Source of the DNA: Planctomycetaceae bacterium
GTDB lineage: Bacteria > Planctomycetota > Phycisphaerae > Phycisphaerales > SM1A02
Direction: 5' to 3'
Assembly (NCBI GenBank): GCA_947474065.1
Contig: CANJHD010000006.1
Location: 1-64,000, forward strand
DNA: 64,000 nt
Translations under genes and position numbers: made by a program
Notes under the pieces: model-generated
Seen by the model: the letters and a program-made list of their open reading frames with translations, nothing else
Database searches by the model: none
Told to the model about the DNA's origin: nothing
Shown: one piece after another, positions 1 through 64,000 of the stretch
Layout of the letters: every line of letters begins with the position of its first letter
Numbering within the stretch: position 1 is the stretch's first letter

Positions 1-1585
1 CAGTGGAACCCTGCTTCTTTCCGCCGCCTTTGCCGTTCTTCGCACTTTCGGCACTCGCACTCAGCGCGCTGTCCGCCTCCGCCTCGCTCATGCCCCCAGA
101 TTGCTGACTGCCTTGACTTTGACTGTTCGCGCTATCCGCCGCCATTGCCATCTGCCGGTCAGACTCTGCTTCATCAAGCATCTTTGACATGTCGCCGCCA
201 TCCTTGCCGGACTTGTCGCCCTGACCGGACTGCTGTTGCGATTCACTGCCCTGCTCGCCCTTCTCACCCTTCTCGCCGCTCTGACCCTTCTGTCCCTGCT
301 CACCCTTCTGACCTTGCTGCCCCTGTTGACCAGGACTCTTGCATTGCGCAGCCATCTGATCCATCTGCTGGCTCATCTGCCCAAGCTTCGATTGCGCGTC
401 CTTCACAGACTGAGCCATCTTTTGCAGCGACTCTTTCTGCGATTCGTTCAGATCCTTTGACTGCGCAATTGCCTGCTGCAGCGCCAACGGATTGTTAGCA
501 AGCGCCGGATCCATGCCCGCGCTCCGCAGAGCCTCCGCCATCTTGGCCGGATCCTTCGAAAGTGTTTCCAGTTGCTTCGCGGTGTTCTCGAGTGCCTTCG
601 CTAACTTCTCTCGATCTTCCTTTGAGAGTTCGCTGCCAGCCGCAGCCCTCTTCAACTCTTCGACCGCTTTCTTGGCCGCCTCAAAGTCACCACGCTTGAG
701 CGCTTCAGCAAGATCGCGTGCGGCGTTCTCATCCTTTGGCAAGTCCAACTTTGCAAGGGAATCTCGCAGCTCACGCGACGCCTTGGATTCTTTGCTGTCA
801 GCTACTTCCGCCAAACGCTCCTGTAATTCAGCCATGCGCTTCAAACTCTCACGCGCGGCATCATCGGGGCTACGAACTGGACCATTGGCTGCTTCATCAA
901 GCGTGCGACGCGCCGTCTCCAACTCTGCGTCGAGCTTCGCTGCAAGTTCCGGCGACTGCTCGACCTTCTTGAGTAGATCTTCGAGTCGTTTCTCTTCCGG
1001 ACTCTTGGGACGTTCAGCAGCAAGCGCAGCATCGGGAGCCTTCACCGCACTGTCCGCAGATATGCGCTGCGGCACAAACCACCATGCCGCAATCACCGCC
1101 GCGAGTAACGCCGGCGCCGCCCACCAACGATCTGAAAGTCGAACGGGAAACACCGCGCGAATGCAACCAAGAAGATCAGGATCCTTTGCGAACGCAACTG
1201 CATCGGCAATCGCTGCGCGCGCAAACGCATCACGTGCAACCGAGTCATCCGCGTCAAGTGCCAACGCCGTCGAGAACCGCTCGCCGGAATGAATCCGAGC
1301 ATCAAGTTCCAACGCTGCCTGGTCCATGGTGAGTTGGCGTGCACGCACCCGGAGCCAACCAACGAGCGTCGCCAAGCCACAAGCGAGCGCGATCGATCCG
1401 ACCAACCACATCGCGCTGCGGCTTGGAACATTCAGCGCCGCAGATGCACCAAGCAACCGCCGCTCAAGAATGGACAGCAGTACTAATCCCAGCAGAAACG
1501 ACACCACCGTCCAGGAGGCAAGAACCCAGTCCTGAAATAGCAGTCGGATGCGCGCGAGCGCCACGAGTGATCGAATCCGGTCCAT
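1..1585 (-). CDS. Partial (runs off left edge) membrane-anchored, coiled-coil/Gln-rich hypothetical protein with collagen-like Gly-x-y tract
   Basis: Reverse-strand reading from ATG at 1585 is open to position 1: MDRIRSLVALARIRLLFQDWVLASWTVVSFLLGLVLLS..., two N-terminal TM segments, then GQQGQQGQKGEQGQKGQSGEKGEKGEQG. Absent from the ORF track because it is not closed in the window. Confidence 0.8.
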   Translation of the reverse strand, partial: MDRIRSLVALARIRLLFQDWVLASWTVVSFLLGLVLLSILERRLLGASAALNVPSRSAMWLVGSIALACGLATLVGWLRVRARQLTMDQAALELDARIHSGERFSTALALDADDSVARDAFARAAIADAVAFAKDPDLLGCIRAVFPVRLSDRWWAAPALLAAVIAAWWFVPQRISADSAVKAPDAALAAERPKSPEEKRLEDLLKKVEQSPELAAKLDAELETARRTLDEAANGPVRSPDDAARESLKRMAELQERLAEVADSKESKASRELRDSLAKLDLPKDENAARDLAEALKRGDFEAAKKAVEELKRAAAGSELSKEDREKLAKALENTAKQLETLSKDPAKMAEALRSAGMDPALANNPLALQQAIAQSKDLNESQKESLQKMAQSVKDAQSKLGQMSQQMDQMAAQCKSPGQQGQQGQKGEQGQKGQSGEKGEKGEQGSESQQQSGQGDKSGKDGGDMSKMLDEAESDRQMAMAADSANSQSQGSQQSGGMSEAEADSALSASAESAKNGKGGGKKQGST

Positions 1586-1714
1586 GCGGGGCTCCTCTGG
1601 GCAAAGTGTATTCGGGCTGCCCGGCAGAGTGCTACAGAATGACGGCAATTACTGCCGGAGATGCGACCTCCACCCCCGCGATCGCCTCAGCGCACCCGTT
1701 ATGATGCGCCCACT

Positions 1715-2614
1715 ATGCGCCTGACGCAGTCCGCCCTCATCGTTTCGTCGCTCGTCATTGCAACCCTGACCACGGTGCACGCGGCCCATGCCGCTGACCC
1801 AGCCGCGCTTGCTCACGCAAGCACCGCGGGACAAGCAGCAACCGGCGAGTCCATGAGTGACCTCCGCCAAGAGATCGACCGCCTGCGCCTTGAGTTAGCG
1901 AAGAAACAAGCGGACCTCGATGCAGCCCTGCAACGCATCAAGGCGCTCGAGAGCGGCACAACTACGAGCACCGCATCGCCGGCGACCGCGCCTGCTGCGG
2001 AACCTGCCACTGTGCCAGCAACGAAACCCGCGCCAGCAACAACCGCCGCGCCGGCCACCACTGCCGCACCGAAGCCACCAGTTCGCGTTCTTCCGCCTGC
2101 GCCGATGCCCGACCCCATTCCTGCTGACCCAAGCATCGGACCTGGTGGATTGCAGGCATCGTTGCAGGCTGATTACCTTGGAGCATTTCCAACAGTTCCC
2201 GACGCGAATGATTCCAAGCAACTTGGACTGCACCTGCGAGCATTGGAGAGTTGGTGCGCCAAGGCGAACCGCGAAGGAACAAAGCAGTACATCTGGGTCG
2301 GTCGCGTTGATCAAGACACCGTGACGAAGTCCGGCAAGAGTGTCAGCTTTATGGTGACCTTCGTGAATAGCAACAAAGTGTTTAAGGTTCCGGTGACCGT
2401 TGATCAAAGCGTGCTCACGAACGTCATGACGCGCGCCGGTATTATTAATGGCGACCTTGCGTTTAGTGGCGTTGCGCGCCCACGCATGCGAGTCAACGGA
2501 GCACGCCCCGCACCGAGCGTGTTCGAGAATCCGCCGATGATTGCGCCCTATCTTGAGTACTTCTTCAGTTTCAATGTGAAGAGCATTGTTCCTGCCGCCG
2601 GTCCGTCCCGCTGA
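1715..2614 (+). CDS. Secreted hypothetical protein with coiled coil and Pro/Ala/Thr linker
   Basis: Signal peptide MRLTQSALIVSSLVIATLTTVHAAHA; start at internal Met of ORF 1661..2614; coiled coil LRQEIDRLRLELAKKQADLDAALQRIKALE, then PATAPAAEPATVPATKPAPATTAAPATT. Confidence 0.65.
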   Translation: MRLTQSALIVSSLVIATLTTVHAAHAADPAALAHASTAGQAATGESMSDLRQEIDRLRLELAKKQADLDAALQRIKALESGTTTSTASPATAPAAEPATVPATKPAPATTAAPATTAAPKPPVRVLPPAPMPDPIPADPSIGPGGLQASLQADYLGAFPTVPDANDSKQLGLHLRALESWCAKANREGTKQYIWVGRVDQDTVTKSGKSVSFMVTFVNSNKVFKVPVTVDQSVLTNVMTRAGIINGDLAFSGVARPRMRVNGARPAPSVFENPPMIAPYLEYFFSFNVKSIVPAAGPSR

Positions 2615-2644
2615 TGCAATGCGCCGACCACGGCGCGCTGATCA

Positions 2645-2944
2645 ATGAACCCAGATGACCATGTCTGCCTCTGCTTTCGAGTCAGCCAGCGCAAGCTGGT
2701 GAACTTCATGGAGCGCGAGAAGCCACGAGTGGCTAGCCAACTCTCGGACTGCCTTGGCGCGGGTACCGGATGTCAGTGGTGTGTTCCGTTTCTCAAGAAA
2801 TTGCATGCGCAGTGGGAGCGCGGAGACGTGCCGCAACTCACTGTGGCCCCCGCGGAGTACGCGGCGCGGCGAAGCCAGTATCGAAGTACCGGCGTTCGCC
2901 CCGATCCGGACATCGGTCAATCTGAGCCCCCAAGCCCCCAGTGA
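2645..2944 (+). CDS. BFD-like [2Fe-2S]-binding protein
   Basis: 99 aa with CLC ... CQWC (CxC-x(about 30)-CxxC) and BFD-like spacing; directly upstream of feoA. Confidence 0.75.
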   Translation: MNPDDHVCLCFRVSQRKLVNFMEREKPRVASQLSDCLGAGTGCQWCVPFLKKLHAQWERGDVPQLTVAPAEYAARRSQYRSTGVRPDPDIGQSEPPSPQ

Positions 2945-2990
2945 CGTTGCAGTTGAGACTGAGTCGCAATATCATTGCGGTGCCGAAGCC

Positions 2991-3293
2991 ATGTCAGTAC
3001 CCACCGACCGTTCCCAGCCAGTACGCATCCCCCTGACCCAGCTTCGGCGCGGCCAGCGGGCGATTGTTGATTGCTCGGAACTGACTGATTTGCCGGAGGG
3101 CGATCGCTGCCTACTCCATGCGATGGGAATGCATCACGAATGCGAGGTGCGAGTCTGCCGTCCAGGAACGCCGTGCATTGTCCAGATTGACAGCACGCGC
3201 TTGGGAATCTCCGGCGACGTTGCTCGCAAGATCTTGGTGACGCCGATCGAAGATTCCCCGGGCACGCCAGCCGCCCCGGAATCCCGCGCGTGA
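2991..3293 (+). CDS. feoA: FeoA family protein
   Basis: PVRIPLTQLRRGQRAIVDCSELTDLPEGDRCLLHAMGMHHECEVRVCRPGTPCIVQIDSTRLGISGDVARKILV; FeoA/SH3-like fold pattern; overlaps feoB start (GTGA). Confidence 0.85.
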   Translation: MSVPTDRSQPVRIPLTQLRRGQRAIVDCSELTDLPEGDRCLLHAMGMHHECEVRVCRPGTPCIVQIDSTRLGISGDVARKILVTPIEDSPGTPAAPESRA

Positions 3294-5227
3294 ACGCCAG
3301 CGCCACCGGAACCGGCGCAGGTGACAGCGCAGGAATCCCGCGCATTGCAGTTCTTGGAAATCCGAACACTGGCAAGACCACGCTCTTCAACCGCCTGTGC
3401 GGAATGCGTGCTCGCACAGCAAACTTTCCTGGGTCGACAGTTGAAGGACGGATCGGCACGCATCGCGCGCCGGATGGACGCGTTGAGTTACAACTCGTGG
3501 ATCTTCCGGGCACCTACTCCCTCTCCATTGATATGCCCGAAGCGCGCGTCTGTCGCGATTGCCTGAGCGGATCGCTTGATGGCATCGAACCCAACGCCAT
3601 GCTCGTGGTGGTCGACGCCACCAACCTGCGGCGCAACCTGCAATTTGCAGCACAGGTACTACTGCACCGACATCCCGCGGTCATAGCGCTCAATATGTGG
3701 GATGTTGCGCGCACGCGCACCTCACGCGTTGACCCGGCTGAACTAGCGCGCCGACTCGGCTGCCCGGTTGTTCCCGTTTCTGGTCGCACCGGCGAAGGAC
3801 TTGCGGCACTTGATGTCGCGCTCGATACCGTCACCAACCTGCCCTTTGGAAGCGATGCACTCATCGCTCGCTTGCAGAAATTGCCTCCCGTCGAAACAAC
3901 ACCCGCCGCGCTTGCTGCGTGGTCCGATGGTGTCGTCCGCGCTGCAACCACCGAAACCGCATCAATTGATGACAATCGCGACGCACTCATCGATCGCATC
4001 GATGCTGCACTCACGCATCCACTCTTAGGAATTGGGATCTTTCTTGCCATCATGGCCGGGCTCTTTGCGGCGATCTTCTTGGTGGCATCGGTGCCGATGG
4101 ACCTCATTGACTTTCTGTTCGGCCGCGTTGCTGAAGGTGTGCGCGCTGTGCTCCCGCACGGCATCCTTGCTGACCTCCTCGCCGACGGCGTACTTCGCGG
4201 CATCGGCGGAGTACTGGTGTTCCTGCCGCAAATCTGCCTGCTGTTCTTTCTGGTTTCGCTTCTTGAGGATTCTGGCTACCTCGCGCGTGCCGCGTTTGCG
4301 GTTGACCGCGTCATGCGCCGCTTCGGCCTCAGCGGACTGTCATTCGTACCGCTTCTCTCCAGCCACGCCTGCGCGTTGCCCGGCATCATGAGTACGCGAC
4401 TTATCCGTGATGATCGCGAACGCCTCGCCACCATCTTGGTTGCGCCGTTCATGAGTTGCAGCGCGCGACTGCCGGTGTACGTGCTACTGATCGGCATTCT
4501 CTCGATCGGCAAGCCCGCCTGGTTTGCAGGCGTCGCATTCGCGGGCTGTTACGCACTCGGCGCGGGCGCTGGCCTCCTGAGTGCACTTATTGCGCGACGC
4601 ACCATTCTGCGCGGACCAGCGCGAGCATTGGTTCTTGAACTGCCGCCCTACCGACTCCCAAGTATTCGCAATGCCGCGTTAGTCACTTGGGACCGCGCAA
4701 ATGTCTTCATCCGCAATGCCGGAACCACGATCCTGGCAATCTCCATTGTCATGTGGTGGCTCAGCGCATTTCCCCGCGTGGATGGCGACGAGCGCATGCA
4801 GCAGGCCCAGAGCTTTGCTGGACGGATTGGCGAAACGCTTCAGCCGGTCTTTGCGCCACTCGGATTCGATAGCCAACTCACCGTGGGCGTGATGACCAGT
4901 TTCATGGCGCGCGAAGTCTTTGTGAGCACCATGGGCGTGCTTGCGGGTACCGGTCGCGGCGCGGATACAGGTGACCAACGCGTGTTGGAACAAGTGGCTG
5001 CGATGGCTCGCACTGATGGAACCCCCGTATTCGACCCCGCAACATCGGCGGCCGCGCTTGTGTTCTTTGTGCTCGCTATGCAGTGCCTGCCAACACTGGC
5101 AATCACGCGGCGCGAGACGGGATCATGGAAGTGGCCGGCGCTGCAGTTTGGATGGATGACGGTGGTTGCATACAGCGCGGCGCTCATCACTCACGCAGCG
5201 GTCAGCATGACAATAGGAGTCCACTAA
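3290..5227 (+). CDS. feoB: Ferrous iron transporter B
   Basis: G-domain GNPNTGKTTLFNRLCG, DLPGTYSL; FeoB gate regions LEDSGYLARAAFAVDRVMRRFGLSGLSFVPLLSSHACALPGIMSTR. Confidence 0.95.
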   Translation: MNASATGTGAGDSAGIPRIAVLGNPNTGKTTLFNRLCGMRARTANFPGSTVEGRIGTHRAPDGRVELQLVDLPGTYSLSIDMPEARVCRDCLSGSLDGIEPNAMLVVVDATNLRRNLQFAAQVLLHRHPAVIALNMWDVARTRTSRVDPAELARRLGCPVVPVSGRTGEGLAALDVALDTVTNLPFGSDALIARLQKLPPVETTPAALAAWSDGVVRAATTETASIDDNRDALIDRIDAALTHPLLGIGIFLAIMAGLFAAIFLVASVPMDLIDFLFGRVAEGVRAVLPHGILADLLADGVLRGIGGVLVFLPQICLLFFLVSLLEDSGYLARAAFAVDRVMRRFGLSGLSFVPLLSSHACALPGIMSTRLIRDDRERLATILVAPFMSCSARLPVYVLLIGILSIGKPAWFAGVAFAGCYALGAGAGLLSALIARRTILRGPARALVLELPPYRLPSIRNAALVTWDRANVFIRNAGTTILAISIVMWWLSAFPRVDGDERMQQAQSFAGRIGETLQPVFAPLGFDSQLTVGVMTSFMAREVFVSTMGVLAGTGRGADTGDQRVLEQVAAMARTDGTPVFDPATSAAALVFFVLAMQCLPTLAITRRETGSWKWPALQFGWMTVVAYSAALITHAAVSMTIGVH

Positions 5228-5416
5228 ATGCCCTGGAACGACTGGCAATTCCTCGTTGCTACTGCAGGCGCGTCGATCGCCTTGGCATTCATGATCAAGC
5301 CGCTCTTGGCACGTCGAAAGAATGCTGCGTGCGGCGGATGCGGACCAACCCCCGCAAACCGTGCGAAGCGCGCAACACTCACTATCGGCAACACGGAACG
5401 CGATCAACCGCGCTGA
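5228..5416 (+). CDS. FeoB-associated Cys-rich membrane protein
   Basis: 62 aa, single TM then KNAACGGCGP; starts immediately after the feoB stop. Confidence 0.7.
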   Translation: MPWNDWQFLVATAGASIALAFMIKPLLARRKNAACGGCGPTPANRAKRATLTIGNTERDQPR

Positions 5417-5439
5417 AGTTTCCATTGCACAGCGCCCAA

Positions 5440-6201
5440 TCACTTCTTGAGTAGCGCGCGCACCATCACAAGATCTGCCGGCGTCGTCACCTTGATATTG
5501 CGCGGATCGCCATCCACCACAATGACCTCCGCGCCGAGACGTTCCACCAGCATGGCATCGTCGGTGGCTCCATTGAGCCCCGGCTGCGCATAAGCGCGGC
5601 GCAGCAATTCTGCACGGAAGATCTGCGGCGTCTGCACCGCAACCAGACGTTCGCGCGGAATGGTGCCGACGACTTTGCGACCACGGACTTTGGTTGAATC
5701 AGAAATCTCGCCCAAAATCATGTCAGAAATTGCGTCAGCCTCCTCGGCATCCACGGCATCTTCGGAAACCTGCTTGAGCGTGGAAGTGATTGGGTCACCA
5801 GGAATCACCGCATCATGAACGCGCGCTGCATCAAAGACGCGAGCAATGAGTTCCTCACTCGCCATTGGCCGCGCGCCATCGTGAACGGCTACATGCGTGC
5901 AATCTGCGGGCACCTCAGCGAGTGCATTTCGAACGGTTTCCCAGCGCTCCACGGTGCCACCCGCCACCACCTTCGCTCCATGAAATCCCAACTGATTGCC
6001 GTAACGATCACGGAATGCATCCACTTCATCGGGCGGTGCCGCAACGATAATGACGGCTACATCTTCGCGCCGCGTAAAGAGTTCAACGGTTCGCAGGATC
6101 ATGGGGCGCCCGCCAACATCTTGGGCAAGTTTGTCAACACCGCCGAAGCGACTGCTCCGCCCTGCTGCGGGAATAATGACGGCAACACGGAATGCACTCA
6201 T
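5440..6201 (-). CDS. ispD: 2-C-methyl-D-erythritol 4-phosphate cytidylyltransferase
   Basis: VAVIIPAAGRSSRFGGVDKLAQDVGGRPMILRTVELF ... VHDGARPM ... ATDDAMLVERLG; start at internal Met (MSAFRV). Confidence 0.9.
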   Translation of the reverse strand: MSAFRVAVIIPAAGRSSRFGGVDKLAQDVGGRPMILRTVELFTRREDVAVIIVAAPPDEVDAFRDRYGNQLGFHGAKVVAGGTVERWETVRNALAEVPADCTHVAVHDGARPMASEELIARVFDAARVHDAVIPGDPITSTLKQVSEDAVDAEEADAISDMILGEISDSTKVRGRKVVGTIPRERLVAVQTPQIFRAELLRRAYAQPGLNGATDDAMLVERLGAEVIVVDGDPRNIKVTTPADLVMVRALLKK

Positions 6202-7430
6202 TTGCTGCTCCATTCGGCCGGCGTCGAAAATTGCGGGCGTTGTAGTGCCATGAGCGTCATGGCAGTACCAAAGTTGCGCGTGCGCGGAAAGACGCGGTCG
6301 TCCCATGTGCCGTCGGCATCACGCACCGTAAAGAGTAATTGCTCAAACTGCCGGCGATATTCCGCTCGCTCTGCAACGGGCAGCAACTCAATTGCGTCAC
6401 ATGCGTTGTAGAAGCCAAAGAAGAAGTAATACGGCGCCACGCTGTACGGCCCAACGTGCGTACCGGTCTTCTTGCGGCGAATTTCTAGTTGGCGCCAGTT
6501 GGCGATGAATGCATCAAGTGCACGCCGAATACTGTCGACATTGGATCGCCCCGCGCGCATCAATACGCTCTCGCTACACACCATCCGACCGATCGCGCCG
6601 GGAATGGACCGCGCTGGCTCGTGCGTTTGACGCTGCGCGCTGTAAGCGAAATTTCCGTCCTGCGTACGACATCGCTCCAATGCGTCGAGTGCGCGCGTTA
6701 CCACAGCGGCGTCCACAGGCAATCCCTGTGCCTTTGCTTCAAACAACACTTGCAGGCACGGCGGGGTCATGAATGGCGATGCCGGGGAGGGAGTCTCAAT
6801 ACCAGGCTGCCTTGCGTAGTTCCAGCCGCCAACTTCTGGGATTTCGGTCTTCTGCATGGCATCCAAGTACCAGCGAAGTGCTGCGTCAGTTTCGGCTTCC
6901 ATACCCACCGGCACGGCCTTCGCCGCGCGCAGCACTAATAGGAACCGCGCTCCATAGCAGTAGCCCCAGCCACGCACGTCGTAGCCGCCTTCGTACACGG
7001 GGTTCATGAGCGGCTCACGGATTCCTGCACAGATGTAGGTGCACGCGCGGCGGACTGCGTCTTGACGAGCCGCATCTGCGCTGTACCCAGGCGTACGCAC
7101 CAAGCATTCGCCGACGATTCCCGTTCCACCGATGCGGTAACCAACGGGAATCTCGCCACCCACGCGGTACACGCCTTCATATGGCCACTGCGCTTTGGGC
7201 GTGCCCTCCTGAGCGGAAAGGAGAAATGCAATTCCTTCGCCTACCGCGGACTCAATTGCCGCGGCATCAGGCGGAGTTGGCGGTCCAACGAGCGCAACAG
7301 TTGCTGGTTCCGTACCCGCCATGAGCACCGGCGCCGCCACCAACCCATCCGCCGTGGCGCGCACATGCAGCGAACTCGCAGTCACAACGCACGCAATCAA
7401 TGCGATGCGATTGAATGCGGCGTGCTTCAT
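6198..7430 (-). CDS. Secreted prenyltransferase/squalene-oxidase-repeat (alpha-alpha toroid) protein
   Basis: Signal peptide; QEGTPKAQWPYEGVYRVGGEIPVGYRIGGTGIVGECLV, QDGNFAYSAQ, ADGTWDDRVF repeats typical of the terpenoid cyclase/prenyltransferase toroid; 4-bp overlap with ispD. Confidence 0.7.
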   Translation of the reverse strand: MKHAAFNRIALIACVVTASSLHVRATADGLVAAPVLMAGTEPATVALVGPPTPPDAAAIESAVGEGIAFLLSAQEGTPKAQWPYEGVYRVGGEIPVGYRIGGTGIVGECLVRTPGYSADAARQDAVRRACTYICAGIREPLMNPVYEGGYDVRGWGYCYGARFLLVLRAAKAVPVGMEAETDAALRWYLDAMQKTEIPEVGGWNYARQPGIETPSPASPFMTPPCLQVLFEAKAQGLPVDAAVVTRALDALERCRTQDGNFAYSAQRQTHEPARSIPGAIGRMVCSESVLMRAGRSNVDSIRRALDAFIANWRQLEIRRKKTGTHVGPYSVAPYYFFFGFYNACDAIELLPVAERAEYRRQFEQLLFTVRDADGTWDDRVFPRTRNFGTAMTLMALQRPQFSTPAEWSSK

Positions 7431-8035
7431 GTTGCTTCCTCGGTGGTTTCATCAAGTTGCGCTAGCACAGCACCAGCGCCCGGCGAATAGAGATGCACAT
7501 GCATGTCACCGAATGAGCGAATTTCCGGGCCGTTAAACCCGACAATCGTGCGTTCATCGCCTTCTAATACATAAGGCAAGCGCAGGACCATCCAGCCGCG
7601 GTCGCCCATGGCGCTGCGCAGGCGCGCGCACTGATCCAAGATCCGCCGCTTGCCACTCGACTGCTCTGCGATCGGATACGGTGGATCAACAAACACCACG
7701 TCGATGACTTCCTTCAGTTCTGCAAGCAAAGCTGGCGCAAGCGCGTCCGCCTGGAGCGCCCGCGACCGCGCCCCCACCCCGAGCATGTCGATGTTCTTGC
7801 GCATGCAGTCATAGACGCCACGGTCACGCTCTACAAAGATCGCCAGTCGGGCACCGCGACTCAAAGCCTCAAGTCCCATCGTGCCAACGCCTGCGAAGAG
7901 GTCAAGTACAACCGCATCTTCGAACCAGCCACGCAGAATGTTGAAGATGCTCTCCTTCACCCGCCCGGTCATCGGCCGCGTCACTTCCTCGCCGGGCGGC
8001 GTATGAAGAATCCGCGATCGATGCTCGCCGCCCAT
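7427..8035 (-). CDS. rsmD: 16S rRNA (guanine966-N2)-methyltransferase RsmD family
   Basis: RPMTGRVKESIFNIL...VVLDLFAGVGTMGLEALSRGA...VFVDPPYP; start at MGGEHRSR. Confidence 0.9.
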   Translation of the reverse strand: MGGEHRSRILHTPPGEEVTRPMTGRVKESIFNILRGWFEDAVVLDLFAGVGTMGLEALSRGARLAIFVERDRGVYDCMRKNIDMLGVGARSRALQADALAPALLAELKEVIDVVFVDPPYPIAEQSSGKRRILDQCARLRSAMGDRGWMVLRLPYVLEGDERTIVGFNGPEIRSFGDMHVHLYSPGAGAVLAQLDETTEEAT

Positions 8036-8037
8036 GA

Positions 8038-8889
8038 TTGTTACGCGTGAATACACAGTCTGAGGATACGTCCTGCTACATTTCCACGCGCGTGCCGCAG
8101 CCATTCCACCAACTTCCAGCGAGCGTTCTTGCCCTCTCGCGCTCCGTGCGCCTTGCGGGTGGCGCGGTTCCCGCACTCGTAGTACATCCGTACTTTGATC
8201 GCAACTCCGGCAAAGTCCTACGGCCCGCCCCACTACTCGTCTGGATGCACGGCCGCACCGTCACCAAGGAACTTGACCCTGGTCGCTACCTTCGACTTGC
8301 ACGCGCAGGCATCGCTACCTGTGCGGTTGATCTGCCCGGTCACGGCGAACGCCTTGATCCGGCGCGGCAAGCACCAGAGCAAACGCTCGGCGTGGTTGAG
8401 CAGATAGTCGATGAAATTGATGCAGTCCTTGCTGATCTCGATGCATCCGGCGAATTCGCCGGATGCAAGCGCGCCTTGGGCGGAATGAGTGCGGGCGGAA
8501 TGGCCGCTCTGGTTCGCCTGACCCGCCCCCACGCCTTTGATGCTGCAGTAGTGGAATGCACAACCGGAAGTTGGCGCTGGCAGCAGCACCGCGCGATGTT
8601 TGATGCGGTCCGCGTTGCCGCCATGAATCCCATTGACCACCTGACGGATTGGCGCGAAATTCCCCTCCTGGCACTGCATAATTCCGAGGACGAGTGGATA
8701 CCCGTTGATGGCCAGCGCGAGTTCATTGAAGCACTCCGCGCCCGCGCAATCCGCCCAGAACGTGTGCAGTTTCATGTGTATGGCCCAACTGGCGCTCCAT
8801 TTGAGCATGCCGGGTTTGGACGTATGGCCTCAGACGCCAAGGAGCGAGTAACGGCGTTCCTGAGCCATTCCCTCACCGCAGCAGAATGA
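8038..8889 (+). CDS. Alpha/beta hydrolase (dienelactone hydrolase/prolyl oligopeptidase-like)
   Basis: PLLVWMHGRTVTKELDPGRYL, CAVDLPGHGER, GGMSAGGMAAL (GxSxG), HNSEDEWIPVDGQREF. Start uncertain (TTG in track). Confidence 0.8.
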   Translation: MLRVNTQSEDTSCYISTRVPQPFHQLPASVLALSRSVRLAGGAVPALVVHPYFDRNSGKVLRPAPLLVWMHGRTVTKELDPGRYLRLARAGIATCAVDLPGHGERLDPARQAPEQTLGVVEQIVDEIDAVLADLDASGEFAGCKRALGGMSAGGMAALVRLTRPHAFDAAVVECTTGSWRWQQHRAMFDAVRVAAMNPIDHLTDWREIPLLALHNSEDEWIPVDGQREFIEALRARAIRPERVQFHVYGPTGAPFEHAGFGRMASDAKERVTAFLSHSLTAAE

Positions 8890-8956
8890 CGACTCCATAG
8901 ATTTTCAGCGATTCGAGGCAAGATGCTATCGGAAATGCCGTATCTTCTAGGCATCC

Positions 8957-10036
8957 ATGCCTACTCCGATGACCACGCAGACGACTACGCCGATCTCCAA
9001 GCGCACACTCCGCTCACCTGATCCGCGCGCGTTCACGATCGTTGAACTGCTCGTTGTGGTGGGAATCATCGCGCTACTGATGGGCATCTTGGTCACTGGC
9101 GTTCGAGGCGCTATCGGCAGCGCGCGCAAGACCCGCGAACTCAACGGACTGCGCGGCGTCTACGCGGCGTGGTACCAGTACGCGAACACCTACGAAGAGC
9201 AGCTGCTGCCGGGCTTCCTTGATGAAGCGACGCAGGTGAACTGGAAGGTCAACTACACGAACATGTCGTCGGCCACCCTGAATTCATCACTGACACAGAC
9301 CTACCCTTGGCGTCTTGCGCGCTTCATGGATGATCCGTACGGAACCATGATTAGTTACATCGAAACAGAGAGTGCCGATGTCAACACCAATGCCACCGAG
9401 GAATGGGAGGGAGTTCCCGACCACCCAAGTTGGATGACCTCCGCGTTCGGCGCACCTGGCAGTACTTTGGCGCTGCAGCCGGCGTTCGCATACAACGCTT
9501 TCTACATTGGTGGCTGGTACAAGACCGCCAACAATGTGTCCTCACCGACATACGCCGACGCCGGATGGACCACTGCGGACGGCAGCGCTGTCACCGGTCG
9601 TCTGGTGTGCACGCGACTTGCAAGCATCTCCCGCACCTCTGAAGTGATCGTCTTTGCTTCAAGCAGCCTGCGAGCGCCCGGCAACTATCGACCTGGCCTG
9701 AATCCCGAGGATCGCATCCCTGGTAATTCATGGATCGTGCCGCCGACGCTTGGCTCCATTCCTGTCTGGGAGCCGTTCATGGGAACGCAACAAAGCGTCA
9801 CGATGGGACCATCCGAGGGCGGATCCGCCGCCTTCATGCATCAGTCAGGCATGACTGATTCCGGCATTCTTCAAGTGAATGTCGCGCAGGGCGTTCCGGT
9901 GCGCCGGCACAATCTGCTTGTGGCAACTGTCAAGGCTGACGGAAGCACGGAAAGTGCGAGCGTCGGAGCGCTGATGGATATGCGCGTCTGGATCGACGCC
10001 GCCGATCGCAGCGATTTCACACACGCTGACAATTGA
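8957..10036 (+). CDS. Prepilin-type N-terminal cleavage/methylation protein with H-X9-DG motif
   Basis: RAFTIVELLVVVGIIALLMGILVTGV (type IV pilin-like N-terminus) and C-terminal HNLLVATVKADG (H-x9-DG). Confidence 0.85.
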   Translation: MPTPMTTQTTTPISKRTLRSPDPRAFTIVELLVVVGIIALLMGILVTGVRGAIGSARKTRELNGLRGVYAAWYQYANTYEEQLLPGFLDEATQVNWKVNYTNMSSATLNSSLTQTYPWRLARFMDDPYGTMISYIETESADVNTNATEEWEGVPDHPSWMTSAFGAPGSTLALQPAFAYNAFYIGGWYKTANNVSSPTYADAGWTTADGSAVTGRLVCTRLASISRTSEVIVFASSSLRAPGNYRPGLNPEDRIPGNSWIVPPTLGSIPVWEPFMGTQQSVTMGPSEGGSAAFMHQSGMTDSGILQVNVAQGVPVRRHNLLVATVKADGSTESASVGALMDMRVWIDAADRSDFTHADN

Positions 10037-10113
10037 ATTTCGAAGCCGCCTCGCTGCATGTCGATGTCATGACATGGCGGCCGGCTCGCCCGGCGGTTGC
10101 GCGCCCCCACCAC

Positions 10114-10809
10114 TCACACCTGCTGCGGAACGCCTATCTCTGCTGGCGCACGCTCATGCTTGTGATTGGCGTCGGTTGACGGCTCATGATGTGGGCGCGG
10201 CGGAGGTGATGCTCCCAAGGTGAGCTGCGCAACCGCGATCATGGTTTCAAGGCGACCGAGCGTGTTCTCACGCTGCGCGCCGTAGCCCATGAATGGGAAC
10301 AGCGTAATCAGCGCAACAACTAGACCGGAGGCGGTTGCGACGAGTGCCTCGCCGATACCACCAGAGATAGCGCGCGGGTCGACCATCGCGCCACCGCCGC
10401 CGAGCAACTCAAAGCTACGGATGATTCCCGTGACGGTTCCCAGAATTCCAAGCATCGGCGCGGCGGTGATGATGGTGGAGAGCGTCGCCATGAAACGGTC
10501 CATGTGAATGCGCTCGGCTTCCACCGAACCGACTGCCACCGCGTCGCTCGCGCCATCGTTGAGGAGCGAAGTGGCAACCCGCGAGTACACCGTGTCGCTG
10601 GTCTCGGCTAACGCAGAGACGCGCATGCGGTCTCCGCGGCGAAACGAATCCATGAGCAGCACGAACCCGCGCTTGGCCGATGGACCATTCTGACGGATCC
10701 AATAGACCCCGCGCTCGAACGACACGGCAACGGAGACGACGCTGAGAACAAAGAGCGGCCACATGACTGGGCCGCCGCGGTGCATGAGTGATAGGAACGT
10801 CTGGATCAT
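10114..10809 (-). CDS. MotA/TolQ/ExbB proton channel family protein
   Basis: MIQTFLSLMHRGGPVMWPLFVLSVVSVAVSFERG...IITAAPMLGILGTVTGIIRSFELL...ISGGIGEALVATASGLVVAL; start at internal Met. Confidence 0.9.
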   Translation of the reverse strand: MIQTFLSLMHRGGPVMWPLFVLSVVSVAVSFERGVYWIRQNGPSAKRGFVLLMDSFRRGDRMRVSALAETSDTVYSRVATSLLNDGASDAVAVGSVEAERIHMDRFMATLSTIITAAPMLGILGTVTGIIRSFELLGGGGAMVDPRAISGGIGEALVATASGLVVALITLFPFMGYGAQRENTLGRLETMIAVAQLTLGASPPPRPHHEPSTDANHKHERAPAEIGVPQQV

Positions 10810-10875
10810 TGTGGGGGCTTCGCGCGGAATTTGCGTCGAGCGGGGAATCATACGGAGTCCGCTACACTCCGCGGA

Positions 10876-11751
10876 ATGACCGCGCTCGGCACCCACGTAA
10901 CGGATTCCCAGCTCATTAATGAGGTTGAAACCGCCCTGAATCAGGCGCTGGCTGACCACCTCTTGGCACCCAAATTGCGTGAAGCGATGCAGTACGCGGT
11001 GCTGGGTGGAGGCAAGCGCGTCCGCCCCGTCATGACCCTTCGCGCCTGCGAGGCCGTAGGTGGTCGCCGCCAAGACGCCATTCCTGCCGCCATCGCCCTG
11101 GAAATGATCCACTGCTTCAGTTTGGTGCATGACGATCTACCGGCCCTCGACAATGATGACCTGCGCCGTGGCCGCCCCACTACTCACATCGCTCACGGGG
11201 AAGCTCTGGCAATCCTGGCTGGCGATGCGCTGACTTCCGTGGCGATAGAAATCGCGCTCGATTCGCCCGTGCGCGCCGCAGACATTGCCCGAGAGTTGGC
11301 CGCAGCGACGACTGCGATGATAACCGGGCAGGTCTACGACACCCTTGCTGGATTCCCGGGGAACCTTCCCGCCGCCGAACGCCTGCGCCTTGTGCATGAC
11401 AACAAGACCGGCGCCCTGATCCGGTGCGCCTGCCGGATGGGCGCCCTGTGTGGCACCCCCGACGAATCACGCCTTCAGGCCCTGACCACCTACGGCGAAT
11501 CCATGGGACTCATGTTCCAAGTGGTCGACGACATTCTTGACGAAACCCAGTCCACCGAGCACCTCGGCAAGGCTGCCGGCAAAGACCGCGACGCCGGAAA
11601 GCTCACTTATCCGAGCATCTTTGGCATCGCCGAAAGCCATCGCCACGTGGCCCATCTGTTGGAAATCGCCCTCAGCGCCCTCCAACCATTGGGAAATGCG
11701 GCGGAACCGCTGCGTTTGACCGCCCACGCGCTCGCAACTCGGACTAAATAA
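10876..11751 (+). CDS. Polyprenyl (farnesyl/geranylgeranyl) diphosphate synthase
   Basis: GGGKRVRPVMTLRACEAVGG, HDDLPALDNDDLRRGRPTTH, FQVVDDILDE; both Asp-rich motifs. Confidence 0.92.
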   Translation: MTALGTHVTDSQLINEVETALNQALADHLLAPKLREAMQYAVLGGGKRVRPVMTLRACEAVGGRRQDAIPAAIALEMIHCFSLVHDDLPALDNDDLRRGRPTTHIAHGEALAILAGDALTSVAIEIALDSPVRAADIARELAAATTAMITGQVYDTLAGFPGNLPAAERLRLVHDNKTGALIRCACRMGALCGTPDESRLQALTTYGESMGLMFQVVDDILDETQSTEHLGKAAGKDRDAGKLTYPSIFGIAESHRHVAHLLEIALSALQPLGNAAEPLRLTAHALATRTK

Positions 11752-11859
11752 CCACCGCCGCGCTACACTTTCCCACCGCTTGCGAATGCCCCCGTGGGCT
11801 CGAGAGCGGAGCGCCCTGCTCACTACGGTCGAGCGCTGACAGGCACCTAAGACTCCCCC

Positions 11860-13836
11860 ATGAAGCTCCTCCCATCGATCGCCGGTCCCGCCGACCTCAA
11901 GAAGCTCTCCATCGAACAACTTCCGCAACTTGCGGCTGAGGTTCGTCAAGCAATCTGCGACCAAGTGGCCAAGTCCGGCGGGCACCTTGCTCCCAATCTT
12001 GGCGTTGTCGATCTCACGATCGCCATGCACTACGTCTTTGACTTCGGTCACGATCGTCTGCTGTGGGACGTTGGTCACCAGTGCTACACGCACAAACTTC
12101 TCACCGGACGTCAGCACCTCTTAGGAAAGTTGCGTCAACGCGGCGGCATGTCGGGCTTCCCTGAGCCACGCGAGTCAAACTTCGATCTCTTCTCCGTCGG
12201 TCACGCTGGAACAGGCATCTCCACCGCAGTCGGTGTTGCGCGCGGCGACACGCTCGGCGGCGAGGGCTGGACCGCAGACAATGCTGATGGTCGCCGCGTT
12301 GCGGTGGTCATTGGTGATGCAAGCATCGTGAACGGTGTTGCAATGGAAGGCCTGAACAATGCCGGCACACTGCACCGCCAGTTCTTGGTGGTGTTGAATG
12401 ACAACGGCATGTCGATCGCCAAGCCGCAAGGCGCGGTCGCTGCGTACTTTGATCATGTCCGTTTGAGCCAGGGCTACAGCGAGTTCAAGAAGACCGCGCG
12501 CGAGTTCGCCAAGCACATGCCGGGCGGCAGCACGCTCGCCGAGATCTATCACCGCTTGGGCGAAGTCTCCAAGAATTTGGCGCATGAAGTGCACACCAGC
12601 GGCTGGTTTGAGCACTTCAACCTCGTCACCGTTGGACCCGTCGATGGCCATGACATTAAGGCCTTGGTGGATGTCCTGAATGAAGCCAAGGAATTCGATC
12701 GCCCCATGGTTCTCCACGTGAAGACCGTCAAGGGCAAGGGCTTCGGATTTGCCGAGAAAGACAGCTGCACCTTCCACTCACCGAGCCCGTTCAGCATGCT
12801 CGATGACATGGAGAACGAAGGCTGCCGCGTTGAACTGAAGAAGAGCGGACGCTCCTTCACCGCGGCGTTCGGCGAAGCCATGACCGACCTGATGGCGCGT
12901 GATCCGAAGGTGGTGGCGTGCACCGCTGCCATGCCAGACGGCACGGGCATCTCGAAGGTGCAAGCCAAGTTCCCCGATCGCGTGTGGGACACCGGCATCT
13001 GCGAAAGCCATGCCGCTGACATGATGTGCGGTCTTGCCAAGACTGGCTGGAAGCCGTTCATGGCCGTGTACAGCACGTTCCTGCAGCGCGCGTTTGATCA
13101 GTGCTTCCAGGAAGCTGCGCTGCAAGGCCTGCCCCTGCGCCTCTGCCTCGATCGCGCTGGTCTTGTTGGCGGCGACGGAGCGGTGCATCACGGCTTCTGC
13201 GATATCGCCATGCTTTCCGTGCTTCCCAACGCTGTCATCATGGGCGCACTTGATGAGCCAAGCATGAAGGCCGCGTTGGAGTTCATGGCCAACTACGACG
13301 CTGGCATCACTAGTCTCCGCTATCCGCGCGAGGCAGTGATCGATCGATTCACGAACACCGCTTGCCCACCGTTTGAACTCGGCAAGTCGCGCGCACTGAT
13401 CCGCAATGCGCGGCCAGATGTCGCCATCGTTGCATTCGGAACCATGGCGCATGAATCCGCTGAAGCGATTGCGCTCCTCGGCGAGTACACCGTTGACCTC
13501 TACGACGCGCGATTCGCGAAGCCGATTGACGTTGCGCTTCTCAAGGATCTGCTCGGACGCGGCATTCCGGTGGTGACCATTGAAGATCACTCGATCCGCG
13601 GTGGCTTCGGCGCCTGCGTGCTCGAGGCATGCAACGAACACGGCCTCGATACGCGCCTCGTCACTCGCTTGGCGATTCCAGATTTCTGGATCCACCACGG
13701 CGAGCGCAAGGAGCAATTGGTCGATTGCGGGCTTGATCCAGCCGCAATTGCTCGGACTATCCGTGCGATGATCGAAGGCCGATCCACCCCGACAACCGTC
13801 GGCAGCGCATCCCCGCGTTCGGTCAGCAAAGTCTGA
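11860..13836 (+). CDS. dxs: 1-deoxy-D-xylulose-5-phosphate synthase
   Basis: SGGHLAPNLGVVDLTIAMHYVFD...LLWDVGHQCYTHKLLTGR...GDASIVNGVAMEGLNNAG...GPVDGHD; transketolase domains. Confidence 0.95.
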   Translation: MKLLPSIAGPADLKKLSIEQLPQLAAEVRQAICDQVAKSGGHLAPNLGVVDLTIAMHYVFDFGHDRLLWDVGHQCYTHKLLTGRQHLLGKLRQRGGMSGFPEPRESNFDLFSVGHAGTGISTAVGVARGDTLGGEGWTADNADGRRVAVVIGDASIVNGVAMEGLNNAGTLHRQFLVVLNDNGMSIAKPQGAVAAYFDHVRLSQGYSEFKKTAREFAKHMPGGSTLAEIYHRLGEVSKNLAHEVHTSGWFEHFNLVTVGPVDGHDIKALVDVLNEAKEFDRPMVLHVKTVKGKGFGFAEKDSCTFHSPSPFSMLDDMENEGCRVELKKSGRSFTAAFGEAMTDLMARDPKVVACTAAMPDGTGISKVQAKFPDRVWDTGICESHAADMMCGLAKTGWKPFMAVYSTFLQRAFDQCFQEAALQGLPLRLCLDRAGLVGGDGAVHHGFCDIAMLSVLPNAVIMGALDEPSMKAALEFMANYDAGITSLRYPREAVIDRFTNTACPPFELGKSRALIRNARPDVAIVAFGTMAHESAEAIALLGEYTVDLYDARFAKPIDVALLKDLLGRGIPVVTIEDHSIRGGFGACVLEACNEHGLDTRLVTRLAIPDFWIHHGERKEQLVDCGLDPAAIARTIRAMIEGRSTPTTVGSASPRSVSKV

Positions 13837-13875
13837 TCCAACATTCCTAGCCTGTCAGCCCCCGCGAGAACCACG

Positions 13876-14625
13876 ATGGCCATCCTTGTCATCCAACATT
13901 CCAAGATCAGTGACCCGGGCCTCCTGGGCAATTCGCTCCGTTCACACGGACAGCGCGTGCGGATCGTCCGCGTTGACCTTGGTCAGCCGCTGCCGAATGA
14001 CCTTGATGATGTGCACGGCTTGATCTCGCTCGGCGGTCCACAGTCGGCCAATGGCAATGATCCGTGGGTGAACCCTGAGTTGGAACTCATGCGCGAGGCG
14101 CACGCTCGACAGATCCCGGTGCTTGGACTGTGCCTCGGTGCACAGATGCTCGCCAAGGCACTCGGCGGCGAAGTGACCACCATGACCAAGCCGGAACTCG
14201 GTTGGGTCGCTGTGCGCGCCGCAGGTATCGGCGTTGAAGACGTGCTGCATGCCGGCATCGGCTGGACGCAGTACGTCTTTGAGAGCCACGGCGAACATGT
14301 TTCGAAGTTGCCCGAAGGCGCGACGGTTGTCATGAAGGGCGAAGCATGCCCCGTGCAAGCGTTCCGCGTTGGCGCACTGAGCTACGGCATTCAGTACCAC
14401 CCGGAGTGGACGCGCGAGACGATCCTTGGCGAAATTGACTCCGCGACCGACGCGGAACTTGCGGTCGTTGGCACTACGAAGGCAAACCTGCGCCAAGCCA
14501 CCGCCGAGCACTACCCCGCCGCAGAACGCAACGCGAATCGCGTCTTTGAACTGGCAAATTTGCTGCTATTCCCGGCCGGTCGCCAGCAAACTGGACTGGT
14601 TGCGCCAGGCTGGGTGCATCACTAA
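13876..14625 (+). CDS. Class I glutamine amidotransferase domain protein (GMP synthase-like)
   Basis: LISLGGPQSAND..., PVLGLCLGAQMLAKALGGEV, YGIQYHPEWTRE catalytic Cys/His/Glu motifs. Confidence 0.88.
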   Translation: MAILVIQHSKISDPGLLGNSLRSHGQRVRIVRVDLGQPLPNDLDDVHGLISLGGPQSANGNDPWVNPELELMREAHARQIPVLGLCLGAQMLAKALGGEVTTMTKPELGWVAVRAAGIGVEDVLHAGIGWTQYVFESHGEHVSKLPEGATVVMKGEACPVQAFRVGALSYGIQYHPEWTRETILGEIDSATDAELAVVGTTKANLRQATAEHYPAAERNANRVFELANLLLFPAGRQQTGLVAPGWVHH

Positions 14626-14688
14626 ATAACGCGCCGCCTTTCCGCCCAATCGGCGGGCACTCGCCGCGAGCGCTCATACGCTCGCCGC

Positions 14689-15081
14689 ATGGATCTCAAT
14701 AGCAACTCATTGTCGCGCGCTGAAATCGGCGCGGCCGGCGAACGCGCCGCTGCTCAGCACTTAGCTGATCGCGGCTACACCATCATGGAACGCAACCTCC
14801 GCATCGGCGATGACGAAGCGGACATCGTTGCCCTTGCTCCGGGCGGCGCGGTGGCGATTGTTGAAGTCAAGACGCGACGCGGGCCATGGAACCCGGAGGA
14901 GCGCGTCGATGCAGTGAAGCAAGGGAATCTTGTGCGACTTGCCGCAACGCTCCATGAGCGCCCCGAATTCCATGACCGGATGTTTCAGTTTGATGTGGTG
15001 GCAGTATCAGTAGAAGCTGAAGGAACCATCACAGTAATGCATTGGGCGCATGCGTTCGATGCCAGCGGAAGCCCGTGGTAG
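14689..15081 (+). CDS. YraN/UPF0102 family endonuclease-like protein
   Basis: GAAGERAAAQHLADRGYTIMERNLRIGDDEADIVALAPGGAVAIVEVKTRR. Confidence 0.88.
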   Translation: MDLNSNSLSRAEIGAAGERAAAQHLADRGYTIMERNLRIGDDEADIVALAPGGAVAIVEVKTRRGPWNPEERVDAVKQGNLVRLAATLHERPEFHDRMFQFDVVAVSVEAEGTITVMHWAHAFDASGSPW

Positions 15082-15091
15082 GCAGCGAATC

Positions 15092-16453
15092 TCAGTGCGC
15101 TGGTCCCTGTTGCGCACCCTTCATCGGCCGCAACGGATCCAAGTACCGCTCGCGTGCAATCTGCACGAGGCGAATTTCCATCTTGGTGATACTTGCACCC
15201 AGCCAGCGCTTCTGCAGCGACTGGATGTAGCGAGCCTGCTCGAGTCGCTCTTGGGTTCCCTGTAACTCTCCACGCAAGGAGAGCTGCAAATCCGTGTCGA
15301 AGATCGACATGCGCGGCGGGGTTTCTTCGCTGATCACTGCAAACCAGGTCATAGAAGTGCGCGCATCAAGTGGCTCAGAAATCATTCCCGGCTGCAGTGG
15401 CGCGATCAGTTTCTGCAGATCATTGGTCATGTCCGAAACCATCATCTTGCCGTCAGCCACGGTGACTGCGCGCCACATTCCATGCTCAGGAGTGCCCACC
15501 GCATCGGCGATCTCCGTGAAGGTCTTCTTCTCGGTAATCATGCGTTTCACAACTTCAATCTTGTCTGCCTGCTGTTCCTTGGCCAGGCGAATGCGCCCGA
15601 GGCGATAGATCGGATCAGGCTCATATGCAGCGTGGCGCTGTCGATACAACCGCTCTACATCGCGCCAACTCACCACCACGCGCGGCTCGACTTTGCGCCG
15701 AAGAATGTCGCGCGTCAGTTCTGCATTCTTTCGGAATGTCACGAACTCCTCAACGGACATCTGCATCTCATCGCGGAGTGCCTCTTCGGCACTGGCACGG
15801 TTACCGCCGCGCTGCGCAATCGTGGTCTCTTGCAAATCACGAAGCCAACCAAGCAATCCAACCTTCATCTCCGGCGAAAGCCTGCTCTCCGCTTCGGCGA
15901 GAATCAATTCAGATTCCACCTGCTGTCGGAATGCGCGACGCACCAGCGCGTCAACCTGCGTGCGCGCAGATTCTGGATTCGGGTCCTGCGAAGCCAACAG
16001 TACGGCTGCCTCGATCTGCTTGAAGATTTCTTCTGCAAAGATCGGCCGACCATTGATCTGACCGATCAGACTTTCAACAAGCCAGCGCTGACCAACACGC
16101 AGCGTGCGCTGACTGCCCTCGTCAATGAACTGACTTGCTTCTTTCTCCGTCGTCGGATCGACTGCCGTGATTACTTCTTCCTTGCGAATGACCTTTGTGC
16201 CATCGGCAAGGGTGACGGTGCGTTCAATGTCCGTGACGCCGGGCGGTTCTACTTGCGGCAGCGGCGTTGACACCACCTCCGGTAACGGACCCTTCGGGGG
16301 CGCAGAGAACGCGCTGATATCGACATCGCGCACCGTCTGTTCCACCTCGGGGGATGGCGTGCAGCCAACCACCACAGTGACGGCCATTGCGGAAATCGCC
16401 GCCAGTATTCGGCGGTATGTGTCGATTGGGCGCGTGCAGATCGGGTGAAGCAT
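15092..16453 (-). CDS. Lipoprotein, SurA/PpiC-like peptidyl-prolyl isomerase-related
   Basis: Lipobox-like VVVGCTP; INGRPIFAEEIFKQIE; KRMITEKKTFTEIADAVG...; parvulin-like C-terminal region. Confidence 0.65.
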   Translation of the reverse strand: MLHPICTRPIDTYRRILAAISAMAVTVVVGCTPSPEVEQTVRDVDISAFSAPPKGPLPEVVSTPLPQVEPPGVTDIERTVTLADGTKVIRKEEVITAVDPTTEKEASQFIDEGSQRTLRVGQRWLVESLIGQINGRPIFAEEIFKQIEAAVLLASQDPNPESARTQVDALVRRAFRQQVESELILAEAESRLSPEMKVGLLGWLRDLQETTIAQRGGNRASAEEALRDEMQMSVEEFVTFRKNAELTRDILRRKVEPRVVVSWRDVERLYRQRHAAYEPDPIYRLGRIRLAKEQQADKIEVVKRMITEKKTFTEIADAVGTPEHGMWRAVTVADGKMMVSDMTNDLQKLIAPLQPGMISEPLDARTSMTWFAVISEETPPRMSIFDTDLQLSLRGELQGTQERLEQARYIQSLQKRWLGASITKMEIRLVQIARERYLDPLRPMKGAQQGPAH

Positions 16454-16515
16454 CGGGCGGGCGGAGTGTACGCCGGGGGCGACCTATACTCCCCTCCTTC
16501 CCCGAAGGACCACAC

Positions 16516-17025
16516 ATGATCGACCCGAACAGCCAACACTCGTCCGACGCGCCCGCCCCGAGCATCCATGTGGACAGCGACTGGAAGGCACAGGCAGAAG
16601 CTGAGCGCACCCGCTTGGCCGCCAAGGATGCAGCGATGGATGCACGCGCTGCCGAGGCAGGAAACGAACAACTGCCACCCGCGGAGTTCCGAAGTCTGGT
16701 TGGCTTGCTCGCGTCACAGGCTGTGATGGGTCTCGGCACGATGGCCGACCCGCAAGGCCGCGTGGTGGTGGACCTCGAAGGTTCGAAGTTTGCCATGGAC
16801 CTCTTGCAAGTCCTGCACGACAAGACCAAGGGCAACCTCACTCCCGAGGAGGCCGGCGAACTCGACGAAGTACTGCGCGAGCTCGGCATGCGATTCGGAG
16901 CGATCGCCCGCATGGTGGCTGAGCAGATGCGCACCGCGCCCGGATCCGTTGTCGCCGGTGCACCAGCCATGGCGCCACCAGCCGCGGCGGCTCAGAAGCC
17001 TGTGAGCAAGTTGATTATTCCGTAA
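16516..17025 (+). CDS. DUF1844 family protein
   Basis: FRSLVGLLASQAVMGLGTMADPQ...DLEGSKFAMDLLQVLHDKTKGNLTPEEAGELDEVLRELGMRF. Confidence 0.85.
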   Translation: MIDPNSQHSSDAPAPSIHVDSDWKAQAEAERTRLAAKDAAMDARAAEAGNEQLPPAEFRSLVGLLASQAVMGLGTMADPQGRVVVDLEGSKFAMDLLQVLHDKTKGNLTPEEAGELDEVLRELGMRFGAIARMVAEQMRTAPGSVVAGAPAMAPPAAAAQKPVSKLIIP

Positions 17026-17043
17026 GAACGGCCAAGGTCGCTT

Positions 17044-18387
17044 TTAGCTGAATACTGGCAGCAAGTAGTCAAGCGTGGAAATTGTCGCCTGCGCTCCTGC
17101 AAGGAGCAGCGCGCCGAGTACTGCACGTCCCGCTGAGTGCGGCCGCGTGCGGTCGATACCAAGTGACACAAGCCAAGCGAGCGATACTAGTACCGCGGGG
17201 TCAAAGTAGCGCTGCCACACTTGAGAATTGCCGACCTGGACCACCATCAGTGCCAGGAGCGCAACAAGCACAATGGTTGCCTGCCGTCCCCGACGAATCT
17301 CAGCAGCCCGAATCCAGAGAACCGCGGCGAGCACCACGCCCACCGCAGCAGCTGAAACTATGACAATTGATCGCCCGCCGATCGATGGGAATGCTTTCAC
17401 AATCATCCAATACGCGCCGCCCCAACGGCCCTGCTCCACTGACCAGGTGCTCTCCGCTACCGCGGCGGCTACGAATCCAAGCAGCGCAATGACCCCAAGC
17501 CCCAACCAATGGCGTCGAACGGTCTGCGCCACTTCAGGCATAAGTGGCAAAAGTGCGATGCTCGCCCATGTCCCCATGAGCGCCATTCCATAGGCGGGCG
17601 CCACAGGGCTCAACCCGTTGTCATGCATCGAACGGAACGTGGCGGGCATCAATCCGCCCCAGAGTTTCATGAGCGCCAAGAGCAACAACGCACCGGGAAC
17701 AAGTGCGAAGCACGCCGCGGCAAGGCGGCTCCATGAACGCGGCTCGTCGCCGCTCCACTGCTCCGCATCGGACGCTGATCGACCAAGAGGCGAGCCAAGA
17801 ATGCCCGCTGCCAACACAGGCGCCGCCAAGAACACGTTTGTCTGCCGCACTGCGAGCGCGGCAACAAAGAGCACTGCAAGCGTGAGAAATGTGCGAGTTG
17901 TGGGCATCCACCAAGCGGAAACGGCAACCATAGCGGAGCCGATCAGCACCGAAAGCACATCGGTAGTGAGCCACGCGGATCCACTCAATATGTATGTCGA
18001 ACAGAGGAGCGGCAATGCCAGCGCCAACCCGACCACCGGACCCGCGGCGCGTGCCGCCATACGCCACACCAAGAGCACAAGCGCTAGCCCGGCAAGCGAT
18101 CCAATGATTCGAAGGCCATGAACACCCACGCCAAGCCGTGCCGGAATGGCCATCAGTAAGTGATATCCCGGACCGGTGGCGCTTGGATAATCGTGCAAAT
18201 CCGGCGTTGGCAATTGAGCGGCAAACTGCATGACGGTCGGCAGATGCGCTGCTGCTTCGTCCGACGCTTCGCTCGTGGAATCGCTGCCAAAGAGGATCAC
18301 TGGTAGCACAGCGAGCGCAAAGAGAAGCGCCAACACACCGGGCGCAACTATCCACCATCTGCGATTGCTGTGAGTCAGTGTGTCCAC
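17044..18387 (-). CDS. Polytopic GT-C-type membrane glycosyltransferase-like protein
   Basis: Many TM segments; HLPTVMQFAAQLPTPDLHDYPSATGPGYHLLMAIPAR in the first luminal loop. Confidence 0.6.
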   Translation of the reverse strand: MDTLTHSNRRWWIVAPGVLALLFALAVLPVILFGSDSTSEASDEAAAHLPTVMQFAAQLPTPDLHDYPSATGPGYHLLMAIPARLGVGVHGLRIIGSLAGLALVLLVWRMAARAAGPVVGLALALPLLCSTYILSGSAWLTTDVLSVLIGSAMVAVSAWWMPTTRTFLTLAVLFVAALAVRQTNVFLAAPVLAAGILGSPLGRSASDAEQWSGDEPRSWSRLAAACFALVPGALLLLALMKLWGGLMPATFRSMHDNGLSPVAPAYGMALMGTWASIALLPLMPEVAQTVRRHWLGLGVIALLGFVAAAVAESTWSVEQGRWGGAYWMIVKAFPSIGGRSIVIVSAAAVGVVLAAVLWIRAAEIRRGRQATIVLVALLALMVVQVGNSQVWQRYFDPAVLVSLAWLVSLGIDRTRPHSAGRAVLGALLLAGAQATISTLDYLLPVFS

Positions 18388-18396
18388 GCGTTCAAC

Positions 18397-19344
18397 TTAC
18401 TTGAAGAGTGCGGCAAGTGCGGCTTCAGCGGGCGGCCAGAAGAGAACCGCGAGCACCCCGATCGCAAAGAGGAGCGATGCCACACGCGCACTGCGGTCAG
18501 ACAACACAACGACCACCGGACTCTCCGCACGTCCCGAATTTGCCCGCAAATACAGGCGATGAATCACTACAAACACTAGCGGTGCAAGCAGCGCGAACCC
18601 CGTGGCGCGAACGCCAAAGATGGTGCGCGCGTGATCGCTCAGCGCATAGACCAGATAGGCCATCATGGTGACGGCACCAGTAGTAGAAAGGAGCCAGTTG
18701 AGATCCTCGGCGCTGTCGTAACCAGCGCGCGGCTTCCAGTCGGTGCTATCTCCTTGAGCGCGAGCGAGATCAGCAGCCCGCAGATCACCGAGCCGCTTCA
18801 CAAATCCTAAGAACAGGGTGAGCGCAAACACCACCACCACAAGCCATGTGGAGACAGCGATTCCCAGAGCGAGGGCGCCAGCAATTGCACGCAATACGAA
18901 TCCACTGGCAACCGTCACTACATCCACGAGGCGCACCCGCTTCAACTTCGCGTTGTATGCCACCTGCAGCACAATGTAGGTACCGATCACAGAAAGGACT
19001 GCCGGCCGTACGCACCATGCCACCGCAACGGAGCCAATGATGAGTGCAATGCCCAGCGCCGTTGCAAATCCAGGAGTGACGGCACCAGATGCAACCGGTC
19101 GGCGTCGCTTGGTTGGATGCTTGCGATCTTCACTGCAATCGAGTGCATCGTTGATGGCATAGAAACCACTGCCTGCCATTGAGAATGCAATCACGGTGAG
19201 GGCAACCCGCCACAGTTGCTCGTTGACAACTTCTGGCGCAGCGCCACGCCCTTCACCAGCAAGCCAGAAGACAAGCGGAACCAGAACGAAGACGTTCTTG
19301 GCCCAGTCGCCGGGTCGAAGGAGTTTGAGGGGAGCGGGAAGCAT
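18397..19344 (-). CDS. UbiA family prenyltransferase, decaprenyl-phosphate phosphoribosyltransferase-like
   Basis: LKLLRPGDWAKNVFVLVPLVF, YAINDALDCSEDRKHPTKRRRPVASGAV (NDxxDxxxD), 8-9 TM segments. Confidence 0.85.
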   Translation of the reverse strand: MLPAPLKLLRPGDWAKNVFVLVPLVFWLAGEGRGAAPEVVNEQLWRVALTVIAFSMAGSGFYAINDALDCSEDRKHPTKRRRPVASGAVTPGFATALGIALIIGSVAVAWCVRPAVLSVIGTYIVLQVAYNAKLKRVRLVDVVTVASGFVLRAIAGALALGIAVSTWLVVVVFALTLFLGFVKRLGDLRAADLARAQGDSTDWKPRAGYDSAEDLNWLLSTTGAVTMMAYLVYALSDHARTIFGVRATGFALLAPLVFVVIHRLYLRANSGRAESPVVVVLSDRSARVASLLFAIGVLAVLFWPPAEAALAALFK

Positions 19345-19497
19345 GCCACATCAGTATCGGAATCTGCGGTCGGTTTCATTCCCAAAGTTCCCTAGGAAGC
19401 GACCACTTCCAGTAGAAACTGATCCAAATAACCCTCCGGACGGCAAATTGCGGGGGTAGGCAGGCATATGCGCCCACCCGGGGACCCTCAAGCGGCG

Positions 19498-20727
19498 TCA
19501 CACCAAACGCGCAAGCACCGTATTCGCCACCATCATGCCCCGCGCCGTGAAGCGCAGCGCACCGTCCCGATGCTCCATCATTCCTTCAGCAACGGCGTCC
19601 GCGATCGCGCGCGCGCGCTCCGCCCCGCGTTCACCAAGCTGCAGAATCTCCGCAAGCTCTCCTTCCGGAACGCCCGCGTGCAGGCGCAGTCCCATCATGA
19701 GCCGCTCGCCAGCGCGCATGTCCGGCGTCACTCGCTCCACATCGACCGCGGGGCTTGCACCCTCAGCTGCAAGCCAATCGCCAAGGCGCGGCACATTCTT
19801 CCATCGAACACCCTGCGCGTGACCCGACGCGCTTGGCCCAATCGCCAGCCAATCGCGATTGCGCCAATAGAGCAGGTTGTGGCGGCACTCCTCGGCGTGC
19901 GGATCGCCCGCGCGAACGCGGCCCCAATTACTGACCTCGTAATGGGCGAAGCCCGCTTCGCGCAATACATCGGCAGCGCGCTCAAGCATGGACGCTTCCA
20001 ATCCGTCATCGCACGGCTCGAACTCGCCGCGCTCCATGCGCACCGTCATGGCAGTGTTTGCTTCGTAGGTCAAGCCATAGCAACTGAGATGATCAGTTCC
20101 AAGATCAAGTGCAGAACGTAGGTCTGATTCCCACTCTGCGAGCGTCCCGCCTGGAATTCCAAAGATCAAATCGACATTGATGCGCCCGATACCGGCCGCG
20201 CGTAGAAATCCGATCGCGCGCGCAACACTCGCTGGATCGTGCCAACGCTCGAGCGTCTTCAAATGCCGTTCGTTGAAACTCTGCGCTCCAAGCGAAACAC
20301 GATTCACACCACTTTCAACAAGTGCATCGGCCACCTCTGCGGTGACGGTTTCTGGATTCGCTTCCACCGTCCACTCCGCGCCTGCAGCGAGTGGTAGTCG
20401 CGAACGAATGGAACCAAGGACGGTGCGTAGAACTGGCGGTCGCAACAGCGTGGGCGTTCCGCCGCCAACAAAGACCGTGTGCAGCGGAGCATGCACCCAG
20501 GGCGCCATGGCCGCAAGTTCCGCATCAACACGCGCCGCGTAGGCATCCTGTCGATCTTCACGATCGACGAAGCTGTAAAAGTCACAGTAATGGCACTTAT
20601 GAAAACAGAACGGAACGTGAACATAGGCGCCCTCAAACTGCGGCGTGATGCCTGCAAGCGCCTGATCCACACGCATTGCATATGCATCGGGCGAACCCTG
20701 CCCGGCGATGGTGAGCGCGGTGGCCAT
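19498..20727 (-). CDS. hemW: Radical SAM protein HemW-like (coproporphyrinogen III oxidase-like)
   Basis: AYVHVPFCFHKCHYCDFYSF (CxxxCxxC), VFVGGGTPTLL, GAQSFNERHLKTLERWHD. Start codon uncertain. Confidence 0.88.
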   Translation of the reverse strand: MATALTIAGQGSPDAYAMRVDQALAGITPQFEGAYVHVPFCFHKCHYCDFYSFVDREDRQDAYAARVDAELAAMAPWVHAPLHTVFVGGGTPTLLRPPVLRTVLGSIRSRLPLAAGAEWTVEANPETVTAEVADALVESGVNRVSLGAQSFNERHLKTLERWHDPASVARAIGFLRAAGIGRINVDLIFGIPGGTLAEWESDLRSALDLGTDHLSCYGLTYEANTAMTVRMERGEFEPCDDGLEASMLERAADVLREAGFAHYEVSNWGRVRAGDPHAEECRHNLLYWRNRDWLAIGPSASGHAQGVRWKNVPRLGDWLAAEGASPAVDVERVTPDMRAGERLMMGLRLHAGVPEGELAEILQLGERGAERARAIADAVAEGMMEHRDGALRFTARGMMVANTVLARLV

Positions 20728-20817
20728 GAAAGTCAATCGTAGGAGCAACCTTCGCGCGGTGCGCTACTATTCCCTGCTTCGCGGCAATCGCCGCACCCCC
20801 GCCCCGGAGCCCCGCCC

Positions 20818-22182
20818 GTGACCACTGGACACCGCGCCAATCGAACTGCTCACACCGCCGTTGTTGGACTGCAATGGGGGGACGAAGGCAAAGGCAAGAT
20901 CGTTGACCTTCTCACTTCGGAGCATGATGTCATCGTCCGTTACAACGGCGGTGCAAACGCTGGCCACACCGTGCAGGTGGGCGACGAACGCTACGCGCTG
21001 CATCTGATTCCTTCCGGCATTCTCTACGGCGACAAGACCTGCGTCATTGGCAACGGCGTGGTGGTTGATCCCGAGAAACTTCTGCAAGAGATCGACGCGT
21101 TGCGCACGCGCGGCATCCGCGTTGGTGACAATCTTCGCATCAGCGATCGAGCTCATGTTGTCATGCCCTATCACAAGGAGCAAGACGCTGCGCTTGAGGA
21201 ATACCTCAGTTCCAAGACCGCGCACGCGCAAGGGAACCTCTCGATCGGAACCACGCGCCGCGGCATCGGTCCTGCCTATGCAGACAAGATTCGACGCTCG
21301 ACGGCAATTCGCGTTGGCGATCTTCTTGACGCCGATTACCTGCGCAGCCGACTGCATGTGATTTGCACGCTGCGTACTGCGGAACTCGAAGCGCTCGGCG
21401 TGCGCACCGCCCCGCTCGACCCCGATGCATTGGCCACCCGTTACGCGGAGTTCGGCGAGCGCCTCCGTCCGCATGTGGATGACTCGGTGTATGCGCTGCA
21501 CGATGCCATGCGCGCTGGCAAACGCATTCTGTTTGAAGGCGCGAATGCCAGCCTGCTTGACATTGATCATGGAACATTCCCCTACGTAACAAGCAGTAAC
21601 TGCTCAACATTGGGTATCCCTTCGGGCACTGGTGTTCCCGGCAGCGCCATCGGTCGGGTACTGGGCATCATGAAGGCGTACAGCACACGCGTCGGCGCGG
21701 GTCCCTTCCCAACCGAACTTGCTAACGAACTCGGCAACCAGATCCGCGAACGCGGCCGCGAGTACGGCACCACCACTGGTCGACCGCGCCGCTGTGGCTG
21801 GCTTGACTTGGTGGCAGTCCGCTACAGCGTCATGGTGTGCGGAGCAACTGGAATCGCTTGCACGCTGCTTGATGTCCTATCCGGATTTGAAGAAATCAAG
21901 TTGTGCGTTGGCTATCGGTTACCAAACGGCACGACTACAGACCGTTTCATCCCCGACGCGCATCGGCTTGAGGGCGTCACTCCGATCTACGAAACCATGC
22001 CGGGCTGGAGCGCGGAGATTCGCGATGCATCCGACCGGTCCACGCTGCCGCAGGCTGCACAGCGCTACTTGGCGCGCATCGAAGAAATCACTGGAGTGCC
22101 TGTCGAGGTAGTGAGCCTTGGGCCAGAACGAACGCAGACACTTGTAGATGGACGGCGCGCCGTGGCGCTTGCTACCGCGTGA
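20818..22182 (+). CDS. purA: Adenylosuccinate synthetase
   Basis: VVGLQWGDEGKGKIVDLLTSEHDVIVRYNGGANAGHTV...GTTRRGIGPAYADK...TTGRPRRCGWLDL. Confidence 0.97.
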   Translation: MTTGHRANRTAHTAVVGLQWGDEGKGKIVDLLTSEHDVIVRYNGGANAGHTVQVGDERYALHLIPSGILYGDKTCVIGNGVVVDPEKLLQEIDALRTRGIRVGDNLRISDRAHVVMPYHKEQDAALEEYLSSKTAHAQGNLSIGTTRRGIGPAYADKIRRSTAIRVGDLLDADYLRSRLHVICTLRTAELEALGVRTAPLDPDALATRYAEFGERLRPHVDDSVYALHDAMRAGKRILFEGANASLLDIDHGTFPYVTSSNCSTLGIPSGTGVPGSAIGRVLGIMKAYSTRVGAGPFPTELANELGNQIRERGREYGTTTGRPRRCGWLDLVAVRYSVMVCGATGIACTLLDVLSGFEEIKLCVGYRLPNGTTTDRFIPDAHRLEGVTPIYETMPGWSAEIRDASDRSTLPQAAQRYLARIEEITGVPVEVVSLGPERTQTLVDGRRAVALATA

Positions 22183-22186
22183 ATCA

Positions 22187-22912
22187 ATGCGAGTTCCCCG
22201 GCACATTGCAATCATCATGGACGGCAACGGACGCTGGGCGGGCGCACGCGGGCTGCCGCGAATCGCTGGCCATCGCGAAGGCGCACGACGCGTGCGTGGA
22301 ATTGTTGAAGAGTGCGCGCGCCTCGGGGTGGAAGCGCTAACGCTCTATTCATTTTCAAGTGAGAACTGGAAACGGCCGGAGGACGAGGTCACCGCGCTCA
22401 TGGAGCTGGCCCGTCACCAATTGCAACTTGAGCGGCAGATGATGCTTGCCAACAACATTCGCTTCCGACGCATTGGTCGTCGCGAAGGATTGTCCGCGCC
22501 GGTGCTCGCCGAGTTCGACCGCACCGAGGACGAAACCAGCAATTGCACAGGAATGACCCTGTGCCTGGCCATGAACTACGGTTCTCGGCAAGAAATGGTG
22601 GACGCCGTTCGAACCATCGCCCTCCGAGTCCGCCGCGGTGACCTTGACCCGGCCGCGATCGGCGAAGACACCATGTCGGCGGCCCTTGAAACCCATGGGC
22701 TGCCAGATCCCGACCTGCTCGTTCGGACCGCCGGCGAGCGCCGATTGTCCAATTTCCTGCTTTGGCAGGTCAGTTATGCCGAGATTTACGTGACTGATGT
22801 GCTGTGGCCGGAATTTAAGGTCCCGGAACTACAAGCGGCCGTAGCGGACTTTGCTGCGCGACGGCGAACCTACGGCGGGCTCGACGGGGCACGCCCAACC
22901 CCAGCCACCTGA
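22187..22912 (+). CDS. uppS: Isoprenyl transferase (undecaprenyl diphosphate synthase family)
   Basis: PRHIAIIMDGNGRWAGARGLPRIAGHREGARRVR...LTLYSFSSENWKRP...DLLVRTAGERRLSNFLLWQVSYAEIYVTDVLWPEF. Confidence 0.96.
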   Translation: MRVPRHIAIIMDGNGRWAGARGLPRIAGHREGARRVRGIVEECARLGVEALTLYSFSSENWKRPEDEVTALMELARHQLQLERQMMLANNIRFRRIGRREGLSAPVLAEFDRTEDETSNCTGMTLCLAMNYGSRQEMVDAVRTIALRVRRGDLDPAAIGEDTMSAALETHGLPDPDLLVRTAGERRLSNFLLWQVSYAEIYVTDVLWPEFKVPELQAAVADFAARRRTYGGLDGARPTPAT

Positions 22913-23025
22913 ATACCGGGACGCGCTCGAGCATGCTCCGGCATACTCAGGGCTGAGAATGTCTCTAATCTGAGCGAATTGCCGGGGATTCCCGGCACCC
23001 AGTTGCGTATACCCTGAAGCCTCCC

Positions 23026-26000
23026 ATGCGATTACCCCGCCGCGCGATGTCCTCTTGTTTCCTAGCCATCTTCATGGTCGTTGTCGGCGTGGCGGCGCGT
23101 CCAGCAGCGGCTCAGTGCAACGATCCATCCGCTGCCTGCACCACTGCCGCAAACTCAACTTGGCTTGGTGATCTGAACGCTGACAATCTTGTCAACCAGG
23201 CGGACATTGATGTCTGGACAAGTTGCATGCTCGGTCAACCGACCTACTGCATATCCGGCGACTTCAATTTCGACCACGCAATTGATGATGTCGATCGCAA
23301 TTACTTGGGGCAACTTGTGGCGATGGCCTCAAACTCCGTGATCGGCAAACTCGCCAAAGTGACGCTGTCCGAGGTGCGCGTTCGCAAGCCAAACGACCAG
23401 ACCGATCCCACCGTCCCGCAGTCGCGCTACGTCGAGATACGCATCCCGACATCTGCAGTTGGTGTTGTCAGCGCGCCGACCGTGAATGCTCCGGTTGCTG
23501 GCACCGACGGGATGCGTGCGTTTCAAGCGGGCTGGTTCTACTTAAAGATTGCCCGGTCCAACAACAGTTCTGGCACCGACCAAATTAGCGGAACAATCGC
23601 GGTAGTCGAATCGCTCGCAGGCCTCGCGTGGGTGTCCAACCCGCTCGATGTCAATTCACGCGGATTGGGACTGCTTGCAGACTCATCCTTCACGGGCGAT
23701 GTCCTTGACGCAGTACCCGCGGCACTTACCACATACATCTTCGATAGCAGCACTTCCCTGGCGTTCCCGACCGGCGCCGCCGCGAACGGTCGCGTGTTTC
23801 CATCTGAATCATCGACCAATGTCACGCATGTCATCGTCTTTCGAAATCCAAATCCAGCGAACACGCGTGCGTACCCGACCGTTGGCCAACGCGTCAATGT
23901 TCCAACCGCAACAGATGCAACCCAAACGTGCGACCTCGCGTGGAGCGTGCCTGGCGCGCTGACCTTGCCGCCGTGGGATGCGATCGTGGATGCAGTCACC
24001 ATTATTCGCGATCCCAACCAAAGCATCTACGGATGCATCTTTGCCGATACCGGCAGAGCGAACATCGGTCCCGTAGGCAGCGTTTCTGATTCATTTGCAC
24101 CGCCACACATCTACCGATGTCGCAACGCGGGCAATTTGACCAAGGGTCCAACTGCCGTTACTCAAGTGAGCGATACGCCATTTTCCCGCAATCCATCCTG
24201 CTCCGCGACGGTCACTGGATGCGGCGAACCGAATGCCGACGGAACGAACCGCAGCTGTTTCCAATCGCAGACGGGACCGACTTGCTCAGACTCCGACTGC
24301 TGCAACGCAGTCTGCAATAAGGACCCCCAGTGTTGCAGTGTGACGTGGGACCAGATCTGTGCCGATGAGGCAACTAGCATCTGCGATGGCTGTGGAAGCA
24401 CCACTGCAAGTTGCTTTGCACCGCACCAAACGGCTTCGTGCAGCGATGCGAACTGCTGCGCCCGCGTCTGCGCGATCGACCCAACCTGCTGCGATGTCAC
24501 CTGGGATTCCGACTGCGTTATCCTTGCGACGGCAAACTGCCTGACGTGCGGCATCGGTGGCAGCGGAGCATGTGACACCGTTCACAGCCTTCCATATTGC
24601 GACGATTCCATTTGCTGCACCACTGTTTGCAACCTGAATCCTTACTGCTGCACCACCAGTTGGGACCAGAATTGCGTCAACACCCAAGCCATTGCCTGCG
24701 CAAGTTGTGGCACCCTCAACTCTGGTCCATGCTGCATCGCACACTCCACCCCGTACTGCAATAACGGCCAGTGCTGCGCATCAGTCTGCTCGCTTGATCC
24801 CTTCTGCTGCATCTATTCCTGGGACATCAGTTGTACGCAGATTGCGCTCATCACTCCAAGTTGCAGCAGCGAGAGTTGCGCATGCGGCGCTACGCCGAAT
24901 CCCGGCGAAGAAACAAGTTGCTTCATCTCCCATCCGCGCATCGGTTGCGCTGACTCCTTCTGCTGCCAAACCGTGTGCATGCGCGACCCGTACTGCTGCT
25001 TCGTTACTTGGGATGCAGCGTGCGTAGCAATTGCTAACGATCTGTGCTCATCACAACCCGGCTGCATTGATCCAAACACATCGCTGCCAGTGAATGGCAG
25101 TTGCTACATCGCGCACCCAACCACAATCGGATGCGATAAGCCAGGCTGTTGCAGCCAAGTGTGCGCGGACCCCCTGTATGCATACTGCTGCCAAGTCGGA
25201 TGGGATGCCGCCTGTGCACTCCGAGCCGTTGACATCTGCGACCAATGCGGCGACCCACTCTCAGGGAGCTGCTATTCCCAACACTCGTCTCCGAATTGCG
25301 CCGACGGAACATGCTGCACATCCGTCTGCAACGTCGATCCATTCTGCTGCGAAAGCCAATGGGACTCGACCTGCGTTACTACGGCCACCGTTATTTGCAC
25401 GAGCCCAATCAGCGTGTGCGGCTCCAACAACGCCTCGCTCCGCAGTTGCTGGATTCCCAACTACACCCGTGGCTGCAGCGACGGCGCATGCTGCATTGCT
25501 GTATGCCGAGACATCGACCCCTACTGCTGCGAAGCCCGTTGGGACGCCGTGTGTGCGCGTGAAGCCACCTACATGTGCACGGCAACATTTGTGGTGACAA
25601 TTGGACGCGAAGGCTGCCTCTTGGCTCATGCATCAGCAGGGTGCGCCAATGCTGATTGCAGCCGCGCCGTCTGCAGCGTAGATCCATCATGCTGCACTAC
25701 TGCTTGGGATCAAGGATGCGTACTGGTTGCAACGGCCGTCTGCCCTGCCCCAGAATCGTGCCCGGCATTTGGTGACTGCTTCGCTTCGCATGCCAACCCA
25801 GGCTGCCATGACTCAACCTGCTGCAACGGGGTATGCGCGGCGGATCCGTCGTGCTGCCAAGGCGAGTGGGACAGCTCATGCGTGAGCACAGCGCGCACCC
25901 TCTGTAAGGTTCCCGCCAACAGCGGCTGGACGTGCCCATGTCACGGCGGATGCTTCGAAGCTCACGACAATCCGGGGTGCGAAGACGGCTCCTGCTGCTC

Positions 26001-27438
26001 CATTGTGTGCAACATCAGCCCCTCCTGCTGCGATGCTGATTGGGATAGTGCCTGTGTTTCCATCGCACGCGAATATTGCTGCGGCGCCATCGGATGCGGC
26101 TCCGGCTGCAACAAGCCCTGCTTGATTCCTCACCAGGAGCCCTACTGCAACGATCCATACTGCTGCGATGCAGTGTGCCGTAATGATCCGTTGTGCTGCA
26201 GCGCTTCTTGGGACGCGTTGTGCGCCGCGGGCGCACTTGCCCGCTGCGGAAGTTCTTGCGGACTGCAAGAGTCCGGCGATTGCTTCGTGGAACATGACCT
26301 TCCTGGCTGCAACAAGGGCAATTGCTGCAGCAAGATCTGCATCCTAGACCCGACATGTTGCACCATTACTTGGGATACAGCGTGCGTCGACATGGCCCTG
26401 CAGCCAGCGAACGCCACTAACTGTGTGCGTCCAGTATGCGGTGACTTCGATGCGGGTTCGTCATGCGAGCCGCACGCTGGCCAAGCATCAAGTGACCCAG
26501 TCTGTTGCGCGGCTGTGTGCGCAGAAGACACCTACTGCTGCAATACCCAATGGGACGCAGATTGCGTCGATATTGCCCGAACCATCACCTCGTGCGGCTG
26601 CACCTATGTGTGCGGCGATGTGTGCGCTGGAGATTGCTGCCGCGCCCACGACAACGGCGCTTGCAACGATGCCGCATGTTGCGCCTCGGTCTGCGCGCAG
26701 GACACCTATTGCTGCGACACCCTCTGGGATAGCGTGTGTGCCGGAGTAGCCCGTGATACCTGCACGGCAAAGAACGAGGCCTGCCCCGTCCCTCCGTGCG
26801 GCAGCGATCTGCTGCAGGGCTGCTGCGTGCCGAGCATCATCCCGAACTGCTCCGACCAGAGCTGCTGCACGCGCGTATGTGCCATCGACTCGTTCTGCTG
26901 CGACACCGCATGGGATGTCACTTGTGTAAATCTTGCTGCCGAGGATCCTTCTTGTGGGTGTGACTCAAACAATTGCGGTGATGCCAGCACTGGAAGTTGC
27001 CTGCAAGTACACACCACCCCGTTCTGCAATGAACTTGGCTGCTGCCAAACCGTGTGTGCCTTCCAACCGTCGTGCTGCGATGCGCAATGGGATGCCGACT
27101 GCGTAGCAACCGCCCAATTCTTCTGCGGCAGCGGGAACTTCACTGGACTGCTGGACGCGTTCCGTGGCGGGCCGATTGGAAATACTGGTCGCGCTCAGCC
27201 ACCTGCTGGCTGGATTCCTCCCCGTGAACGCGGCGCGATGCGCCATCCAAAGCCTCTTCCACCGTCAATAGCGGTACCGAAACGCCCCGCCGTTGATACC
27301 AAGCCGGTCCCGCGGTCGGATGGCATCCAAGTTCAGACCGCACCAGCAACGCTGATGAATACCGGCGTGAAGCCGGGTGCAGGAATGCAGACGGGCACGT
27401 TTGGCGCGAAGGCCGGCAAGCCTGATACGTCGAAGTAA
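23026..27438 (+). CDS. Giant secreted Cys-rich tandem-repeat protein with dockerin-like N-terminus
   Basis: Signal peptide MSSCFLAIFMVVVGVAARPAAAQC; LGDLNADNLVNQADIDVWTS...GDFNFDHAIDDVDRNYLG (dockerin/EF-hand-like pair); about 17 repeats C-x8-C-x4-CC-x3-C-x5-CC-x7-C. Confidence 0.9.
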   Translation: MRLPRRAMSSCFLAIFMVVVGVAARPAAAQCNDPSAACTTAANSTWLGDLNADNLVNQADIDVWTSCMLGQPTYCISGDFNFDHAIDDVDRNYLGQLVAMASNSVIGKLAKVTLSEVRVRKPNDQTDPTVPQSRYVEIRIPTSAVGVVSAPTVNAPVAGTDGMRAFQAGWFYLKIARSNNSSGTDQISGTIAVVESLAGLAWVSNPLDVNSRGLGLLADSSFTGDVLDAVPAALTTYIFDSSTSLAFPTGAAANGRVFPSESSTNVTHVIVFRNPNPANTRAYPTVGQRVNVPTATDATQTCDLAWSVPGALTLPPWDAIVDAVTIIRDPNQSIYGCIFADTGRANIGPVGSVSDSFAPPHIYRCRNAGNLTKGPTAVTQVSDTPFSRNPSCSATVTGCGEPNADGTNRSCFQSQTGPTCSDSDCCNAVCNKDPQCCSVTWDQICADEATSICDGCGSTTASCFAPHQTASCSDANCCARVCAIDPTCCDVTWDSDCVILATANCLTCGIGGSGACDTVHSLPYCDDSICCTTVCNLNPYCCTTSWDQNCVNTQAIACASCGTLNSGPCCIAHSTPYCNNGQCCASVCSLDPFCCIYSWDISCTQIALITPSCSSESCACGATPNPGEETSCFISHPRIGCADSFCCQTVCMRDPYCCFVTWDAACVAIANDLCSSQPGCIDPNTSLPVNGSCYIAHPTTIGCDKPGCCSQVCADPLYAYCCQVGWDAACALRAVDICDQCGDPLSGSCYSQHSSPNCADGTCCTSVCNVDPFCCESQWDSTCVTTATVICTSPISVCGSNNASLRSCWIPNYTRGCSDGACCIAVCRDIDPYCCEARWDAVCAREATYMCTATFVVTIGREGCLLAHASAGCANADCSRAVCSVDPSCCTTAWDQGCVLVATAVCPAPESCPAFGDCFASHANPGCHDSTCCNGVCAADPSCCQGEWDSSCVSTARTLCKVPANSGWTCPCHGGCFEAHDNPGCEDGSCCSIVCNISPSCCDADWDSACVSIAREYCCGAIGCGSGCNKPCLIPHQEPYCNDPYCCDAVCRNDPLCCSASWDALCAAGALARCGSSCGLQESGDCFVEHDLPGCNKGNCCSKICILDPTCCTITWDTACVDMALQPANATNCVRPVCGDFDAGSSCEPHAGQASSDPVCCAAVCAEDTYCCNTQWDADCVDIARTITSCGCTYVCGDVCAGDCCRAHDNGACNDAACCASVCAQDTYCCDTLWDSVCAGVARDTCTAKNEACPVPPCGSDLLQGCCVPSIIPNCSDQSCCTRVCAIDSFCCDTAWDVTCVNLAAEDPSCGCDSNNCGDASTGSCLQVHTTPFCNELGCCQTVCAFQPSCCDAQWDADCVATAQFFCGSGNFTGLLDAFRGGPIGNTGRAQPPAGWIPPRERGAMRHPKPLPPSIAVPKRPAVDTKPVPRSDGIQVQTAPATLMNTGVKPGAGMQTGTFGAKAGKPDTSK
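24253..27126 (+). repeat. About 17 tandem Cys-rich protein modules (roughly 50-62 aa each)
   Basis: Counted by eye from SCFQSQTGPTCSDSDCCNAVCNKDPQCCSVTWDQIC to SCLQVHTTPFCNELGCCQTVCAFQPSCCDAQWDADC; consensus (S/G/D)CFxxHxxPxCxDxxCCxxVCxxDPxCCxxxWDxxCVxxAxxxC. Confidence 0.9.
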
Positions 27439-27451
27439 ACGACTGGGAACA

Positions 27452-30400
27452 CTAACGAAAGTCCCGTGATCGCTGCGCGATATGGTCGCCTCGCGCCATG
27501 TGGCTCAGTTCATCCGTCAGGTCAGTCACACGGCGCACTAAAAGGTGCGTGACCCCGGAACGATGCTCAACGGTCCCCTCTGCCAAGAGTGCCGATGCAT
27601 GGCGGGCTATGGTGCGATATCGCTCGCAGACGCGAGGTCGAAAGATCAAATTGGCAATGCCCGTCTCGTCCTCAATGGTCATGAACATGGTCCCTGATGC
27701 CGTTGATGGACGTTGCCTACACAGCACTAAGCCCGCCACCGCTGCAGTTGGGTGCTCTGTTGCTTCTCCGATGGAACGCAGATGAATGCATTCCGATCCT
27801 CCGCGTCGCGCAATGGATTCGCGCAGAAATCGAATCGGATGGTCGTGCAATGAGAGTCCGGTACTGGAGTAATCGGCGGCCACCGAGCGAAGTGCCGAAA
27901 CGGGCGGCAACGGCTGAGTCTGCATGTCAAAGAGCGTGGCGCCGCGTGCGGCCGCATCGTCAAGAACAGGCGTGTCTCCATCGCGCAACGCGCGCACCTG
28001 CCAAAGGGCCTGCTGCCGCGGGATTCCGATGCCCGCAAATGCGTCTGCGGCAGCCAAGCGCCGCAGCGCGTGCAGACTGCACCCCGACGCGCGCCAGAGT
28101 GACTCCACGCACGGAAACAATGGGCGCGATCGTTCGCAACAAGTGCCCGTGAGCGTTGAATCTGTATGAACTGCCGAGCCAGCGTGTTGAAGACTGCCGC
28201 CCATGCGCAGGCTTCGCGCTGCAGCCGCCACTGCGCAACCATCTTCAGCGCGCAAACCGGTCACCATACGCAGGCCGAGGCGCAGCGCTGGGTGCGAAAA
28301 TTCTCCCTCAAGTGTGCAATCCCATTCGCTTTCCGAAACATCAATCGCACGGACATCGACGCCGTGCTCACGCGCGTCGCGCACCAACTGCGCGGGCGCG
28401 TAAAAACCCATCGGCTGACTGTTGAGAAGCGCTGCCGTGAATGCTGCCGGATGATGACACTTAAGCCACGCAGAAACATAAATAAGAAGTGCAAAGCTTG
28501 CTGCGTGACTCTCGGGAAATCCGTAACCGGAGAACCCCTGGATCTGCCCGAACACCTGCGCCGCAAAATGCTCCGGATATCCGCGCGCACGCATACCGGA
28601 TTCCAACTGATCTTTAAATGCGGCGATTTGATTTCCGGACCGTTTCCACGAAGCGATCGCACGGCGCAGCCTGTCCGCCTCGCCGGGAGTGAACCCCGCC
28701 GCCACTACCGCAAGCAACATCGCCTGCTCCTGAAAGAGCGGCACTCCAAGTGTCTTTCCAAGCACCGCGCGAATTGCCTCATTGGGATAGTGCGTCGGAT
28801 CGATGCCATCGCGACGGCGTAGGTAGGGATGCACCATGTCGCCTTGGATAGGCCCCGGACGCACAATGGCTACCTCAATAACGAGGTCATAGAAGCACCG
28901 CGGTTTCAGGCGCGGCAACATGCTCATCTGCGCGCGGCTCTCGATTTGAAACACGCCCACAGTGTCGGCGCGACACGCCATCTCGTAGGTGGCCGCATCT
29001 TCGGCGGGCACGGTGCGGTACATCAGTGCGCCCGCGCCGGAGGAGTCGAGCGGCCAGCTCGGCACTGGATGCGCGTTTCCCAAGTCAATCGCCTTGCGAA
29101 TGGCCGTGAGCATGCCAAGCGCTAATACATCCATCTTCAACATGCCCATGGCATCAATGTCGTCTTTATCCCACTCAACAATAGTGCGTGCGTCCATGCG
29201 AGCATTGCGCACCGGTACAAGTTCGCACAGTGGGCCATCAGTGATGATGAAGCCTCCAACATGTTGCGAAAGGTGCCGAGGGAATCCTTCAAGGGCTGCT
29301 GCAATGCGCAACGCGTCCGGCGACTCAGGCGGAACACCAAGCGCTTTCGCTGCCTCGCGCAAGGAGCTGCGGTCGCGGAAGCAGATCACTTCCGCGCAAA
29401 GAGCGGCACGGGATCGTCCCCACGTGCGGTAGATGAATTGAATAACCTCCTCGCGACGTTCGTGTTCAAAGTCAACGTCTATGTCTGGCGGCTCATCTCG
29501 TTCACGGCTAATAAATCGCTCAAAGAGCATGTCACTGCGAGTGGGATCAACGGCGGTAATGCCTAAGCAGAAGCAGACGGCGCTGTTTGCCGCAGCACCG
29601 CGCCCTTGGCAGAGAATGTTGTTCGCGCGTGCAAAGCTGACAATGGCATGCACGGTGAGGAAGTAACACGCATAACCAAGTTCAGCGATGATTGAAAATT
29701 CATGCTCAAGCTGCGCACGAACCTTTGTGGGGATGCTTTCTCTGCATGGAGAAATCGCCGGCCAACGCTGGGCAGCGCCATCTTCAACCAGGATTCGCAA
29801 ATGCGCCATCGGATCTACGCCGGGCGGCGCAACTTCGCGTGGATAGCGATAGCGGAGTGTCGACATAGAGAATCCAGCACAGCGCTCTGCTATTTGCACG
29901 CTGCGCGCAATCGACGCTTCACATATATCGCGCGGGACGTCGCAGAGAACATCGTGCATCCCTTTGCCGTCAACCAAGTGCCGCGCATCATCAGGCAGGA
30001 GCCGCGCCCCGCGGTAAGCACAACCATGAGCGCGATCGACCGCACGGGTGCGCTCAAAGGAACGTAACTCCTGCACCGTATGCCCGGCGCGGATCGCAGT
30101 GAGAATGTCTTGCAATTCCTGACGATTTCGGACATGGCAGTATGGATTGTTGCTCGCGAGAAGCGGCACGCATACTTCAGAGGAAATCCACTCCAACTGC
30201 AGCAAACGGAGTGCATCATCTGGTCCTGAGTGACGGACAAATCCAAGCGAAAGTCGATCATCATCAAAGACGGTGCGAAGCCAGCGAAGTGATTCAAGAA
30301 AGCAGGGCTGCATCGCGCCATATTCATCTGGCGGAATGACGATGGCATGTACGCCGGGAATTGCGAACGGAGCAAGCGGTCGATCTGTACCTGGCGCTCG

Positions 30401-30904
30401 TCCAGATCCGTGACCAGATCTATCGCCGGGCTCGCCACTGCCAAGCGACTGCACACTTGCATCAACAAGATCATGGAGCCACAGATGGCACGCAGATGAA
30501 TTGCGCGCAGCAGCGCGCGATTCGATGCCCGCTGCAACCGCCGCAACATTTGCGTCCATGTCCAGCGTCCAACCCGCCCGACGCTTGCCGAGGGTCAATA
30601 GGCGACACATGCGCGCGTAGCCGTCTACAGATTCCGCGAGCAGCACCAACTCCAAGTGCGTTGGCTCTTCATCGGCGCCAAGTAGGAAACTGCAACGCGT
30701 GCCAACTACCAATTGCATGTCGTGCTGCTGCGCGGCGACATGCGCGCGCACGACGCCGGCCATTGTGTGACGATCAGCAATCGCTACTGCGCCAAGTTGA
30801 AGTTTCGCCGCGCGAGCGATGATCTCTTCAGGATGGCTTGCACCTTCAAGGAAGGAGAAGTTGCTGAGAGCCGCGAGTTCGCAGAATGGGGTATTTCCAA
30901 GCAC
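27452..30904 (-). CDS. dnaE2: Error-prone DNA polymerase (DnaE2/ImuC family)
   Basis: FCELAALSNFSFLEGASHPEEIIARAAKLQLGAVAIADRHTMAGVVRAH (PHP), GRGAAANSAVCFCLGITAVDP, PPDIDVDFEHERREEVIQFIY, C-terminal OB fold; GTG start. Confidence 0.95.
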   Translation of the reverse strand: MLGNTPFCELAALSNFSFLEGASHPEEIIARAAKLQLGAVAIADRHTMAGVVRAHVAAQQHDMQLVVGTRCSFLLGADEEPTHLELVLLAESVDGYARMCRLLTLGKRRAGWTLDMDANVAAVAAGIESRAAARNSSACHLWLHDLVDASVQSLGSGEPGDRSGHGSGRAPGTDRPLAPFAIPGVHAIVIPPDEYGAMQPCFLESLRWLRTVFDDDRLSLGFVRHSGPDDALRLLQLEWISSEVCVPLLASNNPYCHVRNRQELQDILTAIRAGHTVQELRSFERTRAVDRAHGCAYRGARLLPDDARHLVDGKGMHDVLCDVPRDICEASIARSVQIAERCAGFSMSTLRYRYPREVAPPGVDPMAHLRILVEDGAAQRWPAISPCRESIPTKVRAQLEHEFSIIAELGYACYFLTVHAIVSFARANNILCQGRGAAANSAVCFCLGITAVDPTRSDMLFERFISRERDEPPDIDVDFEHERREEVIQFIYRTWGRSRAALCAEVICFRDRSSLREAAKALGVPPESPDALRIAAALEGFPRHLSQHVGGFIITDGPLCELVPVRNARMDARTIVEWDKDDIDAMGMLKMDVLALGMLTAIRKAIDLGNAHPVPSWPLDSSGAGALMYRTVPAEDAATYEMACRADTVGVFQIESRAQMSMLPRLKPRCFYDLVIEVAIVRPGPIQGDMVHPYLRRRDGIDPTHYPNEAIRAVLGKTLGVPLFQEQAMLLAVVAAGFTPGEADRLRRAIASWKRSGNQIAAFKDQLESGMRARGYPEHFAAQVFGQIQGFSGYGFPESHAASFALLIYVSAWLKCHHPAAFTAALLNSQPMGFYAPAQLVRDAREHGVDVRAIDVSESEWDCTLEGEFSHPALRLGLRMVTGLRAEDGCAVAAAARSLRMGGSLQHAGSAVHTDSTLTGTCCERSRPLFPCVESLWRASGCSLHALRRLAAADAFAGIGIPRQQALWQVRALRDGDTPVLDDAAARGATLFDMQTQPLPPVSALRSVAADYSSTGLSLHDHPIRFLRESIARRGGSECIHLRSIGEATEHPTAAVAGLVLCRQRPSTASGTMFMTIEDETGIANLIFRPRVCERYRTIARHASALLAEGTVEHRSGVTHLLVRRVTDLTDELSHMARGDHIAQRSRDFR

Positions 30905-30924
30905 GGGAGCAGCGCCTTGTTTAT

Positions 30925-30946
30925 TTGTACGGTGTTTGTTAGCATA
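30925..30946 (-). promoter_or_regulatory. Candidate damage-response operator/promoter of dnaE2
   Basis: Plus-strand TTGTACGGTGTTTGTTAGCATA; 18-bp core identical to that at 35288; on the minus strand TATGCT could serve as a -10 element. Confidence 0.6.
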
Positions 30947-31027
30947 CTAGTTTGGGCGTGAACTGCTAAGTGCCGACCGCGAATACGCTGCAAAGCCCAC
31001 ACGCCGACACCCGAGCTAGCACCACTC

Positions 31028-32311
31028 ATGCGCATCGCACCCACCACACTTCTCGCTTCCGCCCTGCTCTGTTCCGCGTTCGTGAATTGCGGGGTCGTTG
31101 CGATTGCGCCGCCCGCGGTCGCTGAGCAAACAAATCCAAGCGCACCCGTTGTGACGCCACCCGCGACACCAGCTACAGCGCCAGTTACAGCGCCAGTTAC
31201 AGCGCCATCCACGCAGATGCCGCAATCGCCGCTGCTCAATACCCCAGAAGCTGTATCCGCTGCTGCAAATGCAACGCCGGAGCGCACCCTGCCAGTCGAT
31301 CCGGTACTTCTTCAGTCCGGCCAAGTGGTTCCTGGCGAGCGATCAATCTTTGTCACCTACGAAGGCAATACCTACATCTTTGCAAACACCAGTACGCGAG
31401 ATACATTCAATCGCGACCCGGCCCGCTATGCCGCACAACAAGGCGGCGCTTGCGGACGCATGGGTCCCCTTGGTGGACTCGGAGATGCGCAGAGATATGC
31501 GCTGCAGGAGGGCATGCTGTACTTCTTTGACTCGGATGACTGCATGAAATTGTTCCGTGCTCAACCGCGGCGCTACATGGAGCCGCTTGATGAAATGCCC
31601 TCTGGAACACCGGAGCAGCAAACCGCGGGACTCGCCGCGATCGACCGATGGGTTGCGTGGGCGGGCGGGAAAGAAGCTATTAAGGCTGCGAATTCTTTCA
31701 CCCAGGTGTCCACGCGTCGCGTGCAACAAGGCAAGGATTCATGGGACATCACCGAGACCCTGGAGTTTGCCGGACCACACACCATGCGCCGCGTTGATGC
31801 ATGGCAGAAAGTGGGTGGCACGCCGAAGGACAACTACCAGTACGAAACCCTCGTCACTCCTGAGAGTGCGATGATCACTTCAAATAATGGTCGCAAGACC
31901 CCGCTCGTCGATTCGCGACGCAAGGCGTTTGAGCGATCCATGAACCGCCAGCCGTATGCGATCCTGCGCGCCCGCTACCGCCCCGAGGCTGGACTGCTTG
32001 CGCTCAAGACGGGAGAGGGAACGCTCGGCGAGGCGCGATGCGACTACATCGCCACCTGGTTTGAGGGGAACGCCACCTTCTTAGCGATTGACAAGGCAAC
32101 TGGCCGTCTGGTTCAGATCAGCCATGCCGGTCGCGACGGCGAGGCGCGCGTTGCTTCGTTGACCTTGGATGCCGTGGCGTATGCAGGTCCAGAGGCGCTT
32201 CGACTGCCCACGCAATGGGTTATCTCGAAGACCGGTGAGAAAGAGGGTCTTAAGGGGCCATTGGCTTCGGTGAAGGCTGGGCCGGTGATGGCACAGCCGA
32301 CAGCACCGTAA
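31028..32311 (+). CDS. Secreted protein with two YHS-like segments
   Basis: Signal peptide; VPGERSIFVTYEGNTYIFANTSTRDTFNRDPARYAAQQGGACGRMGPLGG...YALQEGMLYFFDSDDCMKLFRAQPRRYME; N-terminal TAPVTAPVTAPVTAPS repeat. Confidence 0.7.
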   Translation: MRIAPTTLLASALLCSAFVNCGVVAIAPPAVAEQTNPSAPVVTPPATPATAPVTAPVTAPSTQMPQSPLLNTPEAVSAAANATPERTLPVDPVLLQSGQVVPGERSIFVTYEGNTYIFANTSTRDTFNRDPARYAAQQGGACGRMGPLGGLGDAQRYALQEGMLYFFDSDDCMKLFRAQPRRYMEPLDEMPSGTPEQQTAGLAAIDRWVAWAGGKEAIKAANSFTQVSTRRVQQGKDSWDITETLEFAGPHTMRRVDAWQKVGGTPKDNYQYETLVTPESAMITSNNGRKTPLVDSRRKAFERSMNRQPYAILRARYRPEAGLLALKTGEGTLGEARCDYIATWFEGNATFLAIDKATGRLVQISHAGRDGEARVASLTLDAVAYAGPEALRLPTQWVISKTGEKEGLKGPLASVKAGPVMAQPTAP

Positions 32312-32323
32312 TTGCTGTGGGCT

Positions 32324-32428
32324 GAGTTCCGGCGGGTTGAGTTCCGGCGGGTTGAGCTCCGGCGGGTTGAGCTCCGGCGAGTTAAGTTCCGGCAGGTTTA
32401 GTTCCAACGGCCTGAGTTCCGGCAGGTG
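32324..32428 (-). repeat. Seven imperfect 15-bp tandem repeats encoding (PAGTQ)n
   Basis: Plus-strand units gagttccggcgggtt x2, gagctccggcgggtt, gagctccggcgagtt, aagttccggcaggtt, tagttccaacggcct, gagttccggcaggtg. Confidence 0.9.
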
Positions 32429-32906
32429 GAATTCCAGGGGGCGCCTTCGTGTCTCCCGGCACCGTATTCGAGCGCCAGAAACGGGCTGTGTACTGCCATG
32501 ACTCGCGCTGACCGGGGATCGGAACATAGGTCCCGAAGTTGCCTCGATTCTCGGCGCGCCGCTGGTAGACCGGATCCATTTCCGTCGTCTCAATCTTGCC
32601 AGCATTCACGCAACTCCACTTCACCATTCCTGCACCCAGTTCACGGGCAGCTTCGAGCGCCTCCGCGTCACCAGCCTGAGGACCGGAGGCCAGAAATGTG
32701 CTTGAACCAATTTCGGTTGCCGTTCCTTCGGCGGGTGCGTCCTGCACAACCTGCGCCTCAAGTACGGGCGAGAGGCGGTCCCCGCGGTAGTTCATCAAGA
32801 ACGGATTAGCGGTGCACCCCGCAAGGAATGCAACAGGAAAGATGAATGCAAGTACGACGCGGCGAGACAACGAACGTGCGTTTGTCACAATGAATGTGGG
32901 GTTCAT
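32382..32906 (-). CDS. Lipoprotein of unknown function, downstream of imuB
   Basis: RRVVLAFIFPVAFLAGCTANPF lipobox; starts about 10 nt after the imuB stop; ends inside a PAGTQ repeat. Confidence 0.7.
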   Translation of the reverse strand: MNPTFIVTNARSLSRRVVLAFIFPVAFLAGCTANPFLMNYRGDRLSPVLEAQVVQDAPAEGTATEIGSSTFLASGPQAGDAEALEAARELGAGMVKWSCVNAGKIETTEMDPVYQRRAENRGNFGTYVPIPGQRESWQYTARFWRSNTVPGDTKAPPGIPPAGTQAVGTKPAGT

Positions 32907-32915
32907 GCCAACATT

Positions 32916-34160
32916 CTACGCATCCACACGCCTCACGCCACCTTGCCCAAGGCGTGCGTGTAATTGATCAATCAGTTCGCCGATAGCACGCTGAGTTGCA
33001 GCGTGGTGGTCATTTTCAGAGTGATTATTTACGCGATGGTTGCCCTCTCCTGCCATAACTGACGCACTTGATCCGCTCATGTTCGTTGCTGCCATACCAA
33101 TCGCGCCACCGAGAAACGGCGTACCACCGCGGCATCGCCCTATGCGCGTTGCAGTAAGCAGGATTCGTTCGATACCTTCGCCGCGTTCATGCTCGCCAAG
33201 ATGCATGCGCTGTATGCGCGGCCGCAGAATTGACCACAAGTGACGCGGGTCGCGCGTTGCTTCTCCAAAATGAATCGTTCCAATCACAGTGGCGAGACGC
33301 GCCCGCTCCACGCGCACCGCAAGCGTTCGCACGCCGCGTCCGTTTGTGCAGCCGACGCGGCTTGTACGTACAGATCCGTCTTCGTTTCGAACAACATCGC
33401 CTGATGACGCGATCGCTGCGCAGAGTATTTCAATAGCCTGCATACATGCCAGCTCCACCGCCTCTTGTTGTGCGCATGGTGATGCAAATACAAATTCGCC
33501 AACAACCGGAACTGGCGGTGCCACCGCGCAAAATGGCCACGGCCGCAGACCAAATGCCATGTCAAGCCGCTCGCCGAGCTCCGGACCGTAGCGATCCGCA
33601 AGCGCCGAGCGTGCAATCACTCGCGCCTCGCCGATGCGCGTGAGATTCACCTCGCGCAGTGCTGCGCAGATGGCGTCGGATATCCGCAAACATTGAAACG
33701 GCAACTGTTCGAACTCGGCGATGTCAAGACTTGGGTGATGGGGGCGAGAGGGATGAGTTGCATACGAATTCCCATATCCAAGCCCCACGCCCATTGCCTG
33801 TACGACTGCTTGACCACTCGACGGCGCGCTGCCGAGTGCGTGAACAATTCCGCGCCGAGTGAGACCGCGCGCGATGCGACCGACCACGCGTCGCGCTCCA
33901 CCATTCACGCGCAGGCATCCGCTGACGTCAAGCAAGATGAGTGGCGGCATTGATGTCGGCATCGACGGTGGCGACGATGAAAGTAATGCCGTCGATGCCG
34001 ATGGCGTCGATGGCACTACACCCGTACACCCGACATGTTCAAGATGAACTCGCGGTGTGAATCGCATACACCACATAGCCATACGAGTGAGCGTTTCTGG
34101 CGGTCGCGACCATCCGGGAAGCACAATCGCGATAAACCATGGAATGACAGTCGGCGGCAT
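32916..34160 (-). CDS. imuB: ImuB-like (Y-family polymerase-related) protein, shortened form
   Basis: MWCMRFTPRVHLE...LILLDVSGCLRVNGG (cf. ImuB LLLDITGCAHLFGGE), LPFQCLRISDAICAALREVNLTRIGEARVIARSALADRYGPELGERLDMAFG, C-terminus ELIDQLHARLGQGGVRRV; follows imuA; TGAGGT Shine-Dalgarno-like site upstream. Confidence 0.75.
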   Translation of the reverse strand: MPPTVIPWFIAIVLPGWSRPPETLTRMAMWCMRFTPRVHLEHVGCTGVVPSTPSASTALLSSSPPSMPTSMPPLILLDVSGCLRVNGGARRVVGRIARGLTRRGIVHALGSAPSSGQAVVQAMGVGLGYGNSYATHPSRPHHPSLDIAEFEQLPFQCLRISDAICAALREVNLTRIGEARVIARSALADRYGPELGERLDMAFGLRPWPFCAVAPPVPVVGEFVFASPCAQQEAVELACMQAIEILCAAIASSGDVVRNEDGSVRTSRVGCTNGRGVRTLAVRVERARLATVIGTIHFGEATRDPRHLWSILRPRIQRMHLGEHERGEGIERILLTATRIGRCRGGTPFLGGAIGMAATNMSGSSASVMAGEGNHRVNNHSENDHHAATQRAIGELIDQLHARLGQGGVRRVDA

Positions 34161-34181
34161 TGATAAACCTCACATGCGTGC

Positions 34182-35288
34182 TCACGCAACGCCTCGACCA
34201 TCGTTTCCGCGCGCCCAGCGCGTGCCTCGACTGGTGACTCGGTCGTGCGAACGCGAGCGGGTGATTGCACCAGCTGTTGGCTCCGCGTTGTCAACATCTT
34301 TAAGCGCCCGCAACTCCAGCGCACTCCGCGCTGCGTGATCGGCGATCAATCGCTCGCCACGCTTCGCGCGTCGGCGCGCAGCCGCTGCCTCGGGCGCGGG
34401 CGCTTCGGCAGTCCCCTGCCACTGCCACGCTTGTGTGACATGCGCGCTGCATTCACTGGAAATATGCATGGATGTTCCCTTGGAACGTTCGAGCGTCACT
34501 CGCCATGCTGGTTCGGGCGGTATGCGTGTCATGAGCCCCGCGTCCACCATGCCACGCTCTTGCATCATTCGTAACCACGGAACGCGATCGGTGATGACAT
34601 GCGGAGTCCGCTCGGAGCGCTCTACCATCCAGCGCGTTGCACCAGCCGTCAGCACACTTCGACGCGCGTCGGTGCGGTGTTCCGTGCCGCGCATGCACAG
34701 GAGACATGTATCGGATGCAGCCAACTGCAGTCGTCGTGTCGCTGCCAAGTCGAAGCCGCGGCCGTCGGCGATCACCGCGCAAATGCCTGGGCAGCGCACC
34801 GCCTGCTCGATTGCCCAGAGCCGCGCGCCGGTGTCGTGCGCGGGCACATCAACCAAGAGTGAACGATCATGAAGTCGCGCATCGGGCCAGGCGCGCGGGA
34901 CACGCTGGCCAAACATCCCAGCGATCGGCGCGCGCATCCCACGCACCAGGGCAGCCGGTGACGGCCACGCCGCGCGACCAACCCAGACCACATGTCGATG
35001 CGCACCCGCTCGCTGTCGATCGTCATGCAGAAGCGCGTTCCATGCCAACTGCACCAACACCGCGCGCACCTCAGGGAGCGCGCCCCACCACTCGTGTAAC
35101 CCTGCACGCGCAATGCCGCCACCGAGCGCAGCGTCGATTGCCGTCCACCCCGTGGCTATATGCATGGGGCGCTCAGTCATCGTTTGAGCGCGACCCTCGA
35201 GGGTTCCAATGCGCTCAACGAGCGCAGCGCGTACGGCGCGGCGTTGCTCGGTGCCTTCGGATAGAAGTGAGTAACCCATGGGATTCAT
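34182..35288 (-). CDS. imuA: ImuA-like RecA-fold protein (start codon uncertain; MTERPMHIATGW at about 35180 is an alternative)
   Basis: ATGWTAIDAALGGGIARAGLHEWWG, HVVWVGRAAWPSPAALVRG, DRSLLVDVPAHDTGARLWAIEQAVRCPGICAVIADGRGFDLAATRRLQLAA; upstream of the imuB-like gene. Confidence 0.8.
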   Translation of the reverse strand: MNPMGYSLLSEGTEQRRAVRAALVERIGTLEGRAQTMTERPMHIATGWTAIDAALGGGIARAGLHEWWGALPEVRAVLVQLAWNALLHDDRQRAGAHRHVVWVGRAAWPSPAALVRGMRAPIAGMFGQRVPRAWPDARLHDRSLLVDVPAHDTGARLWAIEQAVRCPGICAVIADGRGFDLAATRRLQLAASDTCLLCMRGTEHRTDARRSVLTAGATRWMVERSERTPHVITDRVPWLRMMQERGMVDAGLMTRIPPEPAWRVTLERSKGTSMHISSECSAHVTQAWQWQGTAEAPAPEAAAARRRAKRGERLIADHAARSALELRALKDVDNAEPTAGAITRSRSHDRVTSRGTRWARGNDGRGVA

Positions 35289-35309
35289 TGTACGGTGTTT
35301 GTTAGGATA
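35288..35309 (-). promoter_or_regulatory. Candidate damage-response operator/promoter of imuA-imuB
   Basis: Plus-strand TTGTACGGTGTTTGTTAGGATA, 21/22 identical to 30925..30946; minus-strand TATCCT could serve as a -10 element. Confidence 0.6.
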
Positions 35310-35396
35310 TCATCGGCGCGATGCCCTCGCTAGCAACAGACATCCACAACGGGCAAAGGAATCCTTCCCCGCGCAACACCCGCACGAATTAGCCTG

Positions 35397-35414
35397 AGGG
35401 TTACAGGTAACCCT
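35397..35414 (+). promoter_or_regulatory. Perfect 7-bp hairpin abutting start codon at 35417
   Basis: AGGGTTA-cagg-TAACCCT, ends 2 nt before ATG. Confidence 0.6.
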
Positions 35415-35416
35415 TC

Positions 35417-38400
35417 ATGCACCACTCAATTCGATTCGCCACGCTGACTGCGCTCCTCATCACTTGCACTGCGATCGCGGCGCCACCCGTGCAGTCGACG
35501 CGGACTGGTCCTTCCACACAGCCAACCGCGACCCCGGGACCGAAGGTCGCCACAAAGGCGGTAGAGAAGCAGGCACCTCCGCAAGCACCGGAACCAACTC
35601 CCGCGCCGACTCCGGAACCAGCACCAATAGCGGAACCAACTCCCGCGCCAACTCCGGAACCAGCACCAATAGCGGAACCAACTCCCGCGCCAACTCCAGC
35701 ACCAACTCCAACACCAGCACCAACTCCGGAACCAACCGCTCAACCCGCCACGACGCCCAACACCGACACCGCCCCAGCGCCCGATCACGACAACGGCGAA
35801 ACACTCTGGCCGCAGACCGCCACCGTGGACGCCACCACTTACACGCTCTACACGCCACAATTTGAAACGATCTCCGGGACGCGCGCCACAGCACGCGCCG
35901 CATTCAGCGTGGAAATCACCGGAATGCCTGCGATGTACGGCGCACTGTTCTTCACCGCCGACCTCGATAACGACCTCGCCGCCGGCTTGATCGAAGTCTC
36001 AAACATGCTGGTGCAGAATTCGCAACTCGCCAACAATTCCGATGCATCCGCCGCGTCCGCCGAACTTCAGAAGATGCTCTTCGGCGTCACTTTCACGGTG
36101 AATCGCGCAACCGTCATGCAGAATATGCAAGTGGTCAAGGACCAGACCTCAACACGTGCGTCACTCAGTAACGCGCCACCAAAGATTCGAGTGATCAATC
36201 ACGCCGCAGTGCTTCTTCTGCTTGACGGCAAACCTGCACTGCGCGAACTCGGCGACAGCGGCATCGGTCTTGCACAAAACACACCTTCGCTGCTCGCCTT
36301 CGATAAAGCAACACGCACCTGGTTCACGCGGATCGGCACCGACACATGGTTGCACTCCTCGCGCTACACGGGTCCATACATTGAGGGCAAGACGCCTTCT
36401 GCAGCAGCGCTCAAAATCATCGCCGCGGCACTTCCGGAGCGACACCCTGCGGCCGTGCCAACCTCGCCGCCACCCGCTGGCAAGACGCCCGAAGTCATCG
36501 TCAGCACATCACCCATGTGCCTCGTAAGTATCAACGGACAGCCGAACCTCACGCAGGTAGCCGACGGACTGTTTGCCGTTGCCAACGCCAATTGCGATCT
36601 CTTCACCACGAGCGCCGACAACGCGTGGTGGCTCTTGGCTTCCGGACGCTGGTTCACATCCACCGATCTCGTCAACGGCCCGTGGACCTACGCAAAGCCC
36701 GCGTCCATTCCAGCATCGTTCGTGCAGATTGATCCGCACGGAACATGGGGCAACGTCCTTGCATCAGTGCCGAACACACCGCAGGCAACCGAGGCTGTCT
36801 ATCAACAGACGATCCCGCATGTTGCAACACTTGACCGCGCACTTGCGAAGGCGAAACTCTCCACCATCGGCGGTCCCGCGCGCTTCAAGCCGATTGTCGG
36901 CACCAACATGCAGTACGCCACGAATGCAGGTTCGCCGCTCATCTATTGCAAAGACATGTATTACCTCTGCGATACCGCAGCGTGGTTTGTTGCAAGCGCG
37001 CCGAACGGACCGTGGACGCTCTGTGACGCAGTTCCAGAGTCGATCTACACCATTCCGCCAAGTTGCCCGATCTATGCAGCCACCTATGTGCAGGTCTACA
37101 ACTCCAACGCCGAATCCGTGACGTTCGGATTCACTGCGGGCTACATGAATAGCTATGAGAATGACGGCACCGTTGCGTTCGGCACCGGATACACCTATCC
37201 CGGATCGATCGGCGCGCAAGATGTCGTGCTCGGCGACAATTCAGACATCACTGACGATGACACCTGGGACAACTACGGCGGCTATCCAAATACCTACGGC
37301 TACTGGCCGAGTTACGGCGACGACTACGGCGGTTGGGGTTTCTACAGTTACCCCGGCTGGGGCGACTACGGCCTCTACCCCGGCGCATATTGGGGCGGCG
37401 ACGGTTGGTGGGGCGGCGGTCGCGGCTTCGGCGTTGGCTATGCGCTCGGCATGGGCTTCGGCGATGCGTGGCGCTGGGGCTATCACCCGTGGGGCTGGCG
37501 CGATGGCAGCGGTTGGTGGAACAATCATTGGGGCGGCGCATATCGGCGCGGCTGGGACAACGCAGCCACGAGTTACAACCGAGCGGGCGCAGCTGGTGAT
37601 ATCAGTCGCTACGGGCAGATCGGTCCGTATCGCAAGACACCCGGCGGCGCGAACCGTGCCGAAGGAAACGGCGCACGCGACGAAGCTGCATGGCATCACG
37701 CAACAAACAGCAGTGACAATGTCATGGCCAATCGCAACGGACAAGTGACGCAGCGTCGCGGTGATCAGATGTACACGCGCTCCGACGGTGCGTGGCAAAA
37801 GGCTGGCGGCGATAGCAATGGATCGGGTGTTGGCAACGCGGGCGGTCGCGGCGCGGGAGCAACAAGTAATAGCGACGGCGCACGCCAGAATTCCGCGGCA
37901 TCCGGCAAAGCGGACGGCTCGTGGCGCGATGGCGCGGCGCGCGCAGGTCAACGGACCGGCAGCGGCAATTTCCAAGAGCGCGACGGTTCCCCGTGGGCAT
38001 CCTCACAAGCACGCAACACGAACGCTGACGGATTCCGCCCGGATCCAAACCACAACTTTGATGGAAGCCCACGCGGGGCGTTCGCGCGCGGTGAAACCAA
38101 CTACGCCACTCGAAGCGATGGTGGCAATAGCAGTAACGGCGCTCAACAAGGAAACGGTGCTTCAGAGGGCGCCCCATACCAGCGCGGCGGCAATTTCAAC
38201 GGCGGCGGCTGGGGCATCAGCGACCAAGGCGGCACCTACGCACAACGCTGGGGCAACGACTACGACCGCGGTCTGCCCGGCTTCAATCAAGACACCGGTT
38301 GGTACGACCGCACTGTCTCGCGCCCCGTCAATCCGTACGGTTACGGATACGGCGGTTGGTCGAACGGCTACCGCGGCTACGGACAGCTCAGCGGCTGGGG

Positions 38401-38476
38401 CGGAATGAATGGATACGGCGGAATGGACCGCGGCGGAATGGGCGGGCGCGGCGGTGGCGGCGGTCACGGGCGCTGA
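35417..38476 (+). CDS. Large secreted protein with Pro/Thr/Ala repeats, WF/GPW modules and Gly/Trp/Tyr/Asn-rich C-terminus
   Basis: Signal peptide; EPTPAPTPEPAPIA repeats; GRWFTSTDLVNGPWTYAKPASIPASF and AAWFVASAPNGPWTLCDAVPESIYTIPPSCPIYAATYVQVYNS modules (resemble proteins annotated carbohydrate-binding family V/XII); low-complexity GGWGFYSYPGWGDYGLYPGAYWGGDGWWGGG. Confidence 0.8.
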   Translation: MHHSIRFATLTALLITCTAIAAPPVQSTRTGPSTQPTATPGPKVATKAVEKQAPPQAPEPTPAPTPEPAPIAEPTPAPTPEPAPIAEPTPAPTPAPTPTPAPTPEPTAQPATTPNTDTAPAPDHDNGETLWPQTATVDATTYTLYTPQFETISGTRATARAAFSVEITGMPAMYGALFFTADLDNDLAAGLIEVSNMLVQNSQLANNSDASAASAELQKMLFGVTFTVNRATVMQNMQVVKDQTSTRASLSNAPPKIRVINHAAVLLLLDGKPALRELGDSGIGLAQNTPSLLAFDKATRTWFTRIGTDTWLHSSRYTGPYIEGKTPSAAALKIIAAALPERHPAAVPTSPPPAGKTPEVIVSTSPMCLVSINGQPNLTQVADGLFAVANANCDLFTTSADNAWWLLASGRWFTSTDLVNGPWTYAKPASIPASFVQIDPHGTWGNVLASVPNTPQATEAVYQQTIPHVATLDRALAKAKLSTIGGPARFKPIVGTNMQYATNAGSPLIYCKDMYYLCDTAAWFVASAPNGPWTLCDAVPESIYTIPPSCPIYAATYVQVYNSNAESVTFGFTAGYMNSYENDGTVAFGTGYTYPGSIGAQDVVLGDNSDITDDDTWDNYGGYPNTYGYWPSYGDDYGGWGFYSYPGWGDYGLYPGAYWGGDGWWGGGRGFGVGYALGMGFGDAWRWGYHPWGWRDGSGWWNNHWGGAYRRGWDNAATSYNRAGAAGDISRYGQIGPYRKTPGGANRAEGNGARDEAAWHHATNSSDNVMANRNGQVTQRRGDQMYTRSDGAWQKAGGDSNGSGVGNAGGRGAGATSNSDGARQNSAASGKADGSWRDGAARAGQRTGSGNFQERDGSPWASSQARNTNADGFRPDPNHNFDGSPRGAFARGETNYATRSDGGNSSNGAQQGNGASEGAPYQRGGNFNGGGWGISDQGGTYAQRWGNDYDRGLPGFNQDTGWYDRTVSRPVNPYGYGYGGWSNGYRGYGQLSGWGGMNGYGGMDRGGMGGRGGGGGHGR

Positions 38477-38532
38477 TTGGGCGCGAGGAGCGAGCGGTGA
38501 GCGCCCAACGCATCACCGCCGGCTGCAAATCA

Positions 38533-39627
38533 TCACGGTCGCAGCAAATCATCCGTTACATCATTCACGCCCGTGCAACCGGATAGCGCGAGCGTGACGT
38601 CAAGTTCCTGCGCCAGAATTGCGAGCACGCGGGACACTCCTTCTTCGCCACCCGACGCAAGCCCCCAGAGAATCGGTCGCCCAATGCACACGGCCTGCGC
38701 ACCGAGCGCAAGCGCGCGCAGGATGTCAGTACCACGGCGAACGCCACCATCAACCAATACCGGAACACGCCCCGCAACTGCATCAACACAGTGCGGCAGT
38801 GCTTCAACAGTGGCAGGCGCGCCATCAAGTTGACGACCACCATGGTTTGAAACCAAGATCGCCTTCGCGCCGAGTTCAACGCCGCGCGCTGCATCTTCGG
38901 CGCGACAAATTCCTTTGAGTATCACAGGAAGCGGCGTCGAATCGCGCAGCCACTCAAAGTCTTTCCAAGTCAGGCTCGCATCAATCGTCCACGCGAGCGC
39001 CTCTTGAATGCCGCTACCGGTGTGGCCCGTCGGCCCACCCGGCCGTTCAAGATGGACAATGCTGAGACCGTCCGGCACACGGAAGTGATTGCGAATGTCG
39101 CGCTCGCGGATGCCCCAGACTGGGGTGTCAACTGTGAGTACCAGAGCATCACATCCGGCTGCATGAGCGCGCTGCGCCAATTCGCGCACAATCCCGCGGT
39201 CACGGCCGATGTACATCTGCATCCATGTGCGCGCGGCGGGATCAATTTCCGTCGCCGCGGCGCGGACGTCCTCAATGGTGGTAGTGGAAAGGCTCGAAAG
39301 AATCATCGGCACGTCAGCACGGGCGGCCGCACGGGCGGTGGCGAGTTCGCCATCGGGATGCGCCATGCGGTGCAACGCAGTCGGCGCGATGCAGACCGGC
39401 ATCGATGCCTCGCCGCCAAGAATGGTGGCGCTCGTTGAACGCGCGGAGACATCACGCATCACGCGGTACCAAATCCGCAGGCGCTCCCACGCGGCACGAT
39501 TCTCATGCATGGTGGTTTCGGCCCACGCACCGCTGCGGAAATAGTCGCGCGGCAAGACGCGTAGCACCTCAAACGCATGGCGTTCAAAGTCATCAAGGCT
39601 GACGAAATCTGAAATCGGGGCGGACAT
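38533..39627 (-). CDS. FMN-dependent alpha-hydroxy acid oxidizing protein
   Basis: PVCIAPTALHRMAHPDGELATARAA..., LILTVDTPVWGIRERD-type motif, ILVSNHGGRQLDGAPATVEALP, VLVDGGVRRGTDILRALALGAQAVCIGRP. Confidence 0.93.
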   Translation of the reverse strand: MSAPISDFVSLDDFERHAFEVLRVLPRDYFRSGAWAETTMHENRAAWERLRIWYRVMRDVSARSTSATILGGEASMPVCIAPTALHRMAHPDGELATARAAARADVPMILSSLSTTTIEDVRAAATEIDPAARTWMQMYIGRDRGIVRELAQRAHAAGCDALVLTVDTPVWGIRERDIRNHFRVPDGLSIVHLERPGGPTGHTGSGIQEALAWTIDASLTWKDFEWLRDSTPLPVILKGICRAEDAARGVELGAKAILVSNHGGRQLDGAPATVEALPHCVDAVAGRVPVLVDGGVRRGTDILRALALGAQAVCIGRPILWGLASGGEEGVSRVLAILAQELDVTLALSGCTGVNDVTDDLLRP

Positions 39628-39677
39628 AAGGCGTTGATGGTACGCACTCGGCGACGCGTCGGCTCTACTCTGCCACT

Positions 39678-40496
39678 ATGCGAACCTCCATCGCTTGCTT
39701 GCGCCCCACTCTCCTCCTCTGCATAGGCACGCTTGCACTTTCATCGGGATGCAATCGCACTGAAAGTGGGCGTGCGAGTGGAGCGGCAACGAGCCGCACT
39801 CCTGGTACTTCAGAGCGCCACGAAACGAAAGTACGCGCAGCCCCAACGGGCGCCTACGCGGACGGTGTTGCCAGTGCGGATGGCATTGGTCGCACGTACT
39901 TCGGGCGCGAAATCGCCATCTTCATGAGCCACCAAGGCATCTACTGGCTCGAACGCGGAACACGCGAGTCGGAAGAACGGACTGATCTCCTGATGGACGC
40001 GCTCGAACTGAAGCCGGGCATGACGGTGGCAGATATTGGCGCAGGCAGTGGCTACTTCACCGTGCCCATGGCCAAGCGCGTTGCACCCGGAATCGTTTAC
40101 GGCACTGACATCCAGCCGGAGATGCTTGCATTTCTTGAAGCACGTGCACGCAAGGAGAATCTCACCAACATCACTGGCATCTTGGGTGACACGAGTGACA
40201 CGATGCTGCCGGAGGGAAGTCTTGACTTGGTTCTACTGGTTGACGCGTATCACGAATTTGATAAGCCGTGGGAGATGATGACGTCCATTGCGCGCGCATT
40301 GAAGCCGGGTGGACGCGTGGCGTTGGTGGAGTATCGGGGTGAAGATCCGGAAGTGCCGATTAAGCCGCTTCACAAGATGACTGAGGCGCAGGCACGCCGG
40401 GAGCTTGAGGCCGCAGGGCTCATGTGGATCCGCACCGATGAGCGACTTCCACTGCAGCACCTGATGTGGTTCGGGAAGTTTCCCTCAGACGCGTGA
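39678..40496 (+). CDS. Class I SAM-dependent methyltransferase with lipoprotein-type N-terminus
   Basis: LALSSGCNRTES lipobox-like; LELKPGMTVADIGAGSGYFTVPMAKRVAPG...VYGTDIQPEMLAFL; LVLLVDAYHEFDKPWEM. Confidence 0.88.
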   Translation: MRTSIACLRPTLLLCIGTLALSSGCNRTESGRASGAATSRTPGTSERHETKVRAAPTGAYADGVASADGIGRTYFGREIAIFMSHQGIYWLERGTRESEERTDLLMDALELKPGMTVADIGAGSGYFTVPMAKRVAPGIVYGTDIQPEMLAFLEARARKENLTNITGILGDTSDTMLPEGSLDLVLLVDAYHEFDKPWEMMTSIARALKPGGRVALVEYRGEDPEVPIKPLHKMTEAQARRELEAAGLMWIRTDERLPLQHLMWFGKFPSDA

Positions 40497-40629
40497 CGCA
40501 AATTGGTGAAGTGGTCGCTGTTCGCGCCATCTCAAACAAATCAACAGGAGCACGATGTAAAAATCGTAATCCCTGTTGGTCACTGCGACCTTCACTCATT
40601 TCCCCTCATCCTTCACAAAGGAACGAAGC

Positions 40630-41226
40630 ATGAAGACTCTTATCGCAATTGCTGCGCTGATCGCAGCCCCTTCAGCAAGCGCCACGATCATTACCCTCGA
40701 CTTTGAGGGCGTTGGCGACAGCACCCCCATTGGTAACTTCTACAACGGCGGCCTTGGCGTCAACTACGGCGTGGAATTCGTAGGTAACGCACTCGGCATC
40801 GTCGCAGCCGAGGCGGGCGGCGGCGGCAACTTCACCAACGCACCGAGCATGCCGACAATTATGTTTTGGCTTGACGGCCCTGCCACGATGATGAATGTCG
40901 CCGCAGGATTTACGGACGGTTTCGCGACCTACTACAGCAGCATCGCCGAACCCGGCTCGATCGGCATTTATGACGGCCTGAACGGCACCGGCAATCTGCT
41001 AGCGACCCTTAATCTCGCGGCTCTCGGTAGCCAAGCAGGGGGCATTTACGACACGTGGTCTCTCGCTGGCACATCATTCGCAGGCACGGCTCATTCGGCG
41101 GTGTTCGCTGGAACGGCGAACTACATTGGTTTCGACAATGTGACCTTTGGTAGCAACATCCCGGCACCAGGCGCCCTTGCGCTGCTGGGAGTTGCGAGCT
41201 TGGTTTCGCGCCGTCGTCGCGCCTGA
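40630..41226 (+). CDS. Secreted protein with C-terminal PAP/PEP-CTERM-like anchor (paralog 1)
   Basis: Signal peptide MKTLIAIAALIAAPSASA; C-terminus IPAPGALALLGVASLVSRRRRA. Confidence 0.85.
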   Translation: MKTLIAIAALIAAPSASATIITLDFEGVGDSTPIGNFYNGGLGVNYGVEFVGNALGIVAAEAGGGGNFTNAPSMPTIMFWLDGPATMMNVAAGFTDGFATYYSSIAEPGSIGIYDGLNGTGNLLATLNLAALGSQAGGIYDTWSLAGTSFAGTAHSAVFAGTANYIGFDNVTFGSNIPAPGALALLGVASLVSRRRRA

Positions 41227-41239
41227 TATCTGACGCCCC

Positions 41240-41258
41240 TCACTCCCCCGCGGAGTGA
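41240..41258 (+). terminator. Hairpin TCACTCC-cccgc-GGAGTGA
   Basis: Perfect 7-bp stem downstream of paralog 1; the same element recurs at 42117..42135. Confidence 0.6.
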
Positions 41259-41270
41259 ACTCAACCCATC

Positions 41271-41310
41271 CAGCCCGCCCGCCGGTCATCCGGCGGGCGG
41301 GCTGCGTTTT
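41271..41310 (+). terminator. Intrinsic-type terminator
   Basis: CAGCCCGCCCGCCGG-tcat-CCGGCGGGCGGGCTG (15-bp perfect stem) followed by cgtttt. Confidence 0.85.
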
Positions 41311-41331
41311 AGGGCACAAGTGGGGCACGCA

Positions 41332-41347
41332 AGATTTTTAAAAATCT
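41332..41347. other. 16-bp perfect palindrome AGATTTTTAAAAATCT
   Basis: Read directly; followed by overlapping palindrome CTCTAGAG (41346..41353). Confidence 0.8.
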
Positions 41348-41488
41348 CTAGAGAACAGTGACACAAGGAGAGCATGCCTCACGCCTACATCACCGTGACA
41401 GTCAGTTGCTGTCAAAGTCCAATGGATATCGGATGTCCCCGTTCGGGACTGCATCCGGTCCTCTCGCCTTCCTAGAGAAATGAACCAC

Positions 41489-42103
41489 ATGATGAACACG
41501 CTTACCTGCATCACCGCCACGACCGCCTTTGTTGCCATTGCATCCGCAAACGCCAGCGTGAACACGCTCACCTTTGAGGGCGTTGGCAACAACAATGCCG
41601 TTGGGAACTTCTACAACGGCGGAGCCGGCCCAAACTACGGCGTCGAATTCGTCGGTAACGCACTGGGAATCGTCGCCAGGGAGGCGGGCGGTACGGGCAA
41701 TTTCACCAACGCCCCCAGCATGCCAACAATCCTCTTCTGGCTTGACGGAGCAGCCACGACCATGAATGTAGAAGCAGGCTTTAGTGGCGGGTTCTCCACC
41801 TACTACACAAGTACGGATACCGCAGGATCGATCGACATTTGGAGCGGCCTCGACGGCAGTGGCAGCATCCTCGCCACCTTGAATCTGATTGGACTTGGTA
41901 CCGACAACACCCCAGATGCCCTGTACGACCGCTGGGCTCTCGTCGGCGCTGCTTTCGTCGGCGAGGCGCATTCAGTCACGTTCAGCGGCACTGCCAACTA
42001 CATCGGCTTCGACAATGTCACCTTCGGTAGCGCCATCCCAGCGCCAGGAGCCCTTGCGCTGCTCGCGGCCGCTGGTTGCGCAACGCGCCGTCGTCGCGCC
42101 TAA
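41489..42103 (+). CDS. Secreted protein with C-terminal PAP/PEP-CTERM-like anchor (paralog 2)
   Basis: Strong similarity to paralog 1 (GNFYNGGxGxNYGVEFVGNALGIVAxEAGGxGNFTNAPSMPTI); C-terminus IPAPGALALLAAAGCATRRRRA. Start could be 41480. Confidence 0.85.
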   Translation: MMNTLTCITATTAFVAIASANASVNTLTFEGVGNNNAVGNFYNGGAGPNYGVEFVGNALGIVAREAGGTGNFTNAPSMPTILFWLDGAATTMNVEAGFSGGFSTYYTSTDTAGSIDIWSGLDGSGSILATLNLIGLGTDNTPDALYDRWALVGAAFVGEAHSVTFSGTANYIGFDNVTFGSAIPAPGALALLAAAGCATRRRRA

Positions 42104-42116
42104 GTCTTGAAGCAAC

Positions 42117-42135
42117 TCACTCCCCCGCGGAGTGA
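42117..42135 (+). terminator. Hairpin TCACTCC-cccgc-GGAGTGA (second copy)
   Basis: Identical to 41240..41258. Confidence 0.6.
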
Positions 42136-42147
42136 ATCAAACCCTCT

Positions 42148-42183
42148 AGCGCGCCCGCCGTTCATCCGGCGGGCGCGCTGCGT
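42148..42183. terminator. GC-rich hairpin, likely terminator between convergent genes
   Basis: AGCGCGCCCGCCG-ttcatc-CGGCGGGCGCGCT then gcgttta. Confidence 0.75.
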
Positions 42184-43722
42184 TTATGCAAGCAGCGCGT
42201 TGACTACGTTTCCCTTGACATCCGTCAGGCGGTAATCGCGGCCCTGCGATCGGTATGTCAGGCGCTTGTGATCAAAGCCCAAGAGGTGCAGCATCGTGGC
42301 ATGTAAATCATGCACATCCACCGGATTCTCAACGATGTTGTATGAGTAATCGTCAGTCTTGCCGTAGGTGATTCCCGGCTGCACGCCGCCGCCAGCCATC
42401 CAAATGGTGAACGCGCGTGGATGGTGATCCCGCCCGTAATTCTCCTTGGTGAGCTGCCCTTGGCTGTACACCGTGCGACCAAACTCACCAGCCCACAAGA
42501 CCAACGTGTCATCAAGCATGCCACGCTGTTTCAGGTCAGTGACCAGCGCGGCCTGCGCGCGGTCGACCGCGTTGCACTGCTGACGAAGTTCGCCAGGAAG
42601 GTTGTTGTGCTGATCCCATCCACGCATGTACAGCTGGATGAAACGAACATCACGCTCAGCAAGCCGCCGCGCCAACAAGCAATTGGCCGCAAAGCTTCCG
42701 GGCTTACGCACATCCGGTCCATACATCTCGAGCGTTGCTTCGCTCTCGTCACTGAAGTCCGTGAGTTCCGGCACCGACATCTGCATGCGGTAAGCCATCT
42801 CATGTTGCGCAATGCGAGTGCGCGTCTCGGTATCCAATGACTCCTCAAATTCCTCAGTATTCAGCCGCGTAACCAAGTCCAACATGCGCCGTCTATCAGT
42901 GCGGCTCACGCCGTCCGGATCACGGAGGTGAAGCACCGCATCGCGACCCGCGCGCAGTCGGCAGCCTTGATGCTCGCTCGGCAAGAAACCACTGCCCCAG
43001 AAGCGCGCGCTTAACGCTTGCATGTTGCCCGCGCCCTGCGTGATCATCACCACGAAAGATGGAAAGTTGGAGTTGATACTGCCAAGGCCGTAACTGGCCC
43101 AACTACCAAACGACGCGCGGCCGGGCTGCTCTGACCCCGTCTGGAAGAAGGTGATGCCAGGCTCATGATTGATGGCATCGGTGTGCATCGAGTGCACAAA
43201 GCACAGGTCGCCGGCAACTCGCCCGGTATTCGGAATGAGTTCCGAAAGCATGATTCCATCTTGACGATTCGAGTAGCGGTCGAAACGGAACTTGCTCGGC
43301 GCCACAGGGAATCGGGTCTGCCCACTGGTCATGGTGGTGATGCGCTGACCATTGCGAATGGAATCTGGCAAATCCTCGTTGAAACGCGCAAGCAAATTTG
43401 GCTTGTGGTCGTAGAGGTCCAACTGACTCGGCGCGCCCTCCATGTGCATGTAGATCACACGCTTCGCCTTGGGCGCAAAGTGAGGGCCGGCCGTGAAGGG
43501 CGCGCTCGACGGCGCCGCATTCGGAAGCGCGTTGCCGTCCGCACCAACAAGCTGATTGACACCAGCCGCGGCATTGCGTCCAAGCAAACTTGCCAGCGCC
43601 GCGCCACCAAGACCTGCACCGATCGTTGAAGCGACCGTGCCGAAGAATCTCCGCCGCGTCAGATTGAGGAGGTATTCCTCAAGTGCATCGGCGTGTGGAG
43701 TCATGGGGGGCTTCGAAGTCAT
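42184..43722 (-). CDS. DUF1501 family protein
   Basis: LTRRRFFGTVASTIGAGLGGAALASLLG; FAPKAKRVIYMHMEGAPSQLDLYDHKP; VLWAGEFGRTVYSQG; GRDHHPRAFTIWMAGGGVQPGITYGKTDDYSYNIVENPVDVHDLHATMLHLLGFDH. Confidence 0.95.
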   Translation of the reverse strand: MTSKPPMTPHADALEEYLLNLTRRRFFGTVASTIGAGLGGAALASLLGRNAAAGVNQLVGADGNALPNAAPSSAPFTAGPHFAPKAKRVIYMHMEGAPSQLDLYDHKPNLLARFNEDLPDSIRNGQRITTMTSGQTRFPVAPSKFRFDRYSNRQDGIMLSELIPNTGRVAGDLCFVHSMHTDAINHEPGITFFQTGSEQPGRASFGSWASYGLGSINSNFPSFVVMITQGAGNMQALSARFWGSGFLPSEHQGCRLRAGRDAVLHLRDPDGVSRTDRRRMLDLVTRLNTEEFEESLDTETRTRIAQHEMAYRMQMSVPELTDFSDESEATLEMYGPDVRKPGSFAANCLLARRLAERDVRFIQLYMRGWDQHNNLPGELRQQCNAVDRAQAALVTDLKQRGMLDDTLVLWAGEFGRTVYSQGQLTKENYGRDHHPRAFTIWMAGGGVQPGITYGKTDDYSYNIVENPVDVHDLHATMLHLLGFDHKRLTYRSQGRDYRLTDVKGNVVNALLA

Positions 43723-43729
43723 GGTTCGA

Positions 43730-46700
43730 TCAGTCCTTCACTATCACTGGGTCGCTGGAAAGAAGTGCATTGCAGATCATTGTCCACGAAGCGAGTTCTG
43801 CTGGCGCGATGTCAGCAGGAACCGGCGAAGCACCCACAGTAAGTAATTTCTGTGCGTCTAGTCGACCGTCCGCAGTGTCCCATCGCGCGCGCTCGGCGGC
43901 CAGCGCTTCCGTCACATCCTTCAATACCCGGTCATCCACCACGCGCCCTGTCACGCGCATCCAGAGGCGGGCAATCCGTGCCCGATCGTCACCCGGCTCG
44001 CGCAGGGTGCGCTCCGCCGAAGCACGCGCGGCCTCCACCAGTTGTGGGTCATTCCACAGAACGAGCGCCTGCAGCGGCGTGTTGGTCACGAATCGACGAA
44101 CCGCGCAAAATTCCCTTGTTGGTGCATCAAATGCCAGCATCGAAGGCGGCGGCGAGGCTCGCTTCCAGTAGGTGTACAGGCTGCGGCGCCAGAGATCATC
44201 ACCAGTGCCTTGGTCGTATGCCTTGGTGTTGCTGGTGGGCATGCTGGTCTCCTGCCACAGCCCTGCTGGCTGGTAGGGCTTCACACTGGGTCCACCAAGC
44301 CGCTCGCGAAGCAACCCGCCCACGTAGAGCGCCTGGTCTCGGATCTGCTCCGCCGTCAGGCGTTGCCGCGGGAACCACGACAACATGCGGTCCTCCGGAT
44401 CGCGCACAGCAACGGCCCGACGCACGCGCGATGACTGCCGATACGTAGCGCTTGTAACAATTTCCTTCACCAGCCGGCGTACATCCCAGCCGTGGTCGCG
44501 GAAGTCGGTAGCGAGCCAATCGAGTAATTCCATGTGTGAAGGCCATTCACCTTGCAGACCAAAGTCTTCACTCGACTTCACCAGTCCGCGCCCGAAGAAT
44601 TGCTCCCAGAAACGATTCACAACAACACGCGCGGTGAGTGGATTCTGCGGACTCACGAGCCATTGCGCAAGACCGCGCCGATCTGGCGGCGCATCCGCGG
44701 GCAGTGCGCCAAGCGCAGCTGGAATTCGTCGAGAAACCTTGCGAGTCATGTCGGGTTGGTCATACAAACCGCGCTTCATCACAAATGTATCGACCGGCAC
44801 TGCGCGCTCTTGCATCACCATGGTGCGCGGAAGCGTCGCGGCAAAGTCCGCGCGTTGCCGATCGGCTGCAGCAAATGCCTCAGCTCGCGCTTTATACGTG
44901 GGCGATTGTGCAGCCCGCCATGATGCAATTGCTCCCTCAAGAACTTCCGGGCGCACTGATCCACTCGGCATAGCAAGCGCTACCGACCCGCGCCCGATAC
45001 TGGCGGATCCGGGAATCTCACGGTGATAGAAGCCGCCGTCCACTCCGGTGTTCACCACTTTGCACACCAAGAGATTCGACCCAACAACGAGCGGAACCAC
45101 AACACGATCACGATCTGAGGCAACGCTGCGATCGATGCGATGATCATGAATGCGCACCCCATTCGCAAAGACCTGCAAGCCGTCGTCAGAGCCAAGGGAA
45201 AGTTCGAGCGAACCCGGCGCGGCGGACCAAATCTCGCGCGCCACGAACTCGGCGTCGGCGCCGTTGGCAAGCCCAACTGCCTCGGCCTCCTTGATCAACG
45301 GCGCGTATCGCCATTTGAATGTGCCATTACCGACTGCGCCGAATGTTGCGTTGAGGTCAAGCGGAACAGCCTTCTCTGGACCAAAGACCGTCTCGTAGCC
45401 ATCGTTTGCATTACTGATCGGAAACGGCCCCGCGATGTACCAGTTACTCGATGCCGTTGGCAACTCTGCAAGCAGGGATTCCGAAACGGCACCAGCGTGA
45501 ATGCGCACGCGGCCGAATGCATGTTGAGCGTACGGTGACTTTGTCACCAACTTCACCCGCAATTCGGTGCCGCCCGGGAAACCGAACGGCTCTGCCGCAA
45601 CAAAGAGCGCGGCGCGCGCACCGGGTTCATTGTGTGCATTGACCGCCCACACGCGCCCGTCGCGACGCAGCGCATTGGCAACACGGTAATCGCCGTCCAT
45701 CTGCTCAACGTCGGCCCATGCCCACGCGAGCGGAACACTGCGGCGCTTCGTGGGGTCCACCACCGAGACCGCCTCCACTTCGATTGCATCAAGCACCGCG
45801 TTGCCGTTTGGGGCTCTCCCGACGCGACCAAGAGGAAGCGACGGATCAGTCATCGCCTCAAGACCGATAGCACGCAAGTCCGTGGCGTCAGTGCGGTAGG
45901 TGAATGTCTGCTCGTCGTTGGCTGGATTCTCACCCGACGACAGCACGCTTCCATCAGGCTGTACCGTCAGCGTGGTCTTTTCCGTACTCACTGCAGAGAC
46001 ATATTGCAGTGATGCCCAGCGAATGCCTTCACTACTGATCTTTGTGCGAAAGGATGCGAAGTCTGCTCGCTCGGTATCACTCATCGCATCGCGGGCAGTA
46101 CGCGCATCGGCGGCAGCTTGCGCCAGGATGCTCAGACGAGCCGTGTGCTCTGGGGTGGGCACTTCGATGGATGGCTCATAGGCGCGGTTCGCGTCCATCG
46201 TCTGTGAATAGATCCCAGGCTGTTCGTTGGAATTGAAGAACGCCAGCAGCGAATAGAAATCCTCCTGCGTCACTGGGTCAAACTTGTGGTCGTGACAACG
46301 CGCACACTGCAGCGTGAGCCCAAGAAATGCAGCGCCGACAGTTGCAGTGCGATCCACCGCGTATTCCAAGAGGTATTCCGCATCAAGCGCCCCGCCCTCA
46401 TCGCTCGTGACATGCGCGCGATTGAATCCGCTCGCGATCTTCTGCTGCACCGTGCCGTTCGGCAGAAGGTCACCCGCAACCTGCTCGACTACGAACTGGT
46501 TGTATGGCATGTTGTCGCGGAATGCGGCAAGCACCCAGTCGCGCCACAGCCACATCTGCCGACCGTTGTCCTGATGAATGCCGCAGGTATCTGCGTAGCG
46601 CGCCACATCGAGCCACGGAATGGCCATGCGTTCGGCGTATCGGCTTCGGTACGGTTCCTCAGTAAGCAGCCGATCGACCAGTACTTCGTAGGCATCGCCA

Positions 46701-47341
46701 CGCTCATCGGTGAGGAACGACGCTGTCTCTTCCGGGGTGGGCGGAAGCCCAGTGAGATCCAAGAAGACGCGGCGGCAAAGCGTGGCGCGATCTGTTTCCG
46801 CGTTTGGCGCGATAGTTGCGCGCTCAAGTGACGCGAGAATGAAATTATCAATCGGTGTTCGCGGCCACGCAACATCGTGGACCGTGGGCACAGTGGGCAC
46901 CGTCGGCACTGTGAATGCCCAATGCGATTCGTACTGCGCGCCTTCCGCGATCCACTGCCGAAGCGTCGCCTGCTCGGCGGCGGTGATCGCGTGCTTGCCA
47001 CTATCGGGTGGCGGCATGACGGTGTTTGCGGCGACGGCTGAAATGCGTTGCAGCAGTAGTGATTCATCCGGATGACCCGGAACGATCGCGGCGCCGTCTT
47101 TGCGCGGCGCGGTAGCACCTTCAAACGAGTCGAGACGCAGACCCGCCTTCTGCTTTGCGCGGTCGGGGCCATGGCAGAGGTAGCAGCGGTCGGACAGGAT
47201 CGGACGAATGTCCCGGCCGAAGCGGATTGGATCCGCGGCGACGATGGATGCCACGGACGACGGCGGCGACACGACAGCCCCAGCGGCAACCATGGTGGTG
47301 CCAACAGCGAGGGCTGCGAGAATCGCGCGCCGAGAGGGCAT
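43730..47341 (-). CDS. PSD1 cytochrome-c-type + DUF1549 + DUF1553 protein
   Basis: IRFGRDIRPILSDRCYLCHGPDRAKQKAGLRLDSFEGA; FLDLTGLPPTPEETASFL; NPLTARVVVNRFWEQFFGRGLVKSSEDFGLQGEWPSHMELLDWLA; start at internal Met MPSRRAILAALAVG. Confidence 0.93.
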   Translation of the reverse strand: MPSRRAILAALAVGTTMVAAGAVVSPPSSVASIVAADPIRFGRDIRPILSDRCYLCHGPDRAKQKAGLRLDSFEGATAPRKDGAAIVPGHPDESLLLQRISAVAANTVMPPPDSGKHAITAAEQATLRQWIAEGAQYESHWAFTVPTVPTVPTVHDVAWPRTPIDNFILASLERATIAPNAETDRATLCRRVFLDLTGLPPTPEETASFLTDERGDAYEVLVDRLLTEEPYRSRYAERMAIPWLDVARYADTCGIHQDNGRQMWLWRDWVLAAFRDNMPYNQFVVEQVAGDLLPNGTVQQKIASGFNRAHVTSDEGGALDAEYLLEYAVDRTATVGAAFLGLTLQCARCHDHKFDPVTQEDFYSLLAFFNSNEQPGIYSQTMDANRAYEPSIEVPTPEHTARLSILAQAAADARTARDAMSDTERADFASFRTKISSEGIRWASLQYVSAVSTEKTTLTVQPDGSVLSSGENPANDEQTFTYRTDATDLRAIGLEAMTDPSLPLGRVGRAPNGNAVLDAIEVEAVSVVDPTKRRSVPLAWAWADVEQMDGDYRVANALRRDGRVWAVNAHNEPGARAALFVAAEPFGFPGGTELRVKLVTKSPYAQHAFGRVRIHAGAVSESLLAELPTASSNWYIAGPFPISNANDGYETVFGPEKAVPLDLNATFGAVGNGTFKWRYAPLIKEAEAVGLANGADAEFVAREIWSAAPGSLELSLGSDDGLQVFANGVRIHDHRIDRSVASDRDRVVVPLVVGSNLLVCKVVNTGVDGGFYHREIPGSASIGRGSVALAMPSGSVRPEVLEGAIASWRAAQSPTYKARAEAFAAADRQRADFAATLPRTMVMQERAVPVDTFVMKRGLYDQPDMTRKVSRRIPAALGALPADAPPDRRGLAQWLVSPQNPLTARVVVNRFWEQFFGRGLVKSSEDFGLQGEWPSHMELLDWLATDFRDHGWDVRRLVKEIVTSATYRQSSRVRRAVAVRDPEDRMLSWFPRQRLTAEQIRDQALYVGGLLRERLGGPSVKPYQPAGLWQETSMPTSNTKAYDQGTGDDLWRRSLYTYWKRASPPPSMLAFDAPTREFCAVRRFVTNTPLQALVLWNDPQLVEAARASAERTLREPGDDRARIARLWMRVTGRVVDDRVLKDVTEALAAERARWDTADGRLDAQKLLTVGASPVPADIAPAELASWTMICNALLSSDPVIVKD

Positions 47342-47456
47342 GCAAGTCGTACCGAGCGCGGGCGGTCGGGTTGCCACAGAACTGAGATTGCACTGGTGCG
47401 AAATGGGGCATTTCGCACCCCGCGCGGCGCAACTTTTTACCCCGTGACCCGTTTCA

Positions 47457-47882
47457 TTGTCGATGACACCATTCATGCGCTCTTCCCCATGCTTCGCCGC
47501 CGCTGTTGCGCTCGCCCTGCTCAGCGCCTGCCGCGCACCCGCACCCGCGCCCCTGGCTATGAACATCGATGCCTACCTAATTACGGACGCGGCAGGCAGC
47601 GCTCCGGACACGGTGATGACCACAGTCACCCTCCGAGATGAGGCTGGCGCCGTGGTCGCTGCGCCCCGGGTCGTCGCCTACGTGGGCTCGCCTGCCACCG
47701 TTCAGGTGGGAAACAGCGAGAGCAGTTTCAAAGTAGTGATCAACTCTGCCCGAAATCCGGAAGGAGTCCTGGTGACGGCAACCCTCACCCAGGGCGATGC
47801 CGGAGCGCCGAGTACGGTCACATCACTGGCGAAGACGTCACTACCGCCGACACCGACGCTTTCAAAACCGACCGGAAGCTAA
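47457..47882 (+). CDS. Small lipoprotein of unknown function
   Basis: Signal/lipobox AVALALLSACRAPAP; 141 aa. Confidence 0.6.
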   Translation: MSMTPFMRSSPCFAAAVALALLSACRAPAPAPLAMNIDAYLITDAAGSAPDTVMTTVTLRDEAGAVVAAPRVVAYVGSPATVQVGNSESSFKVVINSARNPEGVLVTATLTQGDAGAPSTVTSLAKTSLPPTPTLSKPTGS

Positions 47883-47960
47883 CAGAACTCTCGCCGGGTT
47901 CCAGCCCCGCAGCGCAACGTCCGGACCCCACAGCGCAGGCTCAAGCCCCTTAGCGCAGGC

Positions 47961-49967
47961 TTAGCGATTCTCGGTTTCGAGGTACGTGTATCCCGATAGC
48001 CCAGCTTCGTAAGCCTTCAGAAGTCCTTGGCTTTCTGACACGGTCATCTGCTTGTTGACCACGGCCTTCTCGCACTCGCGGCGAACTTCGCCAAAGAGCC
48101 GCGCCAGGTCGTAGTGGACATAGCTCAGGACGTCGCGGACCGCGTCGCCCTCAATAATTTCATCAATCCACCACTCGCCCTGGTCGTCCACTTTGACGTG
48201 AGCCACGTGGGTGTCACCGAAGAGATTGTGCAAGTCGCCGAGCGTCTCCTGGTACGCGCCCACTAGGAACGCGCCCAACAAGTACTCCTCGCCGTCCTCG
48301 AAGTCATGCAGCTCGATCCACTTCTTCACGTCGTGGTCGTCCACAAATCGGTCAATCTTGCCGTCGGAATCGCAGGTCAGATCCGCGATCGTCGCCTTGC
48401 GGGTGGGACGCTCACCGAGCCGATGAATCGGCGCAATCGGGAACAGTTGATTGATGGCCCACACATCGGGCATGCTCTGGAAGATCGAGAGGTTGCAGAA
48501 ATACGTATCGCTCAGCGCGCTCTCCAAATCTCCAAGTTCCTCGGGCGGCCGACTCATGGAGCGCGCAATGTCGCGAATCTTGGCGCAGCTCGCCCAGAAG
48601 ATGTTGTCGACGAGTGCACGGTGCTCCAAACTCATGAGACCAACGCTGAACAGGCGCAACGCCTCATCGCGGTCCTCAAGCATGTCGTTGTAATGCTCAA
48701 CCAGTCGACGCTCAGCGATGTTCTTGTACACATCGAAGATGTCAACGAGCGGGCGCGGTAATTCCGTTTCGCCAGCGGCAGGCGGTGGCAACTCAGCTGG
48801 TACTGTGAATCGGTCAAGCCGATTGGCGCCGAGCACATCAAAGATCAGAACACTCTGCTGCGCAACCATAGCGCGACCAGACTCACTGACGATGATGGGA
48901 TGGGCAACGCCCTCTTCATCACACACGGTCATGAGTTTGTAGACAACGTTCGACGCGTACTCCTGCAGCGTGTAGTTCATTGAGAACTCAAAGCTGGTCT
49001 GGCTTCCGTCGTAGTCGATGCCCAAGCCGCCACCAATATCGATGTACTTCATGCCCGCGCCGGCTTTCGCCAACTGCGAATAGATGCGCGCGAGTTCATT
49101 GATTCCCTGATTCACTTGACGAATGTCATGAATCTGGCTGCCCATGTGGCAATGCAGAAGCTGTAGGCAATCTTCCATACCCTTGGAACGCAGGATCGAG
49201 AGCACTTCAAGGACCTCGGTCATACTGAGACCGAACTTCGCCTTCAGCCCGCTCGAGTGGCGCCAACGACCCGCACCCTGCGCAGCCAGATTGACACGCA
49301 CGCCGATGGTTGGGCGAACGCCGTGTTGCTCATAGAAGCGCAAGATCAACTTGAGTTCAGTGATATTTTCGATCACCGGAATGATGTTGCGACCAAGTTT
49401 CTTGGCGAGCGCGGTGAATTCAATGTAACGCTCTTCCTTGAAGCCGTTGCAAATGATGAGCCGGTCCGGAGTATCGCCCGTCATTCCCATGATGGCCAGA
49501 AGTTCCGGCTTGCTGCCGGCCTCGAGACCGAATCCAAGACCCTTGCCTGCGTCGCGTACTTCTTCAACAACGCGGCGCTGCTGGTTGACCTTGATCGGGA
49601 ACACACCTTGATATGTGCCGTGATATCCGTGCTCAACAATCGCGCCGCGGAATGCTTCGGCAATGTCAACAAGGCGTTGCTTCAACAGGTCGCTGAAGTG
49701 GATCAGCAGCGGAGTACGAAAGCCGCGCTCGCGCATTCCGGCAACCACTTCGTAGAGGTCCACGGCAATGGCCGGATTACGCTGCGGACGAACCACCACG
49801 TGGCCCGCGGTGTTGACATCAAAGAAGCCCTTGCCCCAGTTGCGAATCGAATAGAGCGCTGCCGATTCCTCGACACTCCACCCAAGTTCGGTCGCCGCGC
49901 GCGCCGGGCGCGTGCGGGGTGCGGGGACGGGAGCGGATGCTGTGGATTCGGTGAGTGTGTCTGCCAT
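47961..49967 (-). CDS. speA: Biosynthetic arginine decarboxylase
   Basis: YHGTYQGVFPIKVNQQRRVVEEV; LGFGLEAGSKPELLAIM; LHCHMGSQIHDIRQVNQGINELARIY; IDIGGGLGIDYDGS; SESGRAMVA. Confidence 0.96.
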   Translation of the reverse strand: MADTLTESTASAPVPAPRTRPARAATELGWSVEESAALYSIRNWGKGFFDVNTAGHVVVRPQRNPAIAVDLYEVVAGMRERGFRTPLLIHFSDLLKQRLVDIAEAFRGAIVEHGYHGTYQGVFPIKVNQQRRVVEEVRDAGKGLGFGLEAGSKPELLAIMGMTGDTPDRLIICNGFKEERYIEFTALAKKLGRNIIPVIENITELKLILRFYEQHGVRPTIGVRVNLAAQGAGRWRHSSGLKAKFGLSMTEVLEVLSILRSKGMEDCLQLLHCHMGSQIHDIRQVNQGINELARIYSQLAKAGAGMKYIDIGGGLGIDYDGSQTSFEFSMNYTLQEYASNVVYKLMTVCDEEGVAHPIIVSESGRAMVAQQSVLIFDVLGANRLDRFTVPAELPPPAAGETELPRPLVDIFDVYKNIAERRLVEHYNDMLEDRDEALRLFSVGLMSLEHRALVDNIFWASCAKIRDIARSMSRPPEELGDLESALSDTYFCNLSIFQSMPDVWAINQLFPIAPIHRLGERPTRKATIADLTCDSDGKIDRFVDDHDVKKWIELHDFEDGEEYLLGAFLVGAYQETLGDLHNLFGDTHVAHVKVDDQGEWWIDEIIEGDAVRDVLSYVHYDLARLFGEVRRECEKAVVNKQMTVSESQGLLKAYEAGLSGYTYLETENR

Positions 49968-50073
49968 CGATGGAGCGGCGCGCGGTAAGGACCACCGGCG
50001 CCAAGAATCGAATGATAGGAAGAATGTCGAAAAAGAAAAGCGAATTCGCCCGGGGTTAGCAGGTGCCGCGTCG

Positions 50074-51945
50074 TCAGGCAGATTCGCCGCGCAAACTCCG
50101 AGTAATCGCTACTTCATGCATCCGGACACTGACGCGGTCGAGCGCTTCTTTGGCCTGATAGAAGGCGTTCGCGTCGACCGCCCGGGCGTCGTGCTCGGCG
50201 GCGGCAATATGCCCCTTCAGGCTCATGATGGCGGATTCGAGGCTCTGCAGGTAGGCGGGATCCAACTCATCCCGCACCCGAGCAAGGGCGTCGCAAATCC
50301 ACTTCAGATCAAGCCTCGACGTTGCCACAAGATCCACCACCCGGTGGCGCTGCATGTCATCCCGCGCGTGAGTGAAACTGTCGGCTTCCATGCGATCCAC
50401 ATCCGCGGCCGTCAGCCCATAAGTTGGAATCACCTGAACCGTGGCGCGGCGCCCACTCCGGCGCTCGGCGGCGGTCACTGACAGGATACCGTTGGCATCC
50501 ACCATGAACTCCACTTCAATCTGCGGGATACCGGCCGGCATTGGAGGAATTCCGCGCAGGTCGAAGCGGGCGATCGAGCGGCAGTCGGCCACCAGTTCAC
50601 GCTCCCCCTGCAGGACATGGATGCCAACATTCACCTGACCGTCCACCGATGTCGAGAACATTTCCGTCGCGCGCGTTGGAATGCTCGCATTGCGCATGAC
50701 AAGTTTCGCAACAGCACCACCAACTGTTTCGATGCCCAGTGAAAGCGGCACGACATCTACAAGCAGCAAGTCACGACGCGCGCCTGACAGGACCGCCGCT
50801 TGCACTGCTGCGCCGAGCGCTACTACTTGATCAGGATCAAGCGCCGCATACGGCTCGCGACCGAAGAACGCTGCAACGGCTGAGCGCACCGCGGGAATCC
50901 GCGTGCTGCCGCCGACGAGTACTACGCGATCAATCTCTGGCGCGCCCGCGTCGCGCATGGCGCGTCGGCACGCGGCGATCGTTCGATCCACGAGCGGCGC
51001 AATGATTGTTTCAAATTCCGCGCGCCCAAGAACGCGTCGGTAGTTGCGATCGACTCCAAGCGACACTTCAAGCGTGGCACTTTCGGCTGATGAAAGTGTC
51101 ATCTTGGCGCGCTCGGCGAAGTTCCGAAGTGCCTGACGCGCGGCTGGAGGGAATTCGAGTTCCGTGCCAAATGCAGCCCGGATCTCGCCCGTAACGAGCG
51201 CAATGATTGCGTCATCAATGTCATCGCCACCCAGACGCGTGTCACCCGCAGCGGAGAGCACTTGAAAGAACTCGCCGTCGTCGGGACCGCCGGGGACGAG
51301 TTGCAATACAGAGACGTCGAACGTTCCGCCGCCGAAGTCATAAACGACGATTGTTTCCGACGACGTGCGGCGCCGTTCCGATGCGCCGATTCCATAAGCA
51401 AGCGCGGCTGCGGTAGGTTCGTTGACAATGCGTACTGCTTCAATTCCGGCGAGCCGCGCCGCGTCGCGCGTTGCCTGGCGCTGCGCGTCGTCGAAGTACG
51501 CAGGCACGGTAATTACCGCGCGCCGAACCTCAACTTCAAGTCGACGTTCCGCGACGGCCTTCAAGGCGCGTAAGACATGCGCGGCCACTTCTTGCGGAGT
51601 GACAACGGCACCGCCAACTGCAAATGCTGCCAACCCACGCGGGCCGTCGACCACTGCGAACGGCAATCCACCGATCGACGCGCCCTGCTCCGCAAAGCCG
51701 CGGCCCATGAATCGCTTGGCGCTGTACACCGTGTCCACCGGATATTCAACCGCATGCGCGCGCGCTTCATGACCAACCACTGCTGCCGCGCCCTCTACAA
51801 AGCGCACCACGGACGGCAGAAGCGCGTGACCTGCATCGTCCATGAGAATGCGCGGTCCCGCGTCATCGCAGAACGCGACCAAGGAATTGGTGGTGCCAAG
51901 ATCGATGCCGACGATCGGGTCAATGATGGAAGACGTCACGGGCAT
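50074..51945 (-). CDS. Hsp70 family chaperone (DnaK/HscA-like)
   Basis: VGIDLGTTNSLVAF; VITVPAYFDDAQRQATRDAARLAGIEAVRIVNEPTAAALAYG; YDFGGGTFDVSVLQL; LVGGSTRIPAVR. Confidence 0.95.
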   Translation of the reverse strand: MPVTSSIIDPIVGIDLGTTNSLVAFCDDAGPRILMDDAGHALLPSVVRFVEGAAAVVGHEARAHAVEYPVDTVYSAKRFMGRGFAEQGASIGGLPFAVVDGPRGLAAFAVGGAVVTPQEVAAHVLRALKAVAERRLEVEVRRAVITVPAYFDDAQRQATRDAARLAGIEAVRIVNEPTAAALAYGIGASERRRTSSETIVVYDFGGGTFDVSVLQLVPGGPDDGEFFQVLSAAGDTRLGGDDIDDAIIALVTGEIRAAFGTELEFPPAARQALRNFAERAKMTLSSAESATLEVSLGVDRNYRRVLGRAEFETIIAPLVDRTIAACRRAMRDAGAPEIDRVVLVGGSTRIPAVRSAVAAFFGREPYAALDPDQVVALGAAVQAAVLSGARRDLLLVDVVPLSLGIETVGGAVAKLVMRNASIPTRATEMFSTSVDGQVNVGIHVLQGERELVADCRSIARFDLRGIPPMPAGIPQIEVEFMVDANGILSVTAAERRSGRRATVQVIPTYGLTAADVDRMEADSFTHARDDMQRHRVVDLVATSRLDLKWICDALARVRDELDPAYLQSLESAIMSLKGHIAAAEHDARAVDANAFYQAKEALDRVSVRMHEVAITRSLRGESA

Positions 51946-52049
51946 TCCGTGGATACTAGGTTCTTAGCCACCCAAGAACCTCCGCCGCATATGAACCGTG
52001 GTTACCCCTGCTCCGCCGCCTCACAAGTCATGGCGCGCAGCGGCGCACA

Positions 52050-52562
52050 TCAGCGCACTTGCGTGCCCGCATCCGGCAGACGCTGCATGAAACGGTCGAA
52101 TCGGCGCGATGCCGCTTTGGAAAGGACTTCGACTACCTGCAGCACATATTCGTTCGGACCCTGAATAGTCAACGAGCGTTCGTTCTTGCCACTTGCGACC
52201 ATGATTTCCGCCATTGGTGTCTCTGCCGTATGTAATGATGGATTCTCTGCCGTCATCCACTTCGCTTCATTGACAAGCGTGCGCAGGCGATAGCCCTCTT
52301 CGGCGGTCAGTCGTCCAGTCCACTCAATGTTGTGATTGAACGCAGTCATCCCGCCGCCGTAAGAAAGCGACCCATCGGGGCGCACCTGAAAGAAGTCATA
52401 TTGACGCGTATCAACACGCGCGTACCACAATTGCAAGCCCATTCCATCGGTACTTGAATTCTCATCATGCGGCGGCACCATCGGCGTGGACTGACACGCG
52501 GTGAAGGTGACGGATGCCACGACGAGCGTGGCGCCAAGTGCGATGCGTAAGAAACTGTTCAT
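52050..52562 (-). CDS. Lipoprotein of unknown function
   Basis: MNSFLRIALGATLVVASVTFTACQST lipobox; start overlaps the stop of the upstream gene by 4 nt. Confidence 0.7.
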   Translation of the reverse strand: MNSFLRIALGATLVVASVTFTACQSTPMVPPHDENSSTDGMGLQLWYARVDTRQYDFFQVRPDGSLSYGGGMTAFNHNIEWTGRLTAEEGYRLRTLVNEAKWMTAENPSLHTAETPMAEIMVASGKNERSLTIQGPNEYVLQVVEVLSKAASRRFDRFMQRLPDAGTQVR

Positions 52563-53326
52563 CGTCGAATGGTTGCTGGTTGCTGGGCACGAATCGCGCG
52601 GTACACGGCGTAGGGATCCGGGCCGAAGTCGTAGCGCTCTGGGGCAATGTCTTCGGCGCGGTAATCGGGCAGCCAACTGAGAATCGCGATCGTTCGAATG
52701 ATGCGGACCGCGGCGGCATCGAACGGCTGCGCGTCGGTCGCGCGGCGAACGAATGTCCACGTTCGCCCACGGGCGCGGAACGTCATGACTGCCAATCGTT
52801 CACCGCGTGGCACTTGCAACATGTCTGGGTTGGGCGGACCGTTGGCATTGCGCTCATCAGTAAATCCAATCTGCGAGCACAGCGACCATAGAAACTGCAC
52901 CTGATCTTCGTAGAGCCAACGGGTGCGACCGGGGCGCGTTGAAATATCAATAAATGGGCTCGCGTCAGCATGCAGTGCGCCATCGGGAAGCACTACATAT
53001 TTGGCCTGTCGCTCCTCTACTTTCAGGAGTTCAGGGGCGCCGAGACCAACCAAGACTGTGAGGTCGATGGTGAAGTCAGGTGGGTAGGTCCCATCAGCCA
53101 GTGCGCCAGACTCCGCCGGGGCGCCTTCTGTCGTCTCCACAAACCGACCGCTCGCAGCGCTCGTGCCCGGCTTTTCACCGGATACTGGCTCTAACTCCGC
53201 AACTTGATTCGAGGGCGCTCCTGCCGGTCCGTCGGCCGTCCCCACCGCGCCGCTACAGCCCGCAAGCAAGCCAGCGGCGGCAAGAAGCGCGCAAGCAGTC
53301 ATTTGGATGCGCACGGCGGCCGTCAC
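52559..53326 (-). CDS. Lipoprotein of unknown function
   Basis: ALLAAAGLLAGCSGAVG lipobox; translationally coupled to 52050..52562. Confidence 0.7.
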   Translation of the reverse strand: MTAAVRIQMTACALLAAAGLLAGCSGAVGTADGPAGAPSNQVAELEPVSGEKPGTSAASGRFVETTEGAPAESGALADGTYPPDFTIDLTVLVGLGAPELLKVEERQAKYVVLPDGALHADASPFIDISTRPGRTRWLYEDQVQFLWSLCSQIGFTDERNANGPPNPDMLQVPRGERLAVMTFRARGRTWTFVRRATDAQPFDAAAVRIIRTIAILSWLPDYRAEDIAPERYDFGPDPYAVYRAIRAQQPATIRR

Positions 53327-53359
53327 AGTGCCCGGAATGCTACCCTTCGACCCTTCACC

Positions 53360-55402
53360 ATGCGAACAAGCGTCACTTGGATCAACGACTACCTCGACCG
53401 CCCCGCCACCGCAGAGGAGCAGGCCGACCTACTCACCGCCGCGGGGCTCAACTTTGATGGCGGCGATGACGCCGAAAACGGCGAGCGATGGCAGGAGATC
53501 GAGACCACCTCGAACCGCGGCGACTGCCTGAGCCACCTTGGACTCGCGCGCGAAATCTGCGCCATGAGTGGTCGTTCGCTCAAAGCGCCTGAAGGCAACG
53601 CAAAGCCAACAGGTAGCGCCGCATCCAAACACATCGCCGTCAGCAACAATGAGACCGCCGCGTGCCCGCGTTACACCGCACGCATCATTCGCGATGTCAA
53701 AGTTGGTCCGAGTCCCGAGTGGCTGCAGCGCCGGCTGCGCGCGATCGGACAGATCCCGCGCAACAACCTTGTTGACTGCACCAACTTCGTACTGTTTGAG
53801 TTTGGCCAGCCGACCCATGTCTTTGATCTTGACTTGCTGCACGGCGCGCGCATCCAAGTGCGGCGCGCCGAGAAAGGCGAGCGATTTCTACCTATCGGCG
53901 ACGGGGCACAAGAGGTCACCCTCGCTGGGGGCGAACTACTCATCGCCGATGCAGATCGCGCCGTTGCGATCGCCGGCGTCAAGGGCGGCGCACTGACTGC
54001 CGTCACTACGAACACCATCAATATCCTGATCGAAGCTGCCACCTTTGATCCTGCCGCGGTCCGCGCTGCAAGTCGCTCGTTGAAGATAGCCAGCGATTCC
54101 TCATACCGATTCGAACGCGGCGTTCATCCCGCTGATATTGACGCGGCTGCCGAACGCCTCGTCGCATTGATCCTTGAAACAGCGGGCGGAACGCTGTGCG
54201 ACGGCGTAGTGGAAGCCGGCGCGCCACTGCCCGCTGAGCGTCGCGTTTCAGTTCGACCCGCCCGCGTTCGCTCAATCCTTGGAACAGAAATTCCGCTTGA
54301 GGAAATCGTTCGCGCGCTGGCCACTTTGGGATTCTCGCCAGTTGTACGCGGCGATTCCGTCGACTGCTCAGTGCCCGCGCGACGCATTGACGTGGAACGC
54401 GAGATCGATGTCATTGAGGAGATATGCCGAATCCATGGCCTCGATCGCATCCCGCTAAAGGAAACGCTTTCCGTCCGTGTTGCTCCGGTCGAACCACAAG
54501 TAGCCGCCCCGCGTGCTGCGAAGGGCCTCTTGGTTGGCCTCGGCTTCATGGAGTCCATCACGCATTCATTGATCTCTGAACGTCATGCAGCGCCGTTCTT
54601 CCGCCCTGGATGTATGCCACTACGGGTAAGCGATGATCGTGCTGGTGGTACGCCAGTGCTTCGACCGTCGGTGATTCCAAGCTTGCTTGATGTACGACGC
54701 CGCAATGCTGATGCCGGCATCAGCCAACTGCGCGTCTTTGAGTTTGCAGGTGCATTCACGCTCAGCGCCGATGGCAGTCACAACGAGCGATCGCTGGTCA
54801 CTCTGCTGTCTGATGCCCCGAGCGATTCTGACGGAGCGATGCGTTGGATCCGCGGCGCATGCGAACGCACCGTGCGACTTTTGGCTGGAAACCACGCCAA
54901 ACTGCAGGTTTCAGCCGTTGCCGAAACCGCACGGGCAGCGTGGTACTCCAGCGAAGCGGAACTCTCCGTCGATGGAAATGCGGTTGCATCATGGGGCATT
55001 CTCACTCCGACCGTGACCGCGCTCTTTGGTCTCGAAGGGACCTTCACTGCCGCAGAACTTCTACTCCGACCGCTCTACGCCAACTTCCCACCCGAAGTCC
55101 GCGCGCAGGCGTTGCCATCGTTCCCAAGTATCGAGCGTGACCTGAGCGCGATTCTTCCTGAGGCAGCCACATGGTCAAGCATTGAAGCGCTCGTGCAAAG
55201 TTTGAACCTTCCGTGCTTTGAGACGTTGGGATTTGTTGGCACTTACCGCGGTAAACAAACCGGCGCAGGGCGAAAGAGCGTCACCATGCGATTGACATTC
55301 CGAGCGCATGACCGCACGCTGAAGCGCGAAGATGCTGAGTCAGCCATGCAATCGCTTACTGCCGCATTGCAATCGCAGCTCGCCGCAGAGATCCGCGCGT
55401 AG
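53360..55402 (+). CDS. pheT: Phenylalanyl-tRNA synthetase beta subunit (short form)
   Basis: MRTSVTWINDYLDRPATAEEQADLLTAAGLNFDG...TTSNRGDCLSHLGLAREI; NNLVDCTNFVLFEFGQPTHVFDLDLL; B5 and FDX-ACB domain patterns. Confidence 0.93.
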   Translation: MRTSVTWINDYLDRPATAEEQADLLTAAGLNFDGGDDAENGERWQEIETTSNRGDCLSHLGLAREICAMSGRSLKAPEGNAKPTGSAASKHIAVSNNETAACPRYTARIIRDVKVGPSPEWLQRRLRAIGQIPRNNLVDCTNFVLFEFGQPTHVFDLDLLHGARIQVRRAEKGERFLPIGDGAQEVTLAGGELLIADADRAVAIAGVKGGALTAVTTNTINILIEAATFDPAAVRAASRSLKIASDSSYRFERGVHPADIDAAAERLVALILETAGGTLCDGVVEAGAPLPAERRVSVRPARVRSILGTEIPLEEIVRALATLGFSPVVRGDSVDCSVPARRIDVEREIDVIEEICRIHGLDRIPLKETLSVRVAPVEPQVAAPRAAKGLLVGLGFMESITHSLISERHAAPFFRPGCMPLRVSDDRAGGTPVLRPSVIPSLLDVRRRNADAGISQLRVFEFAGAFTLSADGSHNERSLVTLLSDAPSDSDGAMRWIRGACERTVRLLAGNHAKLQVSAVAETARAAWYSSEAELSVDGNAVASWGILTPTVTALFGLEGTFTAAELLLRPLYANFPPEVRAQALPSFPSIERDLSAILPEAATWSSIEALVQSLNLPCFETLGFVGTYRGKQTGAGRKSVTMRLTFRAHDRTLKREDAESAMQSLTAALQSQLAAEIRA

Positions 55403-55432
55403 AACTGCAACACCAACCGCAGGAGCAGAAAC

Positions 55433-56026
55433 ATGGCCTTTCGAACACTGACGGTTGAGGAATTCGCAGAGATGCTCGCCGCCAAGACGCCAGCGCCGGG
55501 TGGCGGCGCGGTGGCCGCTATAACGGCAGCGCACGCGGCGGCTTTGGGATCAATGGTCTTGGAATTCACCATTGGCAAGCCAAAGTTTGCAGCAGACGAT
55601 GCGTCGAACGGCTCTGCGCTTAAGCGCCTCACTGAACTACGCCATCATGCCCTCGTGCTCGCTGATCGCGATGCCGAGGCATACGGAGTGCTGAATTCCT
55701 TGTGGAAATTGCCGAAAGACGCGGCGGAGCGCCTGAATGGCTGGGACGCTGCCGTGGCTGCGGCGATCGACGCCCCGCAAGCGATTCTGGATGCTGCCGC
55801 AGAGATTGCAGCAACTTGCAGCGGCATAGCGGCACGCACGAATCCCAATCTGGCAAGTGACCTCGCAATTGCTATCGACCTCGCCTGCGTTGCAGCCCGC
55901 GCGGCTGCGCACAACGTGGAAGTGAATCTTCCATCGGTTACAGATGAAGGCGATCGCAACACTCGCCGCGCTGCGATGACGCGCGCCCTGAGCGAATCCG
56001 CCGCAGCCGGAGCACGCAAGGCGTGA
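55433..56026 (+). CDS. Cyclodeaminase/cyclohydrolase family protein
   Basis: LTVEEFAEMLAAKTPAPGGGAVAAITAAHAAALGSMV; DRDAEAYGVL. Confidence 0.88.
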   Translation: MAFRTLTVEEFAEMLAAKTPAPGGGAVAAITAAHAAALGSMVLEFTIGKPKFAADDASNGSALKRLTELRHHALVLADRDAEAYGVLNSLWKLPKDAAERLNGWDAAVAAAIDAPQAILDAAAEIAATCSGIAARTNPNLASDLAIAIDLACVAARAAAHNVEVNLPSVTDEGDRNTRRAAMTRALSESAAAGARKA

Positions 56027-56961
56027 GCGCGCTGAGTTACACGCTCGGGTCGTCGCAGAGTTTTATGCTGGCGTCAACGCAGAGTTACATCCTGGCGTCG
56101 TCGGTCAGTTCCGTGATCGGCGCGACGCTTGGATTCGCAACACTGCTCGGCACCGCGGCGCTCCTTGTAAGTGGCGCCTATCTGGCGGGTCTTTGGCACG
56201 ATGCCGTCAAGCCCGCGCGGCGAAGCATGGGATGGGCGCTTGGACAGGGTCTGCCCGCGAGCCCCGAGGATGTTGGTCTTCAGTTTGAAGAGCGTTCGAC
56301 CGTTCTTGCCGATGGCACCATGCCCGCGTGGTGGATTCGCGGTCGATCGCCGCATTCAAACCGCGCGGTCATCATCCTGCACGGGCATGGGCGTTCGCGT
56401 TGGGACTCGCTGCGGCGCATCGGACAACACGCAGACAATGCCGCGCTCCTTGTGATCCCCGACCTGCGCGGTCACGGCGATGCGCCGGGCCGCTGCGCGC
56501 TTGCCCGCCGCGAGGCTGGCGATGTTTGCGTCCTCATGGCGGCCATTGAGGCGGAACACCCCGGGATCACTATCACTCTTGTTGGACACTCGATGGGCGC
56601 CGTGGTTGCCATTCATGCCGCCGCGCAACGCACTGCAGCGGGCACCGCAATTTCAGAAGTCATCTCTTGGGGCGCGTATGACCGCGTTGCAACACCGCTC
56701 AATGCACGCCTGAAACTGCGCGCCCTACCCGCCCGTCCGTTCAGCGATGCCATTCTCTGGATGTGCGGTCGCACGAACGGTCCGGAACGCATCACTCGCG
56801 ATGCCGCCGCAGCTCTTGGTTCGACTCAGCTCACGCTTTACGCGGACAGCCTCGACGCCGTGTCGCCGCTCGCTGATTCGGAAGCGATTCACGCCGCGCT
56901 GCCAAGTTCCGTGTTGCATCGCACGACCGGTATTCCGCACTCGGAACTCGGCGTGCAGTGA
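56023..56961 (+). CDS. Alpha/beta hydrolase with N-terminal TM region
   Basis: VIILHGHGRSRWDSLRRIGQH, LLVIPDLRGHGDAPG, LVGHSMGAVVAI (GxSxG). Confidence 0.82.
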   Translation: MSALSYTLGSSQSFMLASTQSYILASSVSSVIGATLGFATLLGTAALLVSGAYLAGLWHDAVKPARRSMGWALGQGLPASPEDVGLQFEERSTVLADGTMPAWWIRGRSPHSNRAVIILHGHGRSRWDSLRRIGQHADNAALLVIPDLRGHGDAPGRCALARREAGDVCVLMAAIEAEHPGITITLVGHSMGAVVAIHAAAQRTAAGTAISEVISWGAYDRVATPLNARLKLRALPARPFSDAILWMCGRTNGPERITRDAAAALGSTQLTLYADSLDAVSPLADSEAIHAALPSSVLHRTTGIPHSELGVQ

Positions 56962-56969
56962 CTGCCGGT

Positions 56970-58781
56970 TTACTTCGCTGGCTGCATCACCGCTGCACGA
57001 GTCACGAATCCCTTGCTGTCAGACTTCATGCTCCACACAAAGGATCCGAAGTACTTGGCAACCATGGCCGCATCCATCGTCTTCAAGACATCGCTCGCGT
57101 TTGCGGGCACCTTGTAACCGAGTCGCTTGGCCACTGATGAATCGTCAGCCTTGCCAACTGCATTGTCGAGTTTCGAATCATCATCGCCAAAGTGTTCGAG
57201 CAGCTCCCGCTCAAATCCCCAACGGGCTGGAAGGTCGATGTATCCCCAGGAAATCACCGGCTCGCCACCAACCGCAAGCGCCGCAGCCTTGTATGCCGGG
57301 TTCTCACTGATGCTCGGCAAATCCTTCTGACCCATGGAGCGCATGGCTTGCTCAACAAGTTTGCTGTCGCCCGTTGCCATAAATCCGTTTGCAACACCGA
57401 TCGATATTGGCAAGAAATCCGCTGAGAAGATGGTGTTTCCATCAAAGTCGCGCGGCTCCAGACCCATGGTGCCACCAAACTGAGTGATCATCGGCACCAC
57501 GGCCTTTGGATTGCCGCACGTGACGATGCTTCCCGTCACGCGGCTCTCCGGCGTCACTGGTTGACGAATGGTCTCATAGGTCCAGATGCTTGGTCCGAGC
57601 GCCTCAAAGCCCTTCGACATCACTGGTCCAAAGTTCACGAGGAACCCATCAATCTCCTGCGCCTGCTCCTCCGGGAGGTTGGCAACTACCGAGTTGATCA
57701 GGGACATCAGATTCTTCAACTGCACATTGACGCGACCAAACCCGATAGCGTCCGGTCCGATCATCGGCGGCGGAGCCTCGATGGGTGCGCTCGGTCCCAA
57801 CAGTGCCCAGACTCCAACCTTCTGACCAGGCACATAGATTCCGGACGTCACTTCAACCTGCCCGCGCGGTGTATCAACACCAATGCCGATCGTCCACGCC
57901 TGAACGTCGCCGACGAGTGGCTGCAAGACCGGCTGCATCATGGCGAGCGTGCCCGCGCCCTCGCCAGCGATTGACTTCTGCAGCGGTCCCGTCAGGATGA
58001 CAACCGAAATGTCCGTGTCGCCCAGTTGATCAATGGCGCCGCGGAAATCGCTCTGCTCCGGCAATTTCGCCTTGCGCTTGCCGTCGAGTGCTAACAATGC
58101 GTCTTCCAGTCCGCCTGAGTCCGTTGATGCCAGGAATCGCGAGCCATCCCTGCAGTAATAGACCTTCTCGGCATTCTTGGCAAAGGACATGTCCATCTCA
58201 AATCCCATGGCGCCGCCGCGGCCGTTTCGCTTCGCGTCCGGCTTGCGCAAAGTGAGTACCTGCACTTCGCGGCCAGCAATGTCTTCCTTCTCGACCGTAA
58301 CGCCATCCTTCTTGACGGCTTCGGCAATCACTGCATCGAACAACTTCGACATGCCGTCCGCCTTCGCGCCCCAATCTCCGTAGACGAGCGCATGTGACTG
58401 CTCCACATCAAGTTCTTCGTCGTGGACGGTAAAGAGCGTCATGCCTCCGACGGCCGGCCAATCGATGCTGCCCTCTGGAATACCGAGTTCTTTGAGACGG
58501 TTCTCCATGGCATTCTGCGCGCCGCCATCAGTGCCGAGCACCTTCGCCATCTGTGGCGTCTTGAGAAATGCCTGCAGCGGAGTCTTCTGCCAACGCTCCA
58601 CCGTCTGCGTCATCGCATCTGCCGAGACAATCACATAGGTGGTGTCCGGCGCAATCGCGCGCATCAACATCGGGCCGTCCGCGGCAACTGCATGCGGAGC
58701 GATGAATGCAAAGACAAAGGCGGCCGCACTAGCGGTAATGATTCGGATCTTCATGGTGTTCATGGCGTTCACTGCGGTCAC
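56970..58781 (-). CDS. Secreted hypothetical protein (DUF3352-like)
   Basis: Signal peptide MKIRIITASAAAFVFAFIAPHAVAA; LMRAIAPDTTYVIVSADAM...QTVERWQKTPLQAFLKTPQM; couples with the upstream protease gene. Confidence 0.6.
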   Translation of the reverse strand: MTAVNAMNTMKIRIITASAAAFVFAFIAPHAVAADGPMLMRAIAPDTTYVIVSADAMTQTVERWQKTPLQAFLKTPQMAKVLGTDGGAQNAMENRLKELGIPEGSIDWPAVGGMTLFTVHDEELDVEQSHALVYGDWGAKADGMSKLFDAVIAEAVKKDGVTVEKEDIAGREVQVLTLRKPDAKRNGRGGAMGFEMDMSFAKNAEKVYYCRDGSRFLASTDSGGLEDALLALDGKRKAKLPEQSDFRGAIDQLGDTDISVVILTGPLQKSIAGEGAGTLAMMQPVLQPLVGDVQAWTIGIGVDTPRGQVEVTSGIYVPGQKVGVWALLGPSAPIEAPPPMIGPDAIGFGRVNVQLKNLMSLINSVVANLPEEQAQEIDGFLVNFGPVMSKGFEALGPSIWTYETIRQPVTPESRVTGSIVTCGNPKAVVPMITQFGGTMGLEPRDFDGNTIFSADFLPISIGVANGFMATGDSKLVEQAMRSMGQKDLPSISENPAYKAAALAVGGEPVISWGYIDLPARWGFERELLEHFGDDDSKLDNAVGKADDSSVAKRLGYKVPANASDVLKTMDAAMVAKYFGSFVWSMKSDSKGFVTRAAVMQPAK

Positions 58782-59788
58782 TTGTTCGGGGAGTCAGAAC
58801 CAGGAATTGCGCGCGGAGGAACCACCGCAGGCTTCGAAGATCCGTCCTCAAGTTCACTCGGCGCACCCGGCTGCGGACGTGGCGGCCCGCCGTGATAGAA
58901 GTGACCTGAATTCGGGTTGTTCTTGTCGAACGCAAACGCCTCGCGATGACGGACAAAGTCCTTCAAATAACGGGCTGGAATGGCAAAACCAACATTCTCA
59001 CCAAGAGTGATTTTCATGTTGGTGATGCCCACCACTTCGCCGCGCATATTGAACAGCGGACCGCCGGAGTTGCCCGGATTGATGGGCGTATCGGTCTGAA
59101 TGTAGGTGCGACCATCGAGCTGCATTGCGGGCACGCTCACCACGCCCTCAGTAAGAGTTCGTTCAAGACCGAGCGGATTGCCAATCGCAAAGACGCGCTG
59201 ACCGGCCTCGATTGAATCATCACCCTCAATCGGCGCTACTGGGAATGGCTTGCCGTCAGGGCTCTTCAATTTGATAAGTGCCAGATCAAGCGAATTGCTC
59301 ACCGCCTCAATCTCCACATCATCGATATCCGTGCGCTTCAGGCTTCCGTCGGGCTGCCTCACCCAAATGGTGGCGCGCAACGATCGCTCGCCTTGAATGA
59401 CGTGGGCGTTCGTAATGGCGAATCCATCCGGACTGATGATGACACCAGAACCAAGCCCGCCTGGAGTACTCACCTTGATGACCGAGGCACCCAGACCTTT
59501 GGCAAGTTCCTTTGGTGGAAGCGTTGGCAAGTCTTTCGCTGTCGAAAAGAGTTGCGAGACATCAGGCTGCAGCGCCGCGCCCGAATCTTCGCGCGTGACC
59601 GAATCCACCTGCTCCATATCCACCTGCACCACATCTGCACCAATGTCAACCCAGACGGCTCGATCGGTCTGCTTGAGGATCTTGCCGTCAATCGACGCCC
59701 CGCTCCTCAGCTTGACCACATCCCCGGATGCGATGGTTGCGATTGCGATGGCGAACGCGGGAACGGCGGCTTGGAAAGTGAATTGCAT
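58778..59788 (-). CDS. HtrA-like S1C trypsin-type serine protease lacking a recognisable PDZ domain
   Basis: GLGSGVIISPDGFAITNAHVIQGE, SLDLALIKLK, QTDTPINPGNSGGPLFNMRGEVVGI; start at MQFTFQAAVPAFAIAIA. Confidence 0.88.
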   Translation of the reverse strand: MQFTFQAAVPAFAIAIATIASGDVVKLRSGASIDGKILKQTDRAVWVDIGADVVQVDMEQVDSVTREDSGAALQPDVSQLFSTAKDLPTLPPKELAKGLGASVIKVSTPGGLGSGVIISPDGFAITNAHVIQGERSLRATIWVRQPDGSLKRTDIDDVEIEAVSNSLDLALIKLKSPDGKPFPVAPIEGDDSIEAGQRVFAIGNPLGLERTLTEGVVSVPAMQLDGRTYIQTDTPINPGNSGGPLFNMRGEVVGITNMKITLGENVGFAIPARYLKDFVRHREAFAFDKNNPNSGHFYHGGPPRPQPGAPSELEDGSSKPAVVPPRAIPGSDSPNK

Positions 59789-59872
59789 GGTGCGATGACC
59801 TCTCGGGGAAACCTTACCATATGCACCTCGCGCGGCAGTCGCACGCGCGTGACAACGGACTGAATATCCACC

Positions 59873-62356
59873 ATGAACATCCGCTCTCACCGTTCCACCG
59901 TTCGGCTCGCCTGCGCCAGCCTCGCCTTCCTGACCGCAAGTGCCGTTGGGCTTGCCGCAGATGACATTGCGCGCCACTTTGGATTCCTCCCACTCGAGGT
60001 ACTGAAGGTGGATCCCAAGGCGGGTCCGTTCGTCGTTGCAGACATGAACGGCGATGGCCTCGAAGACCTGTTGGTGGTGGACAATTTCAAGAACCGCATC
60101 GACGTGAACTTTCAGAAGAAGGGCGCGAAGGAAACCGATGAAGCTCCTGCCGTGCGCGGCGTCAATGAGTTCCCGGAGCACTGGCGCTACAAGCGTGAAA
60201 GTGTCACTGTCGATCGCGAAGTAGAAGCCGTAGTCGCCTGCGACTGGGACCATGATGGCCTGATGGACATGATCTACGCCGGCAACAGCCCGCCGGGAGT
60301 GGTGTTCGTGCGCCAAACCGAGCCGGGGCAGTTCAAGGTGGCCCGCAAGCAGACCATTCGAAACCTCGGATCGAATCCAAACGCTCTCGCTGTTGCCAAC
60401 CTCATTGGTGACGGCGCCACGGAATTGATCAGCATTGTTGACGGCAAGATTTCCATTTGGCCGCTCGACAAAGAGACCACCGGCGCTCCCACCGAACTGA
60501 GTGCTGGTGGCGCGCGTGTAGTTGCTGTGATCCTTGAAGACTTCGACGGCAACGGAACCACCGACATCATTGGTGTGGTTCCAGAAGATCCATCACCAGT
60601 GCGTGCATGGTTCACCGAACGCCAAGGCGACAAGTTGTTTGTGGGTCCGCAGGTGCGCTTTGAGATGCCCGCTGTGCGCGAAGTCTGCGCCGTGCGACTT
60701 CCAGGCGCGAAGGCTGCCCTCATTGGTGCGGTCGAACGCCCAACCAAGCGCGTCACTTTCAGTCGAGTGGGACGCGGTCGCATCGAAGGCGCAGGTACTC
60801 GAGACTCCAGTTTGGTGACATGGAGCTTTGAGGATCCGCAGAACCGCAAGCGCCGCACTGTGTTTGCAGATATCAACGCGGACGGGCTCACCGATGTCGT
60901 ATCGACCAACACACTCGCCAACGCGGTGATGACGTATCGACAAGAGAAGTCCAAAGGCCTGAGCGCTCCTGTTGCGAGCCCATCATTTGCTGACCTTGAT
61001 TCCATCGCCGTTGCACCAACGAAGGACGGCGCCATTGTGTTCAGCCTGTCTGAGAAGGAAGGCGTTGTCGGCAGGAGTGAGACAGGCAAAGATGGCACCA
61101 TCGGATTCCCCCTCGCAGTTCAGTTGGGCGCTGGGCGAACGCCGGTCGCGATCAATCTGGTTGACCTCGGCGGCGAGCGCAATTTGGCAGTGGTCGCGAA
61201 GGACGGGAAGAACTTCGTGATTGAACTCGTCCCAGTGGACATCCAAGTTGACGCCACGAAGCGCGTGACTATCAACTTGGGCGCGCAGAGTCGGTCGCCC
61301 AATGCCGTATCTGCAGTCGATGCGGACCAAGACGGACTCACGGATCTCTTGGTGTTCACGCCTGAAAAACCAATGATCATGCTGCAGGCGCAAGCGCAGG
61401 CGAAGGTTCCTGCGGAGCCATCGGCGCCGATCAGTGATGGGAAGGCCGCAGATAAGTCCACCGACAAGTCTGCGAGCAAGTCTCTTGATAAGGACAAGGC
61501 TGCCGATACCACCCCTGCTCCCTTCAAAGTGCTTGAATCCAAGGACATGGGCCAATTCGGCCTCGTTCAAGCAGCCACTGGCGACAACACGCTGATTGCC
61601 GATGTTGACGGCAATGGCAAGGGCGAACTCCTTGTCGCTGACCGCAACTACGTGCGCGCCCTGCGCTATGAACCAAAGCCCGCGAACGGCGCAAGCCCAG
61701 GCTGGCAGGTTGTGACGCAGATGAACGCTAAGAATCCAGACGCGAAGTTGGTCACACTCACATCACTCGGCGATCGCCTGGTTGCTGGTGACCGTGACGG
61801 TGCGCGCGCAATTATCTTTGGCGCTGGCAAAAGTTCAACGTGGGAGCAGTCTGAGGTCATTGAGATCCCCGGATTCAAGTTCTCGCAACTGGTTGCGGGC
61901 AAGTTTGCCGGTGATGGCAATGATGGGCTTGTTGCCGTTGGCGACGACAGCTTCGCACTGGTACGGCTCGGTGGAGAGCGCATCGTTCTTGAAAGCGTTG
62001 GCACTTGGACAAGCGATGATCCGCGTCAAGTTCCGCATGAACTCATTGTCGGCGACCTGAACGGCGACGGCTACACCGATGTTGTGGTCTTGGACGGCGG
62101 CGAGCAAATGGCCGACATTCTGACGTTCAGCCAAGCCGAGCGCTTGTTGCACGCACTGGCATTCAAGGTCTTTGAAACGCGCATGTTCAGCGGCGGCGAT
62201 CGGCAGGAATTTGAGCCAAGTATGGGCGAAATCGCTGATGTCACGGGCGATGGTCTCAATGACTTGGTGCTCCTTGCCCACGACCGGATCCTGATCTATC
62301 CGCAGGCCAAGGGTGGCGAACCTGCGACGCTGCCGGTCAAGAAACCCAAGGGCTAA
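59873..62356 (+). CDS. Secreted FG-GAP/VCBS beta-propeller repeat protein
   Basis: VVADMNGDGLEDLLVVDNFKNRI, VACDWDHDGLMDMIYAG, FADINADGLTDVVSTN, VDADQDGLTDLLVF, VGDLNGDGYTDVVVLDGG. Confidence 0.88.
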   Translation: MNIRSHRSTVRLACASLAFLTASAVGLAADDIARHFGFLPLEVLKVDPKAGPFVVADMNGDGLEDLLVVDNFKNRIDVNFQKKGAKETDEAPAVRGVNEFPEHWRYKRESVTVDREVEAVVACDWDHDGLMDMIYAGNSPPGVVFVRQTEPGQFKVARKQTIRNLGSNPNALAVANLIGDGATELISIVDGKISIWPLDKETTGAPTELSAGGARVVAVILEDFDGNGTTDIIGVVPEDPSPVRAWFTERQGDKLFVGPQVRFEMPAVREVCAVRLPGAKAALIGAVERPTKRVTFSRVGRGRIEGAGTRDSSLVTWSFEDPQNRKRRTVFADINADGLTDVVSTNTLANAVMTYRQEKSKGLSAPVASPSFADLDSIAVAPTKDGAIVFSLSEKEGVVGRSETGKDGTIGFPLAVQLGAGRTPVAINLVDLGGERNLAVVAKDGKNFVIELVPVDIQVDATKRVTINLGAQSRSPNAVSAVDADQDGLTDLLVFTPEKPMIMLQAQAQAKVPAEPSAPISDGKAADKSTDKSASKSLDKDKAADTTPAPFKVLESKDMGQFGLVQAATGDNTLIADVDGNGKGELLVADRNYVRALRYEPKPANGASPGWQVVTQMNAKNPDAKLVTLTSLGDRLVAGDRDGARAIIFGAGKSSTWEQSEVIEIPGFKFSQLVAGKFAGDGNDGLVAVGDDSFALVRLGGERIVLESVGTWTSDDPRQVPHELIVGDLNGDGYTDVVVLDGGEQMADILTFSQAERLLHALAFKVFETRMFSGGDRQEFEPSMGEIADVTGDGLNDLVLLAHDRILIYPQAKGGEPATLPVKKPKG

Positions 62357-62363
62357 CGCAAGC

Positions 62364-63662
62364 ATGTCCAACGCTGAAAGTACACGCACAGAGAAACTCC
62401 TCGACGTCTCGCGCAAGCTCGCCGCCACCGGAGATCTGCAATCGATCCTTTCGGTGGTCATTGATGCGCTCCGTGATCTGCTGCAAGCCGAGCGCGCCAC
62501 TGTGTTTGAGTTTGATCCCAAGGCGATGGAACTCTTCACACAGGTCGCTCACGGCATTGGCGATGTGGCGGGAACGCCGAATGTCATTCGGATTCCCATG
62601 TCGGCGGGCATCGCGGGCGCGGCAGCGACATCAAAGCAGATCATTAACATTGCAGACGCATACGCGGACGATCGTTTCAATCGTTCCGTTGACTTAAAGA
62701 CTGGTTACCGCACACGCACCATCTTGGCTGTGCCGCTCCTTGATCACGATGGCGCACTTGTTGGTGTAGCACAGGTCTTGAATCGGCATACCGGCACATT
62801 CACCGCGGCTGATGAATCGCTCGCGTCAGGTCTTGCAGCAAACGCCGCGGTGGCAATGAAGCGCGGTCGATTGATCGAAGATCGCATTGAACGCGAGCGC
62901 CTCGAGCGGGAAATGGATGTCGCCAAGAGCATCCAAGCAGGCACCTTTCCTACAGACATTCCACATGTTTCTGGCTGGGATATTGCCGGCGAGAGTTGCC
63001 CCGCCGAGTTCTGTGGCGGTGACGCATACGACGTGATCGCACTGGCCGGCGGGAGTATCGCTTCGCCAGACACTGAGCCAGATGAATATGTGTTTGCGAT
63101 TGCCGACGCCACTGGCCACGGCGTCGCCAGCGCGCTTTCCAGCGTGCAGATGCGCGGGATGCTCCGGCTTGGTCTCCGACTACGGCAACCGATCGTCAAG
63201 CTTGCGGAAGAAATCAACGCGCAACTCTGCGAAGATCTCCCCGACGGCCGCTTTGTCACCGCGTGGCTTGCGCGCCTTGACTGCCGGTCTGGCGACGTCC
63301 ACACTATTTCCGCCGGGCAAGGGCCAATTCTGATTTACAGCCGCGCCTCCGACACCTTCGTAACGCAGGGCGCGGACATGCCGCCGCTCGGCGTTGTGCC
63401 ACTCCCCTACTCAGAAGATGACGCACAGCGCTACACACTGGCTTCCGGCGACATTCTGGTAGCGATTACTGACGGCTTCTACGAGGCTGCAAGTCCCGAG
63501 CGCGTCTTGTTTGACGAAGAACGTATTCGTCAGATAGTCCGCAGCGCGCGCGACCAGTCATCGCGCGAAATCCTGGACGCTATCAAGCGTGAAGTGCACG
63601 CATTCACACAGCACGCGCCGCTCGAAGATGACCAAACCGGTCTGATCATCAAGCGGCTGTGA
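62364..63662 (+). CDS. GAF domain + PP2C-type (RsbU/SpoIIE) serine phosphatase
   Basis: LQSILSVVIDALRDLLQAERATVFEFD (GAF), AKSIQAGTFPTDIPHVSGWDIAGESCPAEFCGGDAYDV, IADATGHGVASALSSVQMRGMLR, GDILVAITDGFYEA. Confidence 0.92.
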   Translation: MSNAESTRTEKLLDVSRKLAATGDLQSILSVVIDALRDLLQAERATVFEFDPKAMELFTQVAHGIGDVAGTPNVIRIPMSAGIAGAAATSKQIINIADAYADDRFNRSVDLKTGYRTRTILAVPLLDHDGALVGVAQVLNRHTGTFTAADESLASGLAANAAVAMKRGRLIEDRIERERLEREMDVAKSIQAGTFPTDIPHVSGWDIAGESCPAEFCGGDAYDVIALAGGSIASPDTEPDEYVFAIADATGHGVASALSSVQMRGMLRLGLRLRQPIVKLAEEINAQLCEDLPDGRFVTAWLARLDCRSGDVHTISAGQGPILIYSRASDTFVTQGADMPPLGVVPLPYSEDDAQRYTLASGDILVAITDGFYEAASPERVLFDEERIRQIVRSARDQSSREILDAIKREVHAFTQHAPLEDDQTGLIIKRL

Positions 63663-63686
63663 CCCAAACTCCGCGCGCTGCGACGA

Positions 63687-64000
63687 TTACTTCGCCCGCA
63701 ACCGCAGCACTCCATCGCGTTTATCCGCCGGGTCCGCAAGCGCCTCGCGGAATGGAACAGTGATCTTCGTTACACCAAACGCCTGTTCATGAGCGTCCCA
63801 TGCCGTGGCGCACGCCGCAAAGTCAGCCTTGGCGAAAGCCTCAACCGCTCGGCCAACACTCTCGATCCACCCTGCCTGCGGATCTTCCACAAGCATGGTG
63901 AATAGATCGATCGGGACGCTCTGCCCAACGACTACCACCCGGCCCAGTGACACGATGGGAAGCCCGCCTGAATCGTGAATCAGCGCGCGCGTCGTTCCGC
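63687..64000 (-). CDS. Partial (runs off right edge) C-terminal part of a class III adenylate/guanylate cyclase-like protein
   Basis: Reading frame stays open upstream of 63953 (...GTTRALIHDSGGLPIVSLGRVVVVGQSVPIDLFTMLVEDPQ...AFAKADFAACATAWDA), resembling the C-terminal tail of bacterial adenylate cyclases. Confidence 0.55.
   Translation of the reverse strand, partial: GTTRALIHDSGGLPIVSLGRVVVVGQSVPIDLFTMLVEDPQAGWIESVGRAVEAFAKADFAACATAWDAHEQAFGVTKITVPFREALADPADKRDGVLRLRAK

Follow-up and report, generated by a model that had tools for sequence, protein, structure and literature searches.

The analysed window, a stretch of planctomycete DNA of 64,000 nucleotides, contains on its forward strand an open reading frame of 1470 aa (positions 23026–27438) that encodes a giant secreted 17-module protein, with orthologues in many genomes and a dN/dS of about 0.09. 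The protein starts with a signal peptide-like N-terminus (residues 1–29, MRLPRRAMSSCFLAIFMVVVGVAARPAAA; 23026–23112), which was read by eye in the translation and agrees with the signal peptide proposed in an earlier, sequence-only reading of this DNA. After this start come two paired, dockerin-like Ca-binding loops (residues 47–94; 23164–23307), a beta-rich domain (residues about 106–341; 23341–24048), an array of Cys-rich modules (hereafter CC modules) and a Pro-rich basic C-terminal tail (27127–27435), all on the forward strand; the same type of tail was seen in the translated orthologues of the genus. The match of the Ca-binding loops to Pfam PF00404 was below the cut-off (E=0.2), but the corresponding segment of the orthologue L197 passed with 9.8e-8. 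The AF2 model of the beta-rich domain had a mean pLDDT of 61 (best blocks 70–86), and the domain resembles lamin-tail domains by motif only, with no Pfam match and no significant fold match in the PDB. A catalytic domain was absent from the giant in the Pfam search.

The array spans residues about 410–1367 and consists of modules of about 44 residues with periods of about 52–63 residues. Modules 1 to 8, each detected as an HMM domain, lie at 24253–24384, 24409–24540, 24568–24699, 24727–24879, 24916–25047, 25099–25239, 25267–25398 and 25444–25578, the second and third of these being part of an AF2 model described below. Module 9 (25612–25743) is without the cysteine C4 and the linker cysteine C0, and module 10 (25774–25905) is the example quoted in the sequence-only reading. 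Modules 11 to 13 (25948–26079, 26116–26247 and 26278–26439) are followed by module 14 (26458–26595), which is without C2, and by modules 15 to 17 at 26632–26763, 26818–26955 and 26995–27126, all likewise HMM domains. About 17 Cys-rich modules had been claimed from the letters alone, and exactly 17 were counted, both as WDxxC motifs and as HMM domains. The very high Cys content noted at that stage was also borne out, with 187 Cys in the 1470-aa protein and 178 among the 977 array residues. The range of 8–10 Cys per module needed a small correction, the invariant set being nine Cys plus a tenth in the preceding linker.

The core C-x4-CC-x2-[VI]C-x2-DP-x-CC-x3-WD-x2-C is present in 17 copies when small variants are included. 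When written as a strict degenerate DNA pattern, it gave 12 matches in the window, all inside the giant open reading frame, and none in 100 dinucleotide-preserving shuffles. A search for tandem repeats at the DNA level found none left in the gene, which indicates that the module duplications are old.

Directly upstream of the giant, at a distance of 113 bp and on the same strand, lies uppS (22148–22912; PF01255, E=3e-78), encoding undecaprenyl diphosphate synthase. Of the 18 neighbourhoods in which this could be tested, 17 have uppS 5′ of the giant and co-directional with it, and these include eight genomes from outside the genus. In three of the linked neighbourhoods outside the genus purA had moved to the other side, and in one genus (L203) the linkage was missing. 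The association is suggestive, yet hemW and purA likewise often lie near the giant, so it may reflect no more than synteny. The interval between uppS and the giant contained no match to a sigma-70-type promoter or an intrinsic terminator, so that an operon is neither proved nor excluded. In L206, a secreted reprolysin-like peptidase with FG-GAP repeats (11440–14355) is inserted in this interval, and a comparable FG-GAP protein occupies the same place in L210.

On the other side, a mutasome-like cluster (27452–35288) is convergent with the giant and ends 13 bp from it. The cluster holds a dnaE2-type polymerase gene and two genes read as imuB and imuA, which were assigned by position and conserved order, with a YHS-domain gene splitting them; dnaE2 is a downstream neighbour of the giant only within the genus. 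Beyond the cluster, positions 35417–38476 encode a secreted-looking protein of 1019 aa with PTPAPTPEP repeats, a Gly/Trp/Tyr-rich C-terminal half and no Pfam match.

Cysteine constraint and predicted fold of the CC module

The consensus of the module is xCxxxHxxPxCxDxxCCxxVCxxDPxCCxxxWDxxCVxxAxxxC. Among 429 non-redundant modules, the nine Cys columns were 94–100% invariant, the Trp was conserved in 100% and the Asp following it in 97%, and few residues other than Cys, W, D, P, H, V and A were conserved. The tenth cysteine, C0, sits in the linker, 4–13 residues upstream of the module. C0 and C4 strongly co-occurred (both present in 382 modules, neither in 19, discordant in 26; Fisher p=3e-18, a value inflated by relatedness), and the discordant cases in which C4 was present mostly had a C0 in a longer linker. 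A single ancient loss of C0 and C4 is shared by module 9 of several orthologues, while the other losses of this pair occurred at unrelated positions and in unrelated proteins. Similarly, C5 and C7 were lost jointly in all three modules that had lost either, two of the three being close relatives. Since two Cys pairs are thus lost together, the pattern is best read as five disulfides per module, with covariation backing two of the five probable pairs (C0–C4 and C5–C7). Extensive disulfides had been one of the options raised in the sequence-only reading, and the Cys pattern favours them.

Modules 2 and 3 were modelled with AF2 from 139 aligned pairs; the pLDDT was 93.2, and each module displayed the same three helices. 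The module is accordingly predicted to be a compact three-helix unit, and structure prediction, proposed earlier as a check on the modules, gave a consistent fold. Profile searches likewise yielded no match of the module to a characterised domain: Pfam gave none at E values up to 10, and NCBIfam and PHROG gave none. Neither of the two outcomes named beforehand as refuting the sequence-only reading was thus obtained. In the PDB sequence search the module had only chance matches, the remainder being weak dockerin matches. Foldseek, which is weak on small cystine-rich folds, found nothing significant for the module model in the PDB or among viral models, and a description of the module was not found in a literature search. 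The view that no named domain has this pattern was therefore upheld, and the module appears to be undescribed in the libraries and literature searched. A likeness to CCxxHDxC, which we take to be a phospholipase A2-type motif, was set aside, as the spacing differs and neither a PDB sequence match nor a fold match was obtained.

Disulfide-rich repeat domains of extracellular proteins include the EGF, thrombospondin and granulin types. Like these, the CC module is small, probably cystine-stabilised, found in arrays and mixed with extracellular domains; unlike them, it has an all-helical predicted fold and no match in Pfam.

Conservation of the giant and distribution of the module

Exactly 17 modules were present in 13 intact orthologues of the giant, the one in the window included, and the giant of four other genera had 16, 18, 18 and 19. 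The module order of the orthologues was collinear with that of the window array (z of 6 to 12 versus shuffled order), and this collinearity held down to about 40% identity. In seven orthologues with 42–85% identity, 175–187 of the 187 Cys were kept, and in the four more distant of these seven the non-Cys residues dropped to 33–45% identity. Within the genus, dN/dS was about 0.09, with 0.07–0.09 in the array. The N- and C-terminal domains vary among genera, and the dockerin is absent from the orthologues L206 and L210, in which the 17-module array is kept. By sequence, the giant is a separate, conserved single orthologous gene. Such a stable module count and order points to a constraint on length or position; it is unusual among repeat proteins and makes a function of length or position testable.

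The module also occurs outside the giant. Of the 29 module matches in the genome to which the window belongs, the giant accounts for 17; the remaining 12 fall in proteins with subtilase, FG-GAP, PPC and galactose-binding-like domains. Among 63 shorter module proteins, 14 had a dockerin, 12 a subtilase, eight a galactose-binding-like and one a reprolysin domain, and FG-GAP or C-type lectin domains were found in others; in all, the domains co-occurring with the module include NIDO, CARDB, lectin, FG-GAP and galactose-binding-like types. The module was present in 35 of the 37 genomes of the family, the own genome included, the exceptions being G017 and G022, and it was absent from all 24 genomes of other families in the order Phycisphaerales. 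In a sample of the phylum it was found in 10 of 395 genomes, nine of which belong to the same family, and the matches listed in a DNA pattern scan of the whole collection came almost only from Phycisphaerales and other Planctomycetota. The sequence-only reading had mentioned similar strings in planctomycete proteins, and related modules do turn up there. Judged from its sequence contexts, the CC module is a mobile extracellular domain that is nearly limited to one Phycisphaerales family. It would represent an unnamed, widely used planctomycete extracellular domain that current databases leave unmodelled.

Candidate roles of the giant

As the best explanation, we tentatively propose that the giant is exported and has a structural role, as a rod-like protein of fixed length in the cell envelope or on the cell surface; we infer its disulfide state, rod shape, envelope location and structural role from the features described above. 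A surface fibre or adhesin, a metal-binding exoprotein and an envelope structural protein, the roles suggested in the sequence-only reading, likewise stand as candidates. In the proposed rod, about five disulfides would staple each of the 17 compact three-helix modules. C0, the linker cysteine, would bond into the CC pair of its own module (C0–C4); in many tandem pairs it lies only a few residues past the last Cys of the preceding module, so that neighbouring modules would be joined by short, stiff connections. Rigidity is in this way argued from the Cys constraint. Attachment of the rod to other components of the envelope or surface would be the task of the dockerin-like and beta domains at its N-terminus and of the tail at its C-terminus. 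Because some members of the family (the two genomes named above) are without the module altogether, the giant cannot be a wall component that every member needs.

Cystine-rich YTV wall proteins, which are restricted to the class Planctomycetia (PMC10632474), have a proposed role in wall rigidity (PMC8567305, PMC10632474). Like these proteins, the giant is probably exported, Cys-rich, built of short repeated modules and restricted to planctomycetes; unlike them, it belongs to another class of the phylum, has no match to the YTV profile (PF07639) and has only a putative wall location. The profile matched in none of 61 relatives, while the search itself worked, giving matches in 9 of 151 genomes of the phylum from other families. 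The giant might be a functional analogue of the YTV wall proteins, which seem to be absent from its own family. For a Phycisphaerae lineage in which these are missing, it offers a concrete candidate for a structure of the envelope or surface. Secreted cystine-rich modular proteins were already known, as were cystine-rich wall proteins of planctomycetes, and we rate the fixed 17-module array as the distinctive feature. A bolder version, in which a helical rod with some 85 disulfides replaces the YTV wall in the Phycisphaerales family, founds a new class of bacterial envelope proteins and acquires its disulfides through an oxidation route that involves neither DsbA/DsbB nor VKOR, is unlikely.

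A profile search for DsbA, DsbB, VKOR and Thioredoxin_4 gave no match in the genus (G000 and G001–G012; 13–14 genomes), and control searches did match. These genomes, two of them 97% complete and most incomplete, were covered for those four families, and the absence of Dsb and VKOR enzymes is a lead rather than proof of absence. This result counts against the proposed disulfide-stapled rod, and the genus, with its exported protein of 187 Cys, may use another thiol-oxidising system. That these enzymes are apparently lacking in a genus with so Cys-rich a protein raises a clear biochemical question.

The planctosome is a proposed extracellular peptide-degrading complex of freshwater (lacustrine) Nemodlikiaceae, modelled with dockerin, cohesin, LTD, M12B peptidases, P-domains and TSP3 (PMC6461901). 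The giant resembles its components in being large and secreted, in a putative dockerin-like segment, in a beta domain that is LTD-like by motif and in its similar lineage; the P-domains, TSP3 and cohesin belong to the model, and cysteine is unmentioned in the main text of that paper. As the main alternative, it is conceivable, though rather doubtful, that the giant is a planctosome scaffold or adaptor, in which the dockerin docks to a cohesin protein and the modules act as spacers or substrate-binding units. The dockerin, cohesin, LTD and M12B peptidases of the published model, the dockerin match of L197, the dockerin, subtilase, reprolysin, FG-GAP and C-type lectin domains of the shorter module proteins, and the reprolysin and FG-GAP protein between uppS and the giant in L206 all speak for such a role, as does a cohesin match over the cut-off in the own genome (PF00963, G000 contig C68, E=2e-5). 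However, cohesin matches were found in just 8 of 37 relatives, L206 and L210 retain the 17 modules with the dockerin missing, and the giant itself is without a catalytic domain.

It is quite unlikely that the modules serve in surface adhesion or ligand binding (to particles, polysaccharide or other cells), with many sites provided by 17 copies that are each specific to their position. The lectin, FG-GAP, NIDO, CARDB and galactose-binding-like partners of the module would suit this role, as would the divergence of modules by position with their order kept, but besides Cys the main conserved residues (W, D, P, H, V and A) are few and look structural, and no candidate binding surface was found. 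A metal-binding or metal-sequestering exoprotein acting through thiolates, for which the very high Cys content and the lack of recognisable disulfide-forming enzymes in the genus could be cited, is highly improbable and the least supported of the roles first suggested, because the Cys vanish in specific pairs; moreover, each module has an even number of them (ten), the model predicts a helical fold with confidence, and the module occurs in extracellular protein contexts.

Occurrences outside the planctomycetes

A minimal form of the domain was found in Wenzhouxiangella (L073, 2293–2676), where a protein of 127 aa is made up of a signal peptide, just one CC module and an IPTL-CTERM-like end. 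Three more divergent cases were detected among 100 genomes of the same order. In addition, two gammaproteobacterial proteins (L191 and L192) end in the shortened variant CHSCVxAVCxxDxxCCxxxWDxxCV, which suggests that the domain has a divergent branch of wider occurrence. A search of plasmids gave no match. Finally, an IMG/VR contig of 61,750 bases (L218) encodes at positions 237–3875 a Cys-rich protein of 1212 aa in which one CC module is complete and a second is partial; a virus has apparently captured the domain.
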